DNA of 62,224 nt from Bacteroidales bacterium (GTDB lineage: Bacteria > Bacteroidota > Bacteroidia > Bacteroidales > UBA932). Under the pieces are notes generated by a model that was given only the letters and a program-made list of their open reading frames with translations, ran no database searches and had not been told where the DNA came from. Position numbers and translations under genes: made by a program. The stretch lies in assembly GCA_017961175.1 (NCBI GenBank), contig JAGCXV010000029.1:1-62224 (forward strand), written 5' to 3'. How positions within the stretch are numbered: the first letter of the stretch is position 1; each line of letters opens with the position of its first letter. Below are positions 1 through 62,224 of this stretch, in pieces.

Positions 1-2
1 TA

Positions 3-677
3 ATCATTACCGGGGATCTGGTAAACGACCAAAGGGATGCGCTCCAGGATTCCATCTATCGGGCAAACCGTGCAAAGATAGAAGTACCAGTGTATGAGAT
101 TCCAGGCAATCACGATATCCGGCCGTGGACACCGGAGAATCACTCCAACTATCTTGTGCTGAGGGGTTATGACCGCTTCTCGTTCAAACATAAAGGATGT
201 GCGTTCATAGGCATAGACTCCAACTGCATTGTGGACAGCTCTGATGAAGACCGCGGTGGAGACGTAAAGATTTCACCATCCGATAAAGCTGCAGCAGCCC
301 AGGCGGAAGCAGAGCAATTGGAGTGGTTGAGGAAACAACTCCGTAAGGCTCAGCGATGCAGGTACATCTTTGTGTTCATGCACTGCCCGGTAATCCTCAA
401 GGACATCGATGAGGAAAACAACTACTTCAATTTTCCAAAGAAAAAGAGAGCAGAGTATATAGCTTTGTTCAAGGAATATGGAGTTGATGTGGTATTTGCA
501 GGGCACACGCACATGGATTACGACACTACTGCAGAGGGCATCCGATTCGTGACAGCCGGTCCGGTAGGAAGTCCGCTCGGGAGGGGTTATTCCGGCTTCG
601 AGCTTGTAACAGTATCCAAGGACAGCGTGAACTGCACATTTCTCCCTCCTTATCTACCCGCTTTTATGTCCAAGTAG
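3..677 (+). CDS. Calcineurin-like metallophosphoesterase, 5' end missing
   Basis: The reading frame is already open at the window edge, so the gene starts upstream; a GTG at 90 lies inside the domain and is not the start. Visible metal-binding motifs are GDLVND near base 15, PGNHD near base 105 and GHTH near base 500, which is the signature order of the calcineurin-like phosphoesterase fold with a two-metal centre. The substrate cannot be told; such enzymes hydrolyse phosphomonoesters or phosphodiesters. The domain runs almost to the C-terminus, with about 40 residues after GHTH. It is followed by a 101-base gap before guaB, and no clear terminator is visible there. Confidence 0.85.
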   Translation: MITGDLVNDQRDALQDSIYRANRAKIEVPVYEIPGNHDIRPWTPENHSNYLVLRGYDRFSFKHKGCAFIGIDSNCIVDSSDEDRGGDVKISPSDKAAAAQAEAEQLEWLRKQLRKAQRCRYIFVFMHCPVILKDIDEENNYFNFPKKKRAEYIALFKEYGVDVVFAGHTHMDYDTTAEGIRFVTAGPVGSPLGRGYSGFELVTVSKDSVNCTFLPPYLPAFMSK

Positions 678-757
678 TTTTATCTTCTTGCCTGGCGTTT
701 GAGGATATCTTTTTGTGTGTTTGGCGGGAAATGAGTATATTCGCCAAATTATTGTAA

Positions 758-2269
<1,512 letters not shown>

Positions 2270-2314
2270 ACCCGTCGCTGAGACAAAAGAAAAAAGTTGA
2301 AAAATAGATAACAG

Positions 2315-3691
2315 ATGTTTAGAAGAATTTCTGCAGTTGCTGCAGCTTTACTGGTGCTGACGCTCTCTACCGCAAAGGCCCAGGTTTACAAGAACGGACT
2401 TATAGACAAGACGGTAGCCCTTATAGGCAATGAATCCATATTGCTCTCCCAGATTGAGGAGCAGGTTCAGCTGATGCTGGCAAACGGGGTTGCGCCAACG
2501 GACGAGAAGAAGATGAGGTGCAATATCCTGGAGCAGACCCTTCAGCAGAAGCTATTCCTCAACCAGGCCAAGCTGGACTCCCTGAACATCTCATCCGATA
2601 TGGTGGAGGTTCAGCTTCAGGAAAGGGTAGACAATGTACTGTACCGTATGGGCGGTCAGGAGCAGGTTGAGGCATACTTCAAGAAGCCTCTCTTCCGCCT
2701 GAAGGAAGACTGGAGGAAAATCCTCGGCGAACAGAGCCTCATCCAGCAGGAGCAGAGGGAGATCGTCTCCAAGGTTCCGAACCAGACACCGAGCGAGGTG
2801 CGCCGTTTCTACAAGAAGGTTGACAAGGATTCTCTCCCGATAATCTCCACTCAGTACCGCCTGCGCCACATCGTTCTCTATCCTAGCAAGGAGGATGCGG
2901 TCATGGAGGTCAAGGAAAAGCTCCTGGAGTTCCGCCAGAGGGTTATCAACGGAGAGAGATTCTCATCACTTGCAGCGCTTTACTCAGACGAAAAAGAATC
3001 TGCTATGAGAGGCGGAGAGCTTGGTATGGCACCAAAGGCAATGTTTTGGCCGGCTTTCACCGATGCTGCAGTCAGCCTCAAGGAAGGCCAGATTTCCCAG
3101 ATCGTGGAGACTCCGGACGGATTCCACCTGATCCAGATGATAGAGAAGAACGGCGATATGTTCAACGCCCGCCACATCCTTCTCAAGCCAAAGTACACTG
3201 ATGCAGAAAGGCAGAGGTGCTTTACCCGCCTGGACAGTATCCGCAACGCCATCCTCACAGACAGCATCACATTTGAAAGAGCTGCCAGGATGTACTCCGA
3301 GGACCCTAAATCCTACCTCAACGGAGGCCAGATGGTAGACGAGAACACAGGCAGCACCTTCTTTGAGAAAGATATGCTCAAACCGTCTGATTATGCGGTG
3401 CTTAAGGATATGAAGATCGGAGACGTATCAGCTCCGTTCGAGAGCCAGGATAACGAGGGTAGAGGCCAGACCATCTTCAAGATCATCCGTCTGGAAGAAA
3501 TCATCCCGTCCCACACTGCAGATGTCGACCGCGACTTCGTGGTAATCCAGAATTTCGCCCAGAACCTCAAGCAGCAGGAAGCCCTGAAGAATTTCGTCGA
3601 GGAAAAGCAGAAGACCACCTTCATCCGCATCGACGATATGTTTAAGGATTGCCCGTTCGAGAGCAAGGGCTGGGTAAAGGAAGCCAAATAG
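2315..3691 (+). CDS. SurA-like periplasmic peptidyl-prolyl isomerase
   Basis: A 458-residue exported chaperone/isomerase. A signal peptide ends near AKAQ (about residue 23). A SurA N-like helical region follows (about residues 25-165), then two parvulin-type rotamase domains. The first is near residues 180-280 (RHIVLYPSKED... GGELGMAPKAMFWPAF... VETPDGFHLIQM), the second near 285-400 (ARHILLKPKYT... GGQMVD). In this family the role is folding of outer-membrane proteins. It is followed after 14 bases by the OstA-like gene, so the two are likely co-transcribed as an envelope-biogenesis operon. The exact orthology to SurA is an inference; PpiD-like proteins would instead keep a transmembrane anchor, which is absent here. 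Confidence 0.88.
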   Translation: MFRRISAVAAALLVLTLSTAKAQVYKNGLIDKTVALIGNESILLSQIEEQVQLMLANGVAPTDEKKMRCNILEQTLQQKLFLNQAKLDSLNISSDMVEVQLQERVDNVLYRMGGQEQVEAYFKKPLFRLKEDWRKILGEQSLIQQEQREIVSKVPNQTPSEVRRFYKKVDKDSLPIISTQYRLRHIVLYPSKEDAVMEVKEKLLEFRQRVINGERFSSLAALYSDEKESAMRGGELGMAPKAMFWPAFTDAAVSLKEGQISQIVETPDGFHLIQMIEKNGDMFNARHILLKPKYTDAERQRCFTRLDSIRNAILTDSITFERAARMYSEDPKSYLNGGQMVDENTGSTFFEKDMLKPSDYAVLKDMKIGDVSAPFESQDNEGRGQTIFKIIRLEEIIPSHTADVDRDFVVIQNFAQNLKQQEALKNFVEEKQKTTFIRIDDMFKDCPFESKGWVKEAK

Positions 3692-3705
3692 GGGAATAAC
3701 CCGAT

Positions 3706-6003
3706 ATGTTTTCCGGAAGAGTCATAACCGCAATCCGTAATGGCAGGGGAGCAACCCTCTGCATGCTCTTCCTTTTACTCGCGATTTTTACAGGCAACAA
3801 GGCCACCGCCCAGGACTTTGGCCAGGACCGTGACAGCCTTGTCCGCCTGATTGAAGCCAAGTCCATCAAGCTCACCGATATAGACGGCGCTCCCTTCAGG
3901 ATCGTGAACGGTCCCGCCCGTTTCCTCCACAACAACACTTACCTTCTCTGCGACAGCGCCGCCTGGGATGTGAACGCCAACGTCATAGACGCGATGGGTC
4001 ACGTCCAGATCATCCAGAATGACACTTATCTGGTCAGCGATTTTGCCACTTACGTAGCAGATGACAACATTGTCCAGTTCCGCGGCACGGTGGTCAAGCT
4101 CTACAACAAGAAGGGAGATCAGCTCAAGACCCGCTTCCTGGACTACAACACAGCAGACAGTGTGGCCACCTTCTACAACGGAGGAGCGATGCGCTCCGCC
4201 AAGGGCGACATCGTTGAAGGCCTTGAAGGAATCTATGATTCAGCCGAGAGGATGTTCATGTTCAACGACGACGTGAACATGTATTCGGACTCCATCTTCC
4301 TGAAGTCCGAGATGGTGGAATACCATTCCGCCCAGGAAGTTGCGATATTCAGTGAGAACACCGTTGCCTGGAGAGGCCGTGACACTCTCTTCTCCAACAA
4401 TATGGAGTACGCCACCAGGAGCAAGACCCTCGTCCTGAAGGCAGACAATTACATTGCCACCCAGGACCAGGAACTCTGGGCCGGCTGGATAGATTACCAC
4501 CGCGAGAGCGGCAATGCGGAACTTTACGACAACGTCCAGGTAAGAGACCAGGCTCAGAGCTCCATCATCATGGGCGACAAGGGCGTCTATGTCCAGCGCC
4601 CGATGCTTATCTATATGACGGAAAATGCCGCTGCCGGAATGTACTCCGAGGAGAAAACCGGCACCGACTCCCTTACCCTCCAGCCAATCTACAAGCGTGA
4701 TACCCTGTTCATTGCCGGAGACACCCTGAAGATGTGGCAGGTCCCGATGAACCAGATAGACAGCAGCGAAGTTGCCCAGGCGCATCAACGCAGACAACTG
4801 GCCGACACCGATCCGATGGAAGAGATCAACCGCCAGAACAAGGCCTACCTCGATGCCTACAAGCGCAACAAGGAGAACATGGGCAAGATCCTTCCTCCTC
4901 CGCCGAAGCAGAATCCCGCCAACAACCCTCAGGAAAACAATCCGGACGGAAAGCCGGAACTCAACAAGCCCGTTGATCAGGCAACCCTGGACAAGATGCT
5001 TGACCGCGACCGCCTTCTGCAAAACAAGGGCAATGATTCCACTGCAGTAGCCACAGACTCCCTGAGTATCCCGACGGATACCATAGCCCCTCCGGATACC
5101 ACTGCAGTTACTTTCCTGAGCGTCCACCACAAGGTAAAGCTCTACAGAAGTGACCTCCGTGGCCGTTGCGACTCCCTGATCTACACCACGATAGACAGTA
5201 TCGCCCGCTTCTTCCGCAACCCTGTGCTCTGGAACGAGGAAAAGACCCAGTTCACTGCAGACAGCATCCAGCTTTCCATCCGCAACAACGAGATCTACAA
5301 GGCCAACCTCATAGAAAACTCCTTTATCATTTCAAAGGAGGATTCCATCCATTTCCACCAGATAAAGAGTACGGAGATGGTTGCCTATTTCAAGGATAAC
5401 GACGTTTACCGCTTCGATGCCCTGGGTGGTGTCCAAGCGATGATCTTCCTTGCGGAAAGAGACAGCGTCATCACCCTCATGAACCAGAAGGAGTGCCGCA
5501 TGCTCACCGCCAAGATTGTCAACCAGACCATTGAGCGTGTCCGTTACATAGAAAACGTAAAGAGCGACGTTACTCCTACATACAAGCTCCCGCAGGAAAA
5601 GATGCGCCTCAGGGATTTCAACTGGAGAGAAGACCAGCTGATCAAATCCAGGCAGGAACTTACCACCCGCAAGGTACATCCTTCCACAAGAGGCAAGCTT
5701 TCCCGCCAGCGCTTCCCTGCCTACAACCAGACTCGGGAGTTCTTCTCCGATTCCTACAATGAAATCCTGACCATTTCCAAGTCCATTACCCAGAAGATCA
5801 GGCAGGAAGACCAGGAACGCCTGGAAAAGGAGCGCAGGGAGAAAGAGCAGCGTCAGGACCCTAACCAGCCACTTGACGAAGAGACCCGCCGCAAAGCCCT
5901 TGATGAGGAGGGCCGCCGTCAGATGGAAATGGACAAGGACAACGACGGCCCTGTCATGATCTACAACAGGGACAACCCTAACAACCCGCAGAAGGACAAA
6001 TAG
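3706..6003 (+). CDS. OstA/LptA-like envelope protein
   Basis: A 765-residue exported protein. A hydrophobic signal segment ends near KATAQ (about residue 36). The first half shows the repeating beta-strand pattern of the OstA/LptA fold (phrases such as NNTYLLCDSAAWD, GHVQIIQNDTYLVSD and MYSDSIFLKSEMVEYH), i.e. the beta-jellyroll that carries lipopolysaccharide across the periplasm. A Pro/Asn/Gln-rich linker near residues 395-435 precedes a second OstA-like block, and the C-terminus is a highly charged Glu/Arg/Lys/Gln stretch, probably coiled coil. Proteins of this layout in Bacteroidota are annotated OstA-like; a role in LPS transport is family inference. It is 14 bases downstream of the isomerase and 6 bases upstream of the next gene. 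Confidence 0.8.
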   Translation: MFSGRVITAIRNGRGATLCMLFLLLAIFTGNKATAQDFGQDRDSLVRLIEAKSIKLTDIDGAPFRIVNGPARFLHNNTYLLCDSAAWDVNANVIDAMGHVQIIQNDTYLVSDFATYVADDNIVQFRGTVVKLYNKKGDQLKTRFLDYNTADSVATFYNGGAMRSAKGDIVEGLEGIYDSAERMFMFNDDVNMYSDSIFLKSEMVEYHSAQEVAIFSENTVAWRGRDTLFSNNMEYATRSKTLVLKADNYIATQDQELWAGWIDYHRESGNAELYDNVQVRDQAQSSIIMGDKGVYVQRPMLIYMTENAAAGMYSEEKTGTDSLTLQPIYKRDTLFIAGDTLKMWQVPMNQIDSSEVAQAHQRRQLADTDPMEEINRQNKAYLDAYKRNKENMGKILPPPPKQNPANNPQENNPDGKPELNKPVDQATLDKMLDRDRLLQNKGNDSTAVATDSLSIPTDTIAPPDTTAVTFLSVHHKVKLYRSDLRGRCDSLIYTTIDSIARFFRNPVLWNEEKTQFTADSIQLSIRNNEIYKANLIENSFIISKEDSIHFHQIKSTEMVAYFKDNDVYRFDALGGVQAMIFLAERDSVITLMNQKECRMLTAKIVNQTIERVRYIENVKSDVTPTYKLPQEKMRLRDFNWREDQLIKSRQELTTRKVHPSTRGKLSRQRFPAYNQTREFFSDSYNEILTISKSITQKIRQEDQERLEKERREKEQRQDPNQPLDEETRRKALDEEGRRQMEMDKDNDGPVMIYNRDNPNNPQKDK

Positions 6004-6009
6004 AATAGC

Positions 6010-6918
6010 ATGAAAACTAGCTCCCTCCTTAAGATAATAGCTGCAGTTTGCCTGCTTGCTGTATATTCTACGGCCAATGCCCAGTCAACCACACAGTCAA
6101 GCAAAGACCTGCTCGCCACCAACGGAGAGAAAATTGAGACCCTCCGCAAGCTCAACCCGTTCAAGGACAAGGTAGTAAAGCAGTATGTCAAAGACAGCCT
6201 CCAGACCCTTATCCAGCGTTGTGAGGTTGTCCTAAAGGCTGCCTATATGGCTGAGGAATATGTTACCACCCATTATGACGTTCCCGGCTGGGAGGGTTAT
6301 CCTGTAAAGGAGTATACCTATTACACCGGCAAGGACGTCAAGACCGGCAAACCCAAGAAAGGCCGTGTCTATCTCCTTATGCCTACCGCAGAGCAGCTTG
6401 CCTACTGGACCATTTCCGCCTGTTGGAAAACCGTCCACAGTCTGGATTACCAGTACACCAACACCCTCCTCCGCTTCATCCGCTGGCAGAGTGGTGCCCA
6501 GTTTGCCGTCAGGGGAGTTGTCTATGAAGCCATGTACACTGCCGGATACTATGAGCCTTATGTTTTCAAGGATGGCATAACCGTCTATGTTGCAGACCCT
6601 AAGATGAAGGCCGGAGACGAGCAGCTGGCCGAGTGCACGGAAGAGCAGCTTGATTTCTACCTCCACCTCACCGATAAAGACCTCAAGCCTTATACCGGCT
6701 CCTTTGCCAGAATCTGTTCCACCACCAGGGAAATGTACTACAGCTGGGGCGGCACGACAGATGTTGGCACAAGCTCCTTCCGCGAGGGAAGAAGTCTAAA
6801 CTACCTCCCAGTCTTAAGGGACCTCTACAAAAAAGCCCTCAACTCCAAGGATAACGAGCTCATCGATGCCTGGTGCAACGTCAACCTCAAGGATTATCCT
6901 TTTAAAGGGAGGGATTAA
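6010..6918 (+). CDS. Exported protein of unknown function
   Basis: A 302-residue protein with a clean signal peptide (cleavage probably after STANAQ, residue 25). I do not recognise the family. The mature part is rich in Tyr and Trp, with a compact motif region VPGWEGYPVKEYTYYTGKD and a C-terminal YYSWGGTTDVGTSSFREG segment; no transmembrane segments or lipobox are visible. It starts 6 bases after the OstA-like gene and ends 22 bases before the DUF456 gene, so it is almost certainly part of the same envelope operon, which suggests a periplasmic or outer-membrane role. A function cannot be assigned from the sequence alone. Confidence 0.75.
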   Translation: MKTSSLLKIIAAVCLLAVYSTANAQSTTQSSKDLLATNGEKIETLRKLNPFKDKVVKQYVKDSLQTLIQRCEVVLKAAYMAEEYVTTHYDVPGWEGYPVKEYTYYTGKDVKTGKPKKGRVYLLMPTAEQLAYWTISACWKTVHSLDYQYTNTLLRFIRWQSGAQFAVRGVVYEAMYTAGYYEPYVFKDGITVYVADPKMKAGDEQLAECTEEQLDFYLHLTDKDLKPYTGSFARICSTTREMYYSWGGTTDVGTSSFREGRSLNYLPVLRDLYKKALNSKDNELIDAWCNVNLKDYPFKGRD

Positions 6919-6940
6919 GTAATAAATATGGATTAAGAGA

Positions 6941-7441
6941 ATGATAGACATCCTGATCATAACCATAGCGATCTTCCTCGGAGTTGTGGGCATCATCGGT
7001 TGCGTGCTGCCTGTCATTCCCGGCCCTCCGATCAGTTGGGCGGGCATGCTGATCCTCTACTTCTTCGGACACGGCACAGACTCCACCGGAGAACCTATGT
7101 CCAGCCGTCTTCTGATCATCTGGTGCATCATAACCGCTGTGGTAACCGTTCTGGACTACATTGTCCCTTCCTACCTCACCAAAAAATCCGGAGGCAGCAC
7201 CTACGCCTCCAGAGGCGCCCTTGCCGGCCTTCTGATAGGTCTTATTTTCTTCGGCCCGCTTGGCATCATCCTCGGCCCGATGCTCGGCGCCTTCATCTGC
7301 GAGATACTCTTCGGCCAGAAGACCGCCGGCCAGTCCATCGTCCCTGCCCTCGGAGCCTTCGCAGGCTTCCTCTGCGGTACCGGCCTCAAGCTCATCGCCT
7401 CCGGAATGATGATGTACTACATTTTTGTCTACATCCGCTAG
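6941..7441 (+). CDS. DUF456 family membrane protein
   Basis: A 166-residue integral membrane protein. It has the DUF456 arrangement: an N-terminal hydrophobic helix followed by GCVLPVIPGPPISWAG, a second membrane block with YIVPSYLTKKSGGS, and then Gly-rich helices (GALAGLLIGLIFFGPLGII, GPMLGAFICEI). The Gly-rich repeats resemble the Gly-zipper segments typical of this family, whose molecular role is not established. It closes the envelope operon that starts at the SurA-like gene. The 68 bases after its stop are T-rich and lead into a new promoter. Confidence 0.85.
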   Translation: MIDILIITIAIFLGVVGIIGCVLPVIPGPPISWAGMLILYFFGHGTDSTGEPMSSRLLIIWCIITAVVTVLDYIVPSYLTKKSGGSTYASRGALAGLLIGLIFFGPLGIILGPMLGAFICEILFGQKTAGQSIVPALGAFAGFLCGTGLKLIASGMMMYYIFVYIR

Positions 7442-7509
7442 GCAACCCCCTCAGACCAAGGTTTCCCACTTTTTTTCTTTTTTTGTTCGCTTTTGTCGAT
7501 AAAAGTTCG

Positions 7510-7517
7510 TACATTTG
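7510..7517 (+). promoter_or_regulatory. Bacteroidota -7 box TACATTTG
   Basis: TACATTTG matches the TAnnTTTG consensus and lies 77 bases before the small peptide ORF. A T-rich stretch with several TTTTG sequences lies upstream, but none is at the ideal 19-base spacing. It is the likely promoter of the peptide plus lipoprotein pair. Confidence 0.5.
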
Positions 7518-7593
7518 GACGAATTATGGGCTATTGTCCTCTTTGAGGACAGCCTTCAAACAGAACGAGTAATAACTATTAATATTGAAGTCC

Positions 7594-7743
7594 ATGAAGA
7601 TCTTAAGAAAAAAAGAGGAATACCTCGCTCCTTATTGTGAGTTTGAGCTCCTCGAAACTGAAGATTGTATTGCGGCCGGTTCTCCATTCTCATCAGACGA
7701 TGATGTTCCACCAGTGGAAGATGATGATTGGGGATCATTCTAA
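7594..7743 (+). CDS. Small acidic peptide (49 aa) ahead of a lipoprotein, copy 1
   Basis: A short ORF, MKILRKKEEYLAPYCEFELL..., ending in a run of Asp and Trp-Gly (DDDWGSF). It has no signal peptide and no transmembrane segment: a basic start, an EYLAP core with a Cys two residues later, and a very acidic tail. The same plan (Lys-rich start, Y-x-[AS]-P, acidic Gly/Asp tail) recurs before most of the other lipoproteins of this island, which argues that it is really translated. Its stop is 19 bases before the lipoprotein start, and AGGGAGGA lies in the gap. Function unknown; a secreted or modified peptide, or a leader peptide, are both possible. Confidence 0.7.
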   Translation: MKILRKKEEYLAPYCEFELLETEDCIAAGSPFSSDDDVPPVEDDDWGSF

Positions 7744-7762
7744 ACATTAGGGAGGAAAGAAT

Positions 7763-10414
7763 ATGAAAAAGTATTTAAGCCTTTTATGTTCAGCTGCAAT
7801 AATTGCGCTTTCACTGTCAGGATGTGCCAAGAATGATGCTCCTGATGAGGATGTACAGGGAGTAGGTGTAGAGAAGACTGTAAGCTTCAACGCCCAAAGC
7901 CCTTCTACCAAGTCTTATTTTGGAGAAAAGACCGATAGTGGCTATCCAACCGTATGGACCAGCAACACCAAGGTTTCCATCTCTGTCAACTATGCAACCG
8001 GAAAGGCAGCAACCGTTAATCCTAAGGGAAGCGGCAACACAGCTACTTTCGACGTTGAACTCACTCAGCCTACAGCAGATGAATTTGTCTTCTATGCATT
8101 GAGCCCTTCATCTGCAGCTGTGTCTTATTCTTCCACAAACAAAAGCATCCAGGTGGATATCCCTGCATCCCAGAGTCCTACCAAGGGTTCTGTTGATGAG
8201 GCTTCCCACATTATGTTTGCCAAGTCTGAGACCTTTACCGAGTGGCCTACAGAAACAGTTGACCTGAAATTCGCCCACCTTGCTGCATACGGCAAGTTCA
8301 CCCTGAACAACTTCCGCGAGGACGGAACAGCAGGTAAGGTAAAGATCAACAGCGTAGACATTGAGTCAGACTCTCTGATTGCCGGCCGTTTCTATTTCTA
8401 TCCGGAAACAAAGCATTTCAAAGCAAATCCAGGAACCAATATTATTACTGTTAAGTCAGATAATATTGAGTACGAGCACAATAACAGAGACATTACATTC
8501 TGGTTCGCTGTACGTCCTGTAGACCTGAGCGGTTCTAACATGAAGATAACCCTCAACACCACAGACGGAGTGTTTGTCAAGACCTTCACTTTCCCTAAGA
8601 GTGCTGGAAACTTCCAGTCCGGCAAAGTTGGAACATTCGAAATCAACATGGATGGCATCAACCCTCAGGAGGAAGAGGTTTACACTCTGGTTACAGACTA
8701 TAGTGTACTTAAGGAAGACGCCAAGGTTATCATAGCAGCTGCTGAGGCTGACTATGCAATCAGCACTACCCAGAACGGCAATAACAGAGCTGGCGCTGCA
8801 GTTAACAAGTCTATCGAAAACGATGTTTCTGTCATCAAGAACCCTTCAAGCGCTGTCCAGATCTTTGTTCTTGAGCAGGGTACATTAGAGAATACTCTTG
8901 CTTTCAACTGCGAAAACGGAGATCAGGCTGGACTGTATATTGGCTCTCCTGGACTTTCCAGCAATTATATGAGAAGCTTTACCGGTGACAGTCAGGAATT
9001 CACAAAGGGCAACTGCTCATTCACTGTTATTCTGAAGAAGGACACAGAGTCAGAGACTCCTGTTGATTACGCTATTCTGAAATCAAACGCTGATGTGGCC
9101 AACACTTTCATGCGTTTCAACGCTGGTAGCAGTAATATTTTCAGCCTGTATACAGAAACAAGTAGCGTAACCGGCAAGGTAGCTCTCTATGTTCTCAACG
9201 GTTCCGGAGAAGGAGATCCTCTTGTTGATGCAATGACTGATGAACCTGTTATCGAGTTCGACGAGGATACCAAGACTGTAACCATCACTTGCCCTGATGA
9301 AACCGCAAGAATCGGCTATTCTATCGATGGTTCTGAACCTGGTATCGATGATACCGGAGCACCTCTTCCTGGAACATTAGAGTACACAGCTCCGTTCACA
9401 ATCAGTAAGACTACTACCGTTAAGGCATTTGCCGGTGCAGAGCACAAGCGCATCAGTCCTGTAGTAACCAAGGTATGTACTGTAACAGCTGGTGAGCCTA
9501 CAGTTGAGACTATAAAGATTACTGAAACCTGGGAAGCAGACCTTACTACCACTGACGGTAATAATGGCAAGTTCCTGGATGACGGAGCAGAGGTTTGGAT
9601 TGCAAATACCTATGGAAGAGTAGCAGCAAACAACGCTTCTATGTCTTCATTCTACTCTCCTAAGTTTGATATGAGCGACATTACCGGTGGAACTATTACA
9701 TTCATGCACACTGGAAATGTTACCGGATCTAACTATCAGAATCTTGGTAAGGCATATTATAGGATTAACGATGGTGAGTGGACCCAGATTACCCTCTCTA
9801 ACCCATCAAATAACTGGGCTTGGCAAACAGCTACTGTTGAAGCTTCTGAGTATGCAGGCAAGACTATCCAGTTCAAGTGGGAGTTCCAGGGCAATGCTTC
9901 CAAGACCTGGGAGGTTAAGCAGTTCAAGATTACTGTTCCAACCACATCTTCATACATCTTGGATGGTACCATTACAGGCGGTTCAAGTGGATATGCTTTA
10001 GAGTCAGATATAACTCAGGGTGAGATTTCCTGGAAGGTAATGGGTAATACCACCATGAGCCCTTGGAGAATAGGAGGTAAGAGCCTAACAGGAGAGGATA
10101 GAACACTTTACAGTACAACAGCTATTGCTAATAATGTCAACAAGATCGTTATTACTCACGGCACAGCTAACGATATTACAGTTAACTCAATGAAAGTTAC
10201 TGTTCACAGTTCTGCTGCTGGTGCAGCATCTGGAACTTCTGATGTTATTGCAACCTTTACTCCAACCTTCCAGGCCAACGGTACTGTTACCATTACCAAG
10301 TCTGGCACAACAAGCTGGGCTAATTGCTACTACAGAATAGTTTACAACGTTACTGTTACAGCAGACGCCAACAAATTTGTCCAGTTCTCAAAGGCTGAAT
10401 TCTTCTTTGAATAA
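7763..10414 (+). CDS. Fimbrillin-like surface lipoprotein with chitobiase-type domain
   Basis: An 883-residue lipoprotein: signal peptide with lipobox LSGC (Cys near residue 21), followed by acidic residues as in surface-exported lipoproteins. Residues about 30-300 resemble the fimbrillin-like N-terminal fold shared by its neighbours (TKSYFGEKTDSGYPTVW, the PASQSPTKGSVDEASHIMFA region). Near 505-575 is a chitobiase/hexosaminidase C-terminal-like module (RIGYSIDGSEPG... TTTVKAFA). Residues about 585-730 look like a choice-of-anchor jelly-roll (SSFYSPKFDMSDITGG), with a further beta-rich tail. It is probably an outer-membrane surface adhesin or binding protein. It is preceded by a small acidic peptide and followed by a strong terminator. 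Confidence 0.78.
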   Translation: MKKYLSLLCSAAIIALSLSGCAKNDAPDEDVQGVGVEKTVSFNAQSPSTKSYFGEKTDSGYPTVWTSNTKVSISVNYATGKAATVNPKGSGNTATFDVELTQPTADEFVFYALSPSSAAVSYSSTNKSIQVDIPASQSPTKGSVDEASHIMFAKSETFTEWPTETVDLKFAHLAAYGKFTLNNFREDGTAGKVKINSVDIESDSLIAGRFYFYPETKHFKANPGTNIITVKSDNIEYEHNNRDITFWFAVRPVDLSGSNMKITLNTTDGVFVKTFTFPKSAGNFQSGKVGTFEINMDGINPQEEEVYTLVTDYSVLKEDAKVIIAAAEADYAISTTQNGNNRAGAAVNKSIENDVSVIKNPSSAVQIFVLEQGTLENTLAFNCENGDQAGLYIGSPGLSSNYMRSFTGDSQEFTKGNCSFTVILKKDTESETPVDYAILKSNADVANTFMRFNAGSSNIFSLYTETSSVTGKVALYVLNGSGEGDPLVDAMTDEPVIEFDEDTKTVTITCPDETARIGYSIDGSEPGIDDTGAPLPGTLEYTAPFTISKTTTVKAFAGAEHKRISPVVTKVCTVTAGEPTVETIKITETWEADLTTTDGNNGKFLDDGAEVWIANTYGRVAANNASMSSFYSPKFDMSDITGGTITFMHTGNVTGSNYQNLGKAYYRINDGEWTQITLSNPSNNWAWQTATVEASEYAGKTIQFKWEFQGNASKTWEVKQFKITVPTTSSYILDGTITGGSSGYALESDITQGEISWKVMGNTTMSPWRIGGKSLTGEDRTLYSTTAIANNVNKIVITHGTANDITVNSMKVTVHSSAAGAASGTSDVIATFTPTFQANGTVTITKSGTTSWANCYYRIVYNVTVTADANKFVQFSKAEFFFE

Positions 10415-10494
10415 GCTAGATGAGAAAGGAATAAACTGTAAACAATACAGTTAACAGTAAGTAACACAAACAGTAAACAATTAAACCACAAACT

Positions 10495-10530
10495 CGGGCA
10501 GGAATAATACTCCTGCCCGCTTTTGTTTTT
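10495..10530 (+). terminator. Rho-independent terminator after lipoprotein 1
   Basis: CGGGCAGGA and TCCTGCCCG pair around a 7-base loop and are followed by a T-rich tract. It lies 80 bases after the stop of the 883-residue lipoprotein gene. Confidence 0.85.
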
Positions 10531-10940
10531 TCACTATCTCGGGTTTCCCTCGCGATGTTAACCAAAAGTTTCGTCCTTACCCGAAGTCGGAAGCAACTCA
10601 AACACCGAAGTTACTGAAGTTAATCGCAGCCAAAATAAAGGTGTAACTGCCACCAACGGGAATTCTTCCAAAACTTGTGGGAGCGAAGATAGCGCGCCGG
10701 AAACTAATATCCAAGAAAAACGTGGCAAAAACCCAATGTGGCTCATCAAAGAAAAGAACGAAAAGGAATAATAGCCCGACGAGAAACTTAGAATAACGCC
10801 ATCGTCCAACCGTTTAACTGCAGAAGACCATAATACTATAATTAACAATTACTAATGGTCGCAAATCCGCTGAAAGATTCAAAGATTGTTACTCTACTTG
10901 AAATGTAGTTTATTGGATGCTGACTAAAATTCTTTGTAAT
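10531..10940. other. 410-base gap between convergent lipoprotein genes
   Basis: There is no convincing gene. A 64-codon stop-free stretch on the plus strand, ending near 10772 in KRGKNPMWLIKEKNEKE, has a plausible hydrophilic composition but no start codon and a stop immediately before it. The opposite strand is open for 96 codons but gives an unlikely hydrophobic protein. It may be the decayed tail of an old gene. No repeats or RNA genes were recognised. Confidence 0.4.
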
Positions 10941-10970
10941 AAAAAGGGGAGGTTTTTTCCTCCCCTTTTT
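10941..10970 (-). terminator. Terminator hairpin after lipoprotein 2
   Basis: AAAAAGGGGAGG pairs perfectly with CCTCCCCTTTTT around a 6-base T loop. It lies 27 bases beyond the stop of the minus-strand lipoprotein gene. The symmetric A/T tracts would let it act in both directions. Confidence 0.85.
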
Positions 10971-10997
10971 CGGTCGATAAACTAATCTAAAAGAGAA

Positions 10998-13526
10998 TTA
11001 TTCATACGTTACTTTAATTTCGGTAAACCTTGCCTGAGAAGACAAGCTGCTAAATGTAACAGATTCCTTTGTGCCAGTATATGAGTATTCTGTATTAAGG
11101 CCACCGTTATAAGTGCCTGAGAAAGTAAACTCTATTTTTCTAATATTTCCGCTCGATGTTGAAATAGATAAGTTTGCTCCTTTGTACACCCTTAACTGAT
11201 CCGTTCCATATGCTTTGTCACTTGAAATAGTAACAGCATCCTTAGTTTGAGAAACATTACTCCCGGTGCCCGAAGTTCCCTGTCCTGAAAAATCAGAAGG
11301 AACAAATGTTACAGTAACGGTTGATGCGCTTACTTTATTGAATGTCTTGGTAACGATACCTGTCGAAATGCCATTTCTAACCGCAATAGCTTTGAAAGTA
11401 GTAGTATTGTTAATAGTTATAGGAGTAGAATACAAGGAACTGGAGTTAGACGGAATCGATCCATCTGTTGTGTAATAAACTACAGCATCAGCGTCTGCGC
11501 TTATTGAAACAACCTGAGAAGTAGTAAAGTTCCCCTCGTTTGGACTGAAAACAGGTGCCATTATTCGAGTAATCAAAGTGCTGTTTGTCATCTCAGGAGT
11601 TTTTGTCGTTTGATTTTGATATAAAGCAAGTGTGCCCTTAAATACGACATAATCCCCTATCCTGTAATCGTCAATAGACGTAGCAGATGTTTGATATATC
11701 TCAAATGTATTGGCCGTGCCGTCTTCTGATATCCAGAAAGTAAATGTTGGGTATTGAGCACTATAAGAATATACTATACTACTTATTATTCCCTTAACAT
11801 GCACTTCATTTGTATTACCTGCTAATGCCAGTTCTCTTGCTTCTGACGCTGTATAAGGTTTTTCAGCAGAACCATCATTAACATTAGGATCAGTAACATT
11901 TATCGTATAACTAGCAGAGCCTGACTTATATGTTTCATCTCCCCCAAAATTAGCTGTTATGACTGCCGTGCCAGCTCCCTCAATAGTTACTGCTCCTGTT
12001 GACGAATTTACAGAAGCAACATTAGTGTTAGATGAAGAGTAAGATACAGATAGGTTATGAGGATTCGTCAAAGTCGGAGCAGTAAATGAATCGCCCAAAT
12101 CTATATCAAATGAAGTTGTTGAATAAGATAATTCAGGATCAGCCTTTACCACGCAAGTAGATAAATCTACATAAAGAGCGAGGTTATCCGTGCCATTAGA
12201 AGGGACGCTTTTATACCCAGCAAATATAGGATTAGAATCTGGATTATTATTCTGCCAATTAGGATTAAAGCAAAGCTTTCCTCTTGTTGTATTGCCTACA
12301 TTTGTAATAACAGAAACTCCATTGGTTATACTAATAGTCCATTTAGCATAATCGTCAATGTTTTCCTGGCTAAGAAGGCTATTAGCTGTTGTATTATCTG
12401 TGTATAGGTATAGATTCGAAGATGCATCCTTTAGTGTATAACTACCATTCACTTCCTCAATAATTACTGGATGAGCTGCAATGGTATTGTCAATTGTTAT
12501 AACACTATTGTCATCAGTTACCTCGACTCCCGCACGATTATTAGATTTCTGTTCTCCTAAAGCATACAATTTAGAAGTCTTACTACTGTTGCCAACAACC
12601 AGATAAGTCGCTCCACTATACAAATCATCATGGCTTTCAACAAGAGTGTATTGTGTACCACTGGTTATATCAGAACCATAGTTTGCCATTCCCATATTGA
12701 ATCTGGTAAATTTGCCGCATGCGAAAGTAATTGTCTTTCCCTCAAATGGATTCGGGTTGCATGAAGTGTTCTTTGTATAAACATGCTGATCTGTTGTAAC
12801 GATTACACTTTCGAAAGCAATATTTTCATTTGGAGCTACAACAAAATAAACAGGGAATGAACCACCTGCAGGAACAGCAATATCTGGATATGATAAAGTC
12901 AATTTCTTGACATTTAACGAATAAGGATTCTCATCACCACCCGTATAATGACCGGCAACACTCTTATCAAAAGTAATCTCTACCTTGCTTATCTTTTCAC
13001 CAGCAACAAGTCCAGTAAGAGTCATCTTGTTAACAGAAACTTTTCTGTCCATTGAGAACTGAAGAGAAGTTAATGCTGTCTGGGAAGAAATATCTTCAGC
13101 TATCATAACATCAGCAGCTGGATCATAAGAATTCTCTGCAGGACTTTGATTAGCATTAATTTTGGGATTTCCACTACCACTTAATTCCTTACAGAATTTT
13201 GCAGAATAAACAAAATTGGTGGTTCCTTCTGGTGTATCAAATGAAACTGTAAGAGTAGCAGTCTTCATTTTATCAGTGTATGTAACATTTTCTACCGTTC
13301 CCTCAGTTTCATTTTCATAAACATGGAAATATGCATCATCGCCCTCTGTCCAAACATAAGAGGCTGTGGTTCCTTCGTTAACAGCTGTTTTTGTATCAGC
13401 TCCTTTAGTTACATTAACGGTGACAGTCCTTTTATAAGTCTTTGTTTGAGACTCACCATCATTCTTAGAGCAGCCAATCAGTGCAAAAGCTGCGGCTGCA
13501 AACAAAATTATTGATATCTTTTTCAT
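10998..13526 (-). CDS. Fimbrillin-like lipoprotein with Big2, OB-fold and chitobiase-type domains
   Basis: An 842-residue lipoprotein. The start is placed at the ATG at 13526 (MKKISII), because the longer frame upstream overlaps the peptide ORF. Lipobox ALIGC is followed by SKND. Residues about 30-300 match the N-terminal domain of the two nuclease lipoproteins further right (YVWTEGDDAYFHVYENE, the NSYDPAADVMIAED region). Then comes a Big2-like Ig domain (about 500-570), an OB-fold segment resembling DUF6359 (YTASEAREL..., about 575-680) and a chitobiase-type module (VVYYTTDGSIPSNSS, about 690-745). Base composition is AT-richer than the core genes. It follows its small peptide ORF after 13 bases and is probably a surface binding protein; the ligand is unknown. 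Confidence 0.78.
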   Translation of the reverse strand: MKKISIILFAAAAFALIGCSKNDGESQTKTYKRTVTVNVTKGADTKTAVNEGTTASYVWTEGDDAYFHVYENETEGTVENVTYTDKMKTATLTVSFDTPEGTTNFVYSAKFCKELSGSGNPKINANQSPAENSYDPAADVMIAEDISSQTALTSLQFSMDRKVSVNKMTLTGLVAGEKISKVEITFDKSVAGHYTGGDENPYSLNVKKLTLSYPDIAVPAGGSFPVYFVVAPNENIAFESVIVTTDQHVYTKNTSCNPNPFEGKTITFACGKFTRFNMGMANYGSDITSGTQYTLVESHDDLYSGATYLVVGNSSKTSKLYALGEQKSNNRAGVEVTDDNSVITIDNTIAAHPVIIEEVNGSYTLKDASSNLYLYTDNTTANSLLSQENIDDYAKWTISITNGVSVITNVGNTTRGKLCFNPNWQNNNPDSNPIFAGYKSVPSNGTDNLALYVDLSTCVVKADPELSYSTTSFDIDLGDSFTAPTLTNPHNLSVSYSSSNTNVASVNSSTGAVTIEGAGTAVITANFGGDETYKSGSASYTINVTDPNVNDGSAEKPYTASEARELALAGNTNEVHVKGIISSIVYSYSAQYPTFTFWISEDGTANTFEIYQTSATSIDDYRIGDYVVFKGTLALYQNQTTKTPEMTNSTLITRIMAPVFSPNEGNFTTSQVVSISADADAVVYYTTDGSIPSNSSSLYSTPITINNTTTFKAIAVRNGISTGIVTKTFNKVSASTVTVTFVPSDFSGQGTSGTGSNVSQTKDAVTISSDKAYGTDQLRVYKGANLSISTSSGNIRKIEFTFSGTYNGGLNTEYSYTGTKESVTFSSLSSQARFTEIKVTYE

Positions 13527-13539
13527 AACAATCAGACGA

Positions 13540-13692
13540 TTAAAAATCACCACCATCTACAATTTCATCATCGCCACCAGCTCCGCCAGGGCTACCAGGA
13601 TTCATTACAGACTCGACATGTATCGAGTAGAGTTTACACGCAGGAGCAGAATAGGCGCTCCTGGAAACAATTGTTTTTGTCGTAGAAACCAT
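13540..13692 (-). CDS. Small acidic peptide (50 aa) ahead of a lipoprotein, copy 2
   Basis: A 50-codon ORF reading MVSTTKTIVSRSAYSAP at the N-terminus, then ACKLYSIHVESVM, ending in a Gly/Asp-rich acidic tail. It is clearly homologous to copy 3 at 15852 (shared TIV-x-RS-x-Y-x-AP-x-CK-x-YSI-x-VESVM). No signal peptide is seen. Only 13 bases separate its stop from the ATG of the 842-residue lipoprotein, so the two are surely on one transcript and possibly translationally coupled. Function unknown. Confidence 0.75.
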   Translation of the reverse strand: MVSTTKTIVSRSAYSAPACKLYSIHVESVMNPGSPGGAGGDDEIVDGGDF

Positions 13693-13745
13693 TGCTTTGT
13701 TTAATTTTCGTTATTATTAATATTAGTTTATTCTGTTTTAGGACC

Positions 13746-13775
13746 TATGCGTGCCCCAGAGGGCTATTACGCATA
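13746..13775 (-). promoter_or_regulatory. Hairpin in the 5' leader of the lipoprotein 2 operon
   Basis: TATGCGT and ACGCATA form the outer stem and GCCC/GGGC an inner stem. It lies between the -7 box at 13783-13790 and the peptide start at 13692, so it would be at the 5' end of the mRNA. It could stabilise the transcript or regulate it. Confidence 0.4.
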
Positions 13776-13782
13776 TTCGGGC

Positions 13783-13790
13783 CAAATATA
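13783..13790 (-). promoter_or_regulatory. Bacteroidota -7 box TATATTTG (minus strand)
   Basis: Reads CAAATATA on the plus strand, an exact TAnnTTTG match, about 90 bases before the peptide ORF. The -33 position is only weakly matched. From here to 14042 (about 250 bases) I see no gene or element. Confidence 0.5.
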
Positions 13791-14042
13791 GGAAAAAAAA
13801 CAATATAGGCCGAAGAATAGATGAGAATTATTTTTAAGGGTTGGCCTGTAGATGAATTCCGTAGAGCGATATTAACAAAAATGAAATATCGGTGTAAAAT
13901 GAGGATGGGGCCCTCTCAAATAGCCAAAAACATGTTTAGAGTTGCCTATAACTGGGTTTTGGGGTGAAAAAGGGCAGGGCGGGAAGGGGATAATATGGTT
14001 TAACATCAACCTAATGGATACCATCAGCGATTGAAATGAAAA

Positions 14043-14073
14043 AAGAAGGCTAACCGTTCTGGTTAGCCTTCTT
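14043..14073 (-). terminator. Terminator hairpin after lipoprotein 3
   Basis: AAGAAGGCTAACC pairs perfectly with GGTTAGCCTTCTT around GTTCT. It is 22 bases beyond the stop of the minus-strand lipoprotein gene, with a T run following on that strand. Confidence 0.88.
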
Positions 14074-14095
14074 AAAATAGGACTCTATTAGTCAA

Positions 14096-15682
14096 TTAGT
14101 CTTCATCGTAGATAACGGTTACTTTATGGAAGCGCATAAAGCCTTTTTCATTGCCTCCTCGACCTATCTCAAGAACAATATCGCCGTTTTCACCATGAAC
14201 ATTAGTGGCAACGTACTCTGTAGAGTTTGCCACGAGGTTATTGAAAGTACTAGTCTTTAGATTCTTCGCTATTGTTAAAGAAGCCCTAGGATTAAGCACC
14301 TCTCCTGAAGCCCAAACATGTATTTCCCAAACTTTATCATTCTGACTGAAAGCAGTAGAGGCTAGTCTTAAGAAGGTCGCTTTAGTGTTAGTAGCACCAA
14401 TGCTTATATACTCTGATGTTTTTTCATAACCCTTTCCGCTATGTTCAATTTCCCAATCGTTTCCTTTGTCATCTTTACCAGAATCACTAGATGAGAAGGT
14501 GCTCATAGAAAGAATAGCCTCAATACGACCTTTCTTCTGGTTAACAGTAACAACTACAGGAGTTGCATCTTTGTAGGTCAATGTAATATGTCCCTCTCTA
14601 GCAGGAGTATTGTATGCCTGCGCAGCAACATCGAATTTTACCTTACCAGATGTTGTATAATCAAAACTGCTAATCCAAGTTACATCTGATTCAGCTGAAA
14701 TAAATTCACCGTCAATAGGATCATCTATATCATAATTAATAGTATAGGTGCCAGCCACATTGTCAGCTGCCATAGGGTTGGCAGAGGTAACATTGATTAC
14801 AGGATGATGGATAACGGTTCCTGAAGGCAGAGAGATGTTGAGAGTTGTAATCTTTCCTTCAGTAATTTCTATACCACTTGCAGGAATGGTGATGGTTTTC
14901 TCAATGTAGTAGTTTTCTGTATTGGCTTTAACAATCAGGGTTGAACCACCAGCCAAAGTCTGTGGTAGAACTACCAGATAAGCACCGTTTGTTCCATCAA
15001 TTTCAAACTGAGTAGCTGCTGTATAATTAGCAGTTACTTTCTTTGAAGGATTACTCTGAAGAGATAATGACTGACCAGCAAAATCAACCAACACGTTGCC
15101 AATAAGGTTATTATCAGCTTCAACTGAAACGAAAGTAGGATGCTCTCCGTTCAGCTGGTTTTCAGTATCCTTAAGTACAACCTTAATAACAGAAGTGAGC
15201 CTCTTGAAAACAAGACCACTAACTGTGGTGTTCTCTGGGGTAACGGTAAACATCTTGGAAACAAGAACGTCTGCGCTTCCGTCAAAAGAAGTGGCAGAAG
15301 GATTCTGTTCAGCTGACAAAGCAATGCTTGCTCCTGATGTGCTAACGCCTCCTGTGGAATAAGGATAATATGCATACAGGTCACCAGAAACAGTCTCACC
15401 AGAGAAAGTAGCTGTAGTTGAAGCACTGGTAATTGAAGAGTTAAACTTCTCGTTGGAATTAGTTCCATTGGTTACGCCAATAGCGTCGCCTACGGACCAG
15501 TAAGGAGTAGTACCATGAACCTCTGTCTTAGTTCCTGGGTCAACTACTGGGTTACCGGCTATAAGAGTAGCCTTTACAATAACGTCTTCATCATTTACAA
15601 CTACGTCATCAGACTTGCTGCAAGAGAAGAAAAGCATTGAAGACAATGCTAGTACAAGTGTTGAGTAAAAAAACTTTTTCAT
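14096..15682 (-). CDS. Fimbrillin-like lipoprotein with BACON domain (left arm of the switch)
   Basis: A 528-residue lipoprotein (start at MKKFFYS, two codons inside the longest frame). The signal peptide ends in a lipobox-like FFSC followed by SKSDD. Residues about 30-290 have the fimbrillin-like fold (VHGTTPYWSVGDAIGV, TVSGDLYAYYPYS). A BACON domain follows near 295-388 (INVTSANPMAADNVAGTY... VTWISSFDY... VVVTVNQKKG). The last 135 residues form a beta-rich domain of unknown type (WEIHVWASGEV, MRFHKVTVIYDED). It is the distal gene of the cassette that starts at the left repeat of the invertible segment and faces the outward promoter there, so in this orientation it should be expressed. Probably surface exposed. 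Confidence 0.78.
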   Translation of the reverse strand: MKKFFYSTLVLALSSMLFFSCSKSDDVVVNDEDVIVKATLIAGNPVVDPGTKTEVHGTTPYWSVGDAIGVTNGTNSNEKFNSSITSASTTATFSGETVSGDLYAYYPYSTGGVSTSGASIALSAEQNPSATSFDGSADVLVSKMFTVTPENTTVSGLVFKRLTSVIKVVLKDTENQLNGEHPTFVSVEADNNLIGNVLVDFAGQSLSLQSNPSKKVTANYTAATQFEIDGTNGAYLVVLPQTLAGGSTLIVKANTENYYIEKTITIPASGIEITEGKITTLNISLPSGTVIHHPVINVTSANPMAADNVAGTYTINYDIDDPIDGEFISAESDVTWISSFDYTTSGKVKFDVAAQAYNTPAREGHITLTYKDATPVVVTVNQKKGRIEAILSMSTFSSSDSGKDDKGNDWEIEHSGKGYEKTSEYISIGATNTKATFLRLASTAFSQNDKVWEIHVWASGEVLNPRASLTIAKNLKTSTFNNLVANSTEYVATNVHGENGDIVLEIGRGGNEKGFMRFHKVTVIYDED

Positions 15683-15693
15683 AGTCATAAATA

Positions 15694-15852
15694 TTAAAGA
15701 TCATGTCCATCACCACCCATATCATCACCAGGGTTTCCTTCATTGCCATAGCCGCTGGCCGTCATTACAGACTCTACAGCTATCGAGTAGATCTTACACT
15801 TAGGAGCTTCATATGAGCTCCTACAAACGATTGTTTTTGAAGTGGAAATCAT
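15694..15852 (-). CDS. Small acidic peptide (52 aa) at the left edge of the switch, copy 3
   Basis: A 52-codon ORF starting MISTSKTIVCRSSYEAP, then KCKIYSIAVESVM, with a Gly/Asp/Asn tail. It is the closest relative of copy 2. Its ATG lies only 13 bases outside the left inverted repeat, so it is the first gene reached by the outward promoter. The lipoprotein starts 11 bases after its stop. No signal peptide is seen; function unknown. Confidence 0.75.
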   Translation of the reverse strand: MISTSKTIVCRSSYEAPKCKIYSIAVESVMTASGYGNEGNPGDDMGGDGHDL

Positions 15853-15865
15853 AACAATTTATTAT

Positions 15866-15884
15866 ATTTACATTATAAATATTA
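15866..15884 (+). repeat. Left inverted repeat of the switch (19 bp)
   Basis: ATTTACATTATAAATATTA, exactly the reverse complement of 17064-17082. The core ATTTA-cATTA-TAAAT is itself a dyad with a 5-base spacer, as expected of a recombinase binding and crossover site. The match does not extend beyond 19 bases on either side. Confidence 0.88.
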
Positions 15885-15916
15885 CAAAATCTAAATAGTA
15901 AGGATATGGGCACCAA
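15885..15916 (-). promoter_or_regulatory. Outward promoter inside the invertible segment
   Basis: On the minus strand it reads TTGG, 19 bases, TAGATTTTG. The start-to-start distance of 23 bases is identical to the tRNA-Ile and rRNA-type promoters in this window. The -7 box (15885-15893) directly abuts the left inverted repeat, so transcription would start inside the repeat and run into the left cassette. The -7 box has one extra T compared with TAnnTTTG. Confidence 0.68.
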
Positions 15917-15930
15917 TTACGCATTGGCGC
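15910..15930. promoter_or_regulatory. Dyad overlapping the -33 box of the outward promoter
   Basis: GCACCAAT and ATTGGCGC form 8-base arms with one mismatch around TACGC. The left arm contains the -33 TTGG (minus strand). The position is right for a repressor or activator site; no regulator is identified. Confidence 0.4.
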
Positions 15931-15978
15931 ATAATCGCTGCAAAATTAATCAAAAAATCGTTTTCTCCAAGAAAAACG

Positions 15979-15993
15979 CTGTAATTGTTACAG
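15979..15993. promoter_or_regulatory. CTGTAA-TTG-TTACAG dyad upstream of the recombinase
   Basis: A perfect 6-base dyad directly before a TTTG (15994-15997) and 28 bases before a TAGGTTTTG (16021-16029), which is a candidate -7 box for the recombinase gene although the spacing is long. It may be an operator of the recombinase. Confidence 0.35.
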
Positions 15994-16050
15994 TTTGGTG
16001 TATTTCACAGAACCGCTGTTTAGGTTTTGGCAGAGGAAAAACACGAATCT

Positions 16051-17034
16051 ATGAAACACACTACTCACCACAACAAGGAAAACCGGGCGGACAAGGGGGC
16101 GGACAAAGGCCGAATACCCCTGTTGGACTGGATGCGCATCCAATCTGAAAATGCCGAGCAAATAGCCCTGGAGGCCGGTCGGAGCCGGGCTGTCAATGCA
16201 AAAAGCTTCTTGTCCGCCTCCAAACATCTGGCTATATATATAAGTAGTATAGGACAGAAACGGTCTTTTCCGCTTCAGGAGGTGGACAAAACCTTCTGCA
16301 GGGGCTTTGCACAGTACCTGGGACAGGCCCAAAACCGTCGCGGAGGAAAATTGAGCTCAAATTCCCGGTTTCTGTACTTCTCCAAGTTTGTGGCAGCCTT
16401 GAATGCGGCGGTCCGGGCAGGATATATCCCCTCCAACCCCGCCACCTTGCTGGACAAGGGGGAGAGGCCTCGATTCCGGCAAACCGAAAGGAGCTACCTC
16501 ACGGAAGAGGAGCTTCAAACGCTGATCGATACTCCAAACACCCATTCCGGGGGTGATGTGGCCAGGGCTTTTCTGTTTTCCTGCTTCTGCGGCCTGCGCT
16601 GGAGCGATATCTCAACCCTGGTCTGGGGAGACATCCGATCCCAGGGAGACTGTCTCCAGATAGAAAAGCGTATGGTCAAGACCCGGGAACTGCTCTACCT
16701 GCCTCTGAGCCGGGAAGCGGTGTTTTTACTCCCGGAAAAAGGAGGAAAGGGTCCATTGGACCTTGTTTTTAACCTACAGAGTTATGCCAGTGCCAGCATT
16801 GCCCTGAAAAAGTGGCTCCGCGATGCAGGTATCTCCAAACCCGTAACATTCCATTCCGCCCGCCATACCTTTGCCACCTTGCTTCTAAGCCAGCAGCAGG
16901 ATCTTTACACCGTGAGCAAACTTCTCGGCCATAAAAGCATCAAGGTAACCCAGATTTACGCCGAGGTTGTAGACCGCAAAAAGCGTGACGCTGTAAACTC
17001 CCTTTCCGGGATTTTCTCTTTCCCTTCTCGTTAG
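16051..17034 (+). CDS. Tyrosine site-specific recombinase (putative invertase)
   Basis: A 327-residue recombinase; the first ATG in frame (16051) is chosen over a TTG at 16027 that overlaps the candidate -7 box. An N-terminal SAM-like core-binding domain (about residues 20-125) is followed by the catalytic domain with the full set of conserved residues: Arg183 in CGLRWSD, His268 and Arg271 in HSARHT, His294 in LGHKS and the nucleophile Tyr303 in IYAEV. It should cut and rejoin DNA at short inverted sites. It is the sole gene between the 19-bp inverted repeats, which are its likely substrates. It resembles the Bacteroidota recombinases that invert surface-protein promoters rather than conjugative-element integrases, since no mobilisation genes accompany it. 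Confidence 0.9.
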   Translation: MKHTTHHNKENRADKGADKGRIPLLDWMRIQSENAEQIALEAGRSRAVNAKSFLSASKHLAIYISSIGQKRSFPLQEVDKTFCRGFAQYLGQAQNRRGGKLSSNSRFLYFSKFVAALNAAVRAGYIPSNPATLLDKGERPRFRQTERSYLTEEELQTLIDTPNTHSGGDVARAFLFSCFCGLRWSDISTLVWGDIRSQGDCLQIEKRMVKTRELLYLPLSREAVFLLPEKGGKGPLDLVFNLQSYASASIALKKWLRDAGISKPVTFHSARHTFATLLLSQQQDLYTVSKLLGHKSIKVTQIYAEVVDRKKRDAVNSLSGIFSFPSR

Positions 17035-17063
17035 CCGCTCTATCCCAAAGCATTACAGCGAGT

Positions 17064-17082
17064 TAATATTTATAATGTAAAT
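17064..17082 (-). repeat. Right inverted repeat of the switch (19 bp)
   Basis: TAATATTTATAATGTAAAT, the exact reverse complement of the left copy at 15866-15884. It lies 29 bases after the recombinase stop and 52 bases before the right-hand peptide ORF. No TAnnTTTG promoter is seen inside the segment next to this copy, nor between it and the peptide. Confidence 0.88.
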
Positions 17083-17134
17083 TGTAAGGGAGAGAAAAAT
17101 ATTGCGGTTTAAGCATATTTAAACATCCAAGATT

Positions 17135-17266
17135 ATGACAGATAAAATAAAGTACGACAAGCCTTTGATGAAGGTCGTCGAGTTGCAACACAAGACTATG
17201 CTGCTGGCCGGCAGTAATGATGGAGGGGGAGACCTCCCACCTATGGGTGACCCCGAGGATCTTTAG
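17135..17266 (+). CDS. Small peptide (43 aa) at the right edge of the switch, copy 4
   Basis: A 43-codon ORF beginning MTDKIKYDKPLMKVVELQHK, then TMLLAGSNDGGGD and a short acidic end (GDPEDL). It is the most divergent of the seven peptides: it has YDKP where the others have Y-x-[AS]-P, and no Cys, but keeps the Lys-rich start, the Val/Glu core, a small-residue stretch and the Gly/Asp tail. It ends 28 bases before the lipoprotein ATG. It has no visible promoter in the present orientation and would be switched on if the segment inverts. Function unknown. Confidence 0.68.
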   Translation: MTDKIKYDKPLMKVVELQHKTMLLAGSNDGGGDLPPMGDPEDL

Positions 17267-17294
17267 TAATTAACCCCTAAAAACGAAGACGACA

Positions 17295-18608
17295 ATGAAG
17301 AAGTATATTATTCTTTGGGCTGCGCTGTCGATGACGGCTGCCCTCGTAATGACATCATGCAGCAAGGATGACAATATAACGGTGACGCCACAGGATTCCT
17401 CGACATCGATAATCATTCCCTACACAGTAAACGTCAACGGCGGCGCAACAACCCTCGCCACAGTTGACAGTGACAACAAGACACTTAAGTTCGCAGCAGG
17501 CGACAAGTTGTACGTTACTGGTACGAACATTAAGGGCGTGCTCGAAATTCAGTCTGGCACAGGAACGGCAAGTGCCACATTCTCGGGCGACTTGACCTAT
17601 TCAGGAGAAGGAACCCCTGCTGCAGACTTGGCGCTTACCGCCACACTTGTGAGCGCACAGCAGACAGATGGAACTGAGGTAACCATCAACCCAACAACAG
17701 GGGCCGTGACTGTAAACTATCCCACGACGGCCTACTGCACCGACGTGGCCACAGCCGTGCAGAAGTACAGCAACCTGACGGGCACATCGACCTACTCTGC
17801 GAAGAAATTCACTCTCACCCAGCAGACCGCTTTCCTTAATTTCGAGATTACCTTCGAGGGTGGCGCCAAAACAGCCACTACACTCTCCGCGGTGGTCAAC
17901 AACAATGGTTCAGACATCTGCACCGCCAACGTCACCACAACGACCGAGAGCGAGATGGTAGTCGCCAAGTTTGTTCTGCCCGTAGCCAAAGGCACAACTC
18001 TGAGCAGCGCCAAGGTGACGATGGGCAGCGTAACTGCCACCAGCTTCGGTGCCAGCCAGACGCTTGAGGGCAAGGTGTATAATGTGAAGAGAGCACCGTA
18101 CATTATGGCCGCTAAAGCCATCTCTGAGGATGAGGGCAAGCTGATTTGTACCGCCGGACATATCCATATGTATAACTATAATGCCAATCCTGCCTGCACG
18201 GCGACCCGCGTGGCCAAGATTATCTATGTAGGTAGCGAGACCGACAATACCACCTACACCCACGGTCTTGCATTGGCGCTGACCGACGAGGGCGAGATGG
18301 ACTGGGAATCCGCAAAGACGGCTTGCTCCAACAAGAACACATCTGCAGCCAAAGTTACCAACGCATCATGGATGCTGCCTAGCGAAGATCAGTGGACTCG
18401 GATGATTGAGGTAGCTGGCTACACCGCTCTGCGCGATGGCTTCAGCATTGTCGGCGGCACAAATATACCGTCGGATGAATATGCATATTACTTGTCGTCT
18501 ACGGAGGTAGATTCCGAGGAAGCGAATGCCTTCTTCTTCAGAGATGGGCATTGGCAAGGAGTCGAAAAGGTCGACGATTACCCTTTCCGTGCGTGCCTCG
18601 TTTTTTAA
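17295..18608 (+). CDS. Fimbrillin-like lipoprotein with DUF1566-like C-terminus (right arm of the switch)
   Basis: A 437-residue lipoprotein with lipobox MTSC followed by SKDD. Residues about 30-270 form a fimbrillin-like beta domain rich in Thr (AAGDKLYVTGTNIKGVLEI). Residues about 290-437 look like the DUF1566/major-paralogous C-type-lectin-like fold: DWESAKTAC, WMLPSEDQWTRM, YYLSSTEVDSEEANAFFF and a final FRACLVF. This domain is often a ligand-binding tip. Base composition is more GC-rich than the lipoproteins on either side, which hints at a separate origin. It is the right-hand partner of the invertible segment. It ends with a clear terminator. Confidence 0.78.
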   Translation: MKKYIILWAALSMTAALVMTSCSKDDNITVTPQDSSTSIIIPYTVNVNGGATTLATVDSDNKTLKFAAGDKLYVTGTNIKGVLEIQSGTGTASATFSGDLTYSGEGTPAADLALTATLVSAQQTDGTEVTINPTTGAVTVNYPTTAYCTDVATAVQKYSNLTGTSTYSAKKFTLTQQTAFLNFEITFEGGAKTATTLSAVVNNNGSDICTANVTTTTESEMVVAKFVLPVAKGTTLSSAKVTMGSVTATSFGASQTLEGKVYNVKRAPYIMAAKAISEDEGKLICTAGHIHMYNYNANPACTATRVAKIIYVGSETDNTTYTHGLALALTDEGEMDWESAKTACSNKNTSAAKVTNASWMLPSEDQWTRMIEVAGYTALRDGFSIVGGTNIPSDEYAYYLSSTEVDSEEANAFFFRDGHWQGVEKVDDYPFRACLVF

Positions 18609-18658
18609 CCTATTTAACTATTTACCCAGGAATAGGCGATTCTGAGGGAAAAGTTTTT

Positions 18659-18690
18659 AACCGGGCGGGAGCAATCCCACCCGGTTTTGT
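18659..18690 (+). terminator. Terminator after the right-arm lipoprotein
   Basis: AACCGGGCGGGA pairs with TCCCACCCGGTT around GCAA (one mismatched position), followed by a T-rich tract; 50 bases after the stop. From 18691 to 18834 no gene or element is seen. Confidence 0.85.
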
Positions 18691-18834
18691 TTTGCATCGC
18701 GGAGGAAAATTCCAGGATTCGCCAAAGAAAATCTTGGATTAACAATTTCTTTAGGGGTAGGGCAACGAATTTACCTTTTGGCATTCGCTGAGAGAAGTAT
18801 CAATATATATTGCGCCGTTAATAAACGGAATGCA

Positions 18835-18866
18835 TTTGCGGGGATGGAAATAATTTAATATTTTTG
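18835..18866 (+). promoter_or_regulatory. Promoter of the toxin-antitoxin-like pair
   Basis: TTTG (18835-18838), 20 bases, TATTTTTG (18859-18866): close to the Bacteroidota consensus and spacing, 48 bases before the first gene of the pair. Confidence 0.6.
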
Positions 18867-18914
18867 CATCGTTTTAATTAATAATAAATCGAAGCAATAA
18901 TATAATATTATTCC

Positions 18915-19877
18915 ATGAAGACTATTTTTATTTCCGGAAAAGGTGCAGAGCTTAAAGAACGGAGCAAAAAACAGATGAAAGGCATAAGCATAGGAGATGC
19001 GCTTTCTTATAATTTCTATGATGGCAAGTTATATAATGTGCTGTTTCTTTTTGCTGAACCCAAGGGGAACATCCCTACGCCGCGTTCTTTAGCCATTACC
19101 GCAGGCGAGTTGAGTGGAAAGACTGGTTTGCCGGTTGTCTTCCTGCTCGATAAGTGTCCGGCCTACGAAAGACAGAGGCTTATAGACAAGGACGTGTATT
19201 TTATTGTTTCAGAAAAGTATGCATACTTGCCAATGCTTGTGGCAAATGAGCGTTTGAGAAAGAGAAAACCGGCGAAGATGCTTAGCCCTGTAGCCCAATT
19301 CCTTCTTCTATTCCATTTGCAAGTTGAGAATCTGGACGGAAAGGCCGCTCGAGACATTGAGGATATGATACCATATTCTTATCCGAGCATTACACTTGGC
19401 TTTACCTGTCTTTCTGATTTGGGGCTATGCCAAAAAGTCTCAAATGGCTCTAAACGTAAAGTGCTCAAGTTCAACGAATGTGGCAGGGTACTTTGGGATA
19501 AGGCTCAGTCTTTTCTTATAAATCCGGTAGCAGATAGAATATTCTGCGATGATTTCCTGTCAGAAGAAAGTTTCCCTGTTTGCGGTATTAATGCGCTTGC
19601 ACATTACACTATGCTCAATCCAGACCCGGAAAGAATCATTATGATGAGTGTTGACCGGCTGCGGTCATTTAAAGATTCCGGAGCGCTGGTTCACCCTAAT
19701 GAGTTTGACGGCAACATCAAAATTGAGACATGGAAATATCCAGTTATAGCTAAAATAGGGGAAAAAGCGGAGTGGGTAGATCCTCTATCTTTAGCGATTA
19801 CTCTCCGCGATGATTCCGACCCTCGTGTAGAAGGCGAAATAGAACGTTTAATAAATACTATAAAATGGAAGGGTTAG
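18915..19877 (+). CDS. Putative antitoxin/regulator with winged-helix segment
   Basis: A 320-residue protein without signal peptide. Residues about 120-185 have a winged-helix pattern (SPVAQFLLLFHLQ... PSITLGFTCLSDLGLCQKVS). The N-terminal 110 residues show alternating hydrophobic strands and helices (VLFLFAEP, GLPVVFLLDKCP) of unknown type. The gene overlaps the next by 13 bases, and the downstream protein is an AbiEii-like nucleotidyltransferase. In AbiE type IV systems the upstream gene is a DNA-binding antitoxin, so this is the natural reading here. Family membership is inferred from context more than from sequence. AT-rich composition suggests horizontal transfer. Confidence 0.5.
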   Translation: MKTIFISGKGAELKERSKKQMKGISIGDALSYNFYDGKLYNVLFLFAEPKGNIPTPRSLAITAGELSGKTGLPVVFLLDKCPAYERQRLIDKDVYFIVSEKYAYLPMLVANERLRKRKPAKMLSPVAQFLLLFHLQVENLDGKAARDIEDMIPYSYPSITLGFTCLSDLGLCQKVSNGSKRKVLKFNECGRVLWDKAQSFLINPVADRIFCDDFLSEESFPVCGINALAHYTMLNPDPERIIMMSVDRLRSFKDSGALVHPNEFDGNIKIETWKYPVIAKIGEKAEWVDPLSLAITLRDDSDPRVEGEIERLINTIKWKG

Positions 19878-20656
19878 ATAAATATAAAGAGGCTTTTGAA
19901 GCTTTTTCAGAGAACTACGTTATTATTGGAGGTACTGCTTGCGACCTAGTTATGAAGGGTACTCCGGTGCGTCCCCGTGCTACTCACGACATTGATATGA
20001 TAGTTATCGTTGAGAAAATGACATCAGATTTTGCAAGGCATTTTTGGCAATTCGTGCGGGAAGGAGGATATCGCCCTGAAAAACGTAAACAGGCGGAAGG
20101 TGAGGCTACAAAGTACGAATTGTACAGATTTGTTAACGGACGGCCCAACTATCCGGAAATGATAGAACTTTTGTCTCGCCAACCAGATATTCTTGGTTTG
20201 CCACAAGGATTGACAATCGAACCGTTATCTATTGATGAAGGGTCAAGTTTAAGTGCAATTATAATGGATGATGATTACTACGATTTTGCCATCTCCCACA
20301 GTAAATTAACTAATGGAATTCGTCATGCTGATTCTGCGGCACTTATAGCTTTGAAAGCACGTGCATACCTTAACCTTTTAAATGACAGGGAGAAGGGTAA
20401 ACATGTGAACAGCAGGGACATAAAGAAGCATCGTACAGATGTGTTGAAGAATGTGGTCATTATGGAGGATAGCGAGATTATAGCTCCTGAGACAATAGTT
20501 GCTTGTATAAGAGATTTTGTGGCTTCAATAAGAAATGATTGGAACATTCTCGAGAAACCTCTTGCCAGCGCTCTCGGGCTGCAACCATCGTTTATTGAAT
20601 CTTTGCTGGAAGAATTAGAGCGGTTGTTTGTTATAAGGATCGGTCGGATAGATTAG
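19865..20656 (+). CDS. AbiEii-like nucleotidyltransferase (putative toxin)
   Basis: A 263-residue protein with the minimal nucleotidyltransferase signature: Gly-Gly in VIIGGTACDLVM (residues 22-23) followed by the metal-binding pair in RATHDIDMIV (Asp42 and Asp44). Later features include a HADSAALIALKARAYLNL helix typical of AbiEii/DUF6036-type proteins, with KHVNSRDIKKHRTDV after it. Such proteins transfer nucleotides to tRNA or other targets and act as toxins or abortive-infection effectors. The 13-base overlap with the upstream gene supports a two-gene module. Alternatively it is a solitary housekeeping nucleotidyltransferase, which is less likely in this accessory setting. Confidence 0.65.
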   Translation: MEGLDKYKEAFEAFSENYVIIGGTACDLVMKGTPVRPRATHDIDMIVIVEKMTSDFARHFWQFVREGGYRPEKRKQAEGEATKYELYRFVNGRPNYPEMIELLSRQPDILGLPQGLTIEPLSIDEGSSLSAIIMDDDYYDFAISHSKLTNGIRHADSAALIALKARAYLNLLNDREKGKHVNSRDIKKHRTDVLKNVVIMEDSEIIAPETIVACIRDFVASIRNDWNILEKPLASALGLQPSFIESLLEELERLFVIRIGRID

Positions 20657-20757
20657 CAATTTCCCGGGCAAGAGCGCCCATCGTTTGGATGATTTTTAGT
20701 AACTTTCGCCAACTTTTTTCGTTTTGCGGAAATTATTATTACAAAATCATAAAGAAA

Positions 20758-20910
20758 ATGAATCTATTATTTAACAAAGAAGAGGAATACACTTCTCCTG
20801 TGTGTAGGGTGTATTCCGTTAATTTAGAAGGTGCTATTGCTACTATAAGTTCTAGTAGTGAAGTGCCTGGAGTTGTAAGTGATGATGACGATAATGATGG
20901 TGAAGGTTAA
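20758..20910 (+). CDS. Small acidic peptide (50 aa) ahead of a lipoprotein, copy 5
   Basis: The ATG at 20758 is used; a longer frame adds residues unlike the family. It reads MNLLFNKEEEYTSPVCRVYS at the start, then VNLEGAIATISSSS and ends in DDDDNDGEG. The Y-x-[AS]-P-x-C-R-V-Y core matches copy 7 closely. No signal peptide is seen. The lipoprotein begins 19 bases after the stop, with TTGGAGG in the gap. Function unknown. Confidence 0.75.
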   Translation: MNLLFNKEEEYTSPVCRVYSVNLEGAIATISSSSEVPGVVSDDDDNDGEG

Positions 20911-20929
20911 TTATTGGAGGATGTCAATT

Positions 20930-22678
20930 ATGAAAAAGTTTTTTAATCTGTTTTTAGCTGCGGCTATCATTGCTTTCTCTTTTTATGGATGTAGCAAGAA
21001 TGATTCTCCAATTGTTGAACCAGAAGGAGAAAATGTTGAATACTTTACAGTAAGTTTTAGTGCTGTTTCAGATAATCCTGGCACTAAGAGTGTTTTTGGC
21101 GAGTTGGCTGATAATGCATACCCAACTATTTGGACTACAAATACAAAGGTTAAGATAGATGTTAATTATAGTAATGCAGTAGAGGCTCCGGTTGTTCCAT
21201 CTTCAGACGGTAAGACAGCGTCATTTAATGCAACGATGACGGCTCCTGCAGATCGCGCTGCTTACACATTTAGAGCTATAAGCCCAAGCACATGCTATTC
21301 CGGAACTTCTGCAAAGATTAAGATTCCAGCAGAGCAGACTCCAATTGATGGTTCTGTTGATGAGGCGGCTCACATTATGGCAGCTCAGTCTGAAACCTAT
21401 ACTACTTTCCCTGAGAATGTAACATTGCCATTCTCCCATGTTGTTGCCTACGGAAAATTCACACTTAAGAATTTCCCTGATGATGTTAATATTAATAGCA
21501 TTGAAATAGTTGCAGAACAGGGCGTTAACCTTGCGGGTGTGTTCACATTGGATTATGCTACAAAGGCTCTTACGGCACAATCAGATCTTTCTAATGTTAT
21601 TGTTGTAAATACCTCTGCTCTTACTAGCCGTACTTTTTGGATTGCTCTAAATACTGTGAACATGGAGGGGAAAACCTTGACATTCAATATTAATACGGAT
21701 GCGGGTAAATATGTTAAGACCTATACTTATGGAACAGGTAAGGGTAACTTTAGAACGGGCCATGTTCGTACACTGACACTTAATATGGCTGGTATTGAGC
21801 CGATAGTTCCTACTTATAAACTTGTAACGGATTATAGCGAGCTCACTGAAGGTTCAAAGGTAATTATTGCTTCTGCCTCCTATGATTATGCTATGAATAG
21901 CAATTGGAACAATTATCCAGGAGCCCCTACAGCGATAACAAAGAGCTCTGATAAGTCAACTATTTCTAATCCTGGGGATGATGTTCTGATATTCCAACTT
22001 GTAAAAGGACAGTATGATAATTCTGTAAGGTTCGAAATGATTAATGGTAACCATGCGGGCTATTATTTAGGTGCCACAATACAAGACACTTATTACACTC
22101 AAGGCTTGCAGGCCTTCCTTCCTACAGAAACATATTACTCAACAGGATACACATCATATCATATTAGCTTGACTCAGGGACAATTGTATCTTGATGATTC
22201 ATTTACTCATTATAATAAGTTTGTTGATTACGAGAACGGTAGTTTTACTTCAACGGGAGGCTATGCGACAGATCAGTTTATTGCTTTTTACAAGTTGGAA
22301 GGCTCTGGTGCAAGTGGTGAGCAACTTATTACCCCGATACCAGATATTTTCTTTACTTCAGGTGGCGCATATGAAGGAACTGGTTATTTTATTACCGTTC
22401 CGGCTACAGAAGGCGAATACGAAGTAGGCTATACAATTAAAGATCCTAACCCTGCCGGTTTGATGCAATTAAATAGTTCTCAACCAGGCTGGGCTACTAC
22501 AACTTTTACAGATGTAGCGGCTGTGTCTTCTACGATGAAAATTAAAGTAAAAGCTAATACGACGGGAAGTGAGAGAGTTGGGGTAATAACACTTAATTAT
22601 TACTGGAGTGATGGAAATGGTGGCTGGGTTAATTATTATTATAATCAGTCATTATTTGTTCGCCAGCTAGCAAACTAA
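20930..22678 (+). CDS. Fimbrillin-like surface lipoprotein, AT-rich
   Basis: A 582-residue lipoprotein. The start is set at MKKFFNL (20930) because the longer frame overlaps the peptide ORF and TTGGAGG lies about 9 bases upstream. Lipobox FYGC is followed by SKND. Residues about 30-300 are clearly homologous to the N-terminal part of the 883-residue lipoprotein at 7763 (SVFGELADNAYPTIWTTNTK, the PAEQTPIDGSVDEAAHIMAA region). Residues about 310-465 contain a beta domain shared with several neighbours (YKLVTDYSELTEGSKVIIA), and the last 100 are an Ig-like beta sandwich. Codon use is strikingly AT-rich compared with core genes, a sign of transfer or relaxed composition. Followed by a terminator. 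Confidence 0.78.
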   Translation: MKKFFNLFLAAAIIAFSFYGCSKNDSPIVEPEGENVEYFTVSFSAVSDNPGTKSVFGELADNAYPTIWTTNTKVKIDVNYSNAVEAPVVPSSDGKTASFNATMTAPADRAAYTFRAISPSTCYSGTSAKIKIPAEQTPIDGSVDEAAHIMAAQSETYTTFPENVTLPFSHVVAYGKFTLKNFPDDVNINSIEIVAEQGVNLAGVFTLDYATKALTAQSDLSNVIVVNTSALTSRTFWIALNTVNMEGKTLTFNINTDAGKYVKTYTYGTGKGNFRTGHVRTLTLNMAGIEPIVPTYKLVTDYSELTEGSKVIIASASYDYAMNSNWNNYPGAPTAITKSSDKSTISNPGDDVLIFQLVKGQYDNSVRFEMINGNHAGYYLGATIQDTYYTQGLQAFLPTETYYSTGYTSYHISLTQGQLYLDDSFTHYNKFVDYENGSFTSTGGYATDQFIAFYKLEGSGASGEQLITPIPDIFFTSGGAYEGTGYFITVPATEGEYEVGYTIKDPNPAGLMQLNSSQPGWATTTFTDVAAVSSTMKIKVKANTTGSERVGVITLNYYWSDGNGGWVNYYYNQSLFVRQLAN

Positions 22679-22698
22679 ATCCTGTTATTTTCATTCAG

Positions 22699-22735
22699 GA
22701 ATCCCGGGCCTTTTGGTTCCGGGATTCTTTTTTGC
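22699..22735 (+). terminator. Terminator after the AT-rich lipoprotein
   Basis: GAATCCCGG pairs with CCGGGATTC around an 11-base loop, followed by a run of T; 21 bases past the stop codon. Confidence 0.88.
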
Positions 22736-22834
22736 GGGTACAATAGTTGTTGAAAAATTACTATCTTGCATAGCTTATTATATTAGGAATGGTGTATCGA
22801 AGAGTAAAATAGAATAAAATAAAAACGAATTTAT

Positions 22835-22978
22835 ATGAAACAGGTATTGTTCCGGAGAAAGCAAGAATATGTGGCTCCGGAGGTAGAAATTGATAGGCTG
22901 GAGGAAGAATCCGGCATTATGACAACAAGTCCTGGAGAACCGGGAGGGGATCTGGATTATGATGAAGGTGATTTTTAG
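22835..22978 (+). CDS. Small acidic peptide (47 aa) ahead of a nuclease lipoprotein, copy 6
   Basis: A 47-codon ORF beginning MKQVLFRRKQEYVAPEVEID, then RLEEESGIMTTSPGE and a tail DLDYDEGDF. It has the Y-x-A-P core but Val in place of Cys. The stop codon is embedded in an AGGAGG sequence 12 bases before the lipoprotein ATG, so ribosomes ending here could restart on the next gene. No signal peptide is seen; function unknown. Confidence 0.75.
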   Translation: MKQVLFRRKQEYVAPEVEIDRLEEESGIMTTSPGEPGGDLDYDEGDF

Positions 22979-22990
22979 GAGGATTGCGCT

Positions 22991-25462
22991 ATGAAGAAGA
23001 TGAACAGATATTTAGGCAGTAGCCTTCTGGGACTGGCCGTGGTATTTGCATGCTTTGGATGTGCAAAGGACAAGGGAGAGAAAGAGCCGGAAGTATTTAC
23101 CAGGACTGTAAAGGTCACGATGACAAAAGGCGAGACTGGGGATGTTGGAGAATCCGGAACGAAGACAACCGTGGTGGAAGGAGCTGATAAGGCCACTTTC
23201 TACTGGACAGACGGAGACCAGGACAACTTCACTATATATGAGAACGGAGTAAAGGGAAATGTTAAGGGAGTGGAGTTCAGCTCCGATATGAAGAAGATAA
23301 CTCTGGAGGTGCAGTTCAACACTGCTGATGCGGATGAATATGTTTATACGGCAAAATATGCGGCAGAGCTCAGCAACAGCGGAAATCCTAAGCTGAGCGC
23401 AAGCCAGAGCCCGCTGGAAAACTCCTATGATCCGGACATGGATATCATGATCGCGGAGGAAAAGACTTCAGCTACGGCACTTACTTCCCTGAAGTTTGTG
23501 ATGAACAGGGTGGTTTCCGTAAACAAGATGACCCTGACCGGCCTGGAGGCTGGAGAGAAGATCAATACCGTGGAGTTCGAGCTGGACAAGGTGGTGGCTG
23601 GAGCATATCAGGGGAACAGCGGTTTTACCGGATCTGACAAGAAACTGACCTTCAGTTACGACGGAGCTAAGGTGGGAGATGACGGAACGTTCCCGGTATA
23701 CTTTGTGTGCGCTCCGGTTGAGGAGGCTGCCATTCAGGGAGTTACGGTTAAGACGGACAAGAACTCATACTTTAAGTCGGCAAGTGCATTTGAGGGGAAG
23801 AGCATCTCCTTTACGCTGGACAAGATGATGAGGTTCACGATGGATATGAGCGGATACGGTTCATCTGCAGGAGATGGCAATGTCTTTACCCTGGTGGAGA
23901 AGACCTCAGACCTGGCCGAGGGACTTTACCTGATTGCTGCGGCAGATTATGACGTTGCAGCTGGAACCCTCAGCAGCAACAGCAAGTATCTGTTGGAAGC
24001 TAGCATAACCAAGAGTGCAGACAAGAAGACTATAACCTTGGAGGAAACCAGCGCAGCCGTGCCGGTAACACTCGTGCGCAGCGGCAACAACTGGCAGATC
24101 AAGATAACCAAGACCGTGGATCCTAACGACGGCAGGTACCTGAGCTGGAGTTCAGGAAATTCTATCAGCATTCAGGACGATGCCTATAACTGGGCAATTA
24201 CCGTCAGCGATGGAGAAGCTGTAATCAAGGCTAGTTCAGACCTTAACAGGATGCTGCAGTATAACCACGGTTCTCCGCGATTTGCCTGCTATCTTGCTTC
24301 TTCCAACCAGAACCCTGTGGCTCTGTACTACAACGCTAACGGCGGAACTCCGGTTGAGCCGGGTGATCCTGCAATTAATGTTGTGTCTGCAAATCCGATG
24401 AGCGTTTCCAGCCAGGGAGGCGTGCAATCCATTTCCTACAGCGTTTCCAATCCGGTTGCCGGAGTAAATGCTACTGCAACCGCCAACGTCAGCTGGATCA
24501 ACGATATAACGGTAGATCTGTATACCATTTCCTTTAACGTGGATGGCCAGGAAGAGGAGGCTCCTGAGAGAACAGGAGTCATCACCATCAAGTACGAGGG
24601 TGCTGCAGACGTGGCCGTTACCGTTAATCAGGAGAGCGGAACTACCAGCGGAATGCCTGCCAACGGATGGCTTGAGCTTCCTGCCACCACTTCCGGCAGC
24701 GATTATTTCAGCGGTACTTTCTATGACGACAGCGACCGCAACTACACATACCTGTACCAGTACAGCTCATACACCGCTCTTTGGACTGCATATCCGCTTT
24801 ACCGGGAAACCATCAGCAGCGGCGCTCCTCTGGGACCTGTTATGTACTCCGGAGAGGAGACCCGTGCAAGCTGGACCTACAACCCTCAGATAGAAAAGAC
24901 CAAGCAGGTTAACCTCAGTTCCAGCTACGGTGTGGATTACGGCAATACCATCTATTCCCGCGGACACCAGATTCCTAACGGAGACCGTAAGGGCAACAGC
25001 ACGATGCAGAGCCAGACCTATTACTTCACCAACAGTACTCCTCAGATCCAGAACGGCTTCAACGGCAGCATCTGGAACAGTCTGGAGAACGGTATCAGGG
25101 ATGTTATCGGTTCTGATACAATGTACGTGGTTACCGGTGCTTCCTTCCTGAAGGGTGGTAAGGCCGAGAATATTACCTATATCAACCCTGCCGGCGATCC
25201 TAACAAGGATGTTCCTGTTCCTAACTACTACTGGAAGGTTCTGCTGAAGGTTAAGCGTAATGGCAGCAACATTACCTCCGCCAAGGCTATCGGCTTCTGG
25301 CTCAAACACCAGCAGTACAGCAACAACAACTACGAGTCTCATGCCTTCTGCGTTGATTCCATCGAGGCATGGACTGGCTTCAACTTCTTTGTGAACGTTC
25401 CGGAAAGCATCCAGAACAGCGCCGAGAAGAACACTAGTTGGGATACCTTCAAGAGTTTCTAA
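22991..25462 (+). CDS. Fimbrillin-BACON-endonuclease fusion lipoprotein 1
   Basis: An 823-residue lipoprotein with lipobox CFGC. Residues about 35-300 carry the same fimbrillin-like domain as the proteins at 10998 and 25661. A BACON domain follows at about 460-546 (INVVSANPMSV... VSWINDITV... VAVTVNQESG). Residues about 555-823 form a DNA/RNA non-specific endonuclease of the beta-beta-alpha-metal (NUC1) type: YSRGHQIPNGDR with general-base His659, then TNSTPQIQNGFN...WNSLE supplying the metal-binding Asn. It should be a cell-surface nuclease, possibly for nutrient DNA/RNA or defence. The usual Asp before RGH is Ser here. It is paired with a small peptide gene and followed by a close paralogue. 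Confidence 0.85.
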   Translation: MKKMNRYLGSSLLGLAVVFACFGCAKDKGEKEPEVFTRTVKVTMTKGETGDVGESGTKTTVVEGADKATFYWTDGDQDNFTIYENGVKGNVKGVEFSSDMKKITLEVQFNTADADEYVYTAKYAAELSNSGNPKLSASQSPLENSYDPDMDIMIAEEKTSATALTSLKFVMNRVVSVNKMTLTGLEAGEKINTVEFELDKVVAGAYQGNSGFTGSDKKLTFSYDGAKVGDDGTFPVYFVCAPVEEAAIQGVTVKTDKNSYFKSASAFEGKSISFTLDKMMRFTMDMSGYGSSAGDGNVFTLVEKTSDLAEGLYLIAAADYDVAAGTLSSNSKYLLEASITKSADKKTITLEETSAAVPVTLVRSGNNWQIKITKTVDPNDGRYLSWSSGNSISIQDDAYNWAITVSDGEAVIKASSDLNRMLQYNHGSPRFACYLASSNQNPVALYYNANGGTPVEPGDPAINVVSANPMSVSSQGGVQSISYSVSNPVAGVNATATANVSWINDITVDLYTISFNVDGQEEEAPERTGVITIKYEGAADVAVTVNQESGTTSGMPANGWLELPATTSGSDYFSGTFYDDSDRNYTYLYQYSSYTALWTAYPLYRETISSGAPLGPVMYSGEETRASWTYNPQIEKTKQVNLSSSYGVDYGNTIYSRGHQIPNGDRKGNSTMQSQTYYFTNSTPQIQNGFNGSIWNSLENGIRDVIGSDTMYVVTGASFLKGGKAENITYINPAGDPNKDVPVPNYYWKVLLKVKRNGSNITSAKAIGFWLKHQQYSNNNYESHAFCVDSIEAWTGFNFFVNVPESIQNSAEKNTSWDTFKSF

Positions 25463-25498
25463 AAGATTCTTTCGCGAAATTATTTAAGCACAAATACA

Positions 25499-25648
25499 AT
25501 GAAAACGATTTTGCTTAATGAGGCATCAACGGAAGTATACACAGCGCCTCAATGCCGTGTTTACACCGTTGCTCTGGAAAGTGTTGTCGCAAATAGTCCT
25601 GGCACAATTCCAGATGATGATATTATTGATGAAGAAGATGATGATTAA
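25499..25648 (+). CDS. Small acidic peptide (49 aa) ahead of a nuclease lipoprotein, copy 7
   Basis: A 49-codon ORF beginning MKTILLNEASTEVYTAP, then QCRVYTVALESVV and an acidic tail of Asp and Glu (IIDEEDDD). It has the full family core Y-x-A-P-x-C-R-V-Y. Its stop is 12 bases before the next lipoprotein ATG; it begins 36 bases after the previous nuclease gene, so all four genes may be one transcript. Function unknown. Confidence 0.75.
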   Translation: MKTILLNEASTEVYTAPQCRVYTVALESVVANSPGTIPDDDIIDEEDDD

Positions 25649-25660
25649 TTTCTTGGCGCT

Positions 25661-28600
25661 ATGAAAAAGGTATTTTTTAGACTAGGTTTGTTTGCGGCAG
25701 TGTCCGCGATGCTGCTGGGATGCGCCCAGAAAGAAAACTCAGAACCTGAGCCAGAGGGCTTCAAGAGGACGGTGCAGGTAACGTTTACCAAGGGTACGGA
25801 TACCAAGACTGCCATTGTGGAAGGTGATAACAAGGCTTCCTACGTGTGGACTGAGGGCGATGAGCAGTATTTCAAGGTTTGGGAGAATACAACAGTTGGA
25901 TCAAGCATCAGTGCTTCCTACAGTTCCGACATGAAGAAGGCTACTCTCACGGTTTCATTCAATACGGTGAATGCTTCTGAGTATGTCTATAAGGCATTAT
26001 TTGCCAAGGGAATCAGTGGAAGTGATAATCTTGAGATCCAAGCTAATCAGAATCCTACGGCTACGTCATACGATCCAAGTGCAGATGCTATGTATGCAGA
26101 GGATATAACTTCTTCTTCAGCAAAGACTTCTCTGGATTTTATTCTGCATAGAGCAATAACGGTTAACAAGATGACTTTGAAGGGAATGACTGCGGGAGAG
26201 AAGGTTGGCAAAGTGGAGTTGACTTTCAACAAGAACGTTACCGGTTATTTTAATCCATCTAACGGAGAATATTCATTGAATGGGAAGAAAATATCGTTGT
26301 CTTATCCTAGTCTGGAAGTTGGAGATAATGGAGAGTTCCCGGTTTATTTCACATCTGCTCCTGGTGATGGGCTTGCTCTGACGAGTGTTGTTGTCTATAC
26401 AGATCAAAACTCTTACAACAGAACCGATTTCTCCAAGACGTATAACTTCTCCATCGGGAAGATGGTAAGGTTTGGAATAAACATGGCAGGAACTGCTACT
26501 CCTGTTACTTCTTCAGATGTTTATACGCTTGTAAGCAGTAGTTCAGATCTTACACCTGGAACATATATCATTGCTGCATCTGCATTGGATTTTGCTATGG
26601 GTCCTATTGCGGGCACTTCAACAAAGTATCATTCTTCAGAAAGTATAACAAAAGTAGGGAATACCATATCGTTGGATAATACAAGTCCGGTTCTTATTCT
26701 GGAACTTGCGAAGAACGGTAACTATTGGACAATTAAGAATATTAAGGAGGGGGACTCTAATTATGGCAAGTATTTATATTGGTATTCAGGAAATAGCTGC
26801 AATGAGCGGTCAGATCCATACAACTGGACGATTGATATAAGCAACGGCGTAGCAACGATTACTTGTTCTGATGATTCCAATAGGCATCTTCTGTATAATT
26901 CGCAAGATACAAGATTTGCGTGCTATACATCTTCACAGAAACCGATAGCTTTATACAAGAAGACCGGTGGGGCTAAACCTCTAGGAATATACTTTGAAAA
27001 CGAGTCTTACAGCTTTGCTAAAAATTCTGATGAATACAATTCGTTTACTGGTCAGACAGTAACCAAGGAAGATTCAGATACGAGAGCTGTTTGTTATGAG
27101 ATGTCAGGCAACATAGGAATCATTAATTCTTCTTCTGGAGAAGTAACACTCAATGGAACAACAGGTACGGCAACTGTAATAGCTACCGTTGGGGCAGATG
27201 ACACACATTCCTCTGGATCTGTTTCATATACTATTACCGTAACTTCTGAATTTGGCGATTATGATTTGTTAGATTATGAATTTATTGGCGTGACAACCGA
27301 ATACTATCTTCCTAAGAGTAATTTGGATGGTTCAAGCCAAAGGGGCTCCAAGTATTCTACATATTCTGCGGGAGGAACTTCTACAACTGGGGCAACAATT
27401 CAGCTTAGAACAAGTGACAGCAAATCAGGTATTGTCTCTACAGCTTCAGGAGGAAAGATTTTGAAGGTTGAATTTGTTTGGAATTCCCATACCGTTTCTG
27501 GACGAAAAGTCCAAGTTTATGGAAAGAATACTCCATATTCTTCCACTTCTGATTTATATGATTCAAACGACCAAGGAACTCTTATAGGAACGGTTAATAA
27601 AGGTGTAACAACTTTGACCGTTACAGGTAGTTTTAAGTATATTGGTATAAAGAGTGCGGATGGTGCCTTGTATTTGGATGAGATACGAATTTACTGGACA
27701 GAAGCTCCAGCTACAGATCCTGTCATAAATGTTACATCAAATAACCCGATTTATGTTGCCAAGGAAGGTGGAGCGCAATCTATAAGTTATAATATTACTA
27801 ATCCAGTGTCAGGGGAATCTCTAAGTGCTTCTGCGAATGTTTCGTGGATTAGCAACATCAGTGTTGGTGCTTCTACTGTCACATTTAGTGTTGCAGCCCA
27901 GTCTGCCAGTTCTGCTGCCAGGGCTGGTAGCATTACATTGATTTATAACGGTGCTGTTCCTGTTCAGGTTGCTGTTAGTCAGGAAGCCGGAGAAGGCGGA
28001 AGCCAGGCGGCAAATGGTTGGCTTGAGCTTCCTGCTATGCAGACCGGAAACGATTTCTTCAACGATTTCTTCAAGGTTGGCAGTGTCCGTAATTATTCAT
28101 ACATGTACCAGTATAGCACTTATACCAGCCTTTGGGTGGCATATCCACTATACAAATCTGTGATGAGCACAAATACTGTTATACCAGGGCCTTATTCTCC
28201 AGATATAGCTTACAGCGAAGAAACCCGCGGGACTGATTGGGATCCAAATCCGCACCTTGCAGAAGGGAAACAGGTTAATGTTTGGTCTTACAGTTACAAT
28301 GTAAACTACGGCGATACTTACTGGTCTTCTACTCAGGGATCTGAATATTATGCAAGGGGCCATCAGATTCCAAATGCAGATAGAAATCTGGTAGAGGGAG
28401 AATTACAGACTCAAACTTTCTATGCAACAAACAGTACTCCTCAGCTTCAGAACAAATTTAACTCGTCAATCTGGGCGGCTCTGGAAAAGGCTGGAAGAGA
28501 TTGTGCTAGAGGAGGTGGAGTAAATGATACCGTTTATGTTGTGACAGGAGCAGCCTTTAACAAGGTTGGAGAGAATAGGACAATTACCTACATTCATCCA

Positions 28601-28873
28601 AGAGCTGATGAAAATAAGAACGTACCTGTGCCGAATTATTATTGGAAGGTATTCTTGAAGGTCAAGAGGAGTGGTAGTACTATAACTTCTGCAAAAGCTA
28701 TCGGTTTCTGGCTCGAGCATAAGCAGTATTCCGGAACTGCCTATGAATCTTATGCATGCAGTGTAGACCAGATTGAGCAGTGGACAGGATTCAACTTCTT
28801 TGTTAATCTTCCTTCAAATCTGGAGGAAACAGCTGAAAGCAATACTAACTGGAACACCTTTAAGAACTTCTAG
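25661..28873 (+). CDS. Fimbrillin-BACON-endonuclease fusion lipoprotein 2
   Basis: A 1070-residue lipoprotein with lipobox LLGC. Fimbrillin-like domain at about 30-290, an Ig/Big-like segment near 440-535 (SSGEVTLNGTTGTATVIATV), a beta-rich module near 545-685 (GGTSTTGATIQLRTS... LYLDEIRIYW), a BACON domain at about 688-773 and a C-terminal NUC1-type endonuclease at about 785-1070. The catalytic motif is YARGHQIPNADR with His901; the metal-site motif TNSTPQLQNKFN...WAALE follows. The nuclease domain is highly similar to that of the gene just upstream, indicating tandem duplication with two extra domains inserted here. Probably surface anchored. The Asp that usually precedes RGH is Ala. Confidence 0.85.
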   Translation: MKKVFFRLGLFAAVSAMLLGCAQKENSEPEPEGFKRTVQVTFTKGTDTKTAIVEGDNKASYVWTEGDEQYFKVWENTTVGSSISASYSSDMKKATLTVSFNTVNASEYVYKALFAKGISGSDNLEIQANQNPTATSYDPSADAMYAEDITSSSAKTSLDFILHRAITVNKMTLKGMTAGEKVGKVELTFNKNVTGYFNPSNGEYSLNGKKISLSYPSLEVGDNGEFPVYFTSAPGDGLALTSVVVYTDQNSYNRTDFSKTYNFSIGKMVRFGINMAGTATPVTSSDVYTLVSSSSDLTPGTYIIAASALDFAMGPIAGTSTKYHSSESITKVGNTISLDNTSPVLILELAKNGNYWTIKNIKEGDSNYGKYLYWYSGNSCNERSDPYNWTIDISNGVATITCSDDSNRHLLYNSQDTRFACYTSSQKPIALYKKTGGAKPLGIYFENESYSFAKNSDEYNSFTGQTVTKEDSDTRAVCYEMSGNIGIINSSSGEVTLNGTTGTATVIATVGADDTHSSGSVSYTITVTSEFGDYDLLDYEFIGVTTEYYLPKSNLDGSSQRGSKYSTYSAGGTSTTGATIQLRTSDSKSGIVSTASGGKILKVEFVWNSHTVSGRKVQVYGKNTPYSSTSDLYDSNDQGTLIGTVNKGVTTLTVTGSFKYIGIKSADGALYLDEIRIYWTEAPATDPVINVTSNNPIYVAKEGGAQSISYNITNPVSGESLSASANVSWISNISVGASTVTFSVAAQSASSAARAGSITLIYNGAVPVQVAVSQEAGEGGSQAANGWLELPAMQTGNDFFNDFFKVGSVRNYSYMYQYSTYTSLWVAYPLYKSVMSTNTVIPGPYSPDIAYSEETRGTDWDPNPHLAEGKQVNVWSYSYNVNYGDTYWSSTQGSEYYARGHQIPNADRNLVEGELQTQTFYATNSTPQLQNKFNSSIWAALEKAGRDCARGGGVNDTVYVVTGAAFNKVGENRTITYIHPRADENKNVPVPNYYWKVFLKVKRSGSTITSAKAIGFWLEHKQYSGTAYESYACSVDQIEQWTGFNFFVNLPSNLEETAESNTNWNTFKNF

Positions 28874-28900
28874 TAGAATAGTTTATCGCGGAGTGCGATT

Positions 28901-29491
28901 ATGTCAAACAAGCGTCTTGTATATGGCTCAAAGGGCGGAAGGATAACAGTATGGATACTGGGTATCCTTCTGCTTGTGTTTGGCGTGGCTCTGCTTCTTT
29001 GTTATTTCTTCTGGAATAACGGGGATATGGGGATGGATGAATCGCTTCTTGGATGTTTTGCCGTTGTCTTGGGAATTCTGGACATCGTGTTGCTGATAAG
29101 GAGCAAGAAGTTGATGGAGGCTATCGAGGAAGCGGAAGAGGAGGAAGAAGTGGAGAAGGATCTGGAAGAAGGGGATGCCTCTGAATTTGAAGAGCTTGCA
29201 GGAGAGCCGTATGAAAGGATCGTGATAAATCCGACAAGGATAAACGAGCCGGATGGGTCTGTGCTGATTTATCGCGATAAAGGGGTGCTCGTGTATGACA
29301 AGGTGAAGATCCCTTTGGATAATGTAAAGGACGTTTCTTTCAGCAATGTTGCAATGGCATACCTGCCGACATCTTATGATATCCTTCTGACTATGAACGA
29401 CGGATTTGTGCTGCACATTCCGGCGGGGATGGATATGATGCAGGTGCAGGAAAATATGATGAAATTGCAGAAGGCTCTGTTTGCCGAGTGA
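28901..29491 (+). CDS. Membrane protein with cytoplasmic acidic and PH-like C-terminus
   Basis: A 196-residue protein with two transmembrane helices (about 15-38 and 48-68), then a very Glu-rich coiled stretch (AIEEAEEEEEVEKDLEEG), then a beta-rich C-terminal domain of about 90 residues (GVLVYDKVKIPLDNVKDVSF) that resembles bacterial PH-like or bPH2 folds. The family is not recognised. It starts 27 bases after the last lipoprotein gene, so it may be co-transcribed, but its GC-richer codon use resembles core genes. It ends one base before the tRNA-Arg gene on the opposite strand. Confidence 0.7.
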   Translation: MSNKRLVYGSKGGRITVWILGILLLVFGVALLLCYFFWNNGDMGMDESLLGCFAVVLGILDIVLLIRSKKLMEAIEEAEEEEEVEKDLEEGDASEFEELAGEPYERIVINPTRINEPDGSVLIYRDKGVLVYDKVKIPLDNVKDVSFSNVAMAYLPTSYDILLTMNDGFVLHIPAGMDMMQVQENMMKLQKALFAE

Positions 29492-29492
29492 T

Positions 29493-29567
29493 TGGTACCC
29501 CCGAGGCGAATCGAACGCCTATCAATGGAACCGGAATCCATCGTTTTATCCGTTAAACTACGGGGGC
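29493..29567 (-). tRNA. tRNA-Arg (anticodon CCG)
   Basis: The minus strand folds as a cloverleaf: acceptor GCCCCCG/CGGGGGT, anticodon stem ATGGA/TCCAT with loop TTCCGGT, T arm AGGCG-TTCGATT-CGCCT, and an encoded 3' ACCA. It reads codon CGG. Confidence 0.93.
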
Positions 29568-29606
29568 GGGTTGTTTCCGGGGGGCTTTGCTGCCCGAACC
29601 GGTGCA

Positions 29607-29614
29607 CAAAGGTA
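29607..29614 (-). promoter_or_regulatory. -7 box of tRNA-Arg (minus strand TACCTTTG)
   Basis: TACCTTTG on the minus strand, 40 bases upstream of the tRNA-Arg 5' end and the same -7 sequence as the tRNA-Ile and rRNA-type promoters here. It lies back-to-back with the fabD -7 box, 9 bases away. Confidence 0.6.
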
Positions 29615-29623
29615 TAAAATTCC

Positions 29624-29631
29624 TATCTTTG
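29624..29631 (+). promoter_or_regulatory. -7 box of fabD (TATCTTTG)
   Basis: An exact TAnnTTTG match 28 bases before the fabD ATG. Its -33 region would fall inside the divergent tRNA-Arg promoter, so the two may interfere. Confidence 0.6.
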
Positions 29632-29658
29632 CCGGCACTAAAACCTTATAGAGAGAAT

Positions 29659-30606
29659 ATGAAAGCATTTGTATTTCCGGGCCAGGGTGCCCAGTTTACT
29701 GGTATGGGCAAGGATTTGTACGAGAGTCAACCCCTTGCAAAAGAACTGTTTGAGAAGGCGAACGAGATTCTTGGATGGAGGATCTCCGATGTGATGTTTG
29801 AAGGAAGCGCAGAGGATCTCAAACAGACGAAGGTTACCCAGCCTGCAATATTCATACATTCCGTTGTTCTGGCAAGATGCCTTGCCGAGAGTGTTCCTGG
29901 AAGCGACTTTTTGGCTAAGGCCGCCGAGGCTGGCATTACAGGATTCAATCCTGATATGGTGGCAGGACACTCTCTGGGAGAGTTTTCCGCACTGACTGCA
30001 GCCGGAGCGCTGAGCTTTGAGGAAGGTCTGACGCTGGTTTCCAAGCGTGCTTTTGCAATGCAGAAGGCCTGCGAGCTGAAGTCATCTACTATGGCAGCCG
30101 TGATTGGTCTGGAGGACAAGGTTATCGAGGAGGCTTGCGCTGAGGTGACAGCCAAGGGCGATTGCGGCGTGGTGGTAGCAGCCAACTACAACTCCCACGG
30201 CCAGGTTGTAATCAGCGGAGACATCGATGCCGTAGCAGCTGCAGGAGCCATTTTGAAGGAGAAAGGAGCACGCAGGGTGCTTCCTCTGCAGGTAGGTGGA
30301 GCTTTCCACTCACCGCTGATGGATCCGGCAAGGGTAGAGTTGGCCGAGGCTATAGAGAAGGCTGTAATAGTTAAGCCTATCTGCCCGGTATACCAGAATG
30401 TGGACGCTCTGCCGCACACAGACCCTGAGGAAATCAAGAAGAACCTTCTTATCCAGCTTACCAATCCGGTAAGATGGGCCCAGATAGTGGAGAAAATGGT
30501 TGCAGACGGAGCAGACGAGTTTATTGAGCTCGGTCCTGGAACCGTACTGCAGGGCCTTGCACGCAAGCTTGCCCCGGCAGAAACCAAGATAACAGGTCTT
30601 CAGTAA
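29659..30606 (+). CDS. fabD: Malonyl-CoA:ACP transacylase
   Basis: A 315-residue enzyme that moves malonyl groups from CoA to acyl carrier protein for fatty-acid synthesis. The start at 29659 gives the conserved MKAFVFPGQGAQ N-terminus; the longer upstream frame runs through the promoter. The nucleophile Ser105 is in VAGHSLGEFS and the catalytic His217 in GAFHSPLMDPA; an Arg in VSKRAFAMQ fits the malonyl carboxylate-binding residue. Length is normal. It stands alone, between a -7 box and a hairpin leader of the next gene. Confidence 0.97.
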   Translation: MKAFVFPGQGAQFTGMGKDLYESQPLAKELFEKANEILGWRISDVMFEGSAEDLKQTKVTQPAIFIHSVVLARCLAESVPGSDFLAKAAEAGITGFNPDMVAGHSLGEFSALTAAGALSFEEGLTLVSKRAFAMQKACELKSSTMAAVIGLEDKVIEEACAEVTAKGDCGVVVAANYNSHGQVVISGDIDAVAAAGAILKEKGARRVLPLQVGGAFHSPLMDPARVELAEAIEKAVIVKPICPVYQNVDALPHTDPEEIKKNLLIQLTNPVRWAQIVEKMVADGADEFIELGPGTVLQGLARKLAPAETKITGLQ

Positions 30607-30635
30607 ATATCTTTGCTTAAGCCCTTTTTATTTGT

Positions 30636-30667
30636 TATCTTTGAACGCCTAATTGCAGTTAGGCGTT
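30636..30667 (+). promoter_or_regulatory. Promoter and perfect leader hairpin before the PFOR gene
   Basis: TATCTTTG (30636-30643) is directly followed by AACGCCTAA-TTGCAG-TTAGGCGTT (30644-30667), a perfect 9-bp stem. If the box is used, the hairpin sits at the very 5' end of the mRNA; it could equally terminate fabD, though its T tract is short. Confidence 0.5.
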
Positions 30668-30712
30668 TTGGGTATTGAATACAACAACAAAGCATATAAC
30701 TGATTAAATATC

Positions 30713-33700
30713 ATGAGTAAAGAAAAGGTGTTTCTGACCTGCGACGGAAACCAGGCAGCTGCTCACGTAGCTTATCTTTTCAGTGAGCTTGCAGCTATCT
30801 ATCCTATCACCCCTTCTTCTCCAATGGCTGAGCACGTGGACGAATGGTCTGCATTCGGACGCAAGAATCTCTTTGGAGAGACCGTTAAGGTGGTAGAGAT
30901 GGAGAGCGAGGCCGGGGCCGCCGGAGCCGTACACGGTTCCCTTCAGGCAGGTGTACTTACTTCTACATTTACAGCATCCCAGGGATTGCTGCTGATGATC
31001 CCTAACATGTACAAGATTGCGGGAGAGCTGCTTCCGGCAGTGTTCCACGTAACGGCAAGAAGCCTTGCCACTCACGCGCTGAGTATCTTCGGAGACCAGC
31101 AGGACGTGATGGCAGTCCGCCAGACGGGCTTTGCAATGCTGGCATCTGCCAGTGTTCAGGAGGCTATGGATATGGCCGCCGTGGCTCATCTTTCCACAAT
31201 CAAGTCTTCAGTGCCTTTCGTTCATTTCTTTGACGGATTCCGCACATCCCACGAGATCCAGAAGATCGAAGTTCTTCCGGAAGAGGGCCTGAAGAAAATG
31301 GTTAGCACCAAGGCTTTGGCTGCTTTCCGCAAGAGGGCATTGAACCCTAACGCCCCTGTAACAAAGGGCACCGCCCAGAACGCTGACGTTTACTTCCAGG
31401 AGACCGAGGCCAGGAACCAGTTCTATACTGAGGTTCCGAACATCGTAGCCAGGTATATGGGAGAGCTCGGAGAACTCTGCGGCCGCCACTACCTGCCTTT
31501 CGACTACTTCGGAGATCCTGAGGCAGAAAGGGTTGTTATCGCGATGGGTTCTGTCACCGACACCATCAAGGAAGTTGTTGACTACCTTGTTGCCAAGGGC
31601 GAGAAAGTGGGTGTAGTAGTTGTAAGGCTGTACAGGCCTTTCAGCACCCAGTACTTCCTCAGGGCTCTGCCTAAGAGCGTGAAGAGAATCGCCGTCCTGG
31701 ACCGCTGCAAGGAGCCGGGAGCCGTTGGAGAGCCTCTGTACGTAGACGTAAAGAGCGCCCTTGCGGACACTCCTTTTGCCGGAAAGGTAAAGATTGTCGG
31801 CGGACGTTACGGACTCAGCTCAAAGGACACTTCTCCTGCACAGATCCTGGCAGTTTACCAGAATCTTTCCGCCAAGGAGCCGAAGAACTCATTCACGATC
31901 GGTATCGTGGACGACGTTACCTTCCTCTCACTTCCGCAGAAGGAGGAGATTTCTCTTGCAAAGCCGGGTACCTATGAACTCAAGTTCTTCGGACTTGGTT
32001 CAGACGGAACCGTAGGTGCAAACAAGAACACCATCAAGATTATCGGCGGAACTACAGACAAGTACTGCCAGGCTTACTTCGACTACGACTCAAAGAAGAG
32101 CGGTGGATTTACCTGCTCTCACCTGAGGTTCGGAGACAATCCTGTCAACTCGCCTTATCTGGTTTCAACTCCAGACTTCGTGGCTTGCCACGTTCCGTCA
32201 TATCTTACCAAGTATGATGTTCTCAGGGGTATCAAGAAGGGCGGCACCTTCCTGCTCAACAGCTTGTGGGATACCGAGGAGACTCTCAAGAGACTTCCGG
32301 ATTTCATCAAGTATCAGATTGTAAGCAAGAAGCTCAACTTCTACATCATCAACGCCACCAAGATCGCTGAGGAAATTGGTCTGGGCAACCGTACCAACAC
32401 CATCCTCCAGTCTGCATTCTTCAAGATTACCGGCATTATTCCTTACGAGGATGCTGTCAAGGAGATGAAGAAGATGATCGACAAGAGCTACGGAAAGAAG
32501 GGCGAGAACATCGTTAAGATGAACTACGCTGCAGTTGACCGTGGCGGCGAGTATATCAAGGTGGATATTCCGTTCGAGTGGAAGAACCTGAGCGCAAGCA
32601 AGTTTGTTCCAGACAGCTACAACCGTCTTGCTCCGGATTGGGTAAGGCAGATTGCTGACCCTGTGAACGCTCAGTGCGGAAATGACTTGCCTGTAAGCGC
32701 ATTCCAGAACTTCCCTGACGGAACAATTCCTGCCGGCACCGCCGCTTATGAAAAGCGTGGTATCGCAACCCACGTTCCTGAATGGAACCCTGCAAACTGT
32801 ATCCAGTGTAACCAGTGTGCGGCTATCTGCCCTCACGCTGCTATCCGTCCGTTCCTGCTTAAGGAAGAGGAAATCGAGAAGGCTCCTAAGGGTGCTCTCA
32901 GAGGCCTCAAGACTGCAGACGGAAAGGCTAACCTCAAGGATTACAAGTTTGTTATGCAGGTTGATCCTGCAGACTGTACAGGTTGCGCAAACTGCGCAGA
33001 CGTTTGTCCTGCAAAGGAGAAGGCTCTTGTTATGAAGCCTGCAGATACTCAGGCTGCTCAGCAGAAGACCTTCGACTGGCTGCACAGCAAGATCGGCTAC
33101 AAGGACGAGGTTATGAAGAGGGACAGCAACATCAAGGCGTCCCAGTTCGCTCAGCCTCTGTTCGAGTTCTCCGGCGCTTGCTCAGGTTGCGGCGAGACTC
33201 CGTACATCAAGCTCATCAGCCAGCTGTTCGGAGACAGGATGATGGTTGCTAACGCTACCGGATGTACATCCATCTACAGCGGAAGCTTCCCTGCATCCCC
33301 TTACTGCAAGGACAAGAACGGAAAGGGTCCGGCTTGGGCTAATTCCCTGTTCGAGGACAACGCTGAGTTCGGTCTGGGCCAGAGGCTCGGATTCGCAAGG
33401 CTCCGCGAAACTCTCGAAGAGAGGGCAAAGGCCGCTATCGCAGACGAAAAGTGCTCTGAGGAGGTTCGTAACCTTCTGACACGCTGGCTCGAGAACAAGA
33501 AGGATGTTGCCGTTTGCAAGGAAATCGCTGCGGCTCTTCCTGCAGCCCTTAAGGACTGCAAGTGCTCTCACTGCAAGGCCATCGCTGAGTACATAGACTG
33601 CATCATCCCTCGTTCCCAGTGGATTATCGGTGGAGACGGTTGGGGATATGACATCGGTTACGGCGGACTGGATCACGTGCTTGCCAGCGGCGAGAACGTG

Positions 33701-34258
33701 AACGTTCTGGTTGTAGATACCGAGGTTTACTCCAACACCGGAGGACAGTCCTCCAAGAGTACTCCTGCCGGAGCTGTTGCAAAGTTTGCAACCAGCGGCA
33801 AGAAGATCCGCAAGAAGGATCTCGGAATGATGGCTATGAGCTATGGCTACGTTTATGTGGCTCAGGTTGCTACCGGTGCCAGCCAGATGCAGTACCTCAA
33901 CGCTCTCAAGGAGGCTGAGGCTCACGACGGTCCGTCTCTGATCATTGCCTATGCTCCTTGTATCAACCACGGTCTCAAGGCCGGAATGGGACATTCCCAG
34001 CTCGAGGAGAAGAAGGCAGTAGAGTGCGGATACTGGCATCTGTACCGCTTCAACCCTGACGTTCCGGAGGGAACCAATCCGTTCACTCTGGACAGCAAGG
34101 AGCCAGACTGGAGCAAGTTCCAGGACTTCATCAAGGGCGAGGTAAGATACGCATCCTTGCTGAAGACCTTCCCTCAGGAGGCTGAGGAGCTCTTCTCACT
34201 CACCGAGAAGTACGCTAAACTCCGCTACGAGGGCTATAAGAAACTTGCCGGCAAGTAG
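30713..34258 (+). CDS. nifJ: Pyruvate:ferredoxin (flavodoxin) oxidoreductase
   Basis: A 1181-residue single-chain enzyme that oxidises pyruvate with CoA to acetyl-CoA and CO2 and reduces ferredoxin or flavodoxin; central to anaerobic energy metabolism. Domains in order: alpha-type pyrimidine-binding domain (YPITPSSPMAEHVDEW), transketolase C-like domain, gamma domain, then two [4Fe-4S] motifs CIQCNQCAAICP (from Cys696) and CTGCANCADVCP (from Cys755), and a C-terminal thiamine diphosphate domain (FSGACSGCGETPYIKL, IGGDGWGYDIGYGGLDH). All cluster cysteines are present. Full family length. Followed by a strong terminator. Confidence 0.97.
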   Translation: MSKEKVFLTCDGNQAAAHVAYLFSELAAIYPITPSSPMAEHVDEWSAFGRKNLFGETVKVVEMESEAGAAGAVHGSLQAGVLTSTFTASQGLLLMIPNMYKIAGELLPAVFHVTARSLATHALSIFGDQQDVMAVRQTGFAMLASASVQEAMDMAAVAHLSTIKSSVPFVHFFDGFRTSHEIQKIEVLPEEGLKKMVSTKALAAFRKRALNPNAPVTKGTAQNADVYFQETEARNQFYTEVPNIVARYMGELGELCGRHYLPFDYFGDPEAERVVIAMGSVTDTIKEVVDYLVAKGEKVGVVVVRLYRPFSTQYFLRALPKSVKRIAVLDRCKEPGAVGEPLYVDVKSALADTPFAGKVKIVGGRYGLSSKDTSPAQILAVYQNLSAKEPKNSFTIGIVDDVTFLSLPQKEEISLAKPGTYELKFFGLGSDGTVGANKNTIKIIGGTTDKYCQAYFDYDSKKSGGFTCSHLRFGDNPVNSPYLVSTPDFVACHVPSYLTKYDVLRGIKKGGTFLLNSLWDTEETLKRLPDFIKYQIVSKKLNFYIINATKIAEEIGLGNRTNTILQSAFFKITGIIPYEDAVKEMKKMIDKSYGKKGENIVKMNYAAVDRGGEYIKVDIPFEWKNLSASKFVPDSYNRLAPDWVRQIADPVNAQCGNDLPVSAFQNFPDGTIPAGTAAYEKRGIATHVPEWNPANCIQCNQCAAICPHAAIRPFLLKEEEIEKAPKGALRGLKTADGKANLKDYKFVMQVDPADCTGCANCADVCPAKEKALVMKPADTQAAQQKTFDWLHSKIGYKDEVMKRDSNIKASQFAQPLFEFSGACSGCGETPYIKLISQLFGDRMMVANATGCTSIYSGSFPASPYCKDKNGKGPAWANSLFEDNAEFGLGQRLGFARLRETLEERAKAAIADEKCSEEVRNLLTRWLENKKDVAVCKEIAAALPAALKDCKCSHCKAIAEYIDCIIPRSQWIIGGDGWGYDIGYGGLDHVLASGENVNVLVVDTEVYSNTGGQSSKSTPAGAVAKFATSGKKIRKKDLGMMAMSYGYVYVAQVATGASQMQYLNALKEAEAHDGPSLIIAYAPCINHGLKAGMGHSQLEEKKAVECGYWHLYRFNPDVPEGTNPFTLDSKEPDWSKFQDFIKGEVRYASLLKTFPQEAEELFSLTEKYAKLRYEGYKKLAGK

Positions 34259-34290
34259 CATTTTTCAGTGCAGCAGGCTACTTTGAACCG

Positions 34291-34328
34291 AACCCCGAAA
34301 GTAAATCAAACACTTTCGGGGTTTTGTT
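34291..34328 (+). terminator. Terminator after the PFOR gene
   Basis: AACCCCGAAAGT pairs with ACTTTCGGGGTT around a 9-base loop, followed by TTGTTTG; 32 bases past the stop. Confidence 0.9.
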
Positions 34329-34333
34329 TGTTT

Positions 34334-34463
34334 GGCCGGGGGCGATGGTGTTTTGTAAAATTCTCATTATCAATACGTTTCAAAATTACCCATTGTTTAG
34401 GAATACGGTTATTTTATAATAAGTTGAAAATCAGTTGATTGGAAAGCACCATCGCCCTCGGCC
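34334..34463. repeat. 130-base element bounded by 17-bp inverted repeats
   Basis: GGCCGGGGGCGATGGTG (34334-34350) and CACCATCGCCCTCGGCC (34447-34463) are inverted copies with one mismatch, 96 bases apart. The AT-rich interior has no ORF. It may be a MITE-like insertion or a large leader structure before the TonB receptor; no target duplication is evident. Confidence 0.5.
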
Positions 34464-34505
34464 TTCCCTCTTGATAACGAGGGTTTAGCGGGCGTTGTTT
34501 TTTCA

Positions 34506-34513
34506 TATATTTG
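34506..34513 (+). promoter_or_regulatory. -7 box TATATTTG of the TonB-dependent receptor
   Basis: An exact TAnnTTTG match 22 bases before the ATG at 34536; TTTA lies at about the -33 position. The leader would be short, so no riboswitch fits here. Confidence 0.55.
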
Positions 34514-34535
34514 TGTCCGTTTTGGACATGAATCT

Positions 34536-36629
34536 ATGAATATTAGTGTGTGTAACATGATAATATATAGGATATTATTCGCGATAATGGTTTGTGCGTC
34601 CTGTTTAAGTGCCAAAGCACAGAAAGTAGGTGTTTGTTCTAGTGAAGATGGAATAAAATCAGATATTGTCAATAGCAAGGACAGGGGTACTGGTGTGGAG
34701 GTGGATTCGGTTGCGGTGAGCCGGGAGGATACATTGACTGCCGTGCAGCTTTCAGAGATCAGCGTGCTGGCATCCAGGGTGCCCATTGTGTGGCACAAGC
34801 AGGCGAGGATGGTTTCTTCCCTGAACGCCGCAGCCATCAGCAATTCTCCGTCGCAGAGCATAAACGACCTCTTGAAATACTCGGCAAGTGTGGATGTGAG
34901 GCAGAGGGGGCCGATAGGGGCGCAGACGGATGTGGGCATCCGCGGAGGAAACAGCGAGCAGGCGGCGATTCTTCTTAATGGCATCAACATATCAGATCCG
35001 CAGACGGCGCACAATTCCTTTGACCTGCCGCTGAGCGTGCTTCAGGTGGAAGGGATAGACATTCTGGAAGGCCCGTCCGGGAAAATCACCGGAAGTTCCT
35101 CCCTTCTGGGCGCCGTGAATGTCAGGACTCATATCGCAGATCACAACAGGTTGCTGTTGAATGCTGAAACCGGTTCTTACGGCTACCTCAGCGTTGGATT
35201 CAAGTATGATTATGCGGGGCTGTTGAAGAATTCTGTTTCTGCGAGTTATACCCGCAGCGACGGATATTCCAGGAGTGAGGAGGGGCATCTTAATATGGAC
35301 TACAAGACCCTCAAAGCTTTCTACGAGGGGCAGTTCAGGGATGATGACGTGGAGGTGAGCTGGTACGCGGGCCTTAGCGACAAGGACTGGGGTTCCAACC
35401 GGTTCTACGCCGCTGCCTATGACGAGCAGTTTGAGCATACATTCAAGAGCTTTACTGCCGTAAAGGCCCATAATCTCAAGGGGCGGCTTACGATCAGCCC
35501 TTCCCTGTACTGGAATCACACAAACGACAGGTTTGAACTCTTCCGCGGCAATCCGGATGCCTATCCGTTCAACTACCACAAGACGAATGTCTACGGGGCA
35601 AATCTGAACAACTATTTCAAATGGGCGGGAGGAACCACGGCCTTTGGAGGAGAGATCAGGAACGAGGACCTTCTGAGCGGCAACCTGGGAGAACCGCTGG
35701 ACAAGCCGAAGCATATCAAGGGCACTGACCGCAGCTACGAGTATGGGCTCAACCGCACCAACACCAGTTTCTTCCTGGAGCACAATGTCATAACGGAAAG
35801 GTTCACCGTTTCCGCCGCGCTGCTTGCCATAAAGAACAGCTGGGCGGAGATGGATATGAAGGTCTATCCGTCGGCAGACCTTTCCCTGGCGCTTCTCGGC
35901 GATGGAGACAACCGTCTCCGCCTGTTTGCCTCCTACAACTCATCGCTGAGGATGCCTTCCGTAACGGAGCTTTACTATTCGGTTGGCGGGCATAAGGCGG
36001 ACAAGCACCTCAAGCCGGAGGAGGTAAAGGCGCTGGAAGGCGGGCTAAGGTTTTCCTCGGCGACGGTTACCGCTTCCGCAAGCATTTTCCGCAACCATAT
36101 GACCAACCTCATAGACTGGATACGCAACACCGCAGACGGAGAGGAAGCTCCTTGGCGGAGCGTGAACTTCGGCAAGATCAACTCCACCGGCTATCTGCTG
36201 CAGACAGGCTGGAGGCCGGGATTCCACAGCCAGTATTTCAATTTCAAAGGCCTTAACCTTGCCTACAGCTACATAGACCAGACCAAGGGAGGCGATGCCT
36301 CGACCCAGAGCCGCTACACGCTGGAATATCTGAGACACAAGTTTGTGGCAAGTGCAGACATAGAGATTGTTCCGGCTCTGACCCTCAGCCTCTATTACCG
36401 ATTCCAGGACAGGACCGGAACCTTCACCACAACAGGCGGAGAAGTGAAAGCGTACAAACCATACAGCATCCTGGACGCCCGTATAAGCTACAATTGGAAG
36501 AACTTTACCATCTATGCGGAAGGAAATAACCTCACAGGCATAACCTATTACGACCACAGCTCCATCCCGCAGCCCGGCTTCTGGTTCATCTCCGGTATAA
36601 AACTTTCTTTTGATGCCTTCAGATTTTGA
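34536..36629 (+). CDS. TonB-dependent outer-membrane receptor
   Basis: A 697-residue receptor. The signal peptide ends near AKAQ; an inner ATG at 34557 is an equally possible start. A short N-terminal stretch leads into a plug domain (about residues 70-195: INDLLKYSASVDVRQRGP, DVGIRGGNSEQAAILLNGI, LEGPSGKITGSSSLLGAVNV), then a 22-strand-type barrel ending in the aromatic residue typical of outer-membrane proteins (SFDAFRF). The shape is of the BtuB/colicin-receptor class, without a SusC-type carboxypeptidase-like extension and without a SusD partner. The ligand may be a metal chelate or vitamin; it cannot be told from sequence. No energy-coupling or binding-protein genes are adjacent. Confidence 0.9.
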   Translation: MNISVCNMIIYRILFAIMVCASCLSAKAQKVGVCSSEDGIKSDIVNSKDRGTGVEVDSVAVSREDTLTAVQLSEISVLASRVPIVWHKQARMVSSLNAAAISNSPSQSINDLLKYSASVDVRQRGPIGAQTDVGIRGGNSEQAAILLNGINISDPQTAHNSFDLPLSVLQVEGIDILEGPSGKITGSSSLLGAVNVRTHIADHNRLLLNAETGSYGYLSVGFKYDYAGLLKNSVSASYTRSDGYSRSEEGHLNMDYKTLKAFYEGQFRDDDVEVSWYAGLSDKDWGSNRFYAAAYDEQFEHTFKSFTAVKAHNLKGRLTISPSLYWNHTNDRFELFRGNPDAYPFNYHKTNVYGANLNNYFKWAGGTTAFGGEIRNEDLLSGNLGEPLDKPKHIKGTDRSYEYGLNRTNTSFFLEHNVITERFTVSAALLAIKNSWAEMDMKVYPSADLSLALLGDGDNRLRLFASYNSSLRMPSVTELYYSVGGHKADKHLKPEEVKALEGGLRFSSATVTASASIFRNHMTNLIDWIRNTADGEEAPWRSVNFGKINSTGYLLQTGWRPGFHSQYFNFKGLNLAYSYIDQTKGGDASTQSRYTLEYLRHKFVASADIEIVPALTLSLYYRFQDRTGTFTTTGGEVKAYKPYSILDARISYNWKNFTIYAEGNNLTGITYYDHSSIPQPGFWFISGIKLSFDAFRF

Positions 36630-36688
36630 TTTGTCGGAAAAAATCGCTTAACTTTATAAAAGATTTAATCGCGACAAAAACATTTGTT

Positions 36689-37552
36689 ATGAAAACAGGC
36701 ATATACAATTCTTTCTACACCCCGATGGGGCTTGTCAATCTGGAACATCTTGCGCACGGTTGCGTGCACATGGAATGGGAGGGGATGCATATCTACGTGG
36801 ATCCTTGCTCTGACTTCTTCGACTTTACCGGCTGCAAGAAGGCGGACCTTATTCTGTTGACGCACGCGCATACGGACCATTACGATACCAAGGCTATTGA
36901 GCAGATTGCAATGCCTAACACCACGTTCATAGTCAGCCGTGGAGTGAAGACCGTCCTGGAGAACGACCTGCTGGCAATGAAGGCCGGCACCGCAAAGGGC
37001 CCTGACGGAAAGTTGCTCCCTAAACTGGATATAGACAACAACCCTCTGAACGTGGACCCTTCCACCAACCTTGTGAGTATGCTGACCATTCCAAAGCTCC
37101 GCCATTGCAATGTGGTGACTCTGGAAAACGGGGAGAGCGTTTCTTCCATCGGCCTGACCATTACAGCCGTTCCGGCATACAACATCAATTACAAGAGAGA
37201 CAACGGACACCCGTTCCATATCAAGGGAGAGGGTAACGGATACATTATAACGATGCAGGGGTTCGACATCTACTTTGCCGGAGACACCGAGCCGATTCCT
37301 GAAATGAACGAACTTGCTCCGGGAGCAGTCCGCGTACACGAGTGGTCAAAGATCATCAAGGGAGAAATCGACGTGGCATTCCTTCCGAAGAACCTGCCTT
37401 ACACGATGAGCGACGAGGACTTCATCAAGGCCGCTAACCTGATCAGGCCGAAGAATCTGTTCCCGATCCATTACTTCGAGATAAACCCGAAGGCTCTCAA
37501 CCGCAAGCTGGATACGGGCATCTGCCTCTACGTGGGCGGAAAGCAGATTTAA
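36689..37552 (+). CDS. Metallo-beta-lactamase-fold hydrolase (UPF0173-like)
   Basis: A 287-residue cytoplasmic protein; the ATG at 36689 (MKTGIYNSF) is preferred, since upstream codons run into the TonB gene's end. The metal motif LLTHAHTDHYD is at about residues 54-64, and later ligands fit GMHIYVDPC, DIYFAGDTEP and FPIHYFEINP. The MBL-fold class with the VDP...HAHTDHYD pattern is the UPF0173/UlaG-like group, whose substrates are mostly unknown. It is transcribed separately from the receptor, probably from a TAACTTTA-like box near 36650. It ends before a bidirectional terminator shared with the carboxylase gene. Confidence 0.85.
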   Translation: MKTGIYNSFYTPMGLVNLEHLAHGCVHMEWEGMHIYVDPCSDFFDFTGCKKADLILLTHAHTDHYDTKAIEQIAMPNTTFIVSRGVKTVLENDLLAMKAGTAKGPDGKLLPKLDIDNNPLNVDPSTNLVSMLTIPKLRHCNVVTLENGESVSSIGLTITAVPAYNINYKRDNGHPFHIKGEGNGYIITMQGFDIYFAGDTEPIPEMNELAPGAVRVHEWSKIIKGEIDVAFLPKNLPYTMSDEDFIKAANLIRPKNLFPIHYFEINPKALNRKLDTGICLYVGGKQI

Positions 37553-37572
37553 CAGTTGCCTTCGCCGAGAAA

Positions 37573-37598
37573 AAAAGCCGACCTGATGGCCGGCTTTT
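37573..37598. terminator. Bidirectional terminator between convergent genes
   Basis: AAAAGCCG pairs with CGGCTTTT, extended by ACC/GGC near the loop, with A and T tracts on both sides. It serves the metallo-hydrolase (+) and the carboxylase subunit (-). Confidence 0.88.
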
Positions 37599-37619
37599 CT
37601 TTTTGCTTTAGGATTGCGC

Positions 37620-39401
37620 TTACTGTACAAAGGCGATGATCTCGTCCTTTACGACCTTCTGGCCCTGCTTTGCAGTGATGGCAACAAGTTTGCCGTCTGC
37701 CGGGCAGATGATCTCTTCCATTCCGTAGAATGCCTGGACGTAGCAGAGGGTCTGGCCCATCTTGACGTCACTTCCTTCTGCCGGAGCGCTGGACTTGTCA
37801 TCTACATCGTACTCCCATACAACCTCGCCCTTGACGGTTGCGTGTACAGGTTTTGCGTCCGGATACTTGGCCATGATCTTCTCAACGTCAAATGCCGGAA
37901 CCTCAACAACCGGACGGGTGATGATGATAGGAGCGCCTGCCTTTGCGCGGTTGGCTTCCAGTTCTTTCTCGAACCTCTGCTTTGCGATGCCGCTCTTGTA
38001 ATCCCTGTACTGGGTCTCGTGCATAGCAAATTCGAAGAGTTCCTCGTCGTCCTGACCTCTGTCCCAGCCTTCCTCTTCCATCATCTTGATGAAGCGAGGC
38101 AGATCGTCCGGGAATGCGTCCTGTGGAACGCCGGTGTAGAACTCGAGACCCTTCTGCTTTACGATCTCCACGATTTCAGGAGCAAGTTCTCCAGGGAGTT
38201 TACCCATCTTGCCAAGGATCATGTTCATGGTGTCCTTGTCGATGGTCTTCCACCTAGGCTCGCCCTTGAGCATGTGCATGAGGTTCATCAGGGCGGTGTT
38301 CTTTACGTACTGGCTGAACGGAGTTACCAATGGAGGGTAACCGAGTCTAGGCCATACATATTCTACCTCCTGGAACAGCATAACAACCAGCTCGTTGATA
38401 TCCAGTTCCTTCTTGCCCTGGTTCCTCAGCGATGCGTTGATTGCGCCCTGGAATCCCTTGAGGTCGGCCATCATTGAGCCCATCATTCCGCCAGGGAGTC
38501 CGCAGCCTACGAGCAGGGAGCTCATCTGGTGGTTGCCAGGAGCGATCCAGTAGCCCAGGAAGTCGTCGATGAACTTCTGTGTCAGGGCCCTGGCCTCCAT
38601 ATAGGCGTTCATGTTGATGTCCTTTACAAGGAATCCGGCATCCTTGAGCATTGCCTGGATGGTGATTACATCCGGATGGATCTTTCCCCAGCTCAGAGGC
38701 TCCATTGCAACGTCGATGTACTCGGCGCCTGCGCGTGCAACTTCCAGCATGGAAGCTACGCTGAATCCAGGACCGGAGTGTCCGTGATACTGAACCTTGA
38801 TGTGAGGATACTTGTCCTTGATAGCCTTAACCAGTCTTCCCAGGAAAGCAGGACGTCCGATACCTGCCATATCCTTCAGACAGATTTCGTCTGCACCGTA
38901 CTCTACAACCTTGTCGACCACGCCCATATAGTACTCAACGGTGTGGATCGGGGAGTAGGTGATACTCAGAGCAGCCTGTGCTATCATTCCGGCTTCCTTG
39001 GCATGGATAACGGAACCCTTGAGGTTGCGGTGGTCGTTAAGACCGCAGAAAGAACGCATAATGTCCGTTCCCTGAGCCTTCTTGACCTTTGCCATAAGGG
39101 CTCTTACATCGTCAGGAACAGGGAACATTCTCAGAGCGTTGAGGCCTCTCTCGAGCATATGGGTCTGGATACCTGCCTTGTGGAAAGGAGCGGTCCATTC
39201 CCTTACTGCCTTGTTAGGATTCTCTCCGAACAGAAGGTTTACCTGCTCGAAAGCTCCACCGTTACTTTCGATACGGTCGAAGCATCCCATGTCGATGATA
39301 ACTGGTGCAATCTCCTTAAGCATAGCAACTTTCGGCACATATTTACCGGAAGACTGCCACATGTCCCTATAAAGAAGGGAGAATTTTATTTCTCTTGCCA
39401 T
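37620..39401 (-). CDS. Oxaloacetate decarboxylase alpha / pyruvate carboxylase subunit B-like protein
   Basis: A 593-residue protein with a carboxyltransferase barrel (about 1-300: FSLLYRDMWQSSGKY, the MRSFCGLND region, ICLKDMAGIGRP, VQYHGHSGPG with metal-binding His residues) and a conserved carboxylase domain (about 300-470: GGMMGSMMADLKGFQ, YPPLVTPFSQYV). The last about 70 residues are a biotinyl-like domain, but where biotin enzymes have AMKM this one has QAFYGMEE, so the biotin-accepting Lys is absent. Related Bacteroidota proteins are annotated as decarboxylase subunits; how the carboxyl group is carried without that Lys is unclear. It stands alone, with its own promoter at 39431-39460. 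Confidence 0.85.
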   Translation of the reverse strand: MAREIKFSLLYRDMWQSSGKYVPKVAMLKEIAPVIIDMGCFDRIESNGGAFEQVNLLFGENPNKAVREWTAPFHKAGIQTHMLERGLNALRMFPVPDDVRALMAKVKKAQGTDIMRSFCGLNDHRNLKGSVIHAKEAGMIAQAALSITYSPIHTVEYYMGVVDKVVEYGADEICLKDMAGIGRPAFLGRLVKAIKDKYPHIKVQYHGHSGPGFSVASMLEVARAGAEYIDVAMEPLSWGKIHPDVITIQAMLKDAGFLVKDINMNAYMEARALTQKFIDDFLGYWIAPGNHQMSSLLVGCGLPGGMMGSMMADLKGFQGAINASLRNQGKKELDINELVVMLFQEVEYVWPRLGYPPLVTPFSQYVKNTALMNLMHMLKGEPRWKTIDKDTMNMILGKMGKLPGELAPEIVEIVKQKGLEFYTGVPQDAFPDDLPRFIKMMEEEGWDRGQDDEELFEFAMHETQYRDYKSGIAKQRFEKELEANRAKAGAPIIITRPVVEVPAFDVEKIMAKYPDAKPVHATVKGEVVWEYDVDDKSSAPAEGSDVKMGQTLCYVQAFYGMEEIICPADGKLVAITAKQGQKVVKDEIIAFVQ

Positions 39402-39430
39402 ATAGTTTTAAAGTGAATTCTTACAAACCT

Positions 39431-39460
39431 CAAAATTAGCAAAATATTGCCGATAACAAA
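39431..39460 (-). promoter_or_regulatory. Promoter of the carboxylase subunit gene
   Basis: The minus strand reads TTTG, 18 bases, TAATTTTG, a good Bacteroidota match, ending 29 bases upstream of the ATG at 39401. Confidence 0.65.
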
Positions 39461-39490
39461 AGAATACTTGCAACTTTGCAGAAAATGTAA

Positions 39491-39520
39491 TTGGAGATTG
39501 GCAAAAAGATTTTATCTTTG
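39491..39520 (+). promoter_or_regulatory. Promoter of tRNA-His
   Basis: TTGG (39491-39494), 18 bases, TATCTTTG (39513-39520), 84 bases before the tRNA. The intervening leader has no ORF of note. Confidence 0.6.
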
Positions 39521-39604
39521 CATCCCCGACGGAATCGGCATCACAATGTTGCTGCCAAAAAACATCTTCCGCCGGCATTCAGCCGTATGGCTTTCGACAT
39601 ATAT

Positions 39605-39679
39605 GGTGGCTGTAGCTCAGTTGGCTAGAGCGCCAGATTGTGGCTCTGGAGGTCGTGGGTTCGAGACCCACCAGCCACC
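39605..39679 (+). tRNA. tRNA-His (anticodon GTG)
   Basis: Cloverleaf: acceptor GTGGCTG/CAGCCAC with the extra 5' G opposite C73 that marks tRNA-His, anticodon stem CCAGA/TCTGG with loop TTGTGGC, and T arm GTGGG-TTCGAGA-CCCAC. Confidence 0.95.
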
Positions 39680-39686
39680 CTTAGCG

Positions 39687-39722
39687 GGGCTCTCGTTGAA
39701 ATTCGAGAGCCCTTCTTTTTTA
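39687..39722 (+). terminator. Terminator after tRNA-His
   Basis: GGGCTCTCG pairs with CGAGAGCCC around TTGAAATT, followed by a T-rich tract. Confidence 0.9.
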
Positions 39723-39757
39723 ACCCTATCTCAATCGTGGTCACAGATATGCAGAAG

Positions 39758-39794
39758 TGATGCTGGTGTCCCGTAATATCGGGGACTGGAATCA
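39758..39794. repeat. REP-like unit 1
   Basis: A 37-base unit opening with TGATGCTGGTGTCCCG and closing with GGGGACTGGAATCA; GTCCC/GGGAC can pair inside it. It is the first of two units spaced exactly 51 bases apart, next to a RAYT transposase. Confidence 0.65.
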
Positions 39795-39808
39795 AAATTA
39801 GCCAATAT

Positions 39809-39845
39809 TGATGCTGGTGTCCCGAATTTCAAAAGACTGGCATCA
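39809..39845. repeat. REP-like unit 2
   Basis: A 37-base unit sharing the first 16 bases of unit 1 exactly and ending GACTGGCATCA; TGATGC and GCATCA pair as its outer stem. It lies 13 bases from the 3' end of the RAYT gene. Confidence 0.65.
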
Positions 39846-39858
39846 CTATCGTGAAAGG

Positions 39859-40716
39859 TTATAGTCTTTCGAGACGTTCGCACACCTCTTCATAGGAAAA
39901 CCCGGTTACTCGCGCCAGTTGATTCGGTTCAGACGAAAACCTGTATCTAAGTTGCCTGAGCACTTCTGCCTGCTGTTCAATATCCAAGTCTTCAAAACGA
40001 TTCTTTTTAAACAATGAAGTTATCAAACTCAGCATCGCCGAGAAAAGTAACTGATCTTTAAATGCGGGTGTTTCTCTAACAAGTTTAGCCTTGGATGAGA
40101 TATTCTGAAAGTAATTCATCCGATTAGGTGTTTTGAAAACGTGCTCAACGAACTTCACATTGACATAAGAAGACGGAACAATATATCCCTTATCGTTGAA
40201 TAGAAATGATTTTGGCAGAAAAGCCTTGCTGTGAGTAAGTCTCATACATTCCCGGTGACTCATGTCGCTGACTTTCTTTCCCTTTTCCGGTGAATTTGTG
40301 TAGAAAGTCCCGCCAGTCCCCCAAAGATATCCGGAAGGGGTTAAGCAAATGTTTGCAGCGACACTGTTCATTTGCACATAAGCAATAGCCCTTTCAAGAC
40401 CATCATTTTCCAGCAGAACGGGTCTTATATCTGTCTGGTTGCTTCGCAGCAGTTCTTTGGTTGAATATTTTTGGCGGAAGTACTGTGAGTACAGTTTTTT
40501 AAAACGTGTGATGAATTGATTTGCTGTGTTTTCAGATCCAGCCAATACGAAATGCACGTGGTTTGACATTAGTATAAATGCCAGAATTTCAACATTCGGG
40601 ATAATTGCAGAAAGAATTGCCACGTAGTTCATCCCGGCTTTAAAATCCTCTTCATCCCTAAACCACAGACGGTCCTTTAAATGCTCCGTAGATAGAAGCC
40701 AATACTTTTTCTCCAT
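39859..40716 (-). CDS. REP-associated tyrosine transposase (RAYT, Y1/HUH type)
   Basis: A 284-residue protein; the start at MEKKYWLL (40716) gives the family N-terminus. The HUH metal motif is MSNHVHFVLAG (His53 and His55) and the catalytic Tyr is Tyr112 in AIAYVQMNS. A C-terminal helical extension of about 130 residues ends in an HTH-like region (LARVTGFSYEEVCERL). Y1 transposases of this class nick single-stranded DNA at hairpins; RAYTs are domesticated forms that mobilise REP sequences. Two REP-like units lie just beyond its 3' end, as expected for the class. No promoter was recognised. It looks intact. Confidence 0.88.
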   Translation of the reverse strand: MEKKYWLLSTEHLKDRLWFRDEEDFKAGMNYVAILSAIIPNVEILAFILMSNHVHFVLAGSENTANQFITRFKKLYSQYFRQKYSTKELLRSNQTDIRPVLLENDGLERAIAYVQMNSVAANICLTPSGYLWGTGGTFYTNSPEKGKKVSDMSHRECMRLTHSKAFLPKSFLFNDKGYIVPSSYVNVKFVEHVFKTPNRMNYFQNISSKAKLVRETPAFKDQLLFSAMLSLITSLFKKNRFEDLDIEQQAEVLRQLRYRFSSEPNQLARVTGFSYEEVCERLERL

Positions 40717-40876
40717 AATCTTTTCCTCCAAAATCAAGTTTCCAAACCGTAGCTCAATCAGCATCCGTTAATAACCGGTCTGCATAATTGACGCTCTGCA
40801 ACATTCTTCCTATCCTCGAAACTCTCAAATCTCGATCTATCAGACTACTTGGCTTCGTTTTCAAAGATAATGCTTT

Positions 40877-40908
40877 TTGGCAAACTTGTTTCTTATTATC
40901 TATATTTG
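40877..40908 (+). promoter_or_regulatory. Promoter of the acetyltransferase operon
   Basis: TTGG (40877-40880), 20 bases, TATATTTG (40901-40908), 39 bases before the acetyltransferase start. Confidence 0.6.
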
Positions 40909-40947
40909 TGGGGAAGAAAACGGATATCTGGAGATTAGATCGAAGAG

Positions 40948-41562
40948 TTGTTTAATTATGAAAAAGTTAAAGTTGAGTTGGTTCCATTGACGGCTGAGGG
41001 CCGAGAGCGGTTTATCCTGGATAACCAGGAGGCGTTCAGGTATGGAGCGATGGAAGAGTTCGGCATGCGCGACAATAGTTTTGAGGAGGATGGGGAAATC
41101 ATTTCCAGAGAAACGATAGAGCGGTCTATTGATGGAGAGAATGCAGAGGCGTACAGGATAGTACTTCCGGGTGATTCTTCGGGTAATGGCGTTTGTGAAG
41201 AGAATCAAAGACAGGAGGTTGGTGGAGTGGTTATTCGCCTGGAACCGGAAAGGAAGTTTGGAGATTTGGAACTGCTGTTCGTTTCTCCTAAAGTGCATAG
41301 CAAGGGCATTGGATATGCTGCCTGGAAAGCAATCGAGGATCTTCATCCGGAAGTGGAGGTTTGGGAGACTGTAACTCCGTATTTCGAGACACGCAACATT
41401 CACTTTTATGTGAACCGCTGCGGTTTCCACATAGTGGAGTTTTTCAACAGCCATCATCCGGATCCGAATGACCCGGATATGAGTGGAGATGTAGGTGCTG
41501 AATCTGGCCATTTTGGAATGAGAGACGGGATGTTCCGTTTCCAGAAGGTTATGGATCAATGA
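40948..41562 (+). CDS. GNAT-family acetyltransferase-like protein
   Basis: A 204-residue protein. It appears to begin at a TTG (40948); an in-frame stop lies 9 bases upstream, and the ATG at 40958 is in another frame with a short dead end. The C-terminal half has the GNAT core: LELLFVSPKVHSKGIGYAAWKAI (acetyl-CoA loop, SKGIGYAAW) followed by a beta strand and NIHFYVNRCGFHIVEF. The N-terminal half is acidic and less typical. The substrate is unknown. The next small gene overlaps its stop by four bases (ATGA), suggesting translational coupling. Confidence 0.78.
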   Translation: MFNYEKVKVELVPLTAEGRERFILDNQEAFRYGAMEEFGMRDNSFEEDGEIISRETIERSIDGENAEAYRIVLPGDSSGNGVCEENQRQEVGGVVIRLEPERKFGDLELLFVSPKVHSKGIGYAAWKAIEDLHPEVEVWETVTPYFETRNIHFYVNRCGFHIVEFFNSHHPDPNDPDMSGDVGAESGHFGMRDGMFRFQKVMDQ

Positions 41563-41738
41563 AAAAGGTTAAGCGAAAAACGGTAATTGCTGCGGTCAAG
41601 ACGGTGGACCGGCAACTGGAGATAGAGAAGTTCGGGAAGCTGATTTCCACGAGGCCTACGCGTATTGCCAAGAGCAAGAAGCGGTATGACCGCAAGACTG
41701 CAAAGCGGCAGTTGAAGAAGATTCTGGAGGGGCGGTAG
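41559..41738 (+). CDS. Small basic protein (59 aa)
   Basis: An ORF starting at an ATG that overlaps the stop of the acetyltransferase (ATGA). It reads MKKVKRKTVIAAVKTVDRQL at the start and STRPTRIAKSKKRYDRKTAK later. Over a third of the residues are Lys or Arg, with no membrane segment or signal, which suggests a nucleic-acid or ribosome-binding peptide. I do not recognise the family. The tight overlap and clean codon use argue for a real gene. Confidence 0.6.
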   Translation: MKKVKRKTVIAAVKTVDRQLEIEKFGKLISTRPTRIAKSKKRYDRKTAKRQLKKILEGR

Positions 41739-41750
41739 AAATCTTTTTGG

Positions 41751-41758
41751 TAAATTTG
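41751..41758 (+). promoter_or_regulatory. -7 box TAAATTTG very close to a start codon
   Basis: TAAATTTG ends 6 bases before the glycosyltransferase ATG at 41765. If used, the transcript would be leaderless or nearly so; otherwise the gene is read from the upstream operon. Confidence 0.4.
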
Positions 41759-41764
41759 TGATGT

Positions 41765-42682
41765 ATGAAGACTCTGACTGTTTTTACCCCGGCATATAAC
41801 CGTGCTTCCACAATAGGGAGGACGTATGAAAGCCTGCTGCGGCAGACCTGCAAGGATTTTGAGTGGATGGTTGTGGATGACGGCTCGTCCGACAATACCC
41901 GCGAGCTTGTAGAAGGCTGGGCATCAGAGGGAAAGATTCCGATCCACTATGTGTATCAGGAGAATCAGGGAATGCACGGGGCGCACAATACCGCATACGC
42001 AAACATCACCACGGAACTTAACGTGTGCATAGATTCGGACGACTATATGCCGGACGATGCGGTGGAGACGATAGTCACTTTCTGGAAGAATAATTATCGC
42101 GAAGAAGATAAAGACCGGATTGCCGGAATCATCGGCCTTGATGCGGACACTTCCGGCAAGGTGATAGGGAAGGAGTTCCCGGAAGGCCTTAAGGAAACGA
42201 CTCTCCGCGATTATTACGAGGTGCTCGGCGGGCTCGGCGACAAGAAACTGGTTTACAGGACGGAGGTGGTGAAGAAATATCCTCCGTATCCGCTGTTCGA
42301 GGGAGAGCGGTACGTAGGTCTGGCTCTGCTCTACAACATGATAGACGAGGACTATAAGCTGCTGGTCTGCAACAAGGTGATGGTAAATGTAGACTACCAG
42401 CCGGACGGATCTTCTTTCAGTATGTGGAAGCAGTACTGGAACAACCCGAAGGGTATGGCGTATGTCCGGAAATTTGACATGCAGCACGCCAAGAGCCTTA
42501 AGCGCCGCTTCCAGCTGAACGTGCACTATGTGAGCCACTCCATCCGTTCCCGTAACGGCAAGTTCCTCAGCGAGTCTCCCAAGAAGCTGCTCACATTCCT
42601 GGCAATCCCGGCCGGAACCGTGCTCTATCTGGTCAACCGCCACAAGGTAAAGTCCGCCGCCAAGTTCAAGTTTTCCAAATAG
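41765..42682 (+). CDS. Glycosyltransferase family 2
   Basis: A 305-residue cytoplasmic protein with the GT-A fold: TVFTPAYNRASTIGRTYESL at the N-terminus, VVDDGSSDNT, then the metal-binding DxD-type IDSDDYMPDDAVE near residue 90. The later region (LFEGERYVGLALLYNMIDEDY) is a typical acceptor-side segment. Transfers a sugar from a nucleotide sugar, probably for capsule, O-antigen or glycan synthesis; no other sugar genes stand beside it. The next gene begins two bases after its stop. Confidence 0.9.
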   Translation: MKTLTVFTPAYNRASTIGRTYESLLRQTCKDFEWMVVDDGSSDNTRELVEGWASEGKIPIHYVYQENQGMHGAHNTAYANITTELNVCIDSDDYMPDDAVETIVTFWKNNYREEDKDRIAGIIGLDADTSGKVIGKEFPEGLKETTLRDYYEVLGGLGDKKLVYRTEVVKKYPPYPLFEGERYVGLALLYNMIDEDYKLLVCNKVMVNVDYQPDGSSFSMWKQYWNNPKGMAYVRKFDMQHAKSLKRRFQLNVHYVSHSIRSRNGKFLSESPKKLLTFLAIPAGTVLYLVNRHKVKSAAKFKFSK

Positions 42683-42684
42683 CG

Positions 42685-43548
42685 TTGGCTCAAAATAGAA
42701 TCACACGAGAAGAAATCACTGCCCGTCTTAAAGACAGGGTTATCGTTATGGATGGAGCTATGGGTACATTGCTCCGCCGGCAGGGCTTTTCCGGCAATTC
42801 CTGCGAGTTGAACCTCACAGATCCGGAACTGGTTGGGCAAATCCACAGTTCCTATATCCGCTCCGGTGCGGAACTTATAGAAACCAACACATTCAGCCTG
42901 CCGTCCAATGTTTACGAATTGAGCCGCCGTGGAGCAGAAATAGCCCGCAAAGCGGCCAAAGAGAGGGGGCCTGAAAGGGCGATTGTTGCCGGCTGCATAG
43001 GAGCTTGCAACCAGACCTCATCCGCATTTAAGCTTCAGGCAGAGGGACTTTTAGATGGTGGTGCAGATGTCCTGCTAGTGGAAAGCATCTATGACCTTCA
43101 GATAGCCGAGAGGGCTCTTGGGGCAATCGCTGAGGTCTTGAAAAGAAAGGGAGAAGACATTCCCGTAATGGCATCGGCGACAATAGACCGGGAGGGGAAG
43201 ATCCTTTCAGGGGAAGACTTCCGGACAGTTTTCCGCAAGCTGGAAAAGTTCGGGATTTTCAGCCTGGGGTTCAACTGCTCCTTCGGGGCTGAGGCAATGA
43301 TTCCGTTTGCCGTGAGCCTTAAGGAGTTTGCGGGGAGTATTCCCGTAAGTATCTGCCCAAGCGCTGGATTGCCGGAAGATGCGGGCCTCTATCCGGAAGG
43401 GCCGGAGTTCTGGGCTTCCTGCATCCAAAGAATGCTCTCCGGAAAACAGCAGCCACTTTTTGCTGGCGGCTGCTGCGGCACCACACCGGAATACATCAAG
43501 GCTCTGAAAGATACTTTCAAGCAATACGAGTGCTCCCACCGTCCATAA
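42685..43548 (+). CDS. Homocysteine S-methyltransferase domain protein
   Basis: A 287-residue protein beginning at TTG, two bases after the glycosyltransferase stop. It has VMDGAMGTLL near the start, GFNCSFGAEAMIPF and the zinc-binding Cys pair in GGCCGTTPEYI near the C-terminus, so all three zinc cysteines of the Hcy-methyltransferase barrel are present. It is the size of the isolated domain; the folate and cobalamin modules of MetH are absent here. It may work as a stand-alone enzyme using S-methylmethionine or SAM, or as part of a split MetH. Its last residues (CSHRP) and stop codon lie inside a REP-like hairpin. Confidence 0.85.
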   Translation: MAQNRITREEITARLKDRVIVMDGAMGTLLRRQGFSGNSCELNLTDPELVGQIHSSYIRSGAELIETNTFSLPSNVYELSRRGAEIARKAAKERGPERAIVAGCIGACNQTSSAFKLQAEGLLDGGADVLLVESIYDLQIAERALGAIAEVLKRKGEDIPVMASATIDREGKILSGEDFRTVFRKLEKFGIFSLGFNCSFGAEAMIPFAVSLKEFAGSIPVSICPSAGLPEDAGLYPEGPEFWASCIQRMLSGKQQPLFAGGCCGTTPEYIKALKDTFKQYECSHRP

Positions 43549-43570
43549 AAACGGGACGATGGGAGCATTT
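43531..43570. repeat. REP-like hairpin unit A (overlaps a gene end)
   Basis: TGCTCCCACCGTCC and GGGACGATGGGAGCA pair around ATAAAAAC, followed by TTTTT. The stop codon of the homocysteine methyltransferase gene is inside the hairpin. It may double as a terminator. Confidence 0.7.
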
Positions 43571-43580
43571 TTAGGCGTTT

Positions 43581-43620
43581 TGCTCCTACCGTCCATATAA
43601 TTGGGACGATGGGAGCATTT
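43581..43620. repeat. REP-like hairpin unit B
   Basis: TGCTCCTACCGTCC and GGGACGATGGGAGCA pair around ATATAATT, followed by TTTTG. It is exactly 50 bases after unit A and nearly identical to it. Confidence 0.7.
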
Positions 43621-43744
43621 TGGGTGGAGTTTGGGTGTATGGCGGTTTAATGTTGGAGAATTGCAAAACAGGTTTTAACTTTGTAGGGAAGCGTTAAGCA
43701 AAGAATCGCTGAGGAATCATTAGAAATTTTTAAATATAAGATAT

Positions 43745-44452
43745 ATGTTCAGAAATATCATTAGAGGCATTTTCGTATTCCTTGTAGGCCTCTGCCTTGT
43801 AGTATGGCCGGAAGCTGCATCTGAGATACTGGTGAAGGTTCTTGGCATCCTCCTGATCCTGTCGGGAGTAATAACTATAGTTTACGGTCTGGCAACCAAC
43901 ACGTTCCAGAACCTTAAAGGCATGAGCCTGATAACATTGGCAAGTGCTGTGCTGTTTATCATAGCCGGCGCTGTGCTGCTTGCCAGGACGGGCTTTTTCA
44001 TCGGTCTCATAGGATTTGTTTTCGGTGTCATACTGGCTATGTACGGCCTGCTCCAGATAATCCATACATATAATATCGCAAAGGGAATCCAGGGAAGGTT
44101 CTGGCTGTATCTTGTTCCGGCAATAATCTTTGCCGTAGGAATTGGAATGTGCTTCTTCCCGAGGGAGAACATCAAGATTCTGTGCATAATCTTTGGAATC
44201 TGCCTTATACTGCTGGGCGCAGTGGAGCTTGCCCTGGTATTCAAGTTCAGGGCTGTGGCAAAGAGGATGCAGCAGGCTGCACAGGAAGATGCTGACCGCA
44301 TCAGGGAGAACCAGAACATTGTGGTCGAGGCTATCGAGCCTGAAGAAGAGCCTGAGGCTCCTGCAGAGGAACCTTTCGCTGAGGAAAATCCAAGCGTCGC
44401 TGAGGAAGATTCAGACGAGTCTAACCCTGATTTTGAGGCTGGCAAGGAGTAG
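43745..44452 (+). CDS. HdeD/DUF308-like membrane protein
   Basis: A 235-residue protein with six hydrophobic helices in the first 160 residues, arranged in pairs with the DUF308 flavour (GIFVFLVGLCLVVWPEAASE, GILLILSGVITIVYGL, GICLILLGAVELALVFK). The last 65 residues are a cytoplasmic, strongly acidic tail (EPEEEPEAPAEEPFAEE) that is probably disordered. HdeD-type proteins are linked to acid or stress responses in other bacteria, but the role here is not known. It ends three bases before the stop codon of the convergent chromate-type transporter, so the two 3' ends almost touch. Confidence 0.8.
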   Translation: MFRNIIRGIFVFLVGLCLVVWPEAASEILVKVLGILLILSGVITIVYGLATNTFQNLKGMSLITLASAVLFIIAGAVLLARTGFFIGLIGFVFGVILAMYGLLQIIHTYNIAKGIQGRFWLYLVPAIIFAVGIGMCFFPRENIKILCIIFGICLILLGAVELALVFKFRAVAKRMQQAAQEDADRIRENQNIVVEAIEPEEEPEAPAEEPFAEENPSVAEEDSDESNPDFEAGKE

Positions 44453-44455
44453 GGC

Positions 44456-45004
44456 TTAGTATATCAGCAAGCCGATAAGGCCGCCCGCCAGGATAACCCA
44501 GATAGGGTTTACCTTAAAGAATTTGCAGCTTATGAAGGCTCCGGCAAGAAGGAGCCAGCTGCTCCAGTGGAAGAAGTTCTGGGGCGTGATCAGTATTCCT
44601 GCCGCTGCTGCAATCATTCCTATGACAAAAGGCCTGAGCTCTTTCATCAGCGATGCAAACAAGTTGCTCTTTTTGACCTTCTGATACAGTCTGCAGATAG
44701 TCAGCACGATAATAAATGATGGCAGCACGACTGCAAGGGAGGCCAGTGCAGATCCCCCGATGCAACCCCATTCGCTGTATCCCATATTGTGGGTTACTGT
44801 GTAGCCTATATAGGTTGCCGAGTTGATTCCCACCGGTCCGGGGGTTGCCTGGGATATTGCCACGATATCCGTAAACTGTTCTGCCGTTATCCATGCATGT
44901 TCCGTGACAACCTTGCTTTGGATCAGGGAAAGCATGGCATATCCGCCTCCGAATGAGAATATTCCAATAACGAAAAAAGTCCAGAAAAGTTCAAGGAATA
45001 TCAT
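44456..45004 (-). CDS. Chromate transporter-type protein, C-terminal partner
   Basis: A 182-residue membrane protein with the CHR domain pattern: FFVIGIFSFGGGYAMLSLIQ, then ISQATPGPVGINSATYIGY, then several hydrophobic helices. Half-size CHR proteins usually work in pairs; its start overlaps the stop of the upstream partner by four bases (ATGA), so the two are co-translated. The family exports chromate in some bacteria, but in many Bacteroidota the true substrate is unknown. Confidence 0.88.
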   Translation of the reverse strand: MIFLELFWTFFVIGIFSFGGGYAMLSLIQSKVVTEHAWITAEQFTDIVAISQATPGPVGINSATYIGYTVTHNMGYSEWGCIGGSALASLAVVLPSFIIVLTICRLYQKVKKSNLFASLMKELRPFVIGMIAAAAGILITPQNFFHWSSWLLLAGAFISCKFFKVNPIWVILAGGLIGLLIY

Positions 45005-45645
45005 ACGCCGCCCTCCTTTTCTGAATCTTCCTTACCGCACGCCTTAATGTACCTTACGCAGAAAAAACATGCGAAGAATACCAGCAATATGTACACAGGG
45101 GATACCTTCAGGAAGATGATGGCGGCTGCTGTTCCCGCTGCAATCAGAGCCCTCCAGATGTTCAGGCGGGATTTCTGGATCATGTTCACGACTGGCACTG
45201 CAATCAGAGCCACCACCACAGGCCTTATGCCCTTGAATATCTTGTCCACATATATGTTGTCGCGATAACCGGCAAAGAATATGGCTATCGCAAGAATGAT
45301 CAGAAACGACGGCAGACAGGTTCCTATGGTTGCGGCAATGCTGCCCTTGTTGCCCCTCACCCGGTACCCTGCAAAGATGGAGATGTTCACAGCAAGCAGT
45401 CCAGGTGAGCTCTGGGCTATGGAAAGTATGTCGTAGAACTCATCTGTTTCCAGCCATTTTCTCTTCTGCACCACCTCCCGGTCGATGAGCGGAATCATGG
45501 CATAGCCTCCACCCAGGGTGAACAATCCGATCTTTGTGAAAGTGGTAGCCAGACTCCAAAGAGACACCTCCCTCTCCTTCACAGGAGCGGTGGTTTCAGG
45601 GTTATCCGTTACCAAGCCGGTGTCTTTATGGAGATGATTCTTCAT
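45001..45645 (-). CDS. Chromate transporter-type protein, N-terminal partner
   Basis: A 214-residue membrane protein (start at MKNHLHKD; a longer frame adds 22 residues that overlap a candidate promoter). CHR motifs are FTKIGLFTLGGGYAMIPLID and IAQSSPGLLAVNISIFAGYR. About five hydrophobic helices follow. It forms a two-gene operon with the next CHR gene and probably makes a heterodimeric carrier. A -7 box TATTTTTG lies on the minus strand at 45655-45662, 9 bases before the chosen start. Confidence 0.86.
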   Translation of the reverse strand: MKNHLHKDTGLVTDNPETTAPVKEREVSLWSLATTFTKIGLFTLGGGYAMIPLIDREVVQKRKWLETDEFYDILSIAQSSPGLLAVNISIFAGYRVRGNKGSIAATIGTCLPSFLIILAIAIFFAGYRDNIYVDKIFKGIRPVVVALIAVPVVNMIQKSRLNIWRALIAAGTAAAIIFLKVSPVYILLVFFACFFCVRYIKACGKEDSEKEGGV

Positions 45646-45689
45646 TGCAAGGCTCAAAAATACTCTTTTTAAAAGTTTTGGAAAAAAAT

Positions 45690-45720
45690 TTTGCACAAAT
45701 GGAAAAAACATTTACCTTTG
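45690..45720 (+). promoter_or_regulatory. Promoter of the tRNA-Ile/tRNA-Ala operon
   Basis: TTTG (45690-45693), 19 bases, TACCTTTG (45713-45720), 56 bases before tRNA-Ile. It has the same form as the promoter at 62096, marking it as a strong stable-RNA promoter. Confidence 0.8.
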
Positions 45721-45776
45721 CAACCCCATTGAAACAGATGTGGGTGTCAGACCTTCTGACAGACTTGTTGAATTAT

Positions 45777-45851
45777 AGGCTCGTAGCTCAGTTTGGTTAG
45801 AGCACCACACTGATAATGTGGGGGTCCGCGGTTCAAATCCGCGCGGGCCTA
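45777..45851 (+). tRNA. tRNA-Ile (anticodon GAT)
   Basis: Acceptor AGGCTCG/CGGGCCT (one G:T pair), anticodon stem CCACA/TGTGG with loop CTGATAA, T arm CCGCG-GTTCAAA-TCCGCG region. It precedes tRNA-Ala by six bases, the classic Ile-Ala pair, here outside an rRNA operon. Confidence 0.93.
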
Positions 45852-45857
45852 CAAATT

Positions 45858-45931
45858 GGGGGACTAGCTCAGTTGGCTAGAGCACCTGCTTTGCAAGCAG
45901 GGGGTCAAGGGTTCGACTCCCTTGTTCTCCA
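45858..45931 (+). tRNA. tRNA-Ala (anticodon TGC)
   Basis: Acceptor GGGGGAC/GTTCTCC with two G:T pairs, anticodon stem CCTGC/GCAGG with loop TTTGCAA, T arm AAGGG-TTCGACT-CCCTT. No encoded CCA. Confidence 0.94.
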
Positions 45932-45932
45932 C

Positions 45933-45966
45933 AAAAAGAGATGTCAAAAAGGCATCTCTTTTTTTT
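45933..45966 (+). terminator. Terminator of the tRNA pair
   Basis: AAAAAGAGATG pairs with CATCTCTTTTT around TCAAAAAGG, with a continuing T run. Confidence 0.88.
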
Positions 45967-45970
45967 ATGC

Positions 45971-45978
45971 TATCTTTG
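45971..45978 (+). promoter_or_regulatory. -7 box TATCTTTG before an exported protein
   Basis: An exact TAnnTTTG match 28 bases before the ATG at 46007. The -33 region overlaps the tRNA terminator. Confidence 0.5.
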
Positions 45979-46006
45979 TCTTAAGTTACCGTTAATTCTT
46001 AAAACA

Positions 46007-46549
46007 ATGAAAAGACTGATCCTATTTATCGCGATGGCATTGCTGCCAGTAATTGGTTCTGCACAGGACAAACACGTTTATTCCTTTGAAACCGGCCGTT
46101 ACACCATAGTGACAGACATGGGTATGGCGAAATTATCTACAGTCTGCACCTTTGCGGACTATGGCGCATTGAAAAAGCTCGAAATGGAAGTCATGGGGCA
46201 GACTGTCGTTATGGTTGAAAATGGTGGCAAGAGATATCTGATTTCCCCTTCTTTCAAGGAAATGCCTAATGATGAAGCGGAGATTAATTACAACAACCTC
46301 ACTCCTGAAGTTATAGAGAAGTACAGCATCAAGAAGCTGGATGATGAACAGGTAGACGAGTACAAATGCGAGGTTTACACTTTCAGGACAATGTCTCAGG
46401 GAATGGAAGCCGATGGCAAGGTCTGGGTATGGAAGGGATTTACCATCAAGAGCGAAGTTTCCGCAATGGGCACAACGGTAGAGACTTATATCACTGACCT
46501 GAAAGTGGACATCCCTGTGGACAAGTCTATCTTTGACCTCCCAAAGTAA
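46007..46549 (+). CDS. Exported protein, DUF4412-like
   Basis: A 180-residue periplasmic protein; the start at MKRLILF (46007) gives a normal signal peptide ending GSAQ, while the longer frame runs through the terminator and promoter. The mature part is a half-barrel of beta strands (TIVTDMGMAKLSTVCTFADYG, YKCEVYTF, KVWVWKGFTIKSEVSAMG), a pattern seen in DUF4412 and LolA/LppX-like proteins that bind hydrophobic groups. The family call is tentative. It is followed after 22 bases by a lipoprotein gene. Confidence 0.7.
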   Translation: MKRLILFIAMALLPVIGSAQDKHVYSFETGRYTIVTDMGMAKLSTVCTFADYGALKKLEMEVMGQTVVMVENGGKRYLISPSFKEMPNDEAEINYNNLTPEVIEKYSIKKLDDEQVDEYKCEVYTFRTMSQGMEADGKVWVWKGFTIKSEVSAMGTTVETYITDLKVDIPVDKSIFDLPK

Positions 46550-46571
46550 TTAACATTTAGCAAAATAACCT

Positions 46572-47504
46572 ATGAAAAAGCTATTTGCAGCAGCATTGGT
46601 TCTGGCATTGTTTTCCTGCCGCGGTGGCGAGAACGGCCAGGGAACCGGGAACCAGACAGAGAACGAGGGCGATAAGGGTATTGCCCTCCAACTTGAAAGA
46701 ATCTATACACAGAGTCCATTCAATATGTCGGCGACAATTTATCCCGACAGCATTGTTGTGGTTAAGGACAGCGTTTGCAGCACTTACATCATAGACAAGG
46801 AGAAGAGCTATGAGACGGTTGAAATTCAAAAGTACATATGGAACTTTATCGTGTCCGGAAAGGGAGAAACTTCTCTGCCTTGTGACACTATTGTCGTGGA
46901 TAAATACAGGACGGAAATTTTTGGGGAAAAGAGACAGTGGGATATGGACCGTTTCATCTTAAAGACCAAGGAGGGGCATTACTTCCAAATCCAGAATGAG
47001 TTTGATCTCCAGAGGCGGATGTTTGCTAACTATCCCGAGTCCAAGCCGTTCCCGGAACTTTTGATGGAGAACGCCAAGTTCTATAACATTTACCGCAAGG
47101 ATTCTTCTGAAATTCCGTCTTTCCTGTGGCCGGTAAACCGTGTTGTTATCAAGGACAACAAGATCACTTTCAGCGGCGGGGAGAATGATGTTGTGCTCGA
47201 GATGGTCCCTCTCTCAGATTATGAGCAAGTTTATTCTGAAGGTTACAACTGGGTTTTCACTACAAAGGCAACCGACAAGTATCCGGCAATCAGGGTCACA
47301 CTTAATGCAGGTTTTGATTTTGAGAGGAAACAGCTTAAACCGGAAGAGAGATGGATTTCTCTGTACATAAAAGACATAGGGGAGATTCAGTTTGAGTTCC
47401 AGTCGTGGGACAATCTGAAGAGAAGGATATGTGTAAGCTACCCGACCGAGGAAGAATTCCAGTCGACGATGGAAGAGGGTATCCTTCCGGACCTGAGCGA
47501 GTAA
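46572..47504 (+). CDS. Lipoprotein of unknown function
   Basis: A 310-residue protein. The signal peptide ends in a lipobox-like LFSC followed by a Gly/Asn/Gln linker. I do not recognise the family. The mature region has alternating beta strands with many charged and aromatic residues (TYIIDKEKSYETVEIQKYIW, RRMFANYPESKPFPEL) and no obvious catalytic motif. It is probably co-transcribed with the DUF4412-like gene 22 bases upstream. Located presumably in the periplasmic leaflet or at the surface. Confidence 0.7.
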   Translation: MKKLFAAALVLALFSCRGGENGQGTGNQTENEGDKGIALQLERIYTQSPFNMSATIYPDSIVVVKDSVCSTYIIDKEKSYETVEIQKYIWNFIVSGKGETSLPCDTIVVDKYRTEIFGEKRQWDMDRFILKTKEGHYFQIQNEFDLQRRMFANYPESKPFPELLMENAKFYNIYRKDSSEIPSFLWPVNRVVIKDNKITFSGGENDVVLEMVPLSDYEQVYSEGYNWVFTTKATDKYPAIRVTLNAGFDFERKQLKPEERWISLYIKDIGEIQFEFQSWDNLKRRICVSYPTEEEFQSTMEEGILPDLSE

Positions 47505-47541
47505 AAGAAATAGTAAAATATCGTACTGTATAAAATTTTAT

Positions 47542-47549
47542 TATCTTTG
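47542..47549 (+). promoter_or_regulatory. -7 box TATCTTTG of the porin gene
   Basis: An exact TAnnTTTG match 47 bases before the porin ATG. The leader contains the dyad TTATCGCGATAA (about 47571-47582). Confidence 0.6.
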
Positions 47550-47596
47550 CGGCTGTTATGCTTATCGCGATAATAAATTTTTAGACAAAGATATTT

Positions 47597-48712
47597 ATGA
47601 AAAAACTGTTTTTGGCCGCTGTTGCCATTTTGATTAGTGCGGCCTCTTTTGCACAGAACGAGACCAAGAGTCTTGAGGAAAGGGTAGCTTCCCTGGAGAA
47701 TACTGTAAAGACAAGAACATCTTCCTGGGACAAGATCAGCAGATATATTACCCCAAGCGGATACCTGATCGGCGGATATGACTGGAACGATGCCGGAACT
47801 TCCACCTTCAAGATCAAGAACGTGAACCTTACTCTTGCCGGAAACCTCTACAAGGGAGATTACGGTTCTGTTGACTACAAACTCCAGTTTGCCATGGCCG
47901 GAACTCCAAAGGTTATAGACGCGTTTGCAACCTATATGCCTGTGAAGGAATTCGGAATGAAGTTCGGACAGTTCAAGAGCCCGCTCACCTGGGAGAATAA
48001 CATGAGAAGTCCAACTAGTTTGGAGTTCATCAATTACTCTCTTGCAGTACAGAGACTTGCCAGGATGAGCGACCAAGATCTCTGCGGACTTTCCGCATCA
48101 GGACGAGACCTCGGATTCTCCTTCCTCGGAAGTGCTCTTCACCGCGACGGATTCAGCATCATCAACTATGAACTGGCTGTGTTCAACGGCTACAAGCTCA
48201 ACACCACCGACAACAACAAGAGCAAGGATATTGTCGGAAGGCTTATCGTTACTCCGATTAAGCCTCTTTCCTTCTTCGGTTATTTCCAGAGAGGCGAGGG
48301 TGCTTATCCTACTTTCAACGACGTTACCCAGAAGCTCGAGCCTCAGGATATCGACAAGTATCTGAAGATGCACCGTTACGGTGGTGGCTTCTCTTATGTT
48401 GACTACTGGGGATTTACCAGAGCTGAAATCATTGGCGGAAAGACCGGCAACATCCCTGGCGGTATCCACAGCCTTGGCGGATACTTTGCCGCAGGAGCAA
48501 ACCTGAGCGACCACTGGAGACTGGTGGCAAGGTATGACTATATGGACGAGGACACAGATTCCAAGAAAATCAACGAGATGGACTATACCGCAGGTATCAC
48601 CTACGCTCCGCTGAAGTATCTGGACCTCAAGCTCAACTACACTTACCGCCAGCTTAACGGTGGCTTCCAGGACAAGAACTGCATTTACGTTCAGCTGACC
48701 GTCAAGTTCTAA
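47597..48712 (+). CDS. Phosphate-selective-type porin (OprO/OprP family)
   Basis: A 371-residue outer-membrane protein. The signal peptide ends at ASFAQ; a short coiled-coil-like stretch (SLEERVASLENTV) follows, as in many trimeric porins. The rest is a beta barrel with alternating aromatic strands (FKIKNVNLTLAGNLYKGD, KEFGMKFGQFKSPLTWENN) and ends in Phe (YVQLTVKF), the usual outer-membrane assembly signal. The GQFKSPL and ARYDYMDED motifs are typical of the OprO/P family. It probably passes phosphate or other anions. It is transcribed alone and ends before a strong hairpin. Confidence 0.88.
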   Translation: MKKLFLAAVAILISAASFAQNETKSLEERVASLENTVKTRTSSWDKISRYITPSGYLIGGYDWNDAGTSTFKIKNVNLTLAGNLYKGDYGSVDYKLQFAMAGTPKVIDAFATYMPVKEFGMKFGQFKSPLTWENNMRSPTSLEFINYSLAVQRLARMSDQDLCGLSASGRDLGFSFLGSALHRDGFSIINYELAVFNGYKLNTTDNNKSKDIVGRLIVTPIKPLSFFGYFQRGEGAYPTFNDVTQKLEPQDIDKYLKMHRYGGGFSYVDYWGFTRAEIIGGKTGNIPGGIHSLGGYFAAGANLSDHWRLVARYDYMDEDTDSKKINEMDYTAGITYAPLKYLDLKLNYTYRQLNGGFQDKNCIYVQLTVKF

Positions 48713-48735
48713 TAATTTTTCTCAGCGAATCAATG

Positions 48736-48769
48736 ATGTGAGCCTATCTGTATTCAGGTGGGCTCACAT
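48736..48769 (+). terminator. Terminator hairpin after the porin
   Basis: ATGTGAGCC pairs with GGCTCACAT around a 16-base spacer, followed by TGTTT. The T run is weak, so termination may be partial. Confidence 0.65.
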
Positions 48770-48791
48770 TGTTTAATATGCCGTTTTTTTG

Positions 48792-48799
48792 TACATTTG
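48792..48799 (+). promoter_or_regulatory. -7 box TACATTTG of the peptidoglycan-salvage operon
   Basis: An exact TAnnTTTG match 43 bases before the glycosyltransferase ATG; TTG at 48769-48771 is near the -33 position. Confidence 0.6.
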
Positions 48800-48842
48800 A
48801 ACTTTGTTCAAAAAGCGAAATAATTATTTTACGACAGATATT

Positions 48843-50276
48843 ATGACTAAGATCAATTGTTTTGTTCCTTTCACCTCGAAGAAGCAGGTGGAAAAGACCG
48901 TCAAGAGCCTGAAGGAAAGCGCTCTGGTAAATGAGATTATAACCCTCGACGCAAAGAAGGACCCGATGGCCAAGACGGCCACAATTAAGAAGATTGCCGC
49001 AAAAAGCAGCTGTGATTATGTTTTGATATACACCAAGCAGACTACCCTGAGCCTTGGATATCTGGCTCTGGAGAGAATGGTGGAGGTTGCTGAGGCTACG
49101 AATGCAGCGATGATTTATGCGGACCACTATGCTTTCATGAACGGCGAGAGGACCAACAAGCCTGTTATAGATTACCAGTTCGGAAGCCTTAGGAATGACT
49201 TTGACTTTGGTTCAGTTCTGCTTTACAAGGCATCAGCCCTGAAGGCAGCCGTAAAGAGAATGAAGGTGGACTACAAGTTTGCAGCCCTGTACGACCTTCG
49301 TCTGAAAGTTAGCCAGAAAGGCCGCCTGGTTCACGTAAACGAGTATCTGTACTCGGAGATCGAGGAAGATACAAGAAAGACCGGAGAGAAACTGTTCGAC
49401 TATGTTGACCCTCGCAACCGTGAGGTTCAGGTGGAGATGGAGAAGGCCTGCACCCAGCATCTGAAGGACATCGGAGGCTATCTGAAGCCTGAGTTCAAGA
49501 GCGTTCCGTTCGGAAGGGAGAAGTTCGAGTTTGAGGCTTCCGTAGTGATTCCGGTACTGAACAGGGTGAAGACCATCAAGGACGCTATCCTGAGCGCGCT
49601 TGCACAGAAGACTAACTTCAAGTTCAACGTTATCGTAGTGGAGAACGGCCCTAGATGCCACTCCTGGGATGGCACTACCGAGGCCATCAAGTCCATCAAG
49701 GACAAGAGGCTGGTACACGTGATCCCGACCAGAAAGGACATCGGAGTTGGCGGTGCATGGAACATGGCCCTGAATCATCCGAAGTGCGGAAAGTTTGCAG
49801 TTCAGCTGGACAGCGACGACGTTTACTCAGACGAGAACACTCTGCAGAAGGTTGTGGACGCATTCTACGCCCAGAAGTGCGCTATGGTAATCGGTTCTTA
49901 TATGCTAACCGATATCAACCTCAAGATGCTGCCTCCAGGAAAGGTTGACCACCGCGAGTGGACTCCGGACAACGGAAGGAACAACGCTCTCCGCATCAAC
50001 GGACTTGGTGCTCCGAGAGCTTTCTTCACTCCGGTTGCAAGGAAGGTGATGTTCCCTAACGTAAACTACGGAGAGGACTATGCAGTTGGACTGGCAGTAA
50101 GCCGCAACTATCAGATTGGAAGAATCTACGACGTGCTGTATTTCTGCCGCCGCCACGACGAGAACTCGGATGCATCGCTGAGCGTGGAGAAAGAGAATAC
50201 CAACAACACGTACAAGGACAGAATCCGCACTTGGGAGCTTGAGGCCCGTATCGCACTCAACGCCAAGAAGAAATAG
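48843..50276 (+). CDS. Glycosyltransferase family 2, first gene of the salvage operon
   Basis: A 477-residue cytoplasmic protein; the ATG at 48843 (MTKINCF) is preferred over an upstream frame that overlaps the promoter. It has two parts. The N-terminal 210 residues are GT2-like but degenerate (DHYAFMNGERTN). The second part begins at ASVVIPVLNRVKTIKDAIL (about residue 233), with VVENG and the metal-binding LDSDDVYSD motif near residue 325. A double GT-A arrangement is likely, with the second the active copy. The sugar and acceptor are unknown. The DUF4922-SpoIID gene begins three bases after its stop. Confidence 0.82.
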   Translation: MTKINCFVPFTSKKQVEKTVKSLKESALVNEIITLDAKKDPMAKTATIKKIAAKSSCDYVLIYTKQTTLSLGYLALERMVEVAEATNAAMIYADHYAFMNGERTNKPVIDYQFGSLRNDFDFGSVLLYKASALKAAVKRMKVDYKFAALYDLRLKVSQKGRLVHVNEYLYSEIEEDTRKTGEKLFDYVDPRNREVQVEMEKACTQHLKDIGGYLKPEFKSVPFGREKFEFEASVVIPVLNRVKTIKDAILSALAQKTNFKFNVIVVENGPRCHSWDGTTEAIKSIKDKRLVHVIPTRKDIGVGGAWNMALNHPKCGKFAVQLDSDDVYSDENTLQKVVDAFYAQKCAMVIGSYMLTDINLKMLPPGKVDHREWTPDNGRNNALRINGLGAPRAFFTPVARKVMFPNVNYGEDYAVGLAVSRNYQIGRIYDVLYFCRRHDENSDASLSVEKENTNNTYKDRIRTWELEARIALNAKKK

Positions 50277-50279
50277 CAT

Positions 50280-52772
50280 TTGAGATCCTTTGACAACATA
50301 GTGCTCAACCAGGCGGCCGTGGACCGTCTTTTCCGGGACCAGCTTCAGAGGTGGCCTCTTGCAAGAGACAACTATGCGGCCCTGGAAAACGTTAAGCTGC
50401 GTTCCATTCCGCTATACGAAAACGCGGAGAAGAACGTGGAGCTTAAGGTCCAGTACAATCCGGCAAGGATGGTCTCTTCCACGGCAAAGATTGATGCGGA
50501 AACCATACGCAAACGCCAATGCTTCTTCTGCAAGGAAGGCCGTCCGGCAGAGCAGATGGGGATCAGGTTCCAGGGGGTTACCACGGACTACATTGTCCAG
50601 GTTAACCCCTTTCCTATTTTCAAGCGCCATCTGGTGATCCAGAGCAAATCCCACTCCCGTCAGGAGCTGGATTCCTCCAGGATGGTGGATATGCTAAACA
50701 TTGCACGTACAATAGACAAGTTTGTAGTGTTCTACAATGGCCCAAACAGCGGAGCCAGCGTTCCTGAACACTTCCATTTCCAGGCCGGAGAGAAGGGTGT
50801 GATCCCGATTGAGACTCAGTTCTCCAGGTTCAGGAAGGAACTGATTCACAGCTTCGGTCCGGCATACCGCCAGGACGGGCCTGTGTCTTTCAACTACCTG
50901 AGGATATACCGGCTGCTGGATTATGCCAGGGGCAGTTTCATCATTGATGCGGCCAGCGTAAAGACGGCGATTATCGCCATAGGGAAAATCTATTCCGTCC
51001 TTTCCACCTTGACCGGAAGGGGTAACGGAAGGTTTGACCCGGACGACATAGTTTCTTCCGACATGAAGAAGTTCAGCGAAGGGGGAATGTGGGAGCCGAT
51101 GATGAACATTGTCTGCTGGTGGCAGGCCGGATTCTGGAGGATCGCGCTTTTTGCCAGGGGAGAACTCCGTCCGTCCTGTTACACTGCCGAAGGGGCGGAA
51201 CATTTTACGATTTCTCCTGCCTGCGTGGAGATGAGCGGCCTTTTCATTACGCCGGTTGAAGATGACTGGAAGAGACTCCAGCCAAAGGATGTCAGGAAGA
51301 TTTTTGACGACGTTGCAATTTCATACGATATAGAAGAAAAACTTATAAGAAAGATGAGAAACCAACCGCAGGTCAGCGTGGGAATAATGCACGCGGACAC
51401 TATCAGATTCACTCTCAACGGAAACTACCGCCTTGTAGAAAAGAGCGGTATCAGGAACATCAAGGGGCCGGTTTACACCGGAGACCTTGTTATGGAACTG
51501 GGGCCTGACAATAACCTGCTGTTTGACGGCAACACATATTCTGAACTGATGTTCGAGCCTGAAGACAAGCAGAATATGGGAACCTTCTGGCTCCGCGATG
51601 TTGTTATCGGGGTAAACTTCCACTGGGAGAGGAAAGAGGACCAGATGTTTGAGGGCAGCCTTAAGTTCATCGTTGAAAACGGACAGGTTTGCCCGATCAA
51701 TATCCTTGGAGTTGAGGATTATCTTACAAGCGTTATATCTTCCGAGATGAGCGCTACCGCCAACATGCAGCTGCTGAAGGCTCACGCGGTGATTTCCCGC
51801 AGCTGGCTTCTGGCCCAGATAGAACATTCCGACAAGGAAAAGCAGCCGTCCTGCACGCTAAAGGAGAACGCCGAACACAATTGCGAGGAGCTTATCAAGT
51901 GGTACGACAGGGACGACCATAACAACTTTGATGTCTGCGCAGACGATCACTGCCAGCGCTACCAGGGTCTTACAAGGGCTTCTACCGAAGCCGTCAAGAA
52001 GGCAATAGACGAGACCTGGGGAGAGATCCTTTCCTACGAGGGAGACATCTGCGACGCCCGCTTCTACAAGTGCTGCGGCGGTATGCTGGAAGAGTTTGAG
52101 AATGCCTGGGAGGATACCCATCACGATTACCTCGAGGTTGTAAGGGACAGCGAAGAGAGTGCCCAGACAGAGGCAAAGACCGGAAAGTACGGCAAGGATG
52201 CCGCCACTATCCTGGACCTCAGGGATGAAGGCAAGGCAGTTGCCTGGATCCACAGCAATCCTGATTCTTTCTGCAACACCACGGACGCCAAGATCCTGGG
52301 CCAGGTGCTGAACAACTACGACCAGGAAACGGCAGACTTCTACCGCTGGAAAGTCAAATACACACAGGAAGAAATATCCAACCTTGTAAACACCAAGAGC
52401 GGCTATGACTTCGGCCAGATCCTGGACCTTGTCCCGATCGAAAGGGGGACCAGCGGAAGGCTTATCCGCCTGAAGGTTGTGGGAACAAAGAAGACAATGA
52501 TTATCGGCAAGGAGCTCGAGATCAGAAGGATCCTGTCGCCGAGCCACCTTTACAGCTCTGCCTTTGTGGCATACAGGCTGGATGAAAAGGGCAATACCCT
52601 CAAGGAGGAATCCAAGAAAGTTCCGGCAGGCTTTGAGCTTGTCGGTGCCGGATGGGGACACGGAGTCGGACTGTGCCAGATAGGCGCTGCCGTCATGGGT
52701 GCCAAGGGCTATGCATACGATGCAATCCTCCGCCACTATTATCCTCACGCAGAAATCCTGAAGAAATATTAA
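50280..52772 (+). CDS. DUF4922 (HIT-like phosphorylase) fused to SpoIID/LytB domain
   Basis: An 830-residue protein starting at TTG, three bases after the previous stop. The N-terminal half (about 1-330) is a HIT/GalT-like nucleotidyl-transfer fold: a zinc-type CFFC pair (Cys81 and Cys84) and the histidine triad in VPEHFHFQAG (His164, His166 and Gln168). The C-terminal half (about 465-830) is a SpoIID/LytB domain: VISSEMSATANMQLLKAHAV and GWGHGVGLCQIGAAVMGAKG. SpoIID-type domains cut denuded peptidoglycan glycan strands. There is no signal peptide, so the whole fusion appears cytoplasmic, which is puzzling for a lytic domain. It is followed by an AmpG-like permease and NamZ, suggesting muropeptide recycling. 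Confidence 0.83.
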   Translation: MRSFDNIVLNQAAVDRLFRDQLQRWPLARDNYAALENVKLRSIPLYENAEKNVELKVQYNPARMVSSTAKIDAETIRKRQCFFCKEGRPAEQMGIRFQGVTTDYIVQVNPFPIFKRHLVIQSKSHSRQELDSSRMVDMLNIARTIDKFVVFYNGPNSGASVPEHFHFQAGEKGVIPIETQFSRFRKELIHSFGPAYRQDGPVSFNYLRIYRLLDYARGSFIIDAASVKTAIIAIGKIYSVLSTLTGRGNGRFDPDDIVSSDMKKFSEGGMWEPMMNIVCWWQAGFWRIALFARGELRPSCYTAEGAEHFTISPACVEMSGLFITPVEDDWKRLQPKDVRKIFDDVAISYDIEEKLIRKMRNQPQVSVGIMHADTIRFTLNGNYRLVEKSGIRNIKGPVYTGDLVMELGPDNNLLFDGNTYSELMFEPEDKQNMGTFWLRDVVIGVNFHWERKEDQMFEGSLKFIVENGQVCPINILGVEDYLTSVISSEMSATANMQLLKAHAVISRSWLLAQIEHSDKEKQPSCTLKENAEHNCEELIKWYDRDDHNNFDVCADDHCQRYQGLTRASTEAVKKAIDETWGEILSYEGDICDARFYKCCGGMLEEFENAWEDTHHDYLEVVRDSEESAQTEAKTGKYGKDAATILDLRDEGKAVAWIHSNPDSFCNTTDAKILGQVLNNYDQETADFYRWKVKYTQEEISNLVNTKSGYDFGQILDLVPIERGTSGRLIRLKVVGTKKTMIIGKELEIRRILSPSHLYSSAFVAYRLDEKGNTLKEESKKVPAGFELVGAGWGHGVGLCQIGAAVMGAKGYAYDAILRHYYPHAEILKKY

Positions 52773-52784
52773 AGATTACATATT

Positions 52785-54161
52785 ATGGACAAGTTGAACA
52801 ATCCTTCAATCCCTCAGAAAGAGACAAAGAGGAATCCTTGGCTCTGGGTTCCGACCCTTTATTTCGCGGAGGGAATTCCTTACTTCATCGTGAACACCAT
52901 TTCCGTTCTGATGTTCACCAACCTTGGAGTTCCAAACGACCAGAATGCAAGGTTCACCAGCCTTCTGTATCTGCCGTGGCTTCTCAAGTTTGCGTGGGGC
53001 CCGTTTGTGGATATCGTAAAGACCAAGAGATGGTGGATACTGTTCATGCAGATTCTGATGTCTGCGGCGTTCATCCTTCTGGCGGTTACACTGCCAAGGC
53101 CTGATGCCGCTACGATCGCAGCAAAATCCACAAGCATAAGCCTGTTCTATACTACATTGATAATCTTCCTCGTAACGGCCTTCGCTTCCGCCACACACGA
53201 TATTGCGGCAGACGGTTTCTATATGCTGGCACTTCCTCAGAACCAGCAGAGCGCGTTTGTGGGAATCAGGAGCACATTCTACAGGATTTCTTCCGTATTC
53301 GGACAGGGTGTCCTGGTCTTCATTGCCGGACTTCTGGAAAAGAAGGGAGATATTCCAAGGGCATGGTTCTGGACAATGGTAATCACTGCCGTAATATTCG
53401 GTCTTGTGACTCTGTACCATACATTTGCGATTCCGCGTTCAAAGAACGACAAGCCAAATATCCAGTATGACGAGAACGGAAAGAAAAAAGGAATCTGGTC
53501 TGATTTCGGACAGTCCTTTGCCACTTTCTTCAAGAAACCTCTGGTATGGCTGGGTATTGCATTCATGCTTCTTTACAGGCTTCCTGAGGCATTCCTCATC
53601 AAGATGATCATGCCGTTCCTTAAAGATGCGCGCACAGAAAATCTGGTAGACGGATCATTCATTGGAGGAGGACTTCAGCTTCCTACCGAGAGCATCGGAG
53701 TAGCTTACGGAACAGTCGGTGTAATAGCGCTTCTTGCAGGAGGAATCCTCGGCGGTATCTATGCATCAAAGGTTGGTCTGAAGAAGGCTCTCTGGCCTAT
53801 GGCCGCATGTATGATCCTGCCTTGCCTTACCTTCTGCTATCTGGCTATTTTCCAGCCGACTAACATGATTGCGATCATTATCGCGATAGCAATCGAGCAG
53901 TTCGGTTATGGATTCGGATTCACTGCCTACATGCTGTTTATGATGTATCTGAGCGAGGGATCCTTCAAGACATCTCACTATGCAATCTGCACCGCGTTTA
54001 TGGCAGCCAGTATGATGGTTCCGGGATTCTTTGCAGGAGATCTCCAGATGGCCGTCGGATACAAGACATTCTTCTGGATCGTGGTTGCCTGCGGTATCGC
54101 TACAATGTTTGTCACCTTCCTTGCAAAGAGGAAAGTTGACGCTTCCTACGGAAAGAAATAA
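52785..54161 (+). CDS. AmpG-like muropeptide permease (MFS)
   Basis: A 458-residue transporter with about 12 transmembrane helices. The N-terminal segment NPWLWVPTLYFAEGIPYFIVN is the AmpG/PAT signature, and a conserved LPWLLKFAWGPFVD follows. AmpG carries anhydromuropeptides from the periplasm to the cytoplasm. Its position between a SpoIID-domain gene and the NamZ muramidase gene fits peptidoglycan recycling. It starts 12 bases after the fusion gene and ends 24 bases before namZ. Confidence 0.85.
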   Translation: MDKLNNPSIPQKETKRNPWLWVPTLYFAEGIPYFIVNTISVLMFTNLGVPNDQNARFTSLLYLPWLLKFAWGPFVDIVKTKRWWILFMQILMSAAFILLAVTLPRPDAATIAAKSTSISLFYTTLIIFLVTAFASATHDIAADGFYMLALPQNQQSAFVGIRSTFYRISSVFGQGVLVFIAGLLEKKGDIPRAWFWTMVITAVIFGLVTLYHTFAIPRSKNDKPNIQYDENGKKKGIWSDFGQSFATFFKKPLVWLGIAFMLLYRLPEAFLIKMIMPFLKDARTENLVDGSFIGGGLQLPTESIGVAYGTVGVIALLAGGILGGIYASKVGLKKALWPMAACMILPCLTFCYLAIFQPTNMIAIIIAIAIEQFGYGFGFTAYMLFMMYLSEGSFKTSHYAICTAFMAASMMVPGFFAGDLQMAVGYKTFFWIVVACGIATMFVTFLAKRKVDASYGKK

Positions 54162-54185
54162 TCGCGGAGAAAAACAAATAGAGAC

Positions 54186-55445
54186 ATGAAAAAGATATTG
54201 ATTTGGGCGCTTGCCGTTTTGATGGCATCTCCAGTTATCACCGCCCAGGAACACAAATGCAAGAAAAACCAGAAAGTCAAGCCGGGTATCGAGGTACTCC
54301 GCGATGGTGGCTTTGCTGCCGTCAAGGGCAAGAAGATAGGCCTTCTGACCAATCCAACGGGAGTGGACTCAGAACTCAATTCCACGATTGACATCCTTCA
54401 TAACGCTCCGGATGTCAAGCTGGTGGCTCTCTACGCTCCGGAGCATGGAGTAAGAGGAGACATCTACGCCGGCGCTACTGTCAAGGACGCAAAGGATTCC
54501 GCTACAGGAATTCCGGTATATTCCGTTTACGGCAAGAACCGCAAGCCTTCTCCGGAGTTCCTGAAGAACGTGGATGCGGTAGTGTTTGACATTCAGGATA
54601 TCGGATGCCGCAGCTATACGTTTGTAAGTTCTATGGGACTTATGATGGAAGCCTGCGCCGAGGCCGGAAAGGAGTTCATCGTTCTGGACCGTCCAAATCC
54701 GCTTGGTGGAGAAAGGGTAGAGGGAAATCTCGTTGAAGATGGATTCTACTCCTTCGTGAGCCAGTTCAAGATTCCTTATCTCTACGGACTTACACTTGGT
54801 GAGCTGGCAAAGATGCTCAACGGGGAGAAGATGCTCAAGAACGGAGTGCAGTGCAAACTGACTGTTATCCCGATGGAAGGATGGCACAGGAACATGCTCT
54901 ACGAAGACACAAATCTTCCTTGGATACTGCCGTCTCCTCACGTTCCTCAGATTGTGAACGCATACTATTATCCGGTGAGCGGAATTATGGGAGAACTTGG
55001 ATATATCTCTGAAGGCGTGGGCTATACGCTTCCGTTCCAGCTATTTGTGGCAGAATGGATAGACGGCAAGAAGCTCTGCGAGAATATGAATGCACTCAAC
55101 CTTCCGGGTATCCGCTTCCGCACCATTTATGAAACTCCTTACTACGGATCGAAGAAGGGCAAGTACTGCAGCGGAGTGCAGGTTTTCATCACCGATTATT
55201 CCAAGGCCCGCCTGGTGGAGATCCAGTTCCTCGTTATGCAGGAACTTGCAAAGCTCTATCCGGACAAGAAGACCTTCGAGAACTGCGACAAGGGAAGGTT
55301 CCGCATGTTTGATATCGTGAGCGGATCCGACTATATCCGCAAGACTTTCTCCAAGACCTACACCTGGGAAAGCATCAAGGAATTCTTTGAGAAAGACGAG
55401 AAGCCTTTCAAGGAAAAAAGCCGCAAATACTACCTCTACGACTAG
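54186..55445 (+). CDS. namZ: Exo-beta-N-acetylmuramidase (DUF1343)
   Basis: A 419-residue exported enzyme. The signal peptide ends near ITAQ. Family motifs are GLLTNPTGVD, the LVALYAPEHGVRGD region, FDIQDIGCRSYTFVSSMG and DRPNPLGG, as in characterised NamZ, which removes terminal N-acetylmuramic acid from peptidoglycan glycan ends. Length is normal. As the last gene of the operon it completes a scheme in which sugars freed in the periplasm are imported by the AmpG-like permease. No clear terminator was seen after it. Confidence 0.9.
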   Translation: MKKILIWALAVLMASPVITAQEHKCKKNQKVKPGIEVLRDGGFAAVKGKKIGLLTNPTGVDSELNSTIDILHNAPDVKLVALYAPEHGVRGDIYAGATVKDAKDSATGIPVYSVYGKNRKPSPEFLKNVDAVVFDIQDIGCRSYTFVSSMGLMMEACAEAGKEFIVLDRPNPLGGERVEGNLVEDGFYSFVSQFKIPYLYGLTLGELAKMLNGEKMLKNGVQCKLTVIPMEGWHRNMLYEDTNLPWILPSPHVPQIVNAYYYPVSGIMGELGYISEGVGYTLPFQLFVAEWIDGKKLCENMNALNLPGIRFRTIYETPYYGSKKGKYCSGVQVFITDYSKARLVEIQFLVMQELAKLYPDKKTFENCDKGRFRMFDIVSGSDYIRKTFSKTYTWESIKEFFEKDEKPFKEKSRKYYLYD

Positions 55446-55513
55446 GTTTTAAGGTTTTGGCAAGCATTTTGATAGTATAGGTGTAAAGTACTAACCACTT
55501 AAACTAAACAGCT

Positions 55514-56695
55514 ATGAAAACCAACACCATTTACACTGCTTTAGTTGCAACCCTTGCAACCGTGCTGACTTTCACTGCAACCTCTGTTGCCTCAGCACAG
55601 TCTTCCAGCAGGAGAAACAACTCCGGTGGCAATTCAACTGCTGCAACCCAGCGTTCTTCGGATACCAGGCAGAAAGCGGCTCAGGTTTCACAGCCAAGGG
55701 CCAACAACAACAATACTGTTCAGGACCGCAAGACCGTCAACACGCAGGACAGGAAAACTTCTACTCCTCAGAACCGCACTACGGTAACCAACAAGAACTC
55801 GTCTTCTGACCGTAATGCTACTGTGAGCAGAAAAGACAATTCCGGCGCAAATACCGGCAGAAACTATAACGATCATATGGGCAATGTCCGCACCGAGAGC
55901 GGCATCGACGCCAGGGGCAGAGACAACAAGCCTAACAACGGCAACGTAACCAACCGCCCGGACAACAACCGTCCTAACAACGGCAATGTAACCAACCGCC
56001 CGGACAACCGTCCGAACAACAACCGCCCGGAGACGCGTCCTGAGAAGGACCGCAGGCCAAGCGGCAACGTGACCAACCGTCCGGGGACCGAGGGACCTCG
56101 TCCTACCTACTATGCAGGCAGAGGCGGCAACTCCGCCACCAAGCTCCCTCCTGCACCAAGATTCGACAGGGCCAACCCTAACCGTCATCTGGGTTACAAT
56201 CCGTTCCGCGACGGCAGGATTATCCACCGCCCGGCCGCAATCCACATCGACTTCGACCTTGGAATTCGTTTCCTTAACCGTCCTAGTCACTATTACAAAT
56301 ACAGGATCAACGGCATGAGCATGTACTTCTGGAGCGGAGTCTGGTACTGGCACGCTTACGGCTACTACAATGTCCACAGACCTCCTGTAGGAACCAGAAT
56401 CCCGATCTCTACCATTGCACCATACCTGTATGAAGTTGACTACGATTTCTATTCAGGCATCCACACCAGAACCTATTACGTGGACTCCTACGCTAACTTC
56501 TATGTACAGGTTAACAGCTACGAGCTTCAGGTTGTGAACGCACCGGACGGAGCAGTGCTCTACGACATGCCAAGCGACTACAGGGAACTCGTATATGACG
56601 GATCAGTATACTATGTTATAGGCAACTCCATCTTCGAGTACGTGTACTCAAATGCCAACAGCTGGTACTTCCGCGCCGTAGGAATCTACAGGTAA
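55514..56695 (+). CDS. Exported low-complexity protein with DUF6515-like C-terminus
   Basis: A 393-residue protein with a signal peptide ending near ASAQ. Residues about 30-220 are disordered and built from Asn, Arg, Pro and Thr, with an imperfect repeat of NGNVTNRPDN-type units. Residues about 230-393 are a Tyr/Trp-rich beta domain (FLNRPSHYYKYRINGMSMYFW, YVDSYANFYVQVNSYELQVV) resembling DUF6515. It may be a surface or periplasmic cell-wall-associated protein. Followed by a terminator. Confidence 0.75.
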   Translation: MKTNTIYTALVATLATVLTFTATSVASAQSSSRRNNSGGNSTAATQRSSDTRQKAAQVSQPRANNNNTVQDRKTVNTQDRKTSTPQNRTTVTNKNSSSDRNATVSRKDNSGANTGRNYNDHMGNVRTESGIDARGRDNKPNNGNVTNRPDNNRPNNGNVTNRPDNRPNNNRPETRPEKDRRPSGNVTNRPGTEGPRPTYYAGRGGNSATKLPPAPRFDRANPNRHLGYNPFRDGRIIHRPAAIHIDFDLGIRFLNRPSHYYKYRINGMSMYFWSGVWYWHAYGYYNVHRPPVGTRIPISTIAPYLYEVDYDFYSGIHTRTYYVDSYANFYVQVNSYELQVVNAPDGAVLYDMPSDYRELVYDGSVYYVIGNSIFEYVYSNANSWYFRAVGIYR

Positions 56696-56716
56696 ATCAA
56701 AACCTTATAGTTATAG

Positions 56717-56746
56717 AAAAAGCCCCTTGCGAGGGGCTTTTTCTTT
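56717..56746 (+). terminator. Terminator after the DUF6515-like gene
   Basis: AAAAAGCCCCT pairs with AGGGGCTTTTT around TGCG; symmetric, so it also serves the convergent minus-strand operon. Confidence 0.9.
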
Positions 56747-56764
56747 TATCGTTGAATCTCAGAA

Positions 56765-57394
56765 TTAAATTGGCTGGTTTAAGCCAGGACATTCTTCATA
56801 CTCTCGGATATTGTCTTTCAGCACAAATAAGTGTTCCGGCCAGGCGAACTCCTGCTTGAAGCACGTGCCGTCTTTGTTTACGAAGTAGACATTGTCATAC
56901 TCTACATCTGAATCTGGGACAAACATCATAAGGATGGTGTTGCTCAGATTGAGGCTATCGCTCAGGTTGGTTACATCGTTGGTCTGATACCACCCTATAG
57001 CCTTGTGCCTTGCTGGAGGCTTCTCGCTATAGACCATATAGTTTACCAAATAGCAGAACTCTGTGTAACCTACGCATCCGCTAAATTTCAGAAGTACATA
57101 TCCTTGGTGTTCTTCTATCTCGGGAGTCCAAACCATACCTCCGCCTTTCATCTTATAGTAATCGCGGATAAATTGCGAGGCTTTTTCCCTGTCAATATCA
57201 TCTATGCGAATGACTACCGTGTCTTCATTGGTGCGATGCCTTTCGAAAGGAGCTTTAAGAGTCTGTGCATATAAATTCTCTCTCAGAGCCTTTTTCTTGT
57301 AAAATTGAATCGCGACAAAAGCCAGTATAACTAAAGCTACTCCAAGGAGCAGAGTAAAGTAAACCATTATAATTATTCTCCAGGTTTTCCCCAT
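56765..57394 (-). CDS. Membrane-anchored protein of unknown function
   Basis: A 209-residue protein with one N-terminal transmembrane helix (about residues 8-30), then a soluble domain (IDDIDREKASQFIRDYYKMK, VLLKFSGCVGYTEFCYLVNYM). The family is not recognised. It begins 6 bases after the stop of peptidase T on the same strand and is the last gene of the OPT-pepT operon. It ends facing the terminator at 56717. Confidence 0.7.
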   Translation of the reverse strand: MGKTWRIIIMVYFTLLLGVALVILAFVAIQFYKKKALRENLYAQTLKAPFERHRTNEDTVVIRIDDIDREKASQFIRDYYKMKGGGMVWTPEIEEHQGYVLLKFSGCVGYTEFCYLVNYMVYSEKPPARHKAIGWYQTNDVTNLSDSLNLSNTILMMFVPDSDVEYDNVYFVNKDGTCFKQEFAWPEHLFVLKDNIREYEECPGLNQPI

Positions 57395-57400
57395 GTCGTT

Positions 57401-58633
57401 TTATTGTGCCTGGGCGATGTTGAGGATCACCTGGGTGGCTTTCTCCATGCTTTCTACGGAAACATATTCCAGCTTGCCGTGGAAGTTCAGGCCGCCGGCA
57501 AAGATGTTAGGGCAAGGAAGGCCACGGAAACTCAGCATTGCGCCGTCTGTGCCGCCTCGGATTGGCTGGATCTTAGGCTTGATGCCGGCTTTCTTCATCG
57601 CTGAGATTGCTCTTTCAACGATGTAGTACTTAGGCTCAACAACCTTTCTCATGTTATAGTACTGGTCCTTTACGGTGATCTTTACCACGCCCTTGCCGTA
57701 CTTTTTGTCCATCCTGCTTTGGATTGTGTCAAAGAGCTTCTTTCTGGAGTTGAATATCTTGGTGTCGTGGTCTCTTATGATTATGCTCACCGATGCGTTC
57801 TCGACGCTTCCGCTGATGCCCACAACGTGGTAGAATCCCTGGTACTTGGATGTGTGCTCAGGCCTTTCCTTAGGAGGGAGCATAGAGAGGATTTCGTTGG
57901 CCACGATGATGGCGTTGACCATCTTTCCCTTGGCGTAGCCCGGGTGGATGTTGCAGCCCTGGATCTCTATCTTGGCCGAGGCGGCGTTGAAGTTCTCGAA
58001 CTCCAGCTCTCCAACCGCTCCGCCGTCCATCGTGTAGGCGAAGTCCGCACCGAAGTCCTTGACGGAGAAGTTCTCCACTCCGCGTCCGATTTCCTCGTCC
58101 GGGGTGAAAGAGATCTTGATTGTCCCGTGTTTGAATTCAGGATGCTTAACCATATATTCTGCGGCGCACATGATTTCGGCAACTCCGGCCTTGTCGTCTG
58201 CTCCCAGAAGGGTGGTGCCGTCCGTGGTTATAAGGGTCTGGCCCTTGAAGGTCTTAAGCTCAGGGAAAACGGCTGTGGAAAGCTTCACTTTCCTTGCCTT
58301 GTTGAGGATGATGTCCTTGCCGTTGTAGTTAGGGATGATCTGAGGCTTGATGTCTTTTCCTTCAGCATCCGGAGCCGTGTCCACGTGGGCTATGAAGCCG
58401 ATTACAGGTGCTTTCTTTTCTCCCTTTTTAGGCTTAGGGAGGTTGGAAGGGATGGTTGCCATAAGCACTCCCTTGGCTGTAACCTTAACCTTTATGCCCA
58501 TCTCTTTGAGCTCCTTGGCCAGCAGGTTCAGAAGGTCGAACTGCCTTGCTGTGGAAGGAGCCGTGGTGCTTTCCGGATCGGATGTGGTCCATACGCCCAC
58601 ATATCTCAGGAATTTGTCTTGTACTTTTTCCAT
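57401..58633 (-). CDS. pepT: Peptidase T (tripeptide aminopeptidase)
   Basis: A 410-residue cytoplasmic metallopeptidase of the M20B family that removes N-terminal residues from tripeptides. The metal-site motifs are present: GFIAHVDTAPD (zinc His and Asp), TTLLGADDKAGVAEI (bridging Asp), TPDEEIGRG (catalytic Glu pair) and IRGGTDGAMLSFRGLPCPN near the C-terminus. Normal length. It starts 12 bases after the OPT transporter stop, so import and hydrolysis of short peptides are encoded on one transcript. Confidence 0.96.
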   Translation of the reverse strand: MEKVQDKFLRYVGVWTTSDPESTTAPSTARQFDLLNLLAKELKEMGIKVKVTAKGVLMATIPSNLPKPKKGEKKAPVIGFIAHVDTAPDAEGKDIKPQIIPNYNGKDIILNKARKVKLSTAVFPELKTFKGQTLITTDGTTLLGADDKAGVAEIMCAAEYMVKHPEFKHGTIKISFTPDEEIGRGVENFSVKDFGADFAYTMDGGAVGELEFENFNAASAKIEIQGCNIHPGYAKGKMVNAIIVANEILSMLPPKERPEHTSKYQGFYHVVGISGSVENASVSIIIRDHDTKIFNSRKKLFDTIQSRMDKKYGKGVVKITVKDQYYNMRKVVEPKYYIVERAISAMKKAGIKPKIQPIRGGTDGAMLSFRGLPCPNIFAGGLNFHGKLEYVSVESMEKATQVILNIAQAQ

Positions 58634-58645
58634 ATCGAATGTATT

Positions 58646-60616
58646 TTACTGTTTCTTAGGTGCTTTTGCTCTCAGCGACGAGAAGATAAGGAAGGCGGCA
58701 ACTGCAAGGTAAGCCACAATGGCCACGGCCTGTGCGCTTCCGGTCTCTGCCCACTCCTTGGCGAAGAAATCCTTGCCGGCAAACTTGAGTATCGCTGAGA
58801 CAACTCCCATAAGGGCGCCGCCTGCGATGAATCCGGAGGCGAGCAGGGTTCCCTTGTTCACTCGGGCTTCGTTAAGAGCCTTGTCCTTGCTCCTTGAGCC
58901 TACATACCAGGCGATTGCACCGCCGGCAAGCAGAGGAAGGTTGAGGTCAATAGGGATGAACATACCCAGGGCGAATGCCAGGGCCGGAACTTTGCAGAAG
59001 TTCAGGATCAGGGCGATGATTGCACCGATTCCATACAGCAGCCAAGGAGCTCCCTGACCGCTCATAAGAGGCTCGATGACAGCAGCCATGGCGTTTGCCT
59101 GAGGAGCCACGAGAGCCTCCTCTCCGGTAAAACCGTAGGTCTTGTTGAGCACTATCATCACTCCGCCCACAGTTGCTGCGGCAACCAGGGTTCCGATGAA
59201 CTTCCAGCTCTCCTGAACCTTAGGCGTGTTGCCGATCCAGTATCCGATCTTGAGGTCCGTGATGAAGCTTCCTGCAACGGAAAGGGCTGTGCAGACAACT
59301 CCTCCGATAATCAGTGACGCCACCATTCCCGGCACTCCCTTAAGTCCGCAGGCAACCAGAACCACTGAGCCCAGTATCAAGGTCATAAGCGTCATGCCGC
59401 TGACAGGGTTGCTGCCTACGATTGCGATTGCATTTGCTGCAACAGTGGTGAACAGGAAGGCTATTATCGCGACGATGAGAAGAGCCACTATCGCGAGTAA
59501 AAGCTTGTTGCCATCAGGAATAACTCCGAAATAGAAGAATATGAAAGTTGCTGCAAGGGCCAGGATCACGCCCCAGGCAATGATCTTCATGCTGAGGTCC
59601 CTCTGGGTGCGGATTTCCTCGGTCTGCGCTCCTCCCTTCTTGGAGAAACTCTTGGCAGCCAGGCCGAAAGCGGATTTGATCACGCCGGAGGATTTGATGA
59701 TGCCGATGATACCCGCAACCGCGATGCCGCCGATACCTATCTGACGTGCGTAGGTCTTGAATATAACTTCGGGACCCATGTTGGCCACACCGTCGAATGT
59801 GGTTCCCAGGAAGGTGACGGTATCAGGCCCGCAGAGCCAGCTCATAAGCGGGATGATTACAAACCATACCAGGAACGATCCGCAGCAGATAATGAATGCG
59901 TACTTGAGTCCGATTATGTAGCCGAGTCCGAGAACCGCTGCTCCAACATTGTACTTGACAAGCAGCTTTGCCTTGTCCGCAACCACCGTTCCCCAATGGG
60001 TGGCGGTGGTGTAGATAGTCTCGCTCCACCAGCCGAAAGACGCAACTATGAAGTCGTATAGACCTCCGATAAGTCCGCTGAGGAGCAGGAGTTTGGCACC
60101 GCCGCTGTCTCCCTCTCCGCTCTTGATGACCTGAGTCGTGGCGGTTGCTTCAGGGAACGGATAGTCTCCGTCCTTGTCCTTGACAAAGTATTTGCGGAAC
60201 GGAATCAGGAAGAGGATTCCAAGCACACCTCCCAGGAGGCTGGATAAGAATACCTTTATGAAGTCCACCTGGATTTCAGGATATTTTTCCTGGAGAATAT
60301 ACAGGGCCGGCAGTGTGAAGATAGCTCCAGCCACAATTCCTCCGGAGCAGGCTCCGATAGACTGGATTATCACGTTTTCTCCCAGCGCGTTTTTCCTCTT
60401 CATTGCGGTGGAAAGTCCAACTGCAATAATCGCGATAGGAATTGCAGCCTCAAATACCTGGCCCACTTTAAGGCCGAGATAAGCGGCTGCTGCCGAGAAG
60501 ATTATGGTCATCACCAATCCTATGGTGACACTGTAGGCGGTTGCCTCCCTGTAAGTTTTTTCCGGTTTCAGAAGCGGTTTGTATTCCGGCTTCTGCTTAG
60601 TGTTGTTTTCAGCCAT
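58646..60616 (-). CDS. OPT-family oligopeptide transporter
   Basis: A 656-residue membrane protein with about 16 hydrophobic helices. The start YKPLLKPEKTYREATAYSVTIG is typical of bacterial OPT proteins, as are the VGQVFEAAIPIAIIAVGL and NPVSGMT segments. OPT carriers import small peptides by proton symport, though some bacterial members move metal chelates. Coupling to peptidase T supports peptides here. Its promoter shares a short divergent region with the gene at 60676. Confidence 0.92.
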   Translation of the reverse strand: MAENNTKQKPEYKPLLKPEKTYREATAYSVTIGLVMTIIFSAAAAYLGLKVGQVFEAAIPIAIIAVGLSTAMKRKNALGENVIIQSIGACSGGIVAGAIFTLPALYILQEKYPEIQVDFIKVFLSSLLGGVLGILFLIPFRKYFVKDKDGDYPFPEATATTQVIKSGEGDSGGAKLLLLSGLIGGLYDFIVASFGWWSETIYTTATHWGTVVADKAKLLVKYNVGAAVLGLGYIIGLKYAFIICCGSFLVWFVIIPLMSWLCGPDTVTFLGTTFDGVANMGPEVIFKTYARQIGIGGIAVAGIIGIIKSSGVIKSAFGLAAKSFSKKGGAQTEEIRTQRDLSMKIIAWGVILALAATFIFFYFGVIPDGNKLLLAIVALLIVAIIAFLFTTVAANAIAIVGSNPVSGMTLMTLILGSVVLVACGLKGVPGMVASLIIGGVVCTALSVAGSFITDLKIGYWIGNTPKVQESWKFIGTLVAAATVGGVMIVLNKTYGFTGEEALVAPQANAMAAVIEPLMSGQGAPWLLYGIGAIIALILNFCKVPALAFALGMFIPIDLNLPLLAGGAIAWYVGSRSKDKALNEARVNKGTLLASGFIAGGALMGVVSAILKFAGKDFFAKEWAETGSAQAVAIVAYLAVAAFLIFSSLRAKAPKKQ

Positions 60617-60661
60617 TTGCCTTGTAATTTGATTTTAGGCGAAGTTACGAAAAGAAATGGT

Positions 60662-60669
60662 TATATTTG
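60662..60669 (+). promoter_or_regulatory. -7 box TATATTTG close to the ATG
   Basis: An exact TAnnTTTG match ending 6 bases before the ATG at 60676, giving an almost leaderless transcript if used. The OPT gene's own promoter lies on the other strand in the same 60 bases. Confidence 0.5.
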
Positions 60670-60675
60670 TAATTG

Positions 60676-61512
60676 ATGAAAAAACAAATACACATATACA
60701 CAGCCTTTTTCCTCTTGGTGATGGTTTTTGCCCCGAGTGTTGCGAAGGCTCAGTTTGAAGGTGGCGTAAAAGACTCGTTGAGAGTGCTTTGCGTAAAATA
60801 CGACAACAACTGTCCGGGATTGGATGGAGTTGTTTCAATCAGTGCCATCATGGAGTGCGACAGCATCAATATGCCAACTTATATGGTAGGGGATTCCATA
60901 GTCACTTTCTTCAGCGATATAAAGGTTGATAACATCAGGGGAATAAGTTTTCTTGTTGGACGCGCCCTTCCGAAGAAACTCCAGAAATCTTTCCCGAACG
61001 GCCTGATATCAATAACGTTAAACAATGAAGAAGACTTGAACTCCAGCCAGATATATCCGGAAGGGGATAATCTTTCACGCAAGGCTTTCGTTACCAAGTT
61101 CTCTTTTGCCGATATGGATAACGGGCCTGCTTTTGCGGCAAAGGTTTCTGAACTTGTGGATAATTATGGTACGGACGATGTCGCCTTCAGGAATTACAAA
61201 TATTTCAATGCCAACCGTGTAACTCCAATCCTGGCAATTGATTCTCTTAACCGCAAGGCTTTTGTAAGATCGTTCAACGAGTTTAGGGAAGAAGCTATCG
61301 GTGAGATGATTGTCTATAGTGCTGAAGAAGCCCAGAAAATTGCGGGAGACAGGGGGCAGAACGGACTTGTAATAGTGGAAATTAAGCAAGGTTTCACTCT
61401 AAGAACCGCTTTCCGGAGTCCTTGGGAGAAAGTCCAGAGGGTCATAAATGAAATGTACGGGGTGAATTTCGAGACAATGATGATGCGCGAACCTGTATAT
61501 GCTGATAGATAA
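60676..61512 (+). CDS. Exported protein of unknown function
   Basis: A 278-residue protein; the ATG at 60676 is used instead of a TTG one codon earlier. The signal peptide ends near AKAQ. The mature part is mixed alpha/beta with two Cys residues near the N-terminus ([15 protein letters not shown]). It has no motif that I recognise. It ends 20 bases before mscL and may be co-transcribed with it. Confidence 0.72.
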
Positions 61513-61532
61513 CACATATAATATATAATAGT

Positions 61533-61964
61533 ATGGGAAAGTTTTTAAATGAATTCAAGGAATTCGCCGTAAAGGGCAATGCTGTTGATATGGCTGTTGC
61601 CGTTGTTATCGGCGGTGCATTTGGCGCAATCGTCAATTCCCTTGTCAATGACCTGATTATGCCGTGTATCGGTGTACTGATAGGTGGCAAGGATTTCGCT
61701 TCCCTGGCCATTACGCTTAAGGAAGCGGTAGTGGAAAACGGAGAAGTTGTAAAGGAAGCCGTGCTGTTCAAGTATGGCCAGTTTATCAACTACATCATCT
61801 CCTTCCTGATCATTACCTTCACTATCTTCCTGGTAATCAAGGGCCTCAATAAGCTTAAGAGAAAGAAAGCTGAGGAGCCTGCACCTGAAGCACCGGCAGA
61901 ACCATCCGCAGAAGAGAAACTTTTGACCGAAATCAGAGACCTTCTGAAGGAGAAAAAGGAGTAA
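61533..61964 (+). CDS. mscL: Large-conductance mechanosensitive channel
   Basis: A 143-residue inner-membrane channel that opens under membrane tension to release solutes on osmotic downshock. The N-terminal amphipathic helix and first membrane helix read [20 protein letters not shown], followed by [15 protein letters not shown]. The second helix ([20 protein letters not shown]) and a charged C-terminal coiled bundle ([17 protein letters not shown]) complete the family pattern. Length is normal. Followed by a terminator. Confidence 0.96.
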
Positions 61965-62020
61965 ATCCGGCTGTTTTTAACTCCCGACAGAAAATTTTTC
62001 AAAAATTTTTTCATAGAAAA

Positions 62021-62050
62021 ATCGCCCCTGCAGATGTCTGTAGGGGCGAT
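62021..62050 (+). terminator. Terminator after mscL
   Basis: ATCGCCCCTGCAG pairs with CTGTAGGGGCGAT around ATGT with one G:T pair; it lies 56 bases past the stop. Confidence 0.85.
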
Positions 62051-62095
62051 TTGCATAAAAAGGCAAAAATTTTTTGAAAAATATTTGCAAAAAGA

Positions 62096-62126
62096 TTTGG
62101 TGGTATGAAAAAAGTGTTTACCTTTG
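62096..62126 (+). promoter_or_regulatory. Strong stable-RNA type promoter at the right edge
   Basis: TTTG (62096-62099), 19 bases, TACCTTTG (62119-62126): the same boxes and exact spacing as the tRNA-Ile promoter at 45690. Confidence 0.78.
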
Positions 62127-62224
62127 CAGCCCGTTTCGGCCAAATTTTGTTGGAAGGAACAGTTCATTGACATTTTGAAGACAAGCAGCAAACCTTTTAA
62201 AGGTTTTCCAATTTACAAGGAAAA
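62127..62224 (+). other. Probable leader of an rRNA operon (cut by the window edge)
   Basis: The sequence after the promoter has no ORF and contains AGTTCATTGACATTTTGAA, which resembles the GTTCTTTGACAT-type leader of Bacteroidota rRNA operons. The 16S gene itself would start just beyond the window. Resemblance is from memory, not from an alignment. Confidence 0.5.

Follow-up and report, generated by a model that had tools for sequence, protein, structure and literature searches.

A tyrosine recombinase gene inside a perfect 19-bp inverted repeat between two lipoprotein cassettes of a Bacteroidales bacterium: a candidate promoter switch carrying its own enzyme

A recombinase gene between two divergent cassettes

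The DNA analysed here (the window, 62,224 nt of a Bacteroidales contig) contains at positions 15866-17082 a segment of 1217 bp bounded by two 19-bp arms in inverted orientation, which are separated by 1179 nt. The arms, the gene between them and the cassettes on either side are the following.

14043-14073, minus strand: terminator-like hairpin past the left cassette (terminator scan)
14096-15688, minus strand: lipoprotein of the left cassette, 530 aa, fimbrillin-like (Mfa_like_1, 6e-16)
15694-15852, minus strand: small peptide of the left cassette, 52 aa (ORF list)
15866-15884, plus strand: left repeat arm, ATTTACATTATAAATATTA, 13 nt before the ATG of the left peptide gene and within its 5' leader
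15941-15971, minus strand: outward promoter-like site, -33 CTTG (15971-15968), 19 nt, -7 TAATTTTG (15948-15941)
15995-16028, plus strand: weak promoter-like site for the recombinase, TTGG, 22 nt, TAGGTTTT
16051-17034, plus strand: tyrosine recombinase, 327 aa, PF00589 (7e-25) and PF13102 (1e-13), catalytic residues intact
17064-17082, minus strand: right repeat arm, exact reverse complement of ATTTACATTATAAATATTA, 52 nt before the ATG of the right peptide gene
17135-17266, plus strand: small peptide of the right cassette, 43 aa (ORF)
17295-18608, plus strand: lipoprotein of the right cassette, 437 aa, lipobox seen by eye

The perfect repeat claimed by the sequence-only reading was recovered with exact arms at 15866-15884 and 17064-17082, which agree at 19 of 19 positions. 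Perfect inverted repeats of at least 14 bp with arms at most 3 kb apart number three in the window (19, 17 and 15 bp), and the longest repeat in 60 shuffles (500-base blocks) was 16, against 19 in the real sequence. As in a promoter inverton, the segment is thus flanked by inverted repeats longer than any in the shuffled sequences, with the target ATGs directly past the arms (13 nt on the left and 52 nt on the right). The sequences adjoining the two arms are dissimilar to each other. An internal dyad of the arm, considered as the mark of a recombinase core site, was rejected on finding such a dyad in 39% of shuffled 19-mers. No match to the left outer junction was found among viral contigs, and the opposite orientation was not seen in the one assembly, the draft genome, in which the repeat was found twice only.

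Neither in the window nor in the draft genome of which it is contig C67 (82 contigs with 1,919,521 bases in total, completeness 80.6%) was a third repeat site with up to three mismatches found. This bears on the idea that the recombinase is a master invertase which also inverts distant sites, a role that would be compatible with a promoter inverton. Master tyrosine invertases do exist in B. fragilis, where Tsr0667 and Tsr19 are so described (PMC4747536), but with no other site within three mismatches in a draft genome of which about a fifth may be missing, such a wider role is very unlikely.

The start chosen for the recombinase is the ATG at 16051, with an in-frame TTG at 16027. The enzyme was said to have intact catalytic residues, and all of the R-K-H-R-H set and the tyrosine were found (R182, K209, H267, R270, H293 and Y302, numbered as in P0001, from which the start Met is absent). 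The further ORFs inside the segment, of 52-114 aa, overlap the recombinase gene or its leader along all or most of their length and are judged to be shadows, which leaves the recombinase, as had been proposed, the sole gene between the arms. Pfam gave PF00589 and PF13102 only, which excludes membership of the Hin-type serine invertases. Of the NCBIfam models of tyrosine-type DNA invertases, NF007370 scored 22 bits against a curated cut-off of 221, and NF007371 gave no match at E <= 0.01.

The sequence-only reading had also described paired cassettes of a small peptide followed by a fimbrillin-like lipoprotein. This description holds for the left cassette through its Mfa_like_1 match; on the right the pairing is present, but the fimbrillin-like label found no support, since searches of Pfam (E <= 0.1) and NCBIfam (E <= 0.01) gave no family match for the lipoprotein. 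The contig as a whole is rich in cassettes in which a peptide of about 50 aa is followed by a long lipoprotein.

A probable promoter and a shared leader element

Promoters of Bacteroidota follow the pattern TTTG / TAnnTTTG, and the outward promoter-like site lies 96 nt upstream of the ATG of the left peptide. The TAnnTTTG form of the -7 box is also given in PMC4747536. By itself the motif is weak, since 42 sites in the window score equal or better (both strands, 15971-15941 included); a second site of equal score and the same direction lies within the recombinase gene (16958, minus strand). The leader of the left cassette, here B, also aligns with the leaders of four related cassettes, one in the window (A, at 13692) and one each in the relatives G009, G027 and G030 (MAFFT and by eye, unscored). 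An exact -7 box stands at -98 in A, -96 in B and -89 in G030, and a box of 5/6 at -103 in G027; G009 has none at the aligned position. No recombinase was found beside the cassettes of A, G027 and G030, and G009 has a remnant of one. Because most of the aligned leaders of related cassettes have a -7 box at a similar position, the native promoter of the left cassette probably sits inside the segment, and the 13 nt between the left arm and the left ATG leave no room for another. Motif and alignment together therefore point to an internal promoter directed outward past one repeat, as in a promoter inverton.

Upstream of the right cassette (C) in the present orientation, no -7-like box (at least 5/6) was found from 1 to 268 nt; an exact box, preceded by a poor -33, lies 269 nt upstream within the recombinase gene. 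Virtual inversion of the segment places a perfect -7 box 135 nt before the right ATG. The gap before the right cassette is not significant, as about one 5/6 box is expected by chance over such a length (by hand). Nor is the absence of a box there informative, given that three of ten other cassette leaders (G009, window 25498 and L189 11640) also have no -7-like box at -60 to -110, where the other seven carry one of at least 5/6.

The left arm overlaps a 5'-leader element of related cassettes that have no recombinase. The match of the arm to this element is 17/19 in G009, 14/19 at best in A and G030, and a less clear 12/19 in G027, with 11/19 at window 7593 and 10/19 at window 25498. Such an overlap with an ordinary leader element raises the alternative that the divergent cassettes merely share leaders, the common AT-rich element near their ATGs mimicking an inverted repeat and the recombinase being left behind by a mobile element and having no connection with them. 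It would agree with the kinship of the enzyme, whose closest relatives are integrases of mobile elements (below). Against this, the 19/19 arms occur in the least related cassette pair compared with B, and the bases adjoining them are unlike: the peptides of B and C share 12 of 52 aligned positions, whereas those of A and B share 30 of 52 with an arm element of only 14/19 at best. Identical arms despite unlike peptides would be expected of arms that are kept alike by recombination. In addition, cassettes neighbour the recombinase on both sides and its catalytic residues are intact, and shared leaders alone are considered an unlikely explanation.

A related locus with a recombinase remnant

DNA matches to 13540-19400 were found in 10 of 39 genomes of the genus (own included), and G009 is the only other genome whose match extends to the arm. 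Identity in its left cassette is 68%, and the BLAST alignment extends as far as the inner end of the left arm, although a weaker similarity of the leader seems to run on inward of it. Further on lies a remnant whose 26 encoded residues resemble the recombinase at its positions 9-34 (identity 50%, E 5e-4); the short DNA match in G009:C17 is in frame with LLEWMRLQ. The left arm is kept there at 17/19, and a doubtful candidate for the right arm matches at 15/19 (hand count). These traces suggest, from sequence comparison, that the enzyme has occupied this locus for some time; they give no sign that the switch works, and the left arm of G009 could have been kept as a leader element alone.

At the place of the recombinase, the G009 locus (L189) has a 443-aa ORF at 6744-8075, ATPase-like by eye, which lies inside a 15-bp inverted repeat (6671-6685 / 8115-8129, 93% complementary). 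Cassette and remnant at L189 are reversed relative to the flanking matches when compared with window 6148-30644.

A remnant between a 17/19 left and a doubtful 15/19 right arm, with another gene in that place, is what might be left of a locked or decaying switch, and the segment in the window could likewise have inverted once and now be held in one orientation. The arms in the window are perfect and the recombinase gene is intact, however, and a locked switch is judged decidedly unlikely.

Kinship of the enzyme with integrases

The closest kin found for the recombinase are, by sequence, integrases of mobile elements rather than known invertases. With itself excluded, the best identity was 45% in the 39 genus genomes (own included, E <= 1e-20), 49% across 398 family genomes (E <= 1e-45) and 46% across 393 order genomes (E <= 1e-60), the family and order sets being drawn from larger groups, with at most five candidates scored per genome; no relative above 49% was found in these sets, so that repeat and enzyme cannot be traced together. 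In named genome contigs the widest match had 41% identity and a match of 50 residues 46%; most of these named relatives, like the gene content of the window, point to the Bacteroidota. The best identities among the matches listed were 44% on plasmids (up to 5000 records) and 45% in phages, and viral contigs gave two distant matches. Several of the relatives among the matches listed adjoin genes that resemble, by eye, those of integrated elements. In a tree of 94 of 96 sequences (two under 280 aa left out), the enzyme groups with five integrases of 404-477 aa, compared with its own 327 aa, with support of 100/97. The mobile-element integrases at L109-L114 resemble the enzyme in sequence (identity up to 49%), but have 385-477 aa with an N-terminal region and enclosing repeat scores below 14. 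A resemblance of the repeat to sequence in related integrase loci was considered and dropped, the best ungapped matches of 12-13/19 not exceeding those of shuffled repeats.

The N-terminal region of these integrases is missing from the enzyme. When the 125 N-terminal residues of a relative were compared with the locus, residues 96-125 matched (E 0.013), and nothing credible was found for residues 1-95 (a match of E 2.8 fell on the opposite strand). The gap of 166 nt between the arm and the ATG is too short for the missing region, which is presumably an arm-binding domain. Most mobile-element integrases carry such a domain, according to the survey PMC8138268, in which Rci recombinases are described as being without the arm-binding domain that their integrase kin have. 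The enzyme therefore differs from an IntCTnDOT-like integrase in having no N-terminal arm-binding region, and from mobile-element integrases in general in having cassettes on both sides in place of adjoining element genes. Short DNA matches to the N-terminal coding part of the recombinase in G000:C76 and G009:C2 lie inside a long membrane-protein-like ORF and are taken as chance; similar short matches occur in G003:C18 and G015:C15.

The compact layout of a single recombinase gene with terminal inverted repeats, together with the closest relatives being element integrases, could also be that of a small mobile element with 19-bp terminal repeats which was inserted between two cassettes. This is extremely improbable: unlike an insertion sequence, the segment is single-copy in the draft genome and shows by eye no target-site duplication beyond its arms, the probable promoter and leader of the left cassette lie within it, and nothing above 45% identity to the recombinase occurs in the 38 other genus genomes.

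Other recombinases enclosed by inverted repeats

Distinct recombinase ORFs were gathered (n = 96, partly with the repeat-enclosed enzymes of L117 and L116 as queries), of which 87 had enough flank for a search for arms within 700 bases and nine were dropped. An inverted repeat scoring at least 14, a cut-off chosen following a first look at the data, encloses 4 of these 87 recombinases and none of 138 control ORFs of 300-480 aa from the same loci (one-sided p ~0.02 by hand, window included). With the window, which was chosen for this feature, left out, the counts are 3/86 and 0/138 (one-sided p ~0.055, by hand). The scores are 19 for the window, 18 for L116, 15 for L117 and 54 for L011; a score of 13 was reached by the best controls and by four further recombinases.

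All three of the other enclosed recombinases adjoin surface genes, and their loci are in this respect of similar plan. The L117 recombinase, of 334 aa, lies within a 15-bp repeat and has a SusC-type gene on either side, the two being divergent; two TAATTTTG boxes were read by eye, one inside the segment (6405-6398, directed left) and one beyond its right end. L011 likewise lies between divergent SusC-type genes, the 5' ends of which form its long imperfect repeat. L116, from the same genus, has an 18-bp repeat where a DUF3575 / Mfa_like_1 fimbrial operon begins; its surface genes are on one side only, no surface cassette having been found on the opposite side of the recombinase. In the enzymes of L116 and L011, Ser replaces the first catalytic Arg. 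A crude neighbour scan gave an outward surface-type neighbour for 8 of the 87 recombinases, an undercount that missed L116 and L117, which were identified through Pfam.

On the tree, four changes are required for the four enclosed enzymes, and one change sufficed in 0% of 200 bootstrap trees. Shuffled labels also gave 4.0 changes on average, so the tree shows only that the enclosed enzymes form no single group; L117 and L011 sit on long branches. With their recombinase genes in inverted repeats and divergent SusC-type neighbours, L117 6246-7556 and L011 1213-2866 are candidate receptor-switching loci in their own right. Genes near contig ends can mark repeated or invertible DNA, and recombinase genes of the genus lie near contig ends at L173, L174, L176, L178 and L179.

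A possible promoter switch and its relation to known systems

The reading preferred here, with a probability of roughly 0.72, is that the segment is a promoter inverton carrying its own recombinase. The enzyme (16051-17034), descended from a mobile-element integrase through loss of its N-terminal region, would act on both 19-bp repeats and invert the 1217-bp segment 15866-17082. In the present orientation, the outward promoter in the left end would drive the left peptide and lipoprotein cassette; inversion would turn it towards the right cassette, at a distance of 135 nt from the ATG there. Since the two crossovers would lie in 5' leaders, both coding sequences would stay unchanged.

The sequence-only reading had proposed an either/or phase switch with its own recombinase aboard. 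Anatomy, relatives and catalytic residues agree with a switch of this kind, but a strict either/or is uncertain. A simple scan of the stretch from the recombinase stop codon to the right peptide gave no terminator-like site, and for this reason the recombinase transcript may continue into the right cassette; the switch may then be one between strong and weak instead of on and off. The RNA fold across the right junction is unremarkable (z -1.35). A bolder proposal, which is put forward tentatively and seems rather doubtful at present, is that mobile-element integrases of this bacterial group have turned, more than once and independently, into switches carried on the DNA that they invert, beside or between divergent surface genes. 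The recombinase would in this locus read into the cassette behind it, inversion would trade a strong promoter for the weak one of the recombinase, and the recombinase dose would be tied to the cassette that is down.

The H segment of Salmonella has an outward promoter and Hin is a serine recombinase; in SusC/SusD shufflons, exchange takes place within coding sequences. The window has a tyrosine recombinase, in contrast to Hin, with one cassette per side. Recombinase genes within invertible segments are already known: according to PMC5903667, the gene of Hin rides inside its own inverting segment, and Providencia stuartii has a putative 844-bp fimbrial invertible segment in which a recombinase ORF lies within inverted repeats near a fimbrial locus, although these repeats are 14 bp long and imperfect and the account of the segment mentions no second cassette. 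The promoters of the Tsr19/BF2766 system of B. fragilis are alike in having TAnnTTTG between inverted repeats, surface-gene targets and a tyrosine recombinase, but the recombinase gene is described as lying near the local promoter segment and outside it (PMC4747536). The SusC/SusD shufflon of the same species (Tsr0667) also inverts genes of outer-membrane proteins, but through multiple inversions at gene clusters (PMC4747536), whereas both arms in the window lie in non-coding leaders, which sets the segment apart from this class. Rci of plasmid R64 is, as noted above for its group, a DNA-reshuffling recombinase without the arm-binding domain of its integrase kin, but it belongs to the IntP2 subgroup and reshuffles segments of a pilus gene (PMC8138268).

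In an inverton group dominated by Bacteroidota, fimbrillin-family genes are among those possibly driven, and in the same source invertases near invertons are generally not enclosed in the way of the window recombinase (PMC11892184). Large invertible segments are mentioned in a review (PMC12632263). A recombinase-carrying segment between two fimbrillin-like cassettes was not found among the titles and starts of abstracts listed from the open literature, which is a weak negative.

If the preferred reading is true, the locus is a compact surface switch between two lipoproteins, and with site, enzyme and promoter contained in 1.2 kb the whole switch would be testable in a laboratory host. It would also suggest a possible route from integrase to invertase, through loss of the N-terminal region and new sites in a 5' leader, and provide a genome signature with which to find more such loci, namely a recombinase gene in an inverted repeat beside surface genes.

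Further observations in the window

Window 7593-28873 is an array of peptide and lipoprotein cassettes with variable domains (Fn3_assoc, CHB_HEX_C_1, weak BACON and endonuclease), most of the peptides having a Y-x-x-P-x-C pattern and acidic tails. Two long lipoproteins of the same cassette style, 22991-25462 and 25661-28873, end in a DNA/RNA non-specific endonuclease domain (PF01223, 2e-34 and 1e-31), and may be surface nucleases. At 18915-20656 lies a two-gene unit, parts of which match DNA of G014:C61 at 76% identity. Its second gene weakly resembles an AbiEii nucleotidyltransferase, below the Pfam cut-off, and the unit is a possible toxin-antitoxin pair.
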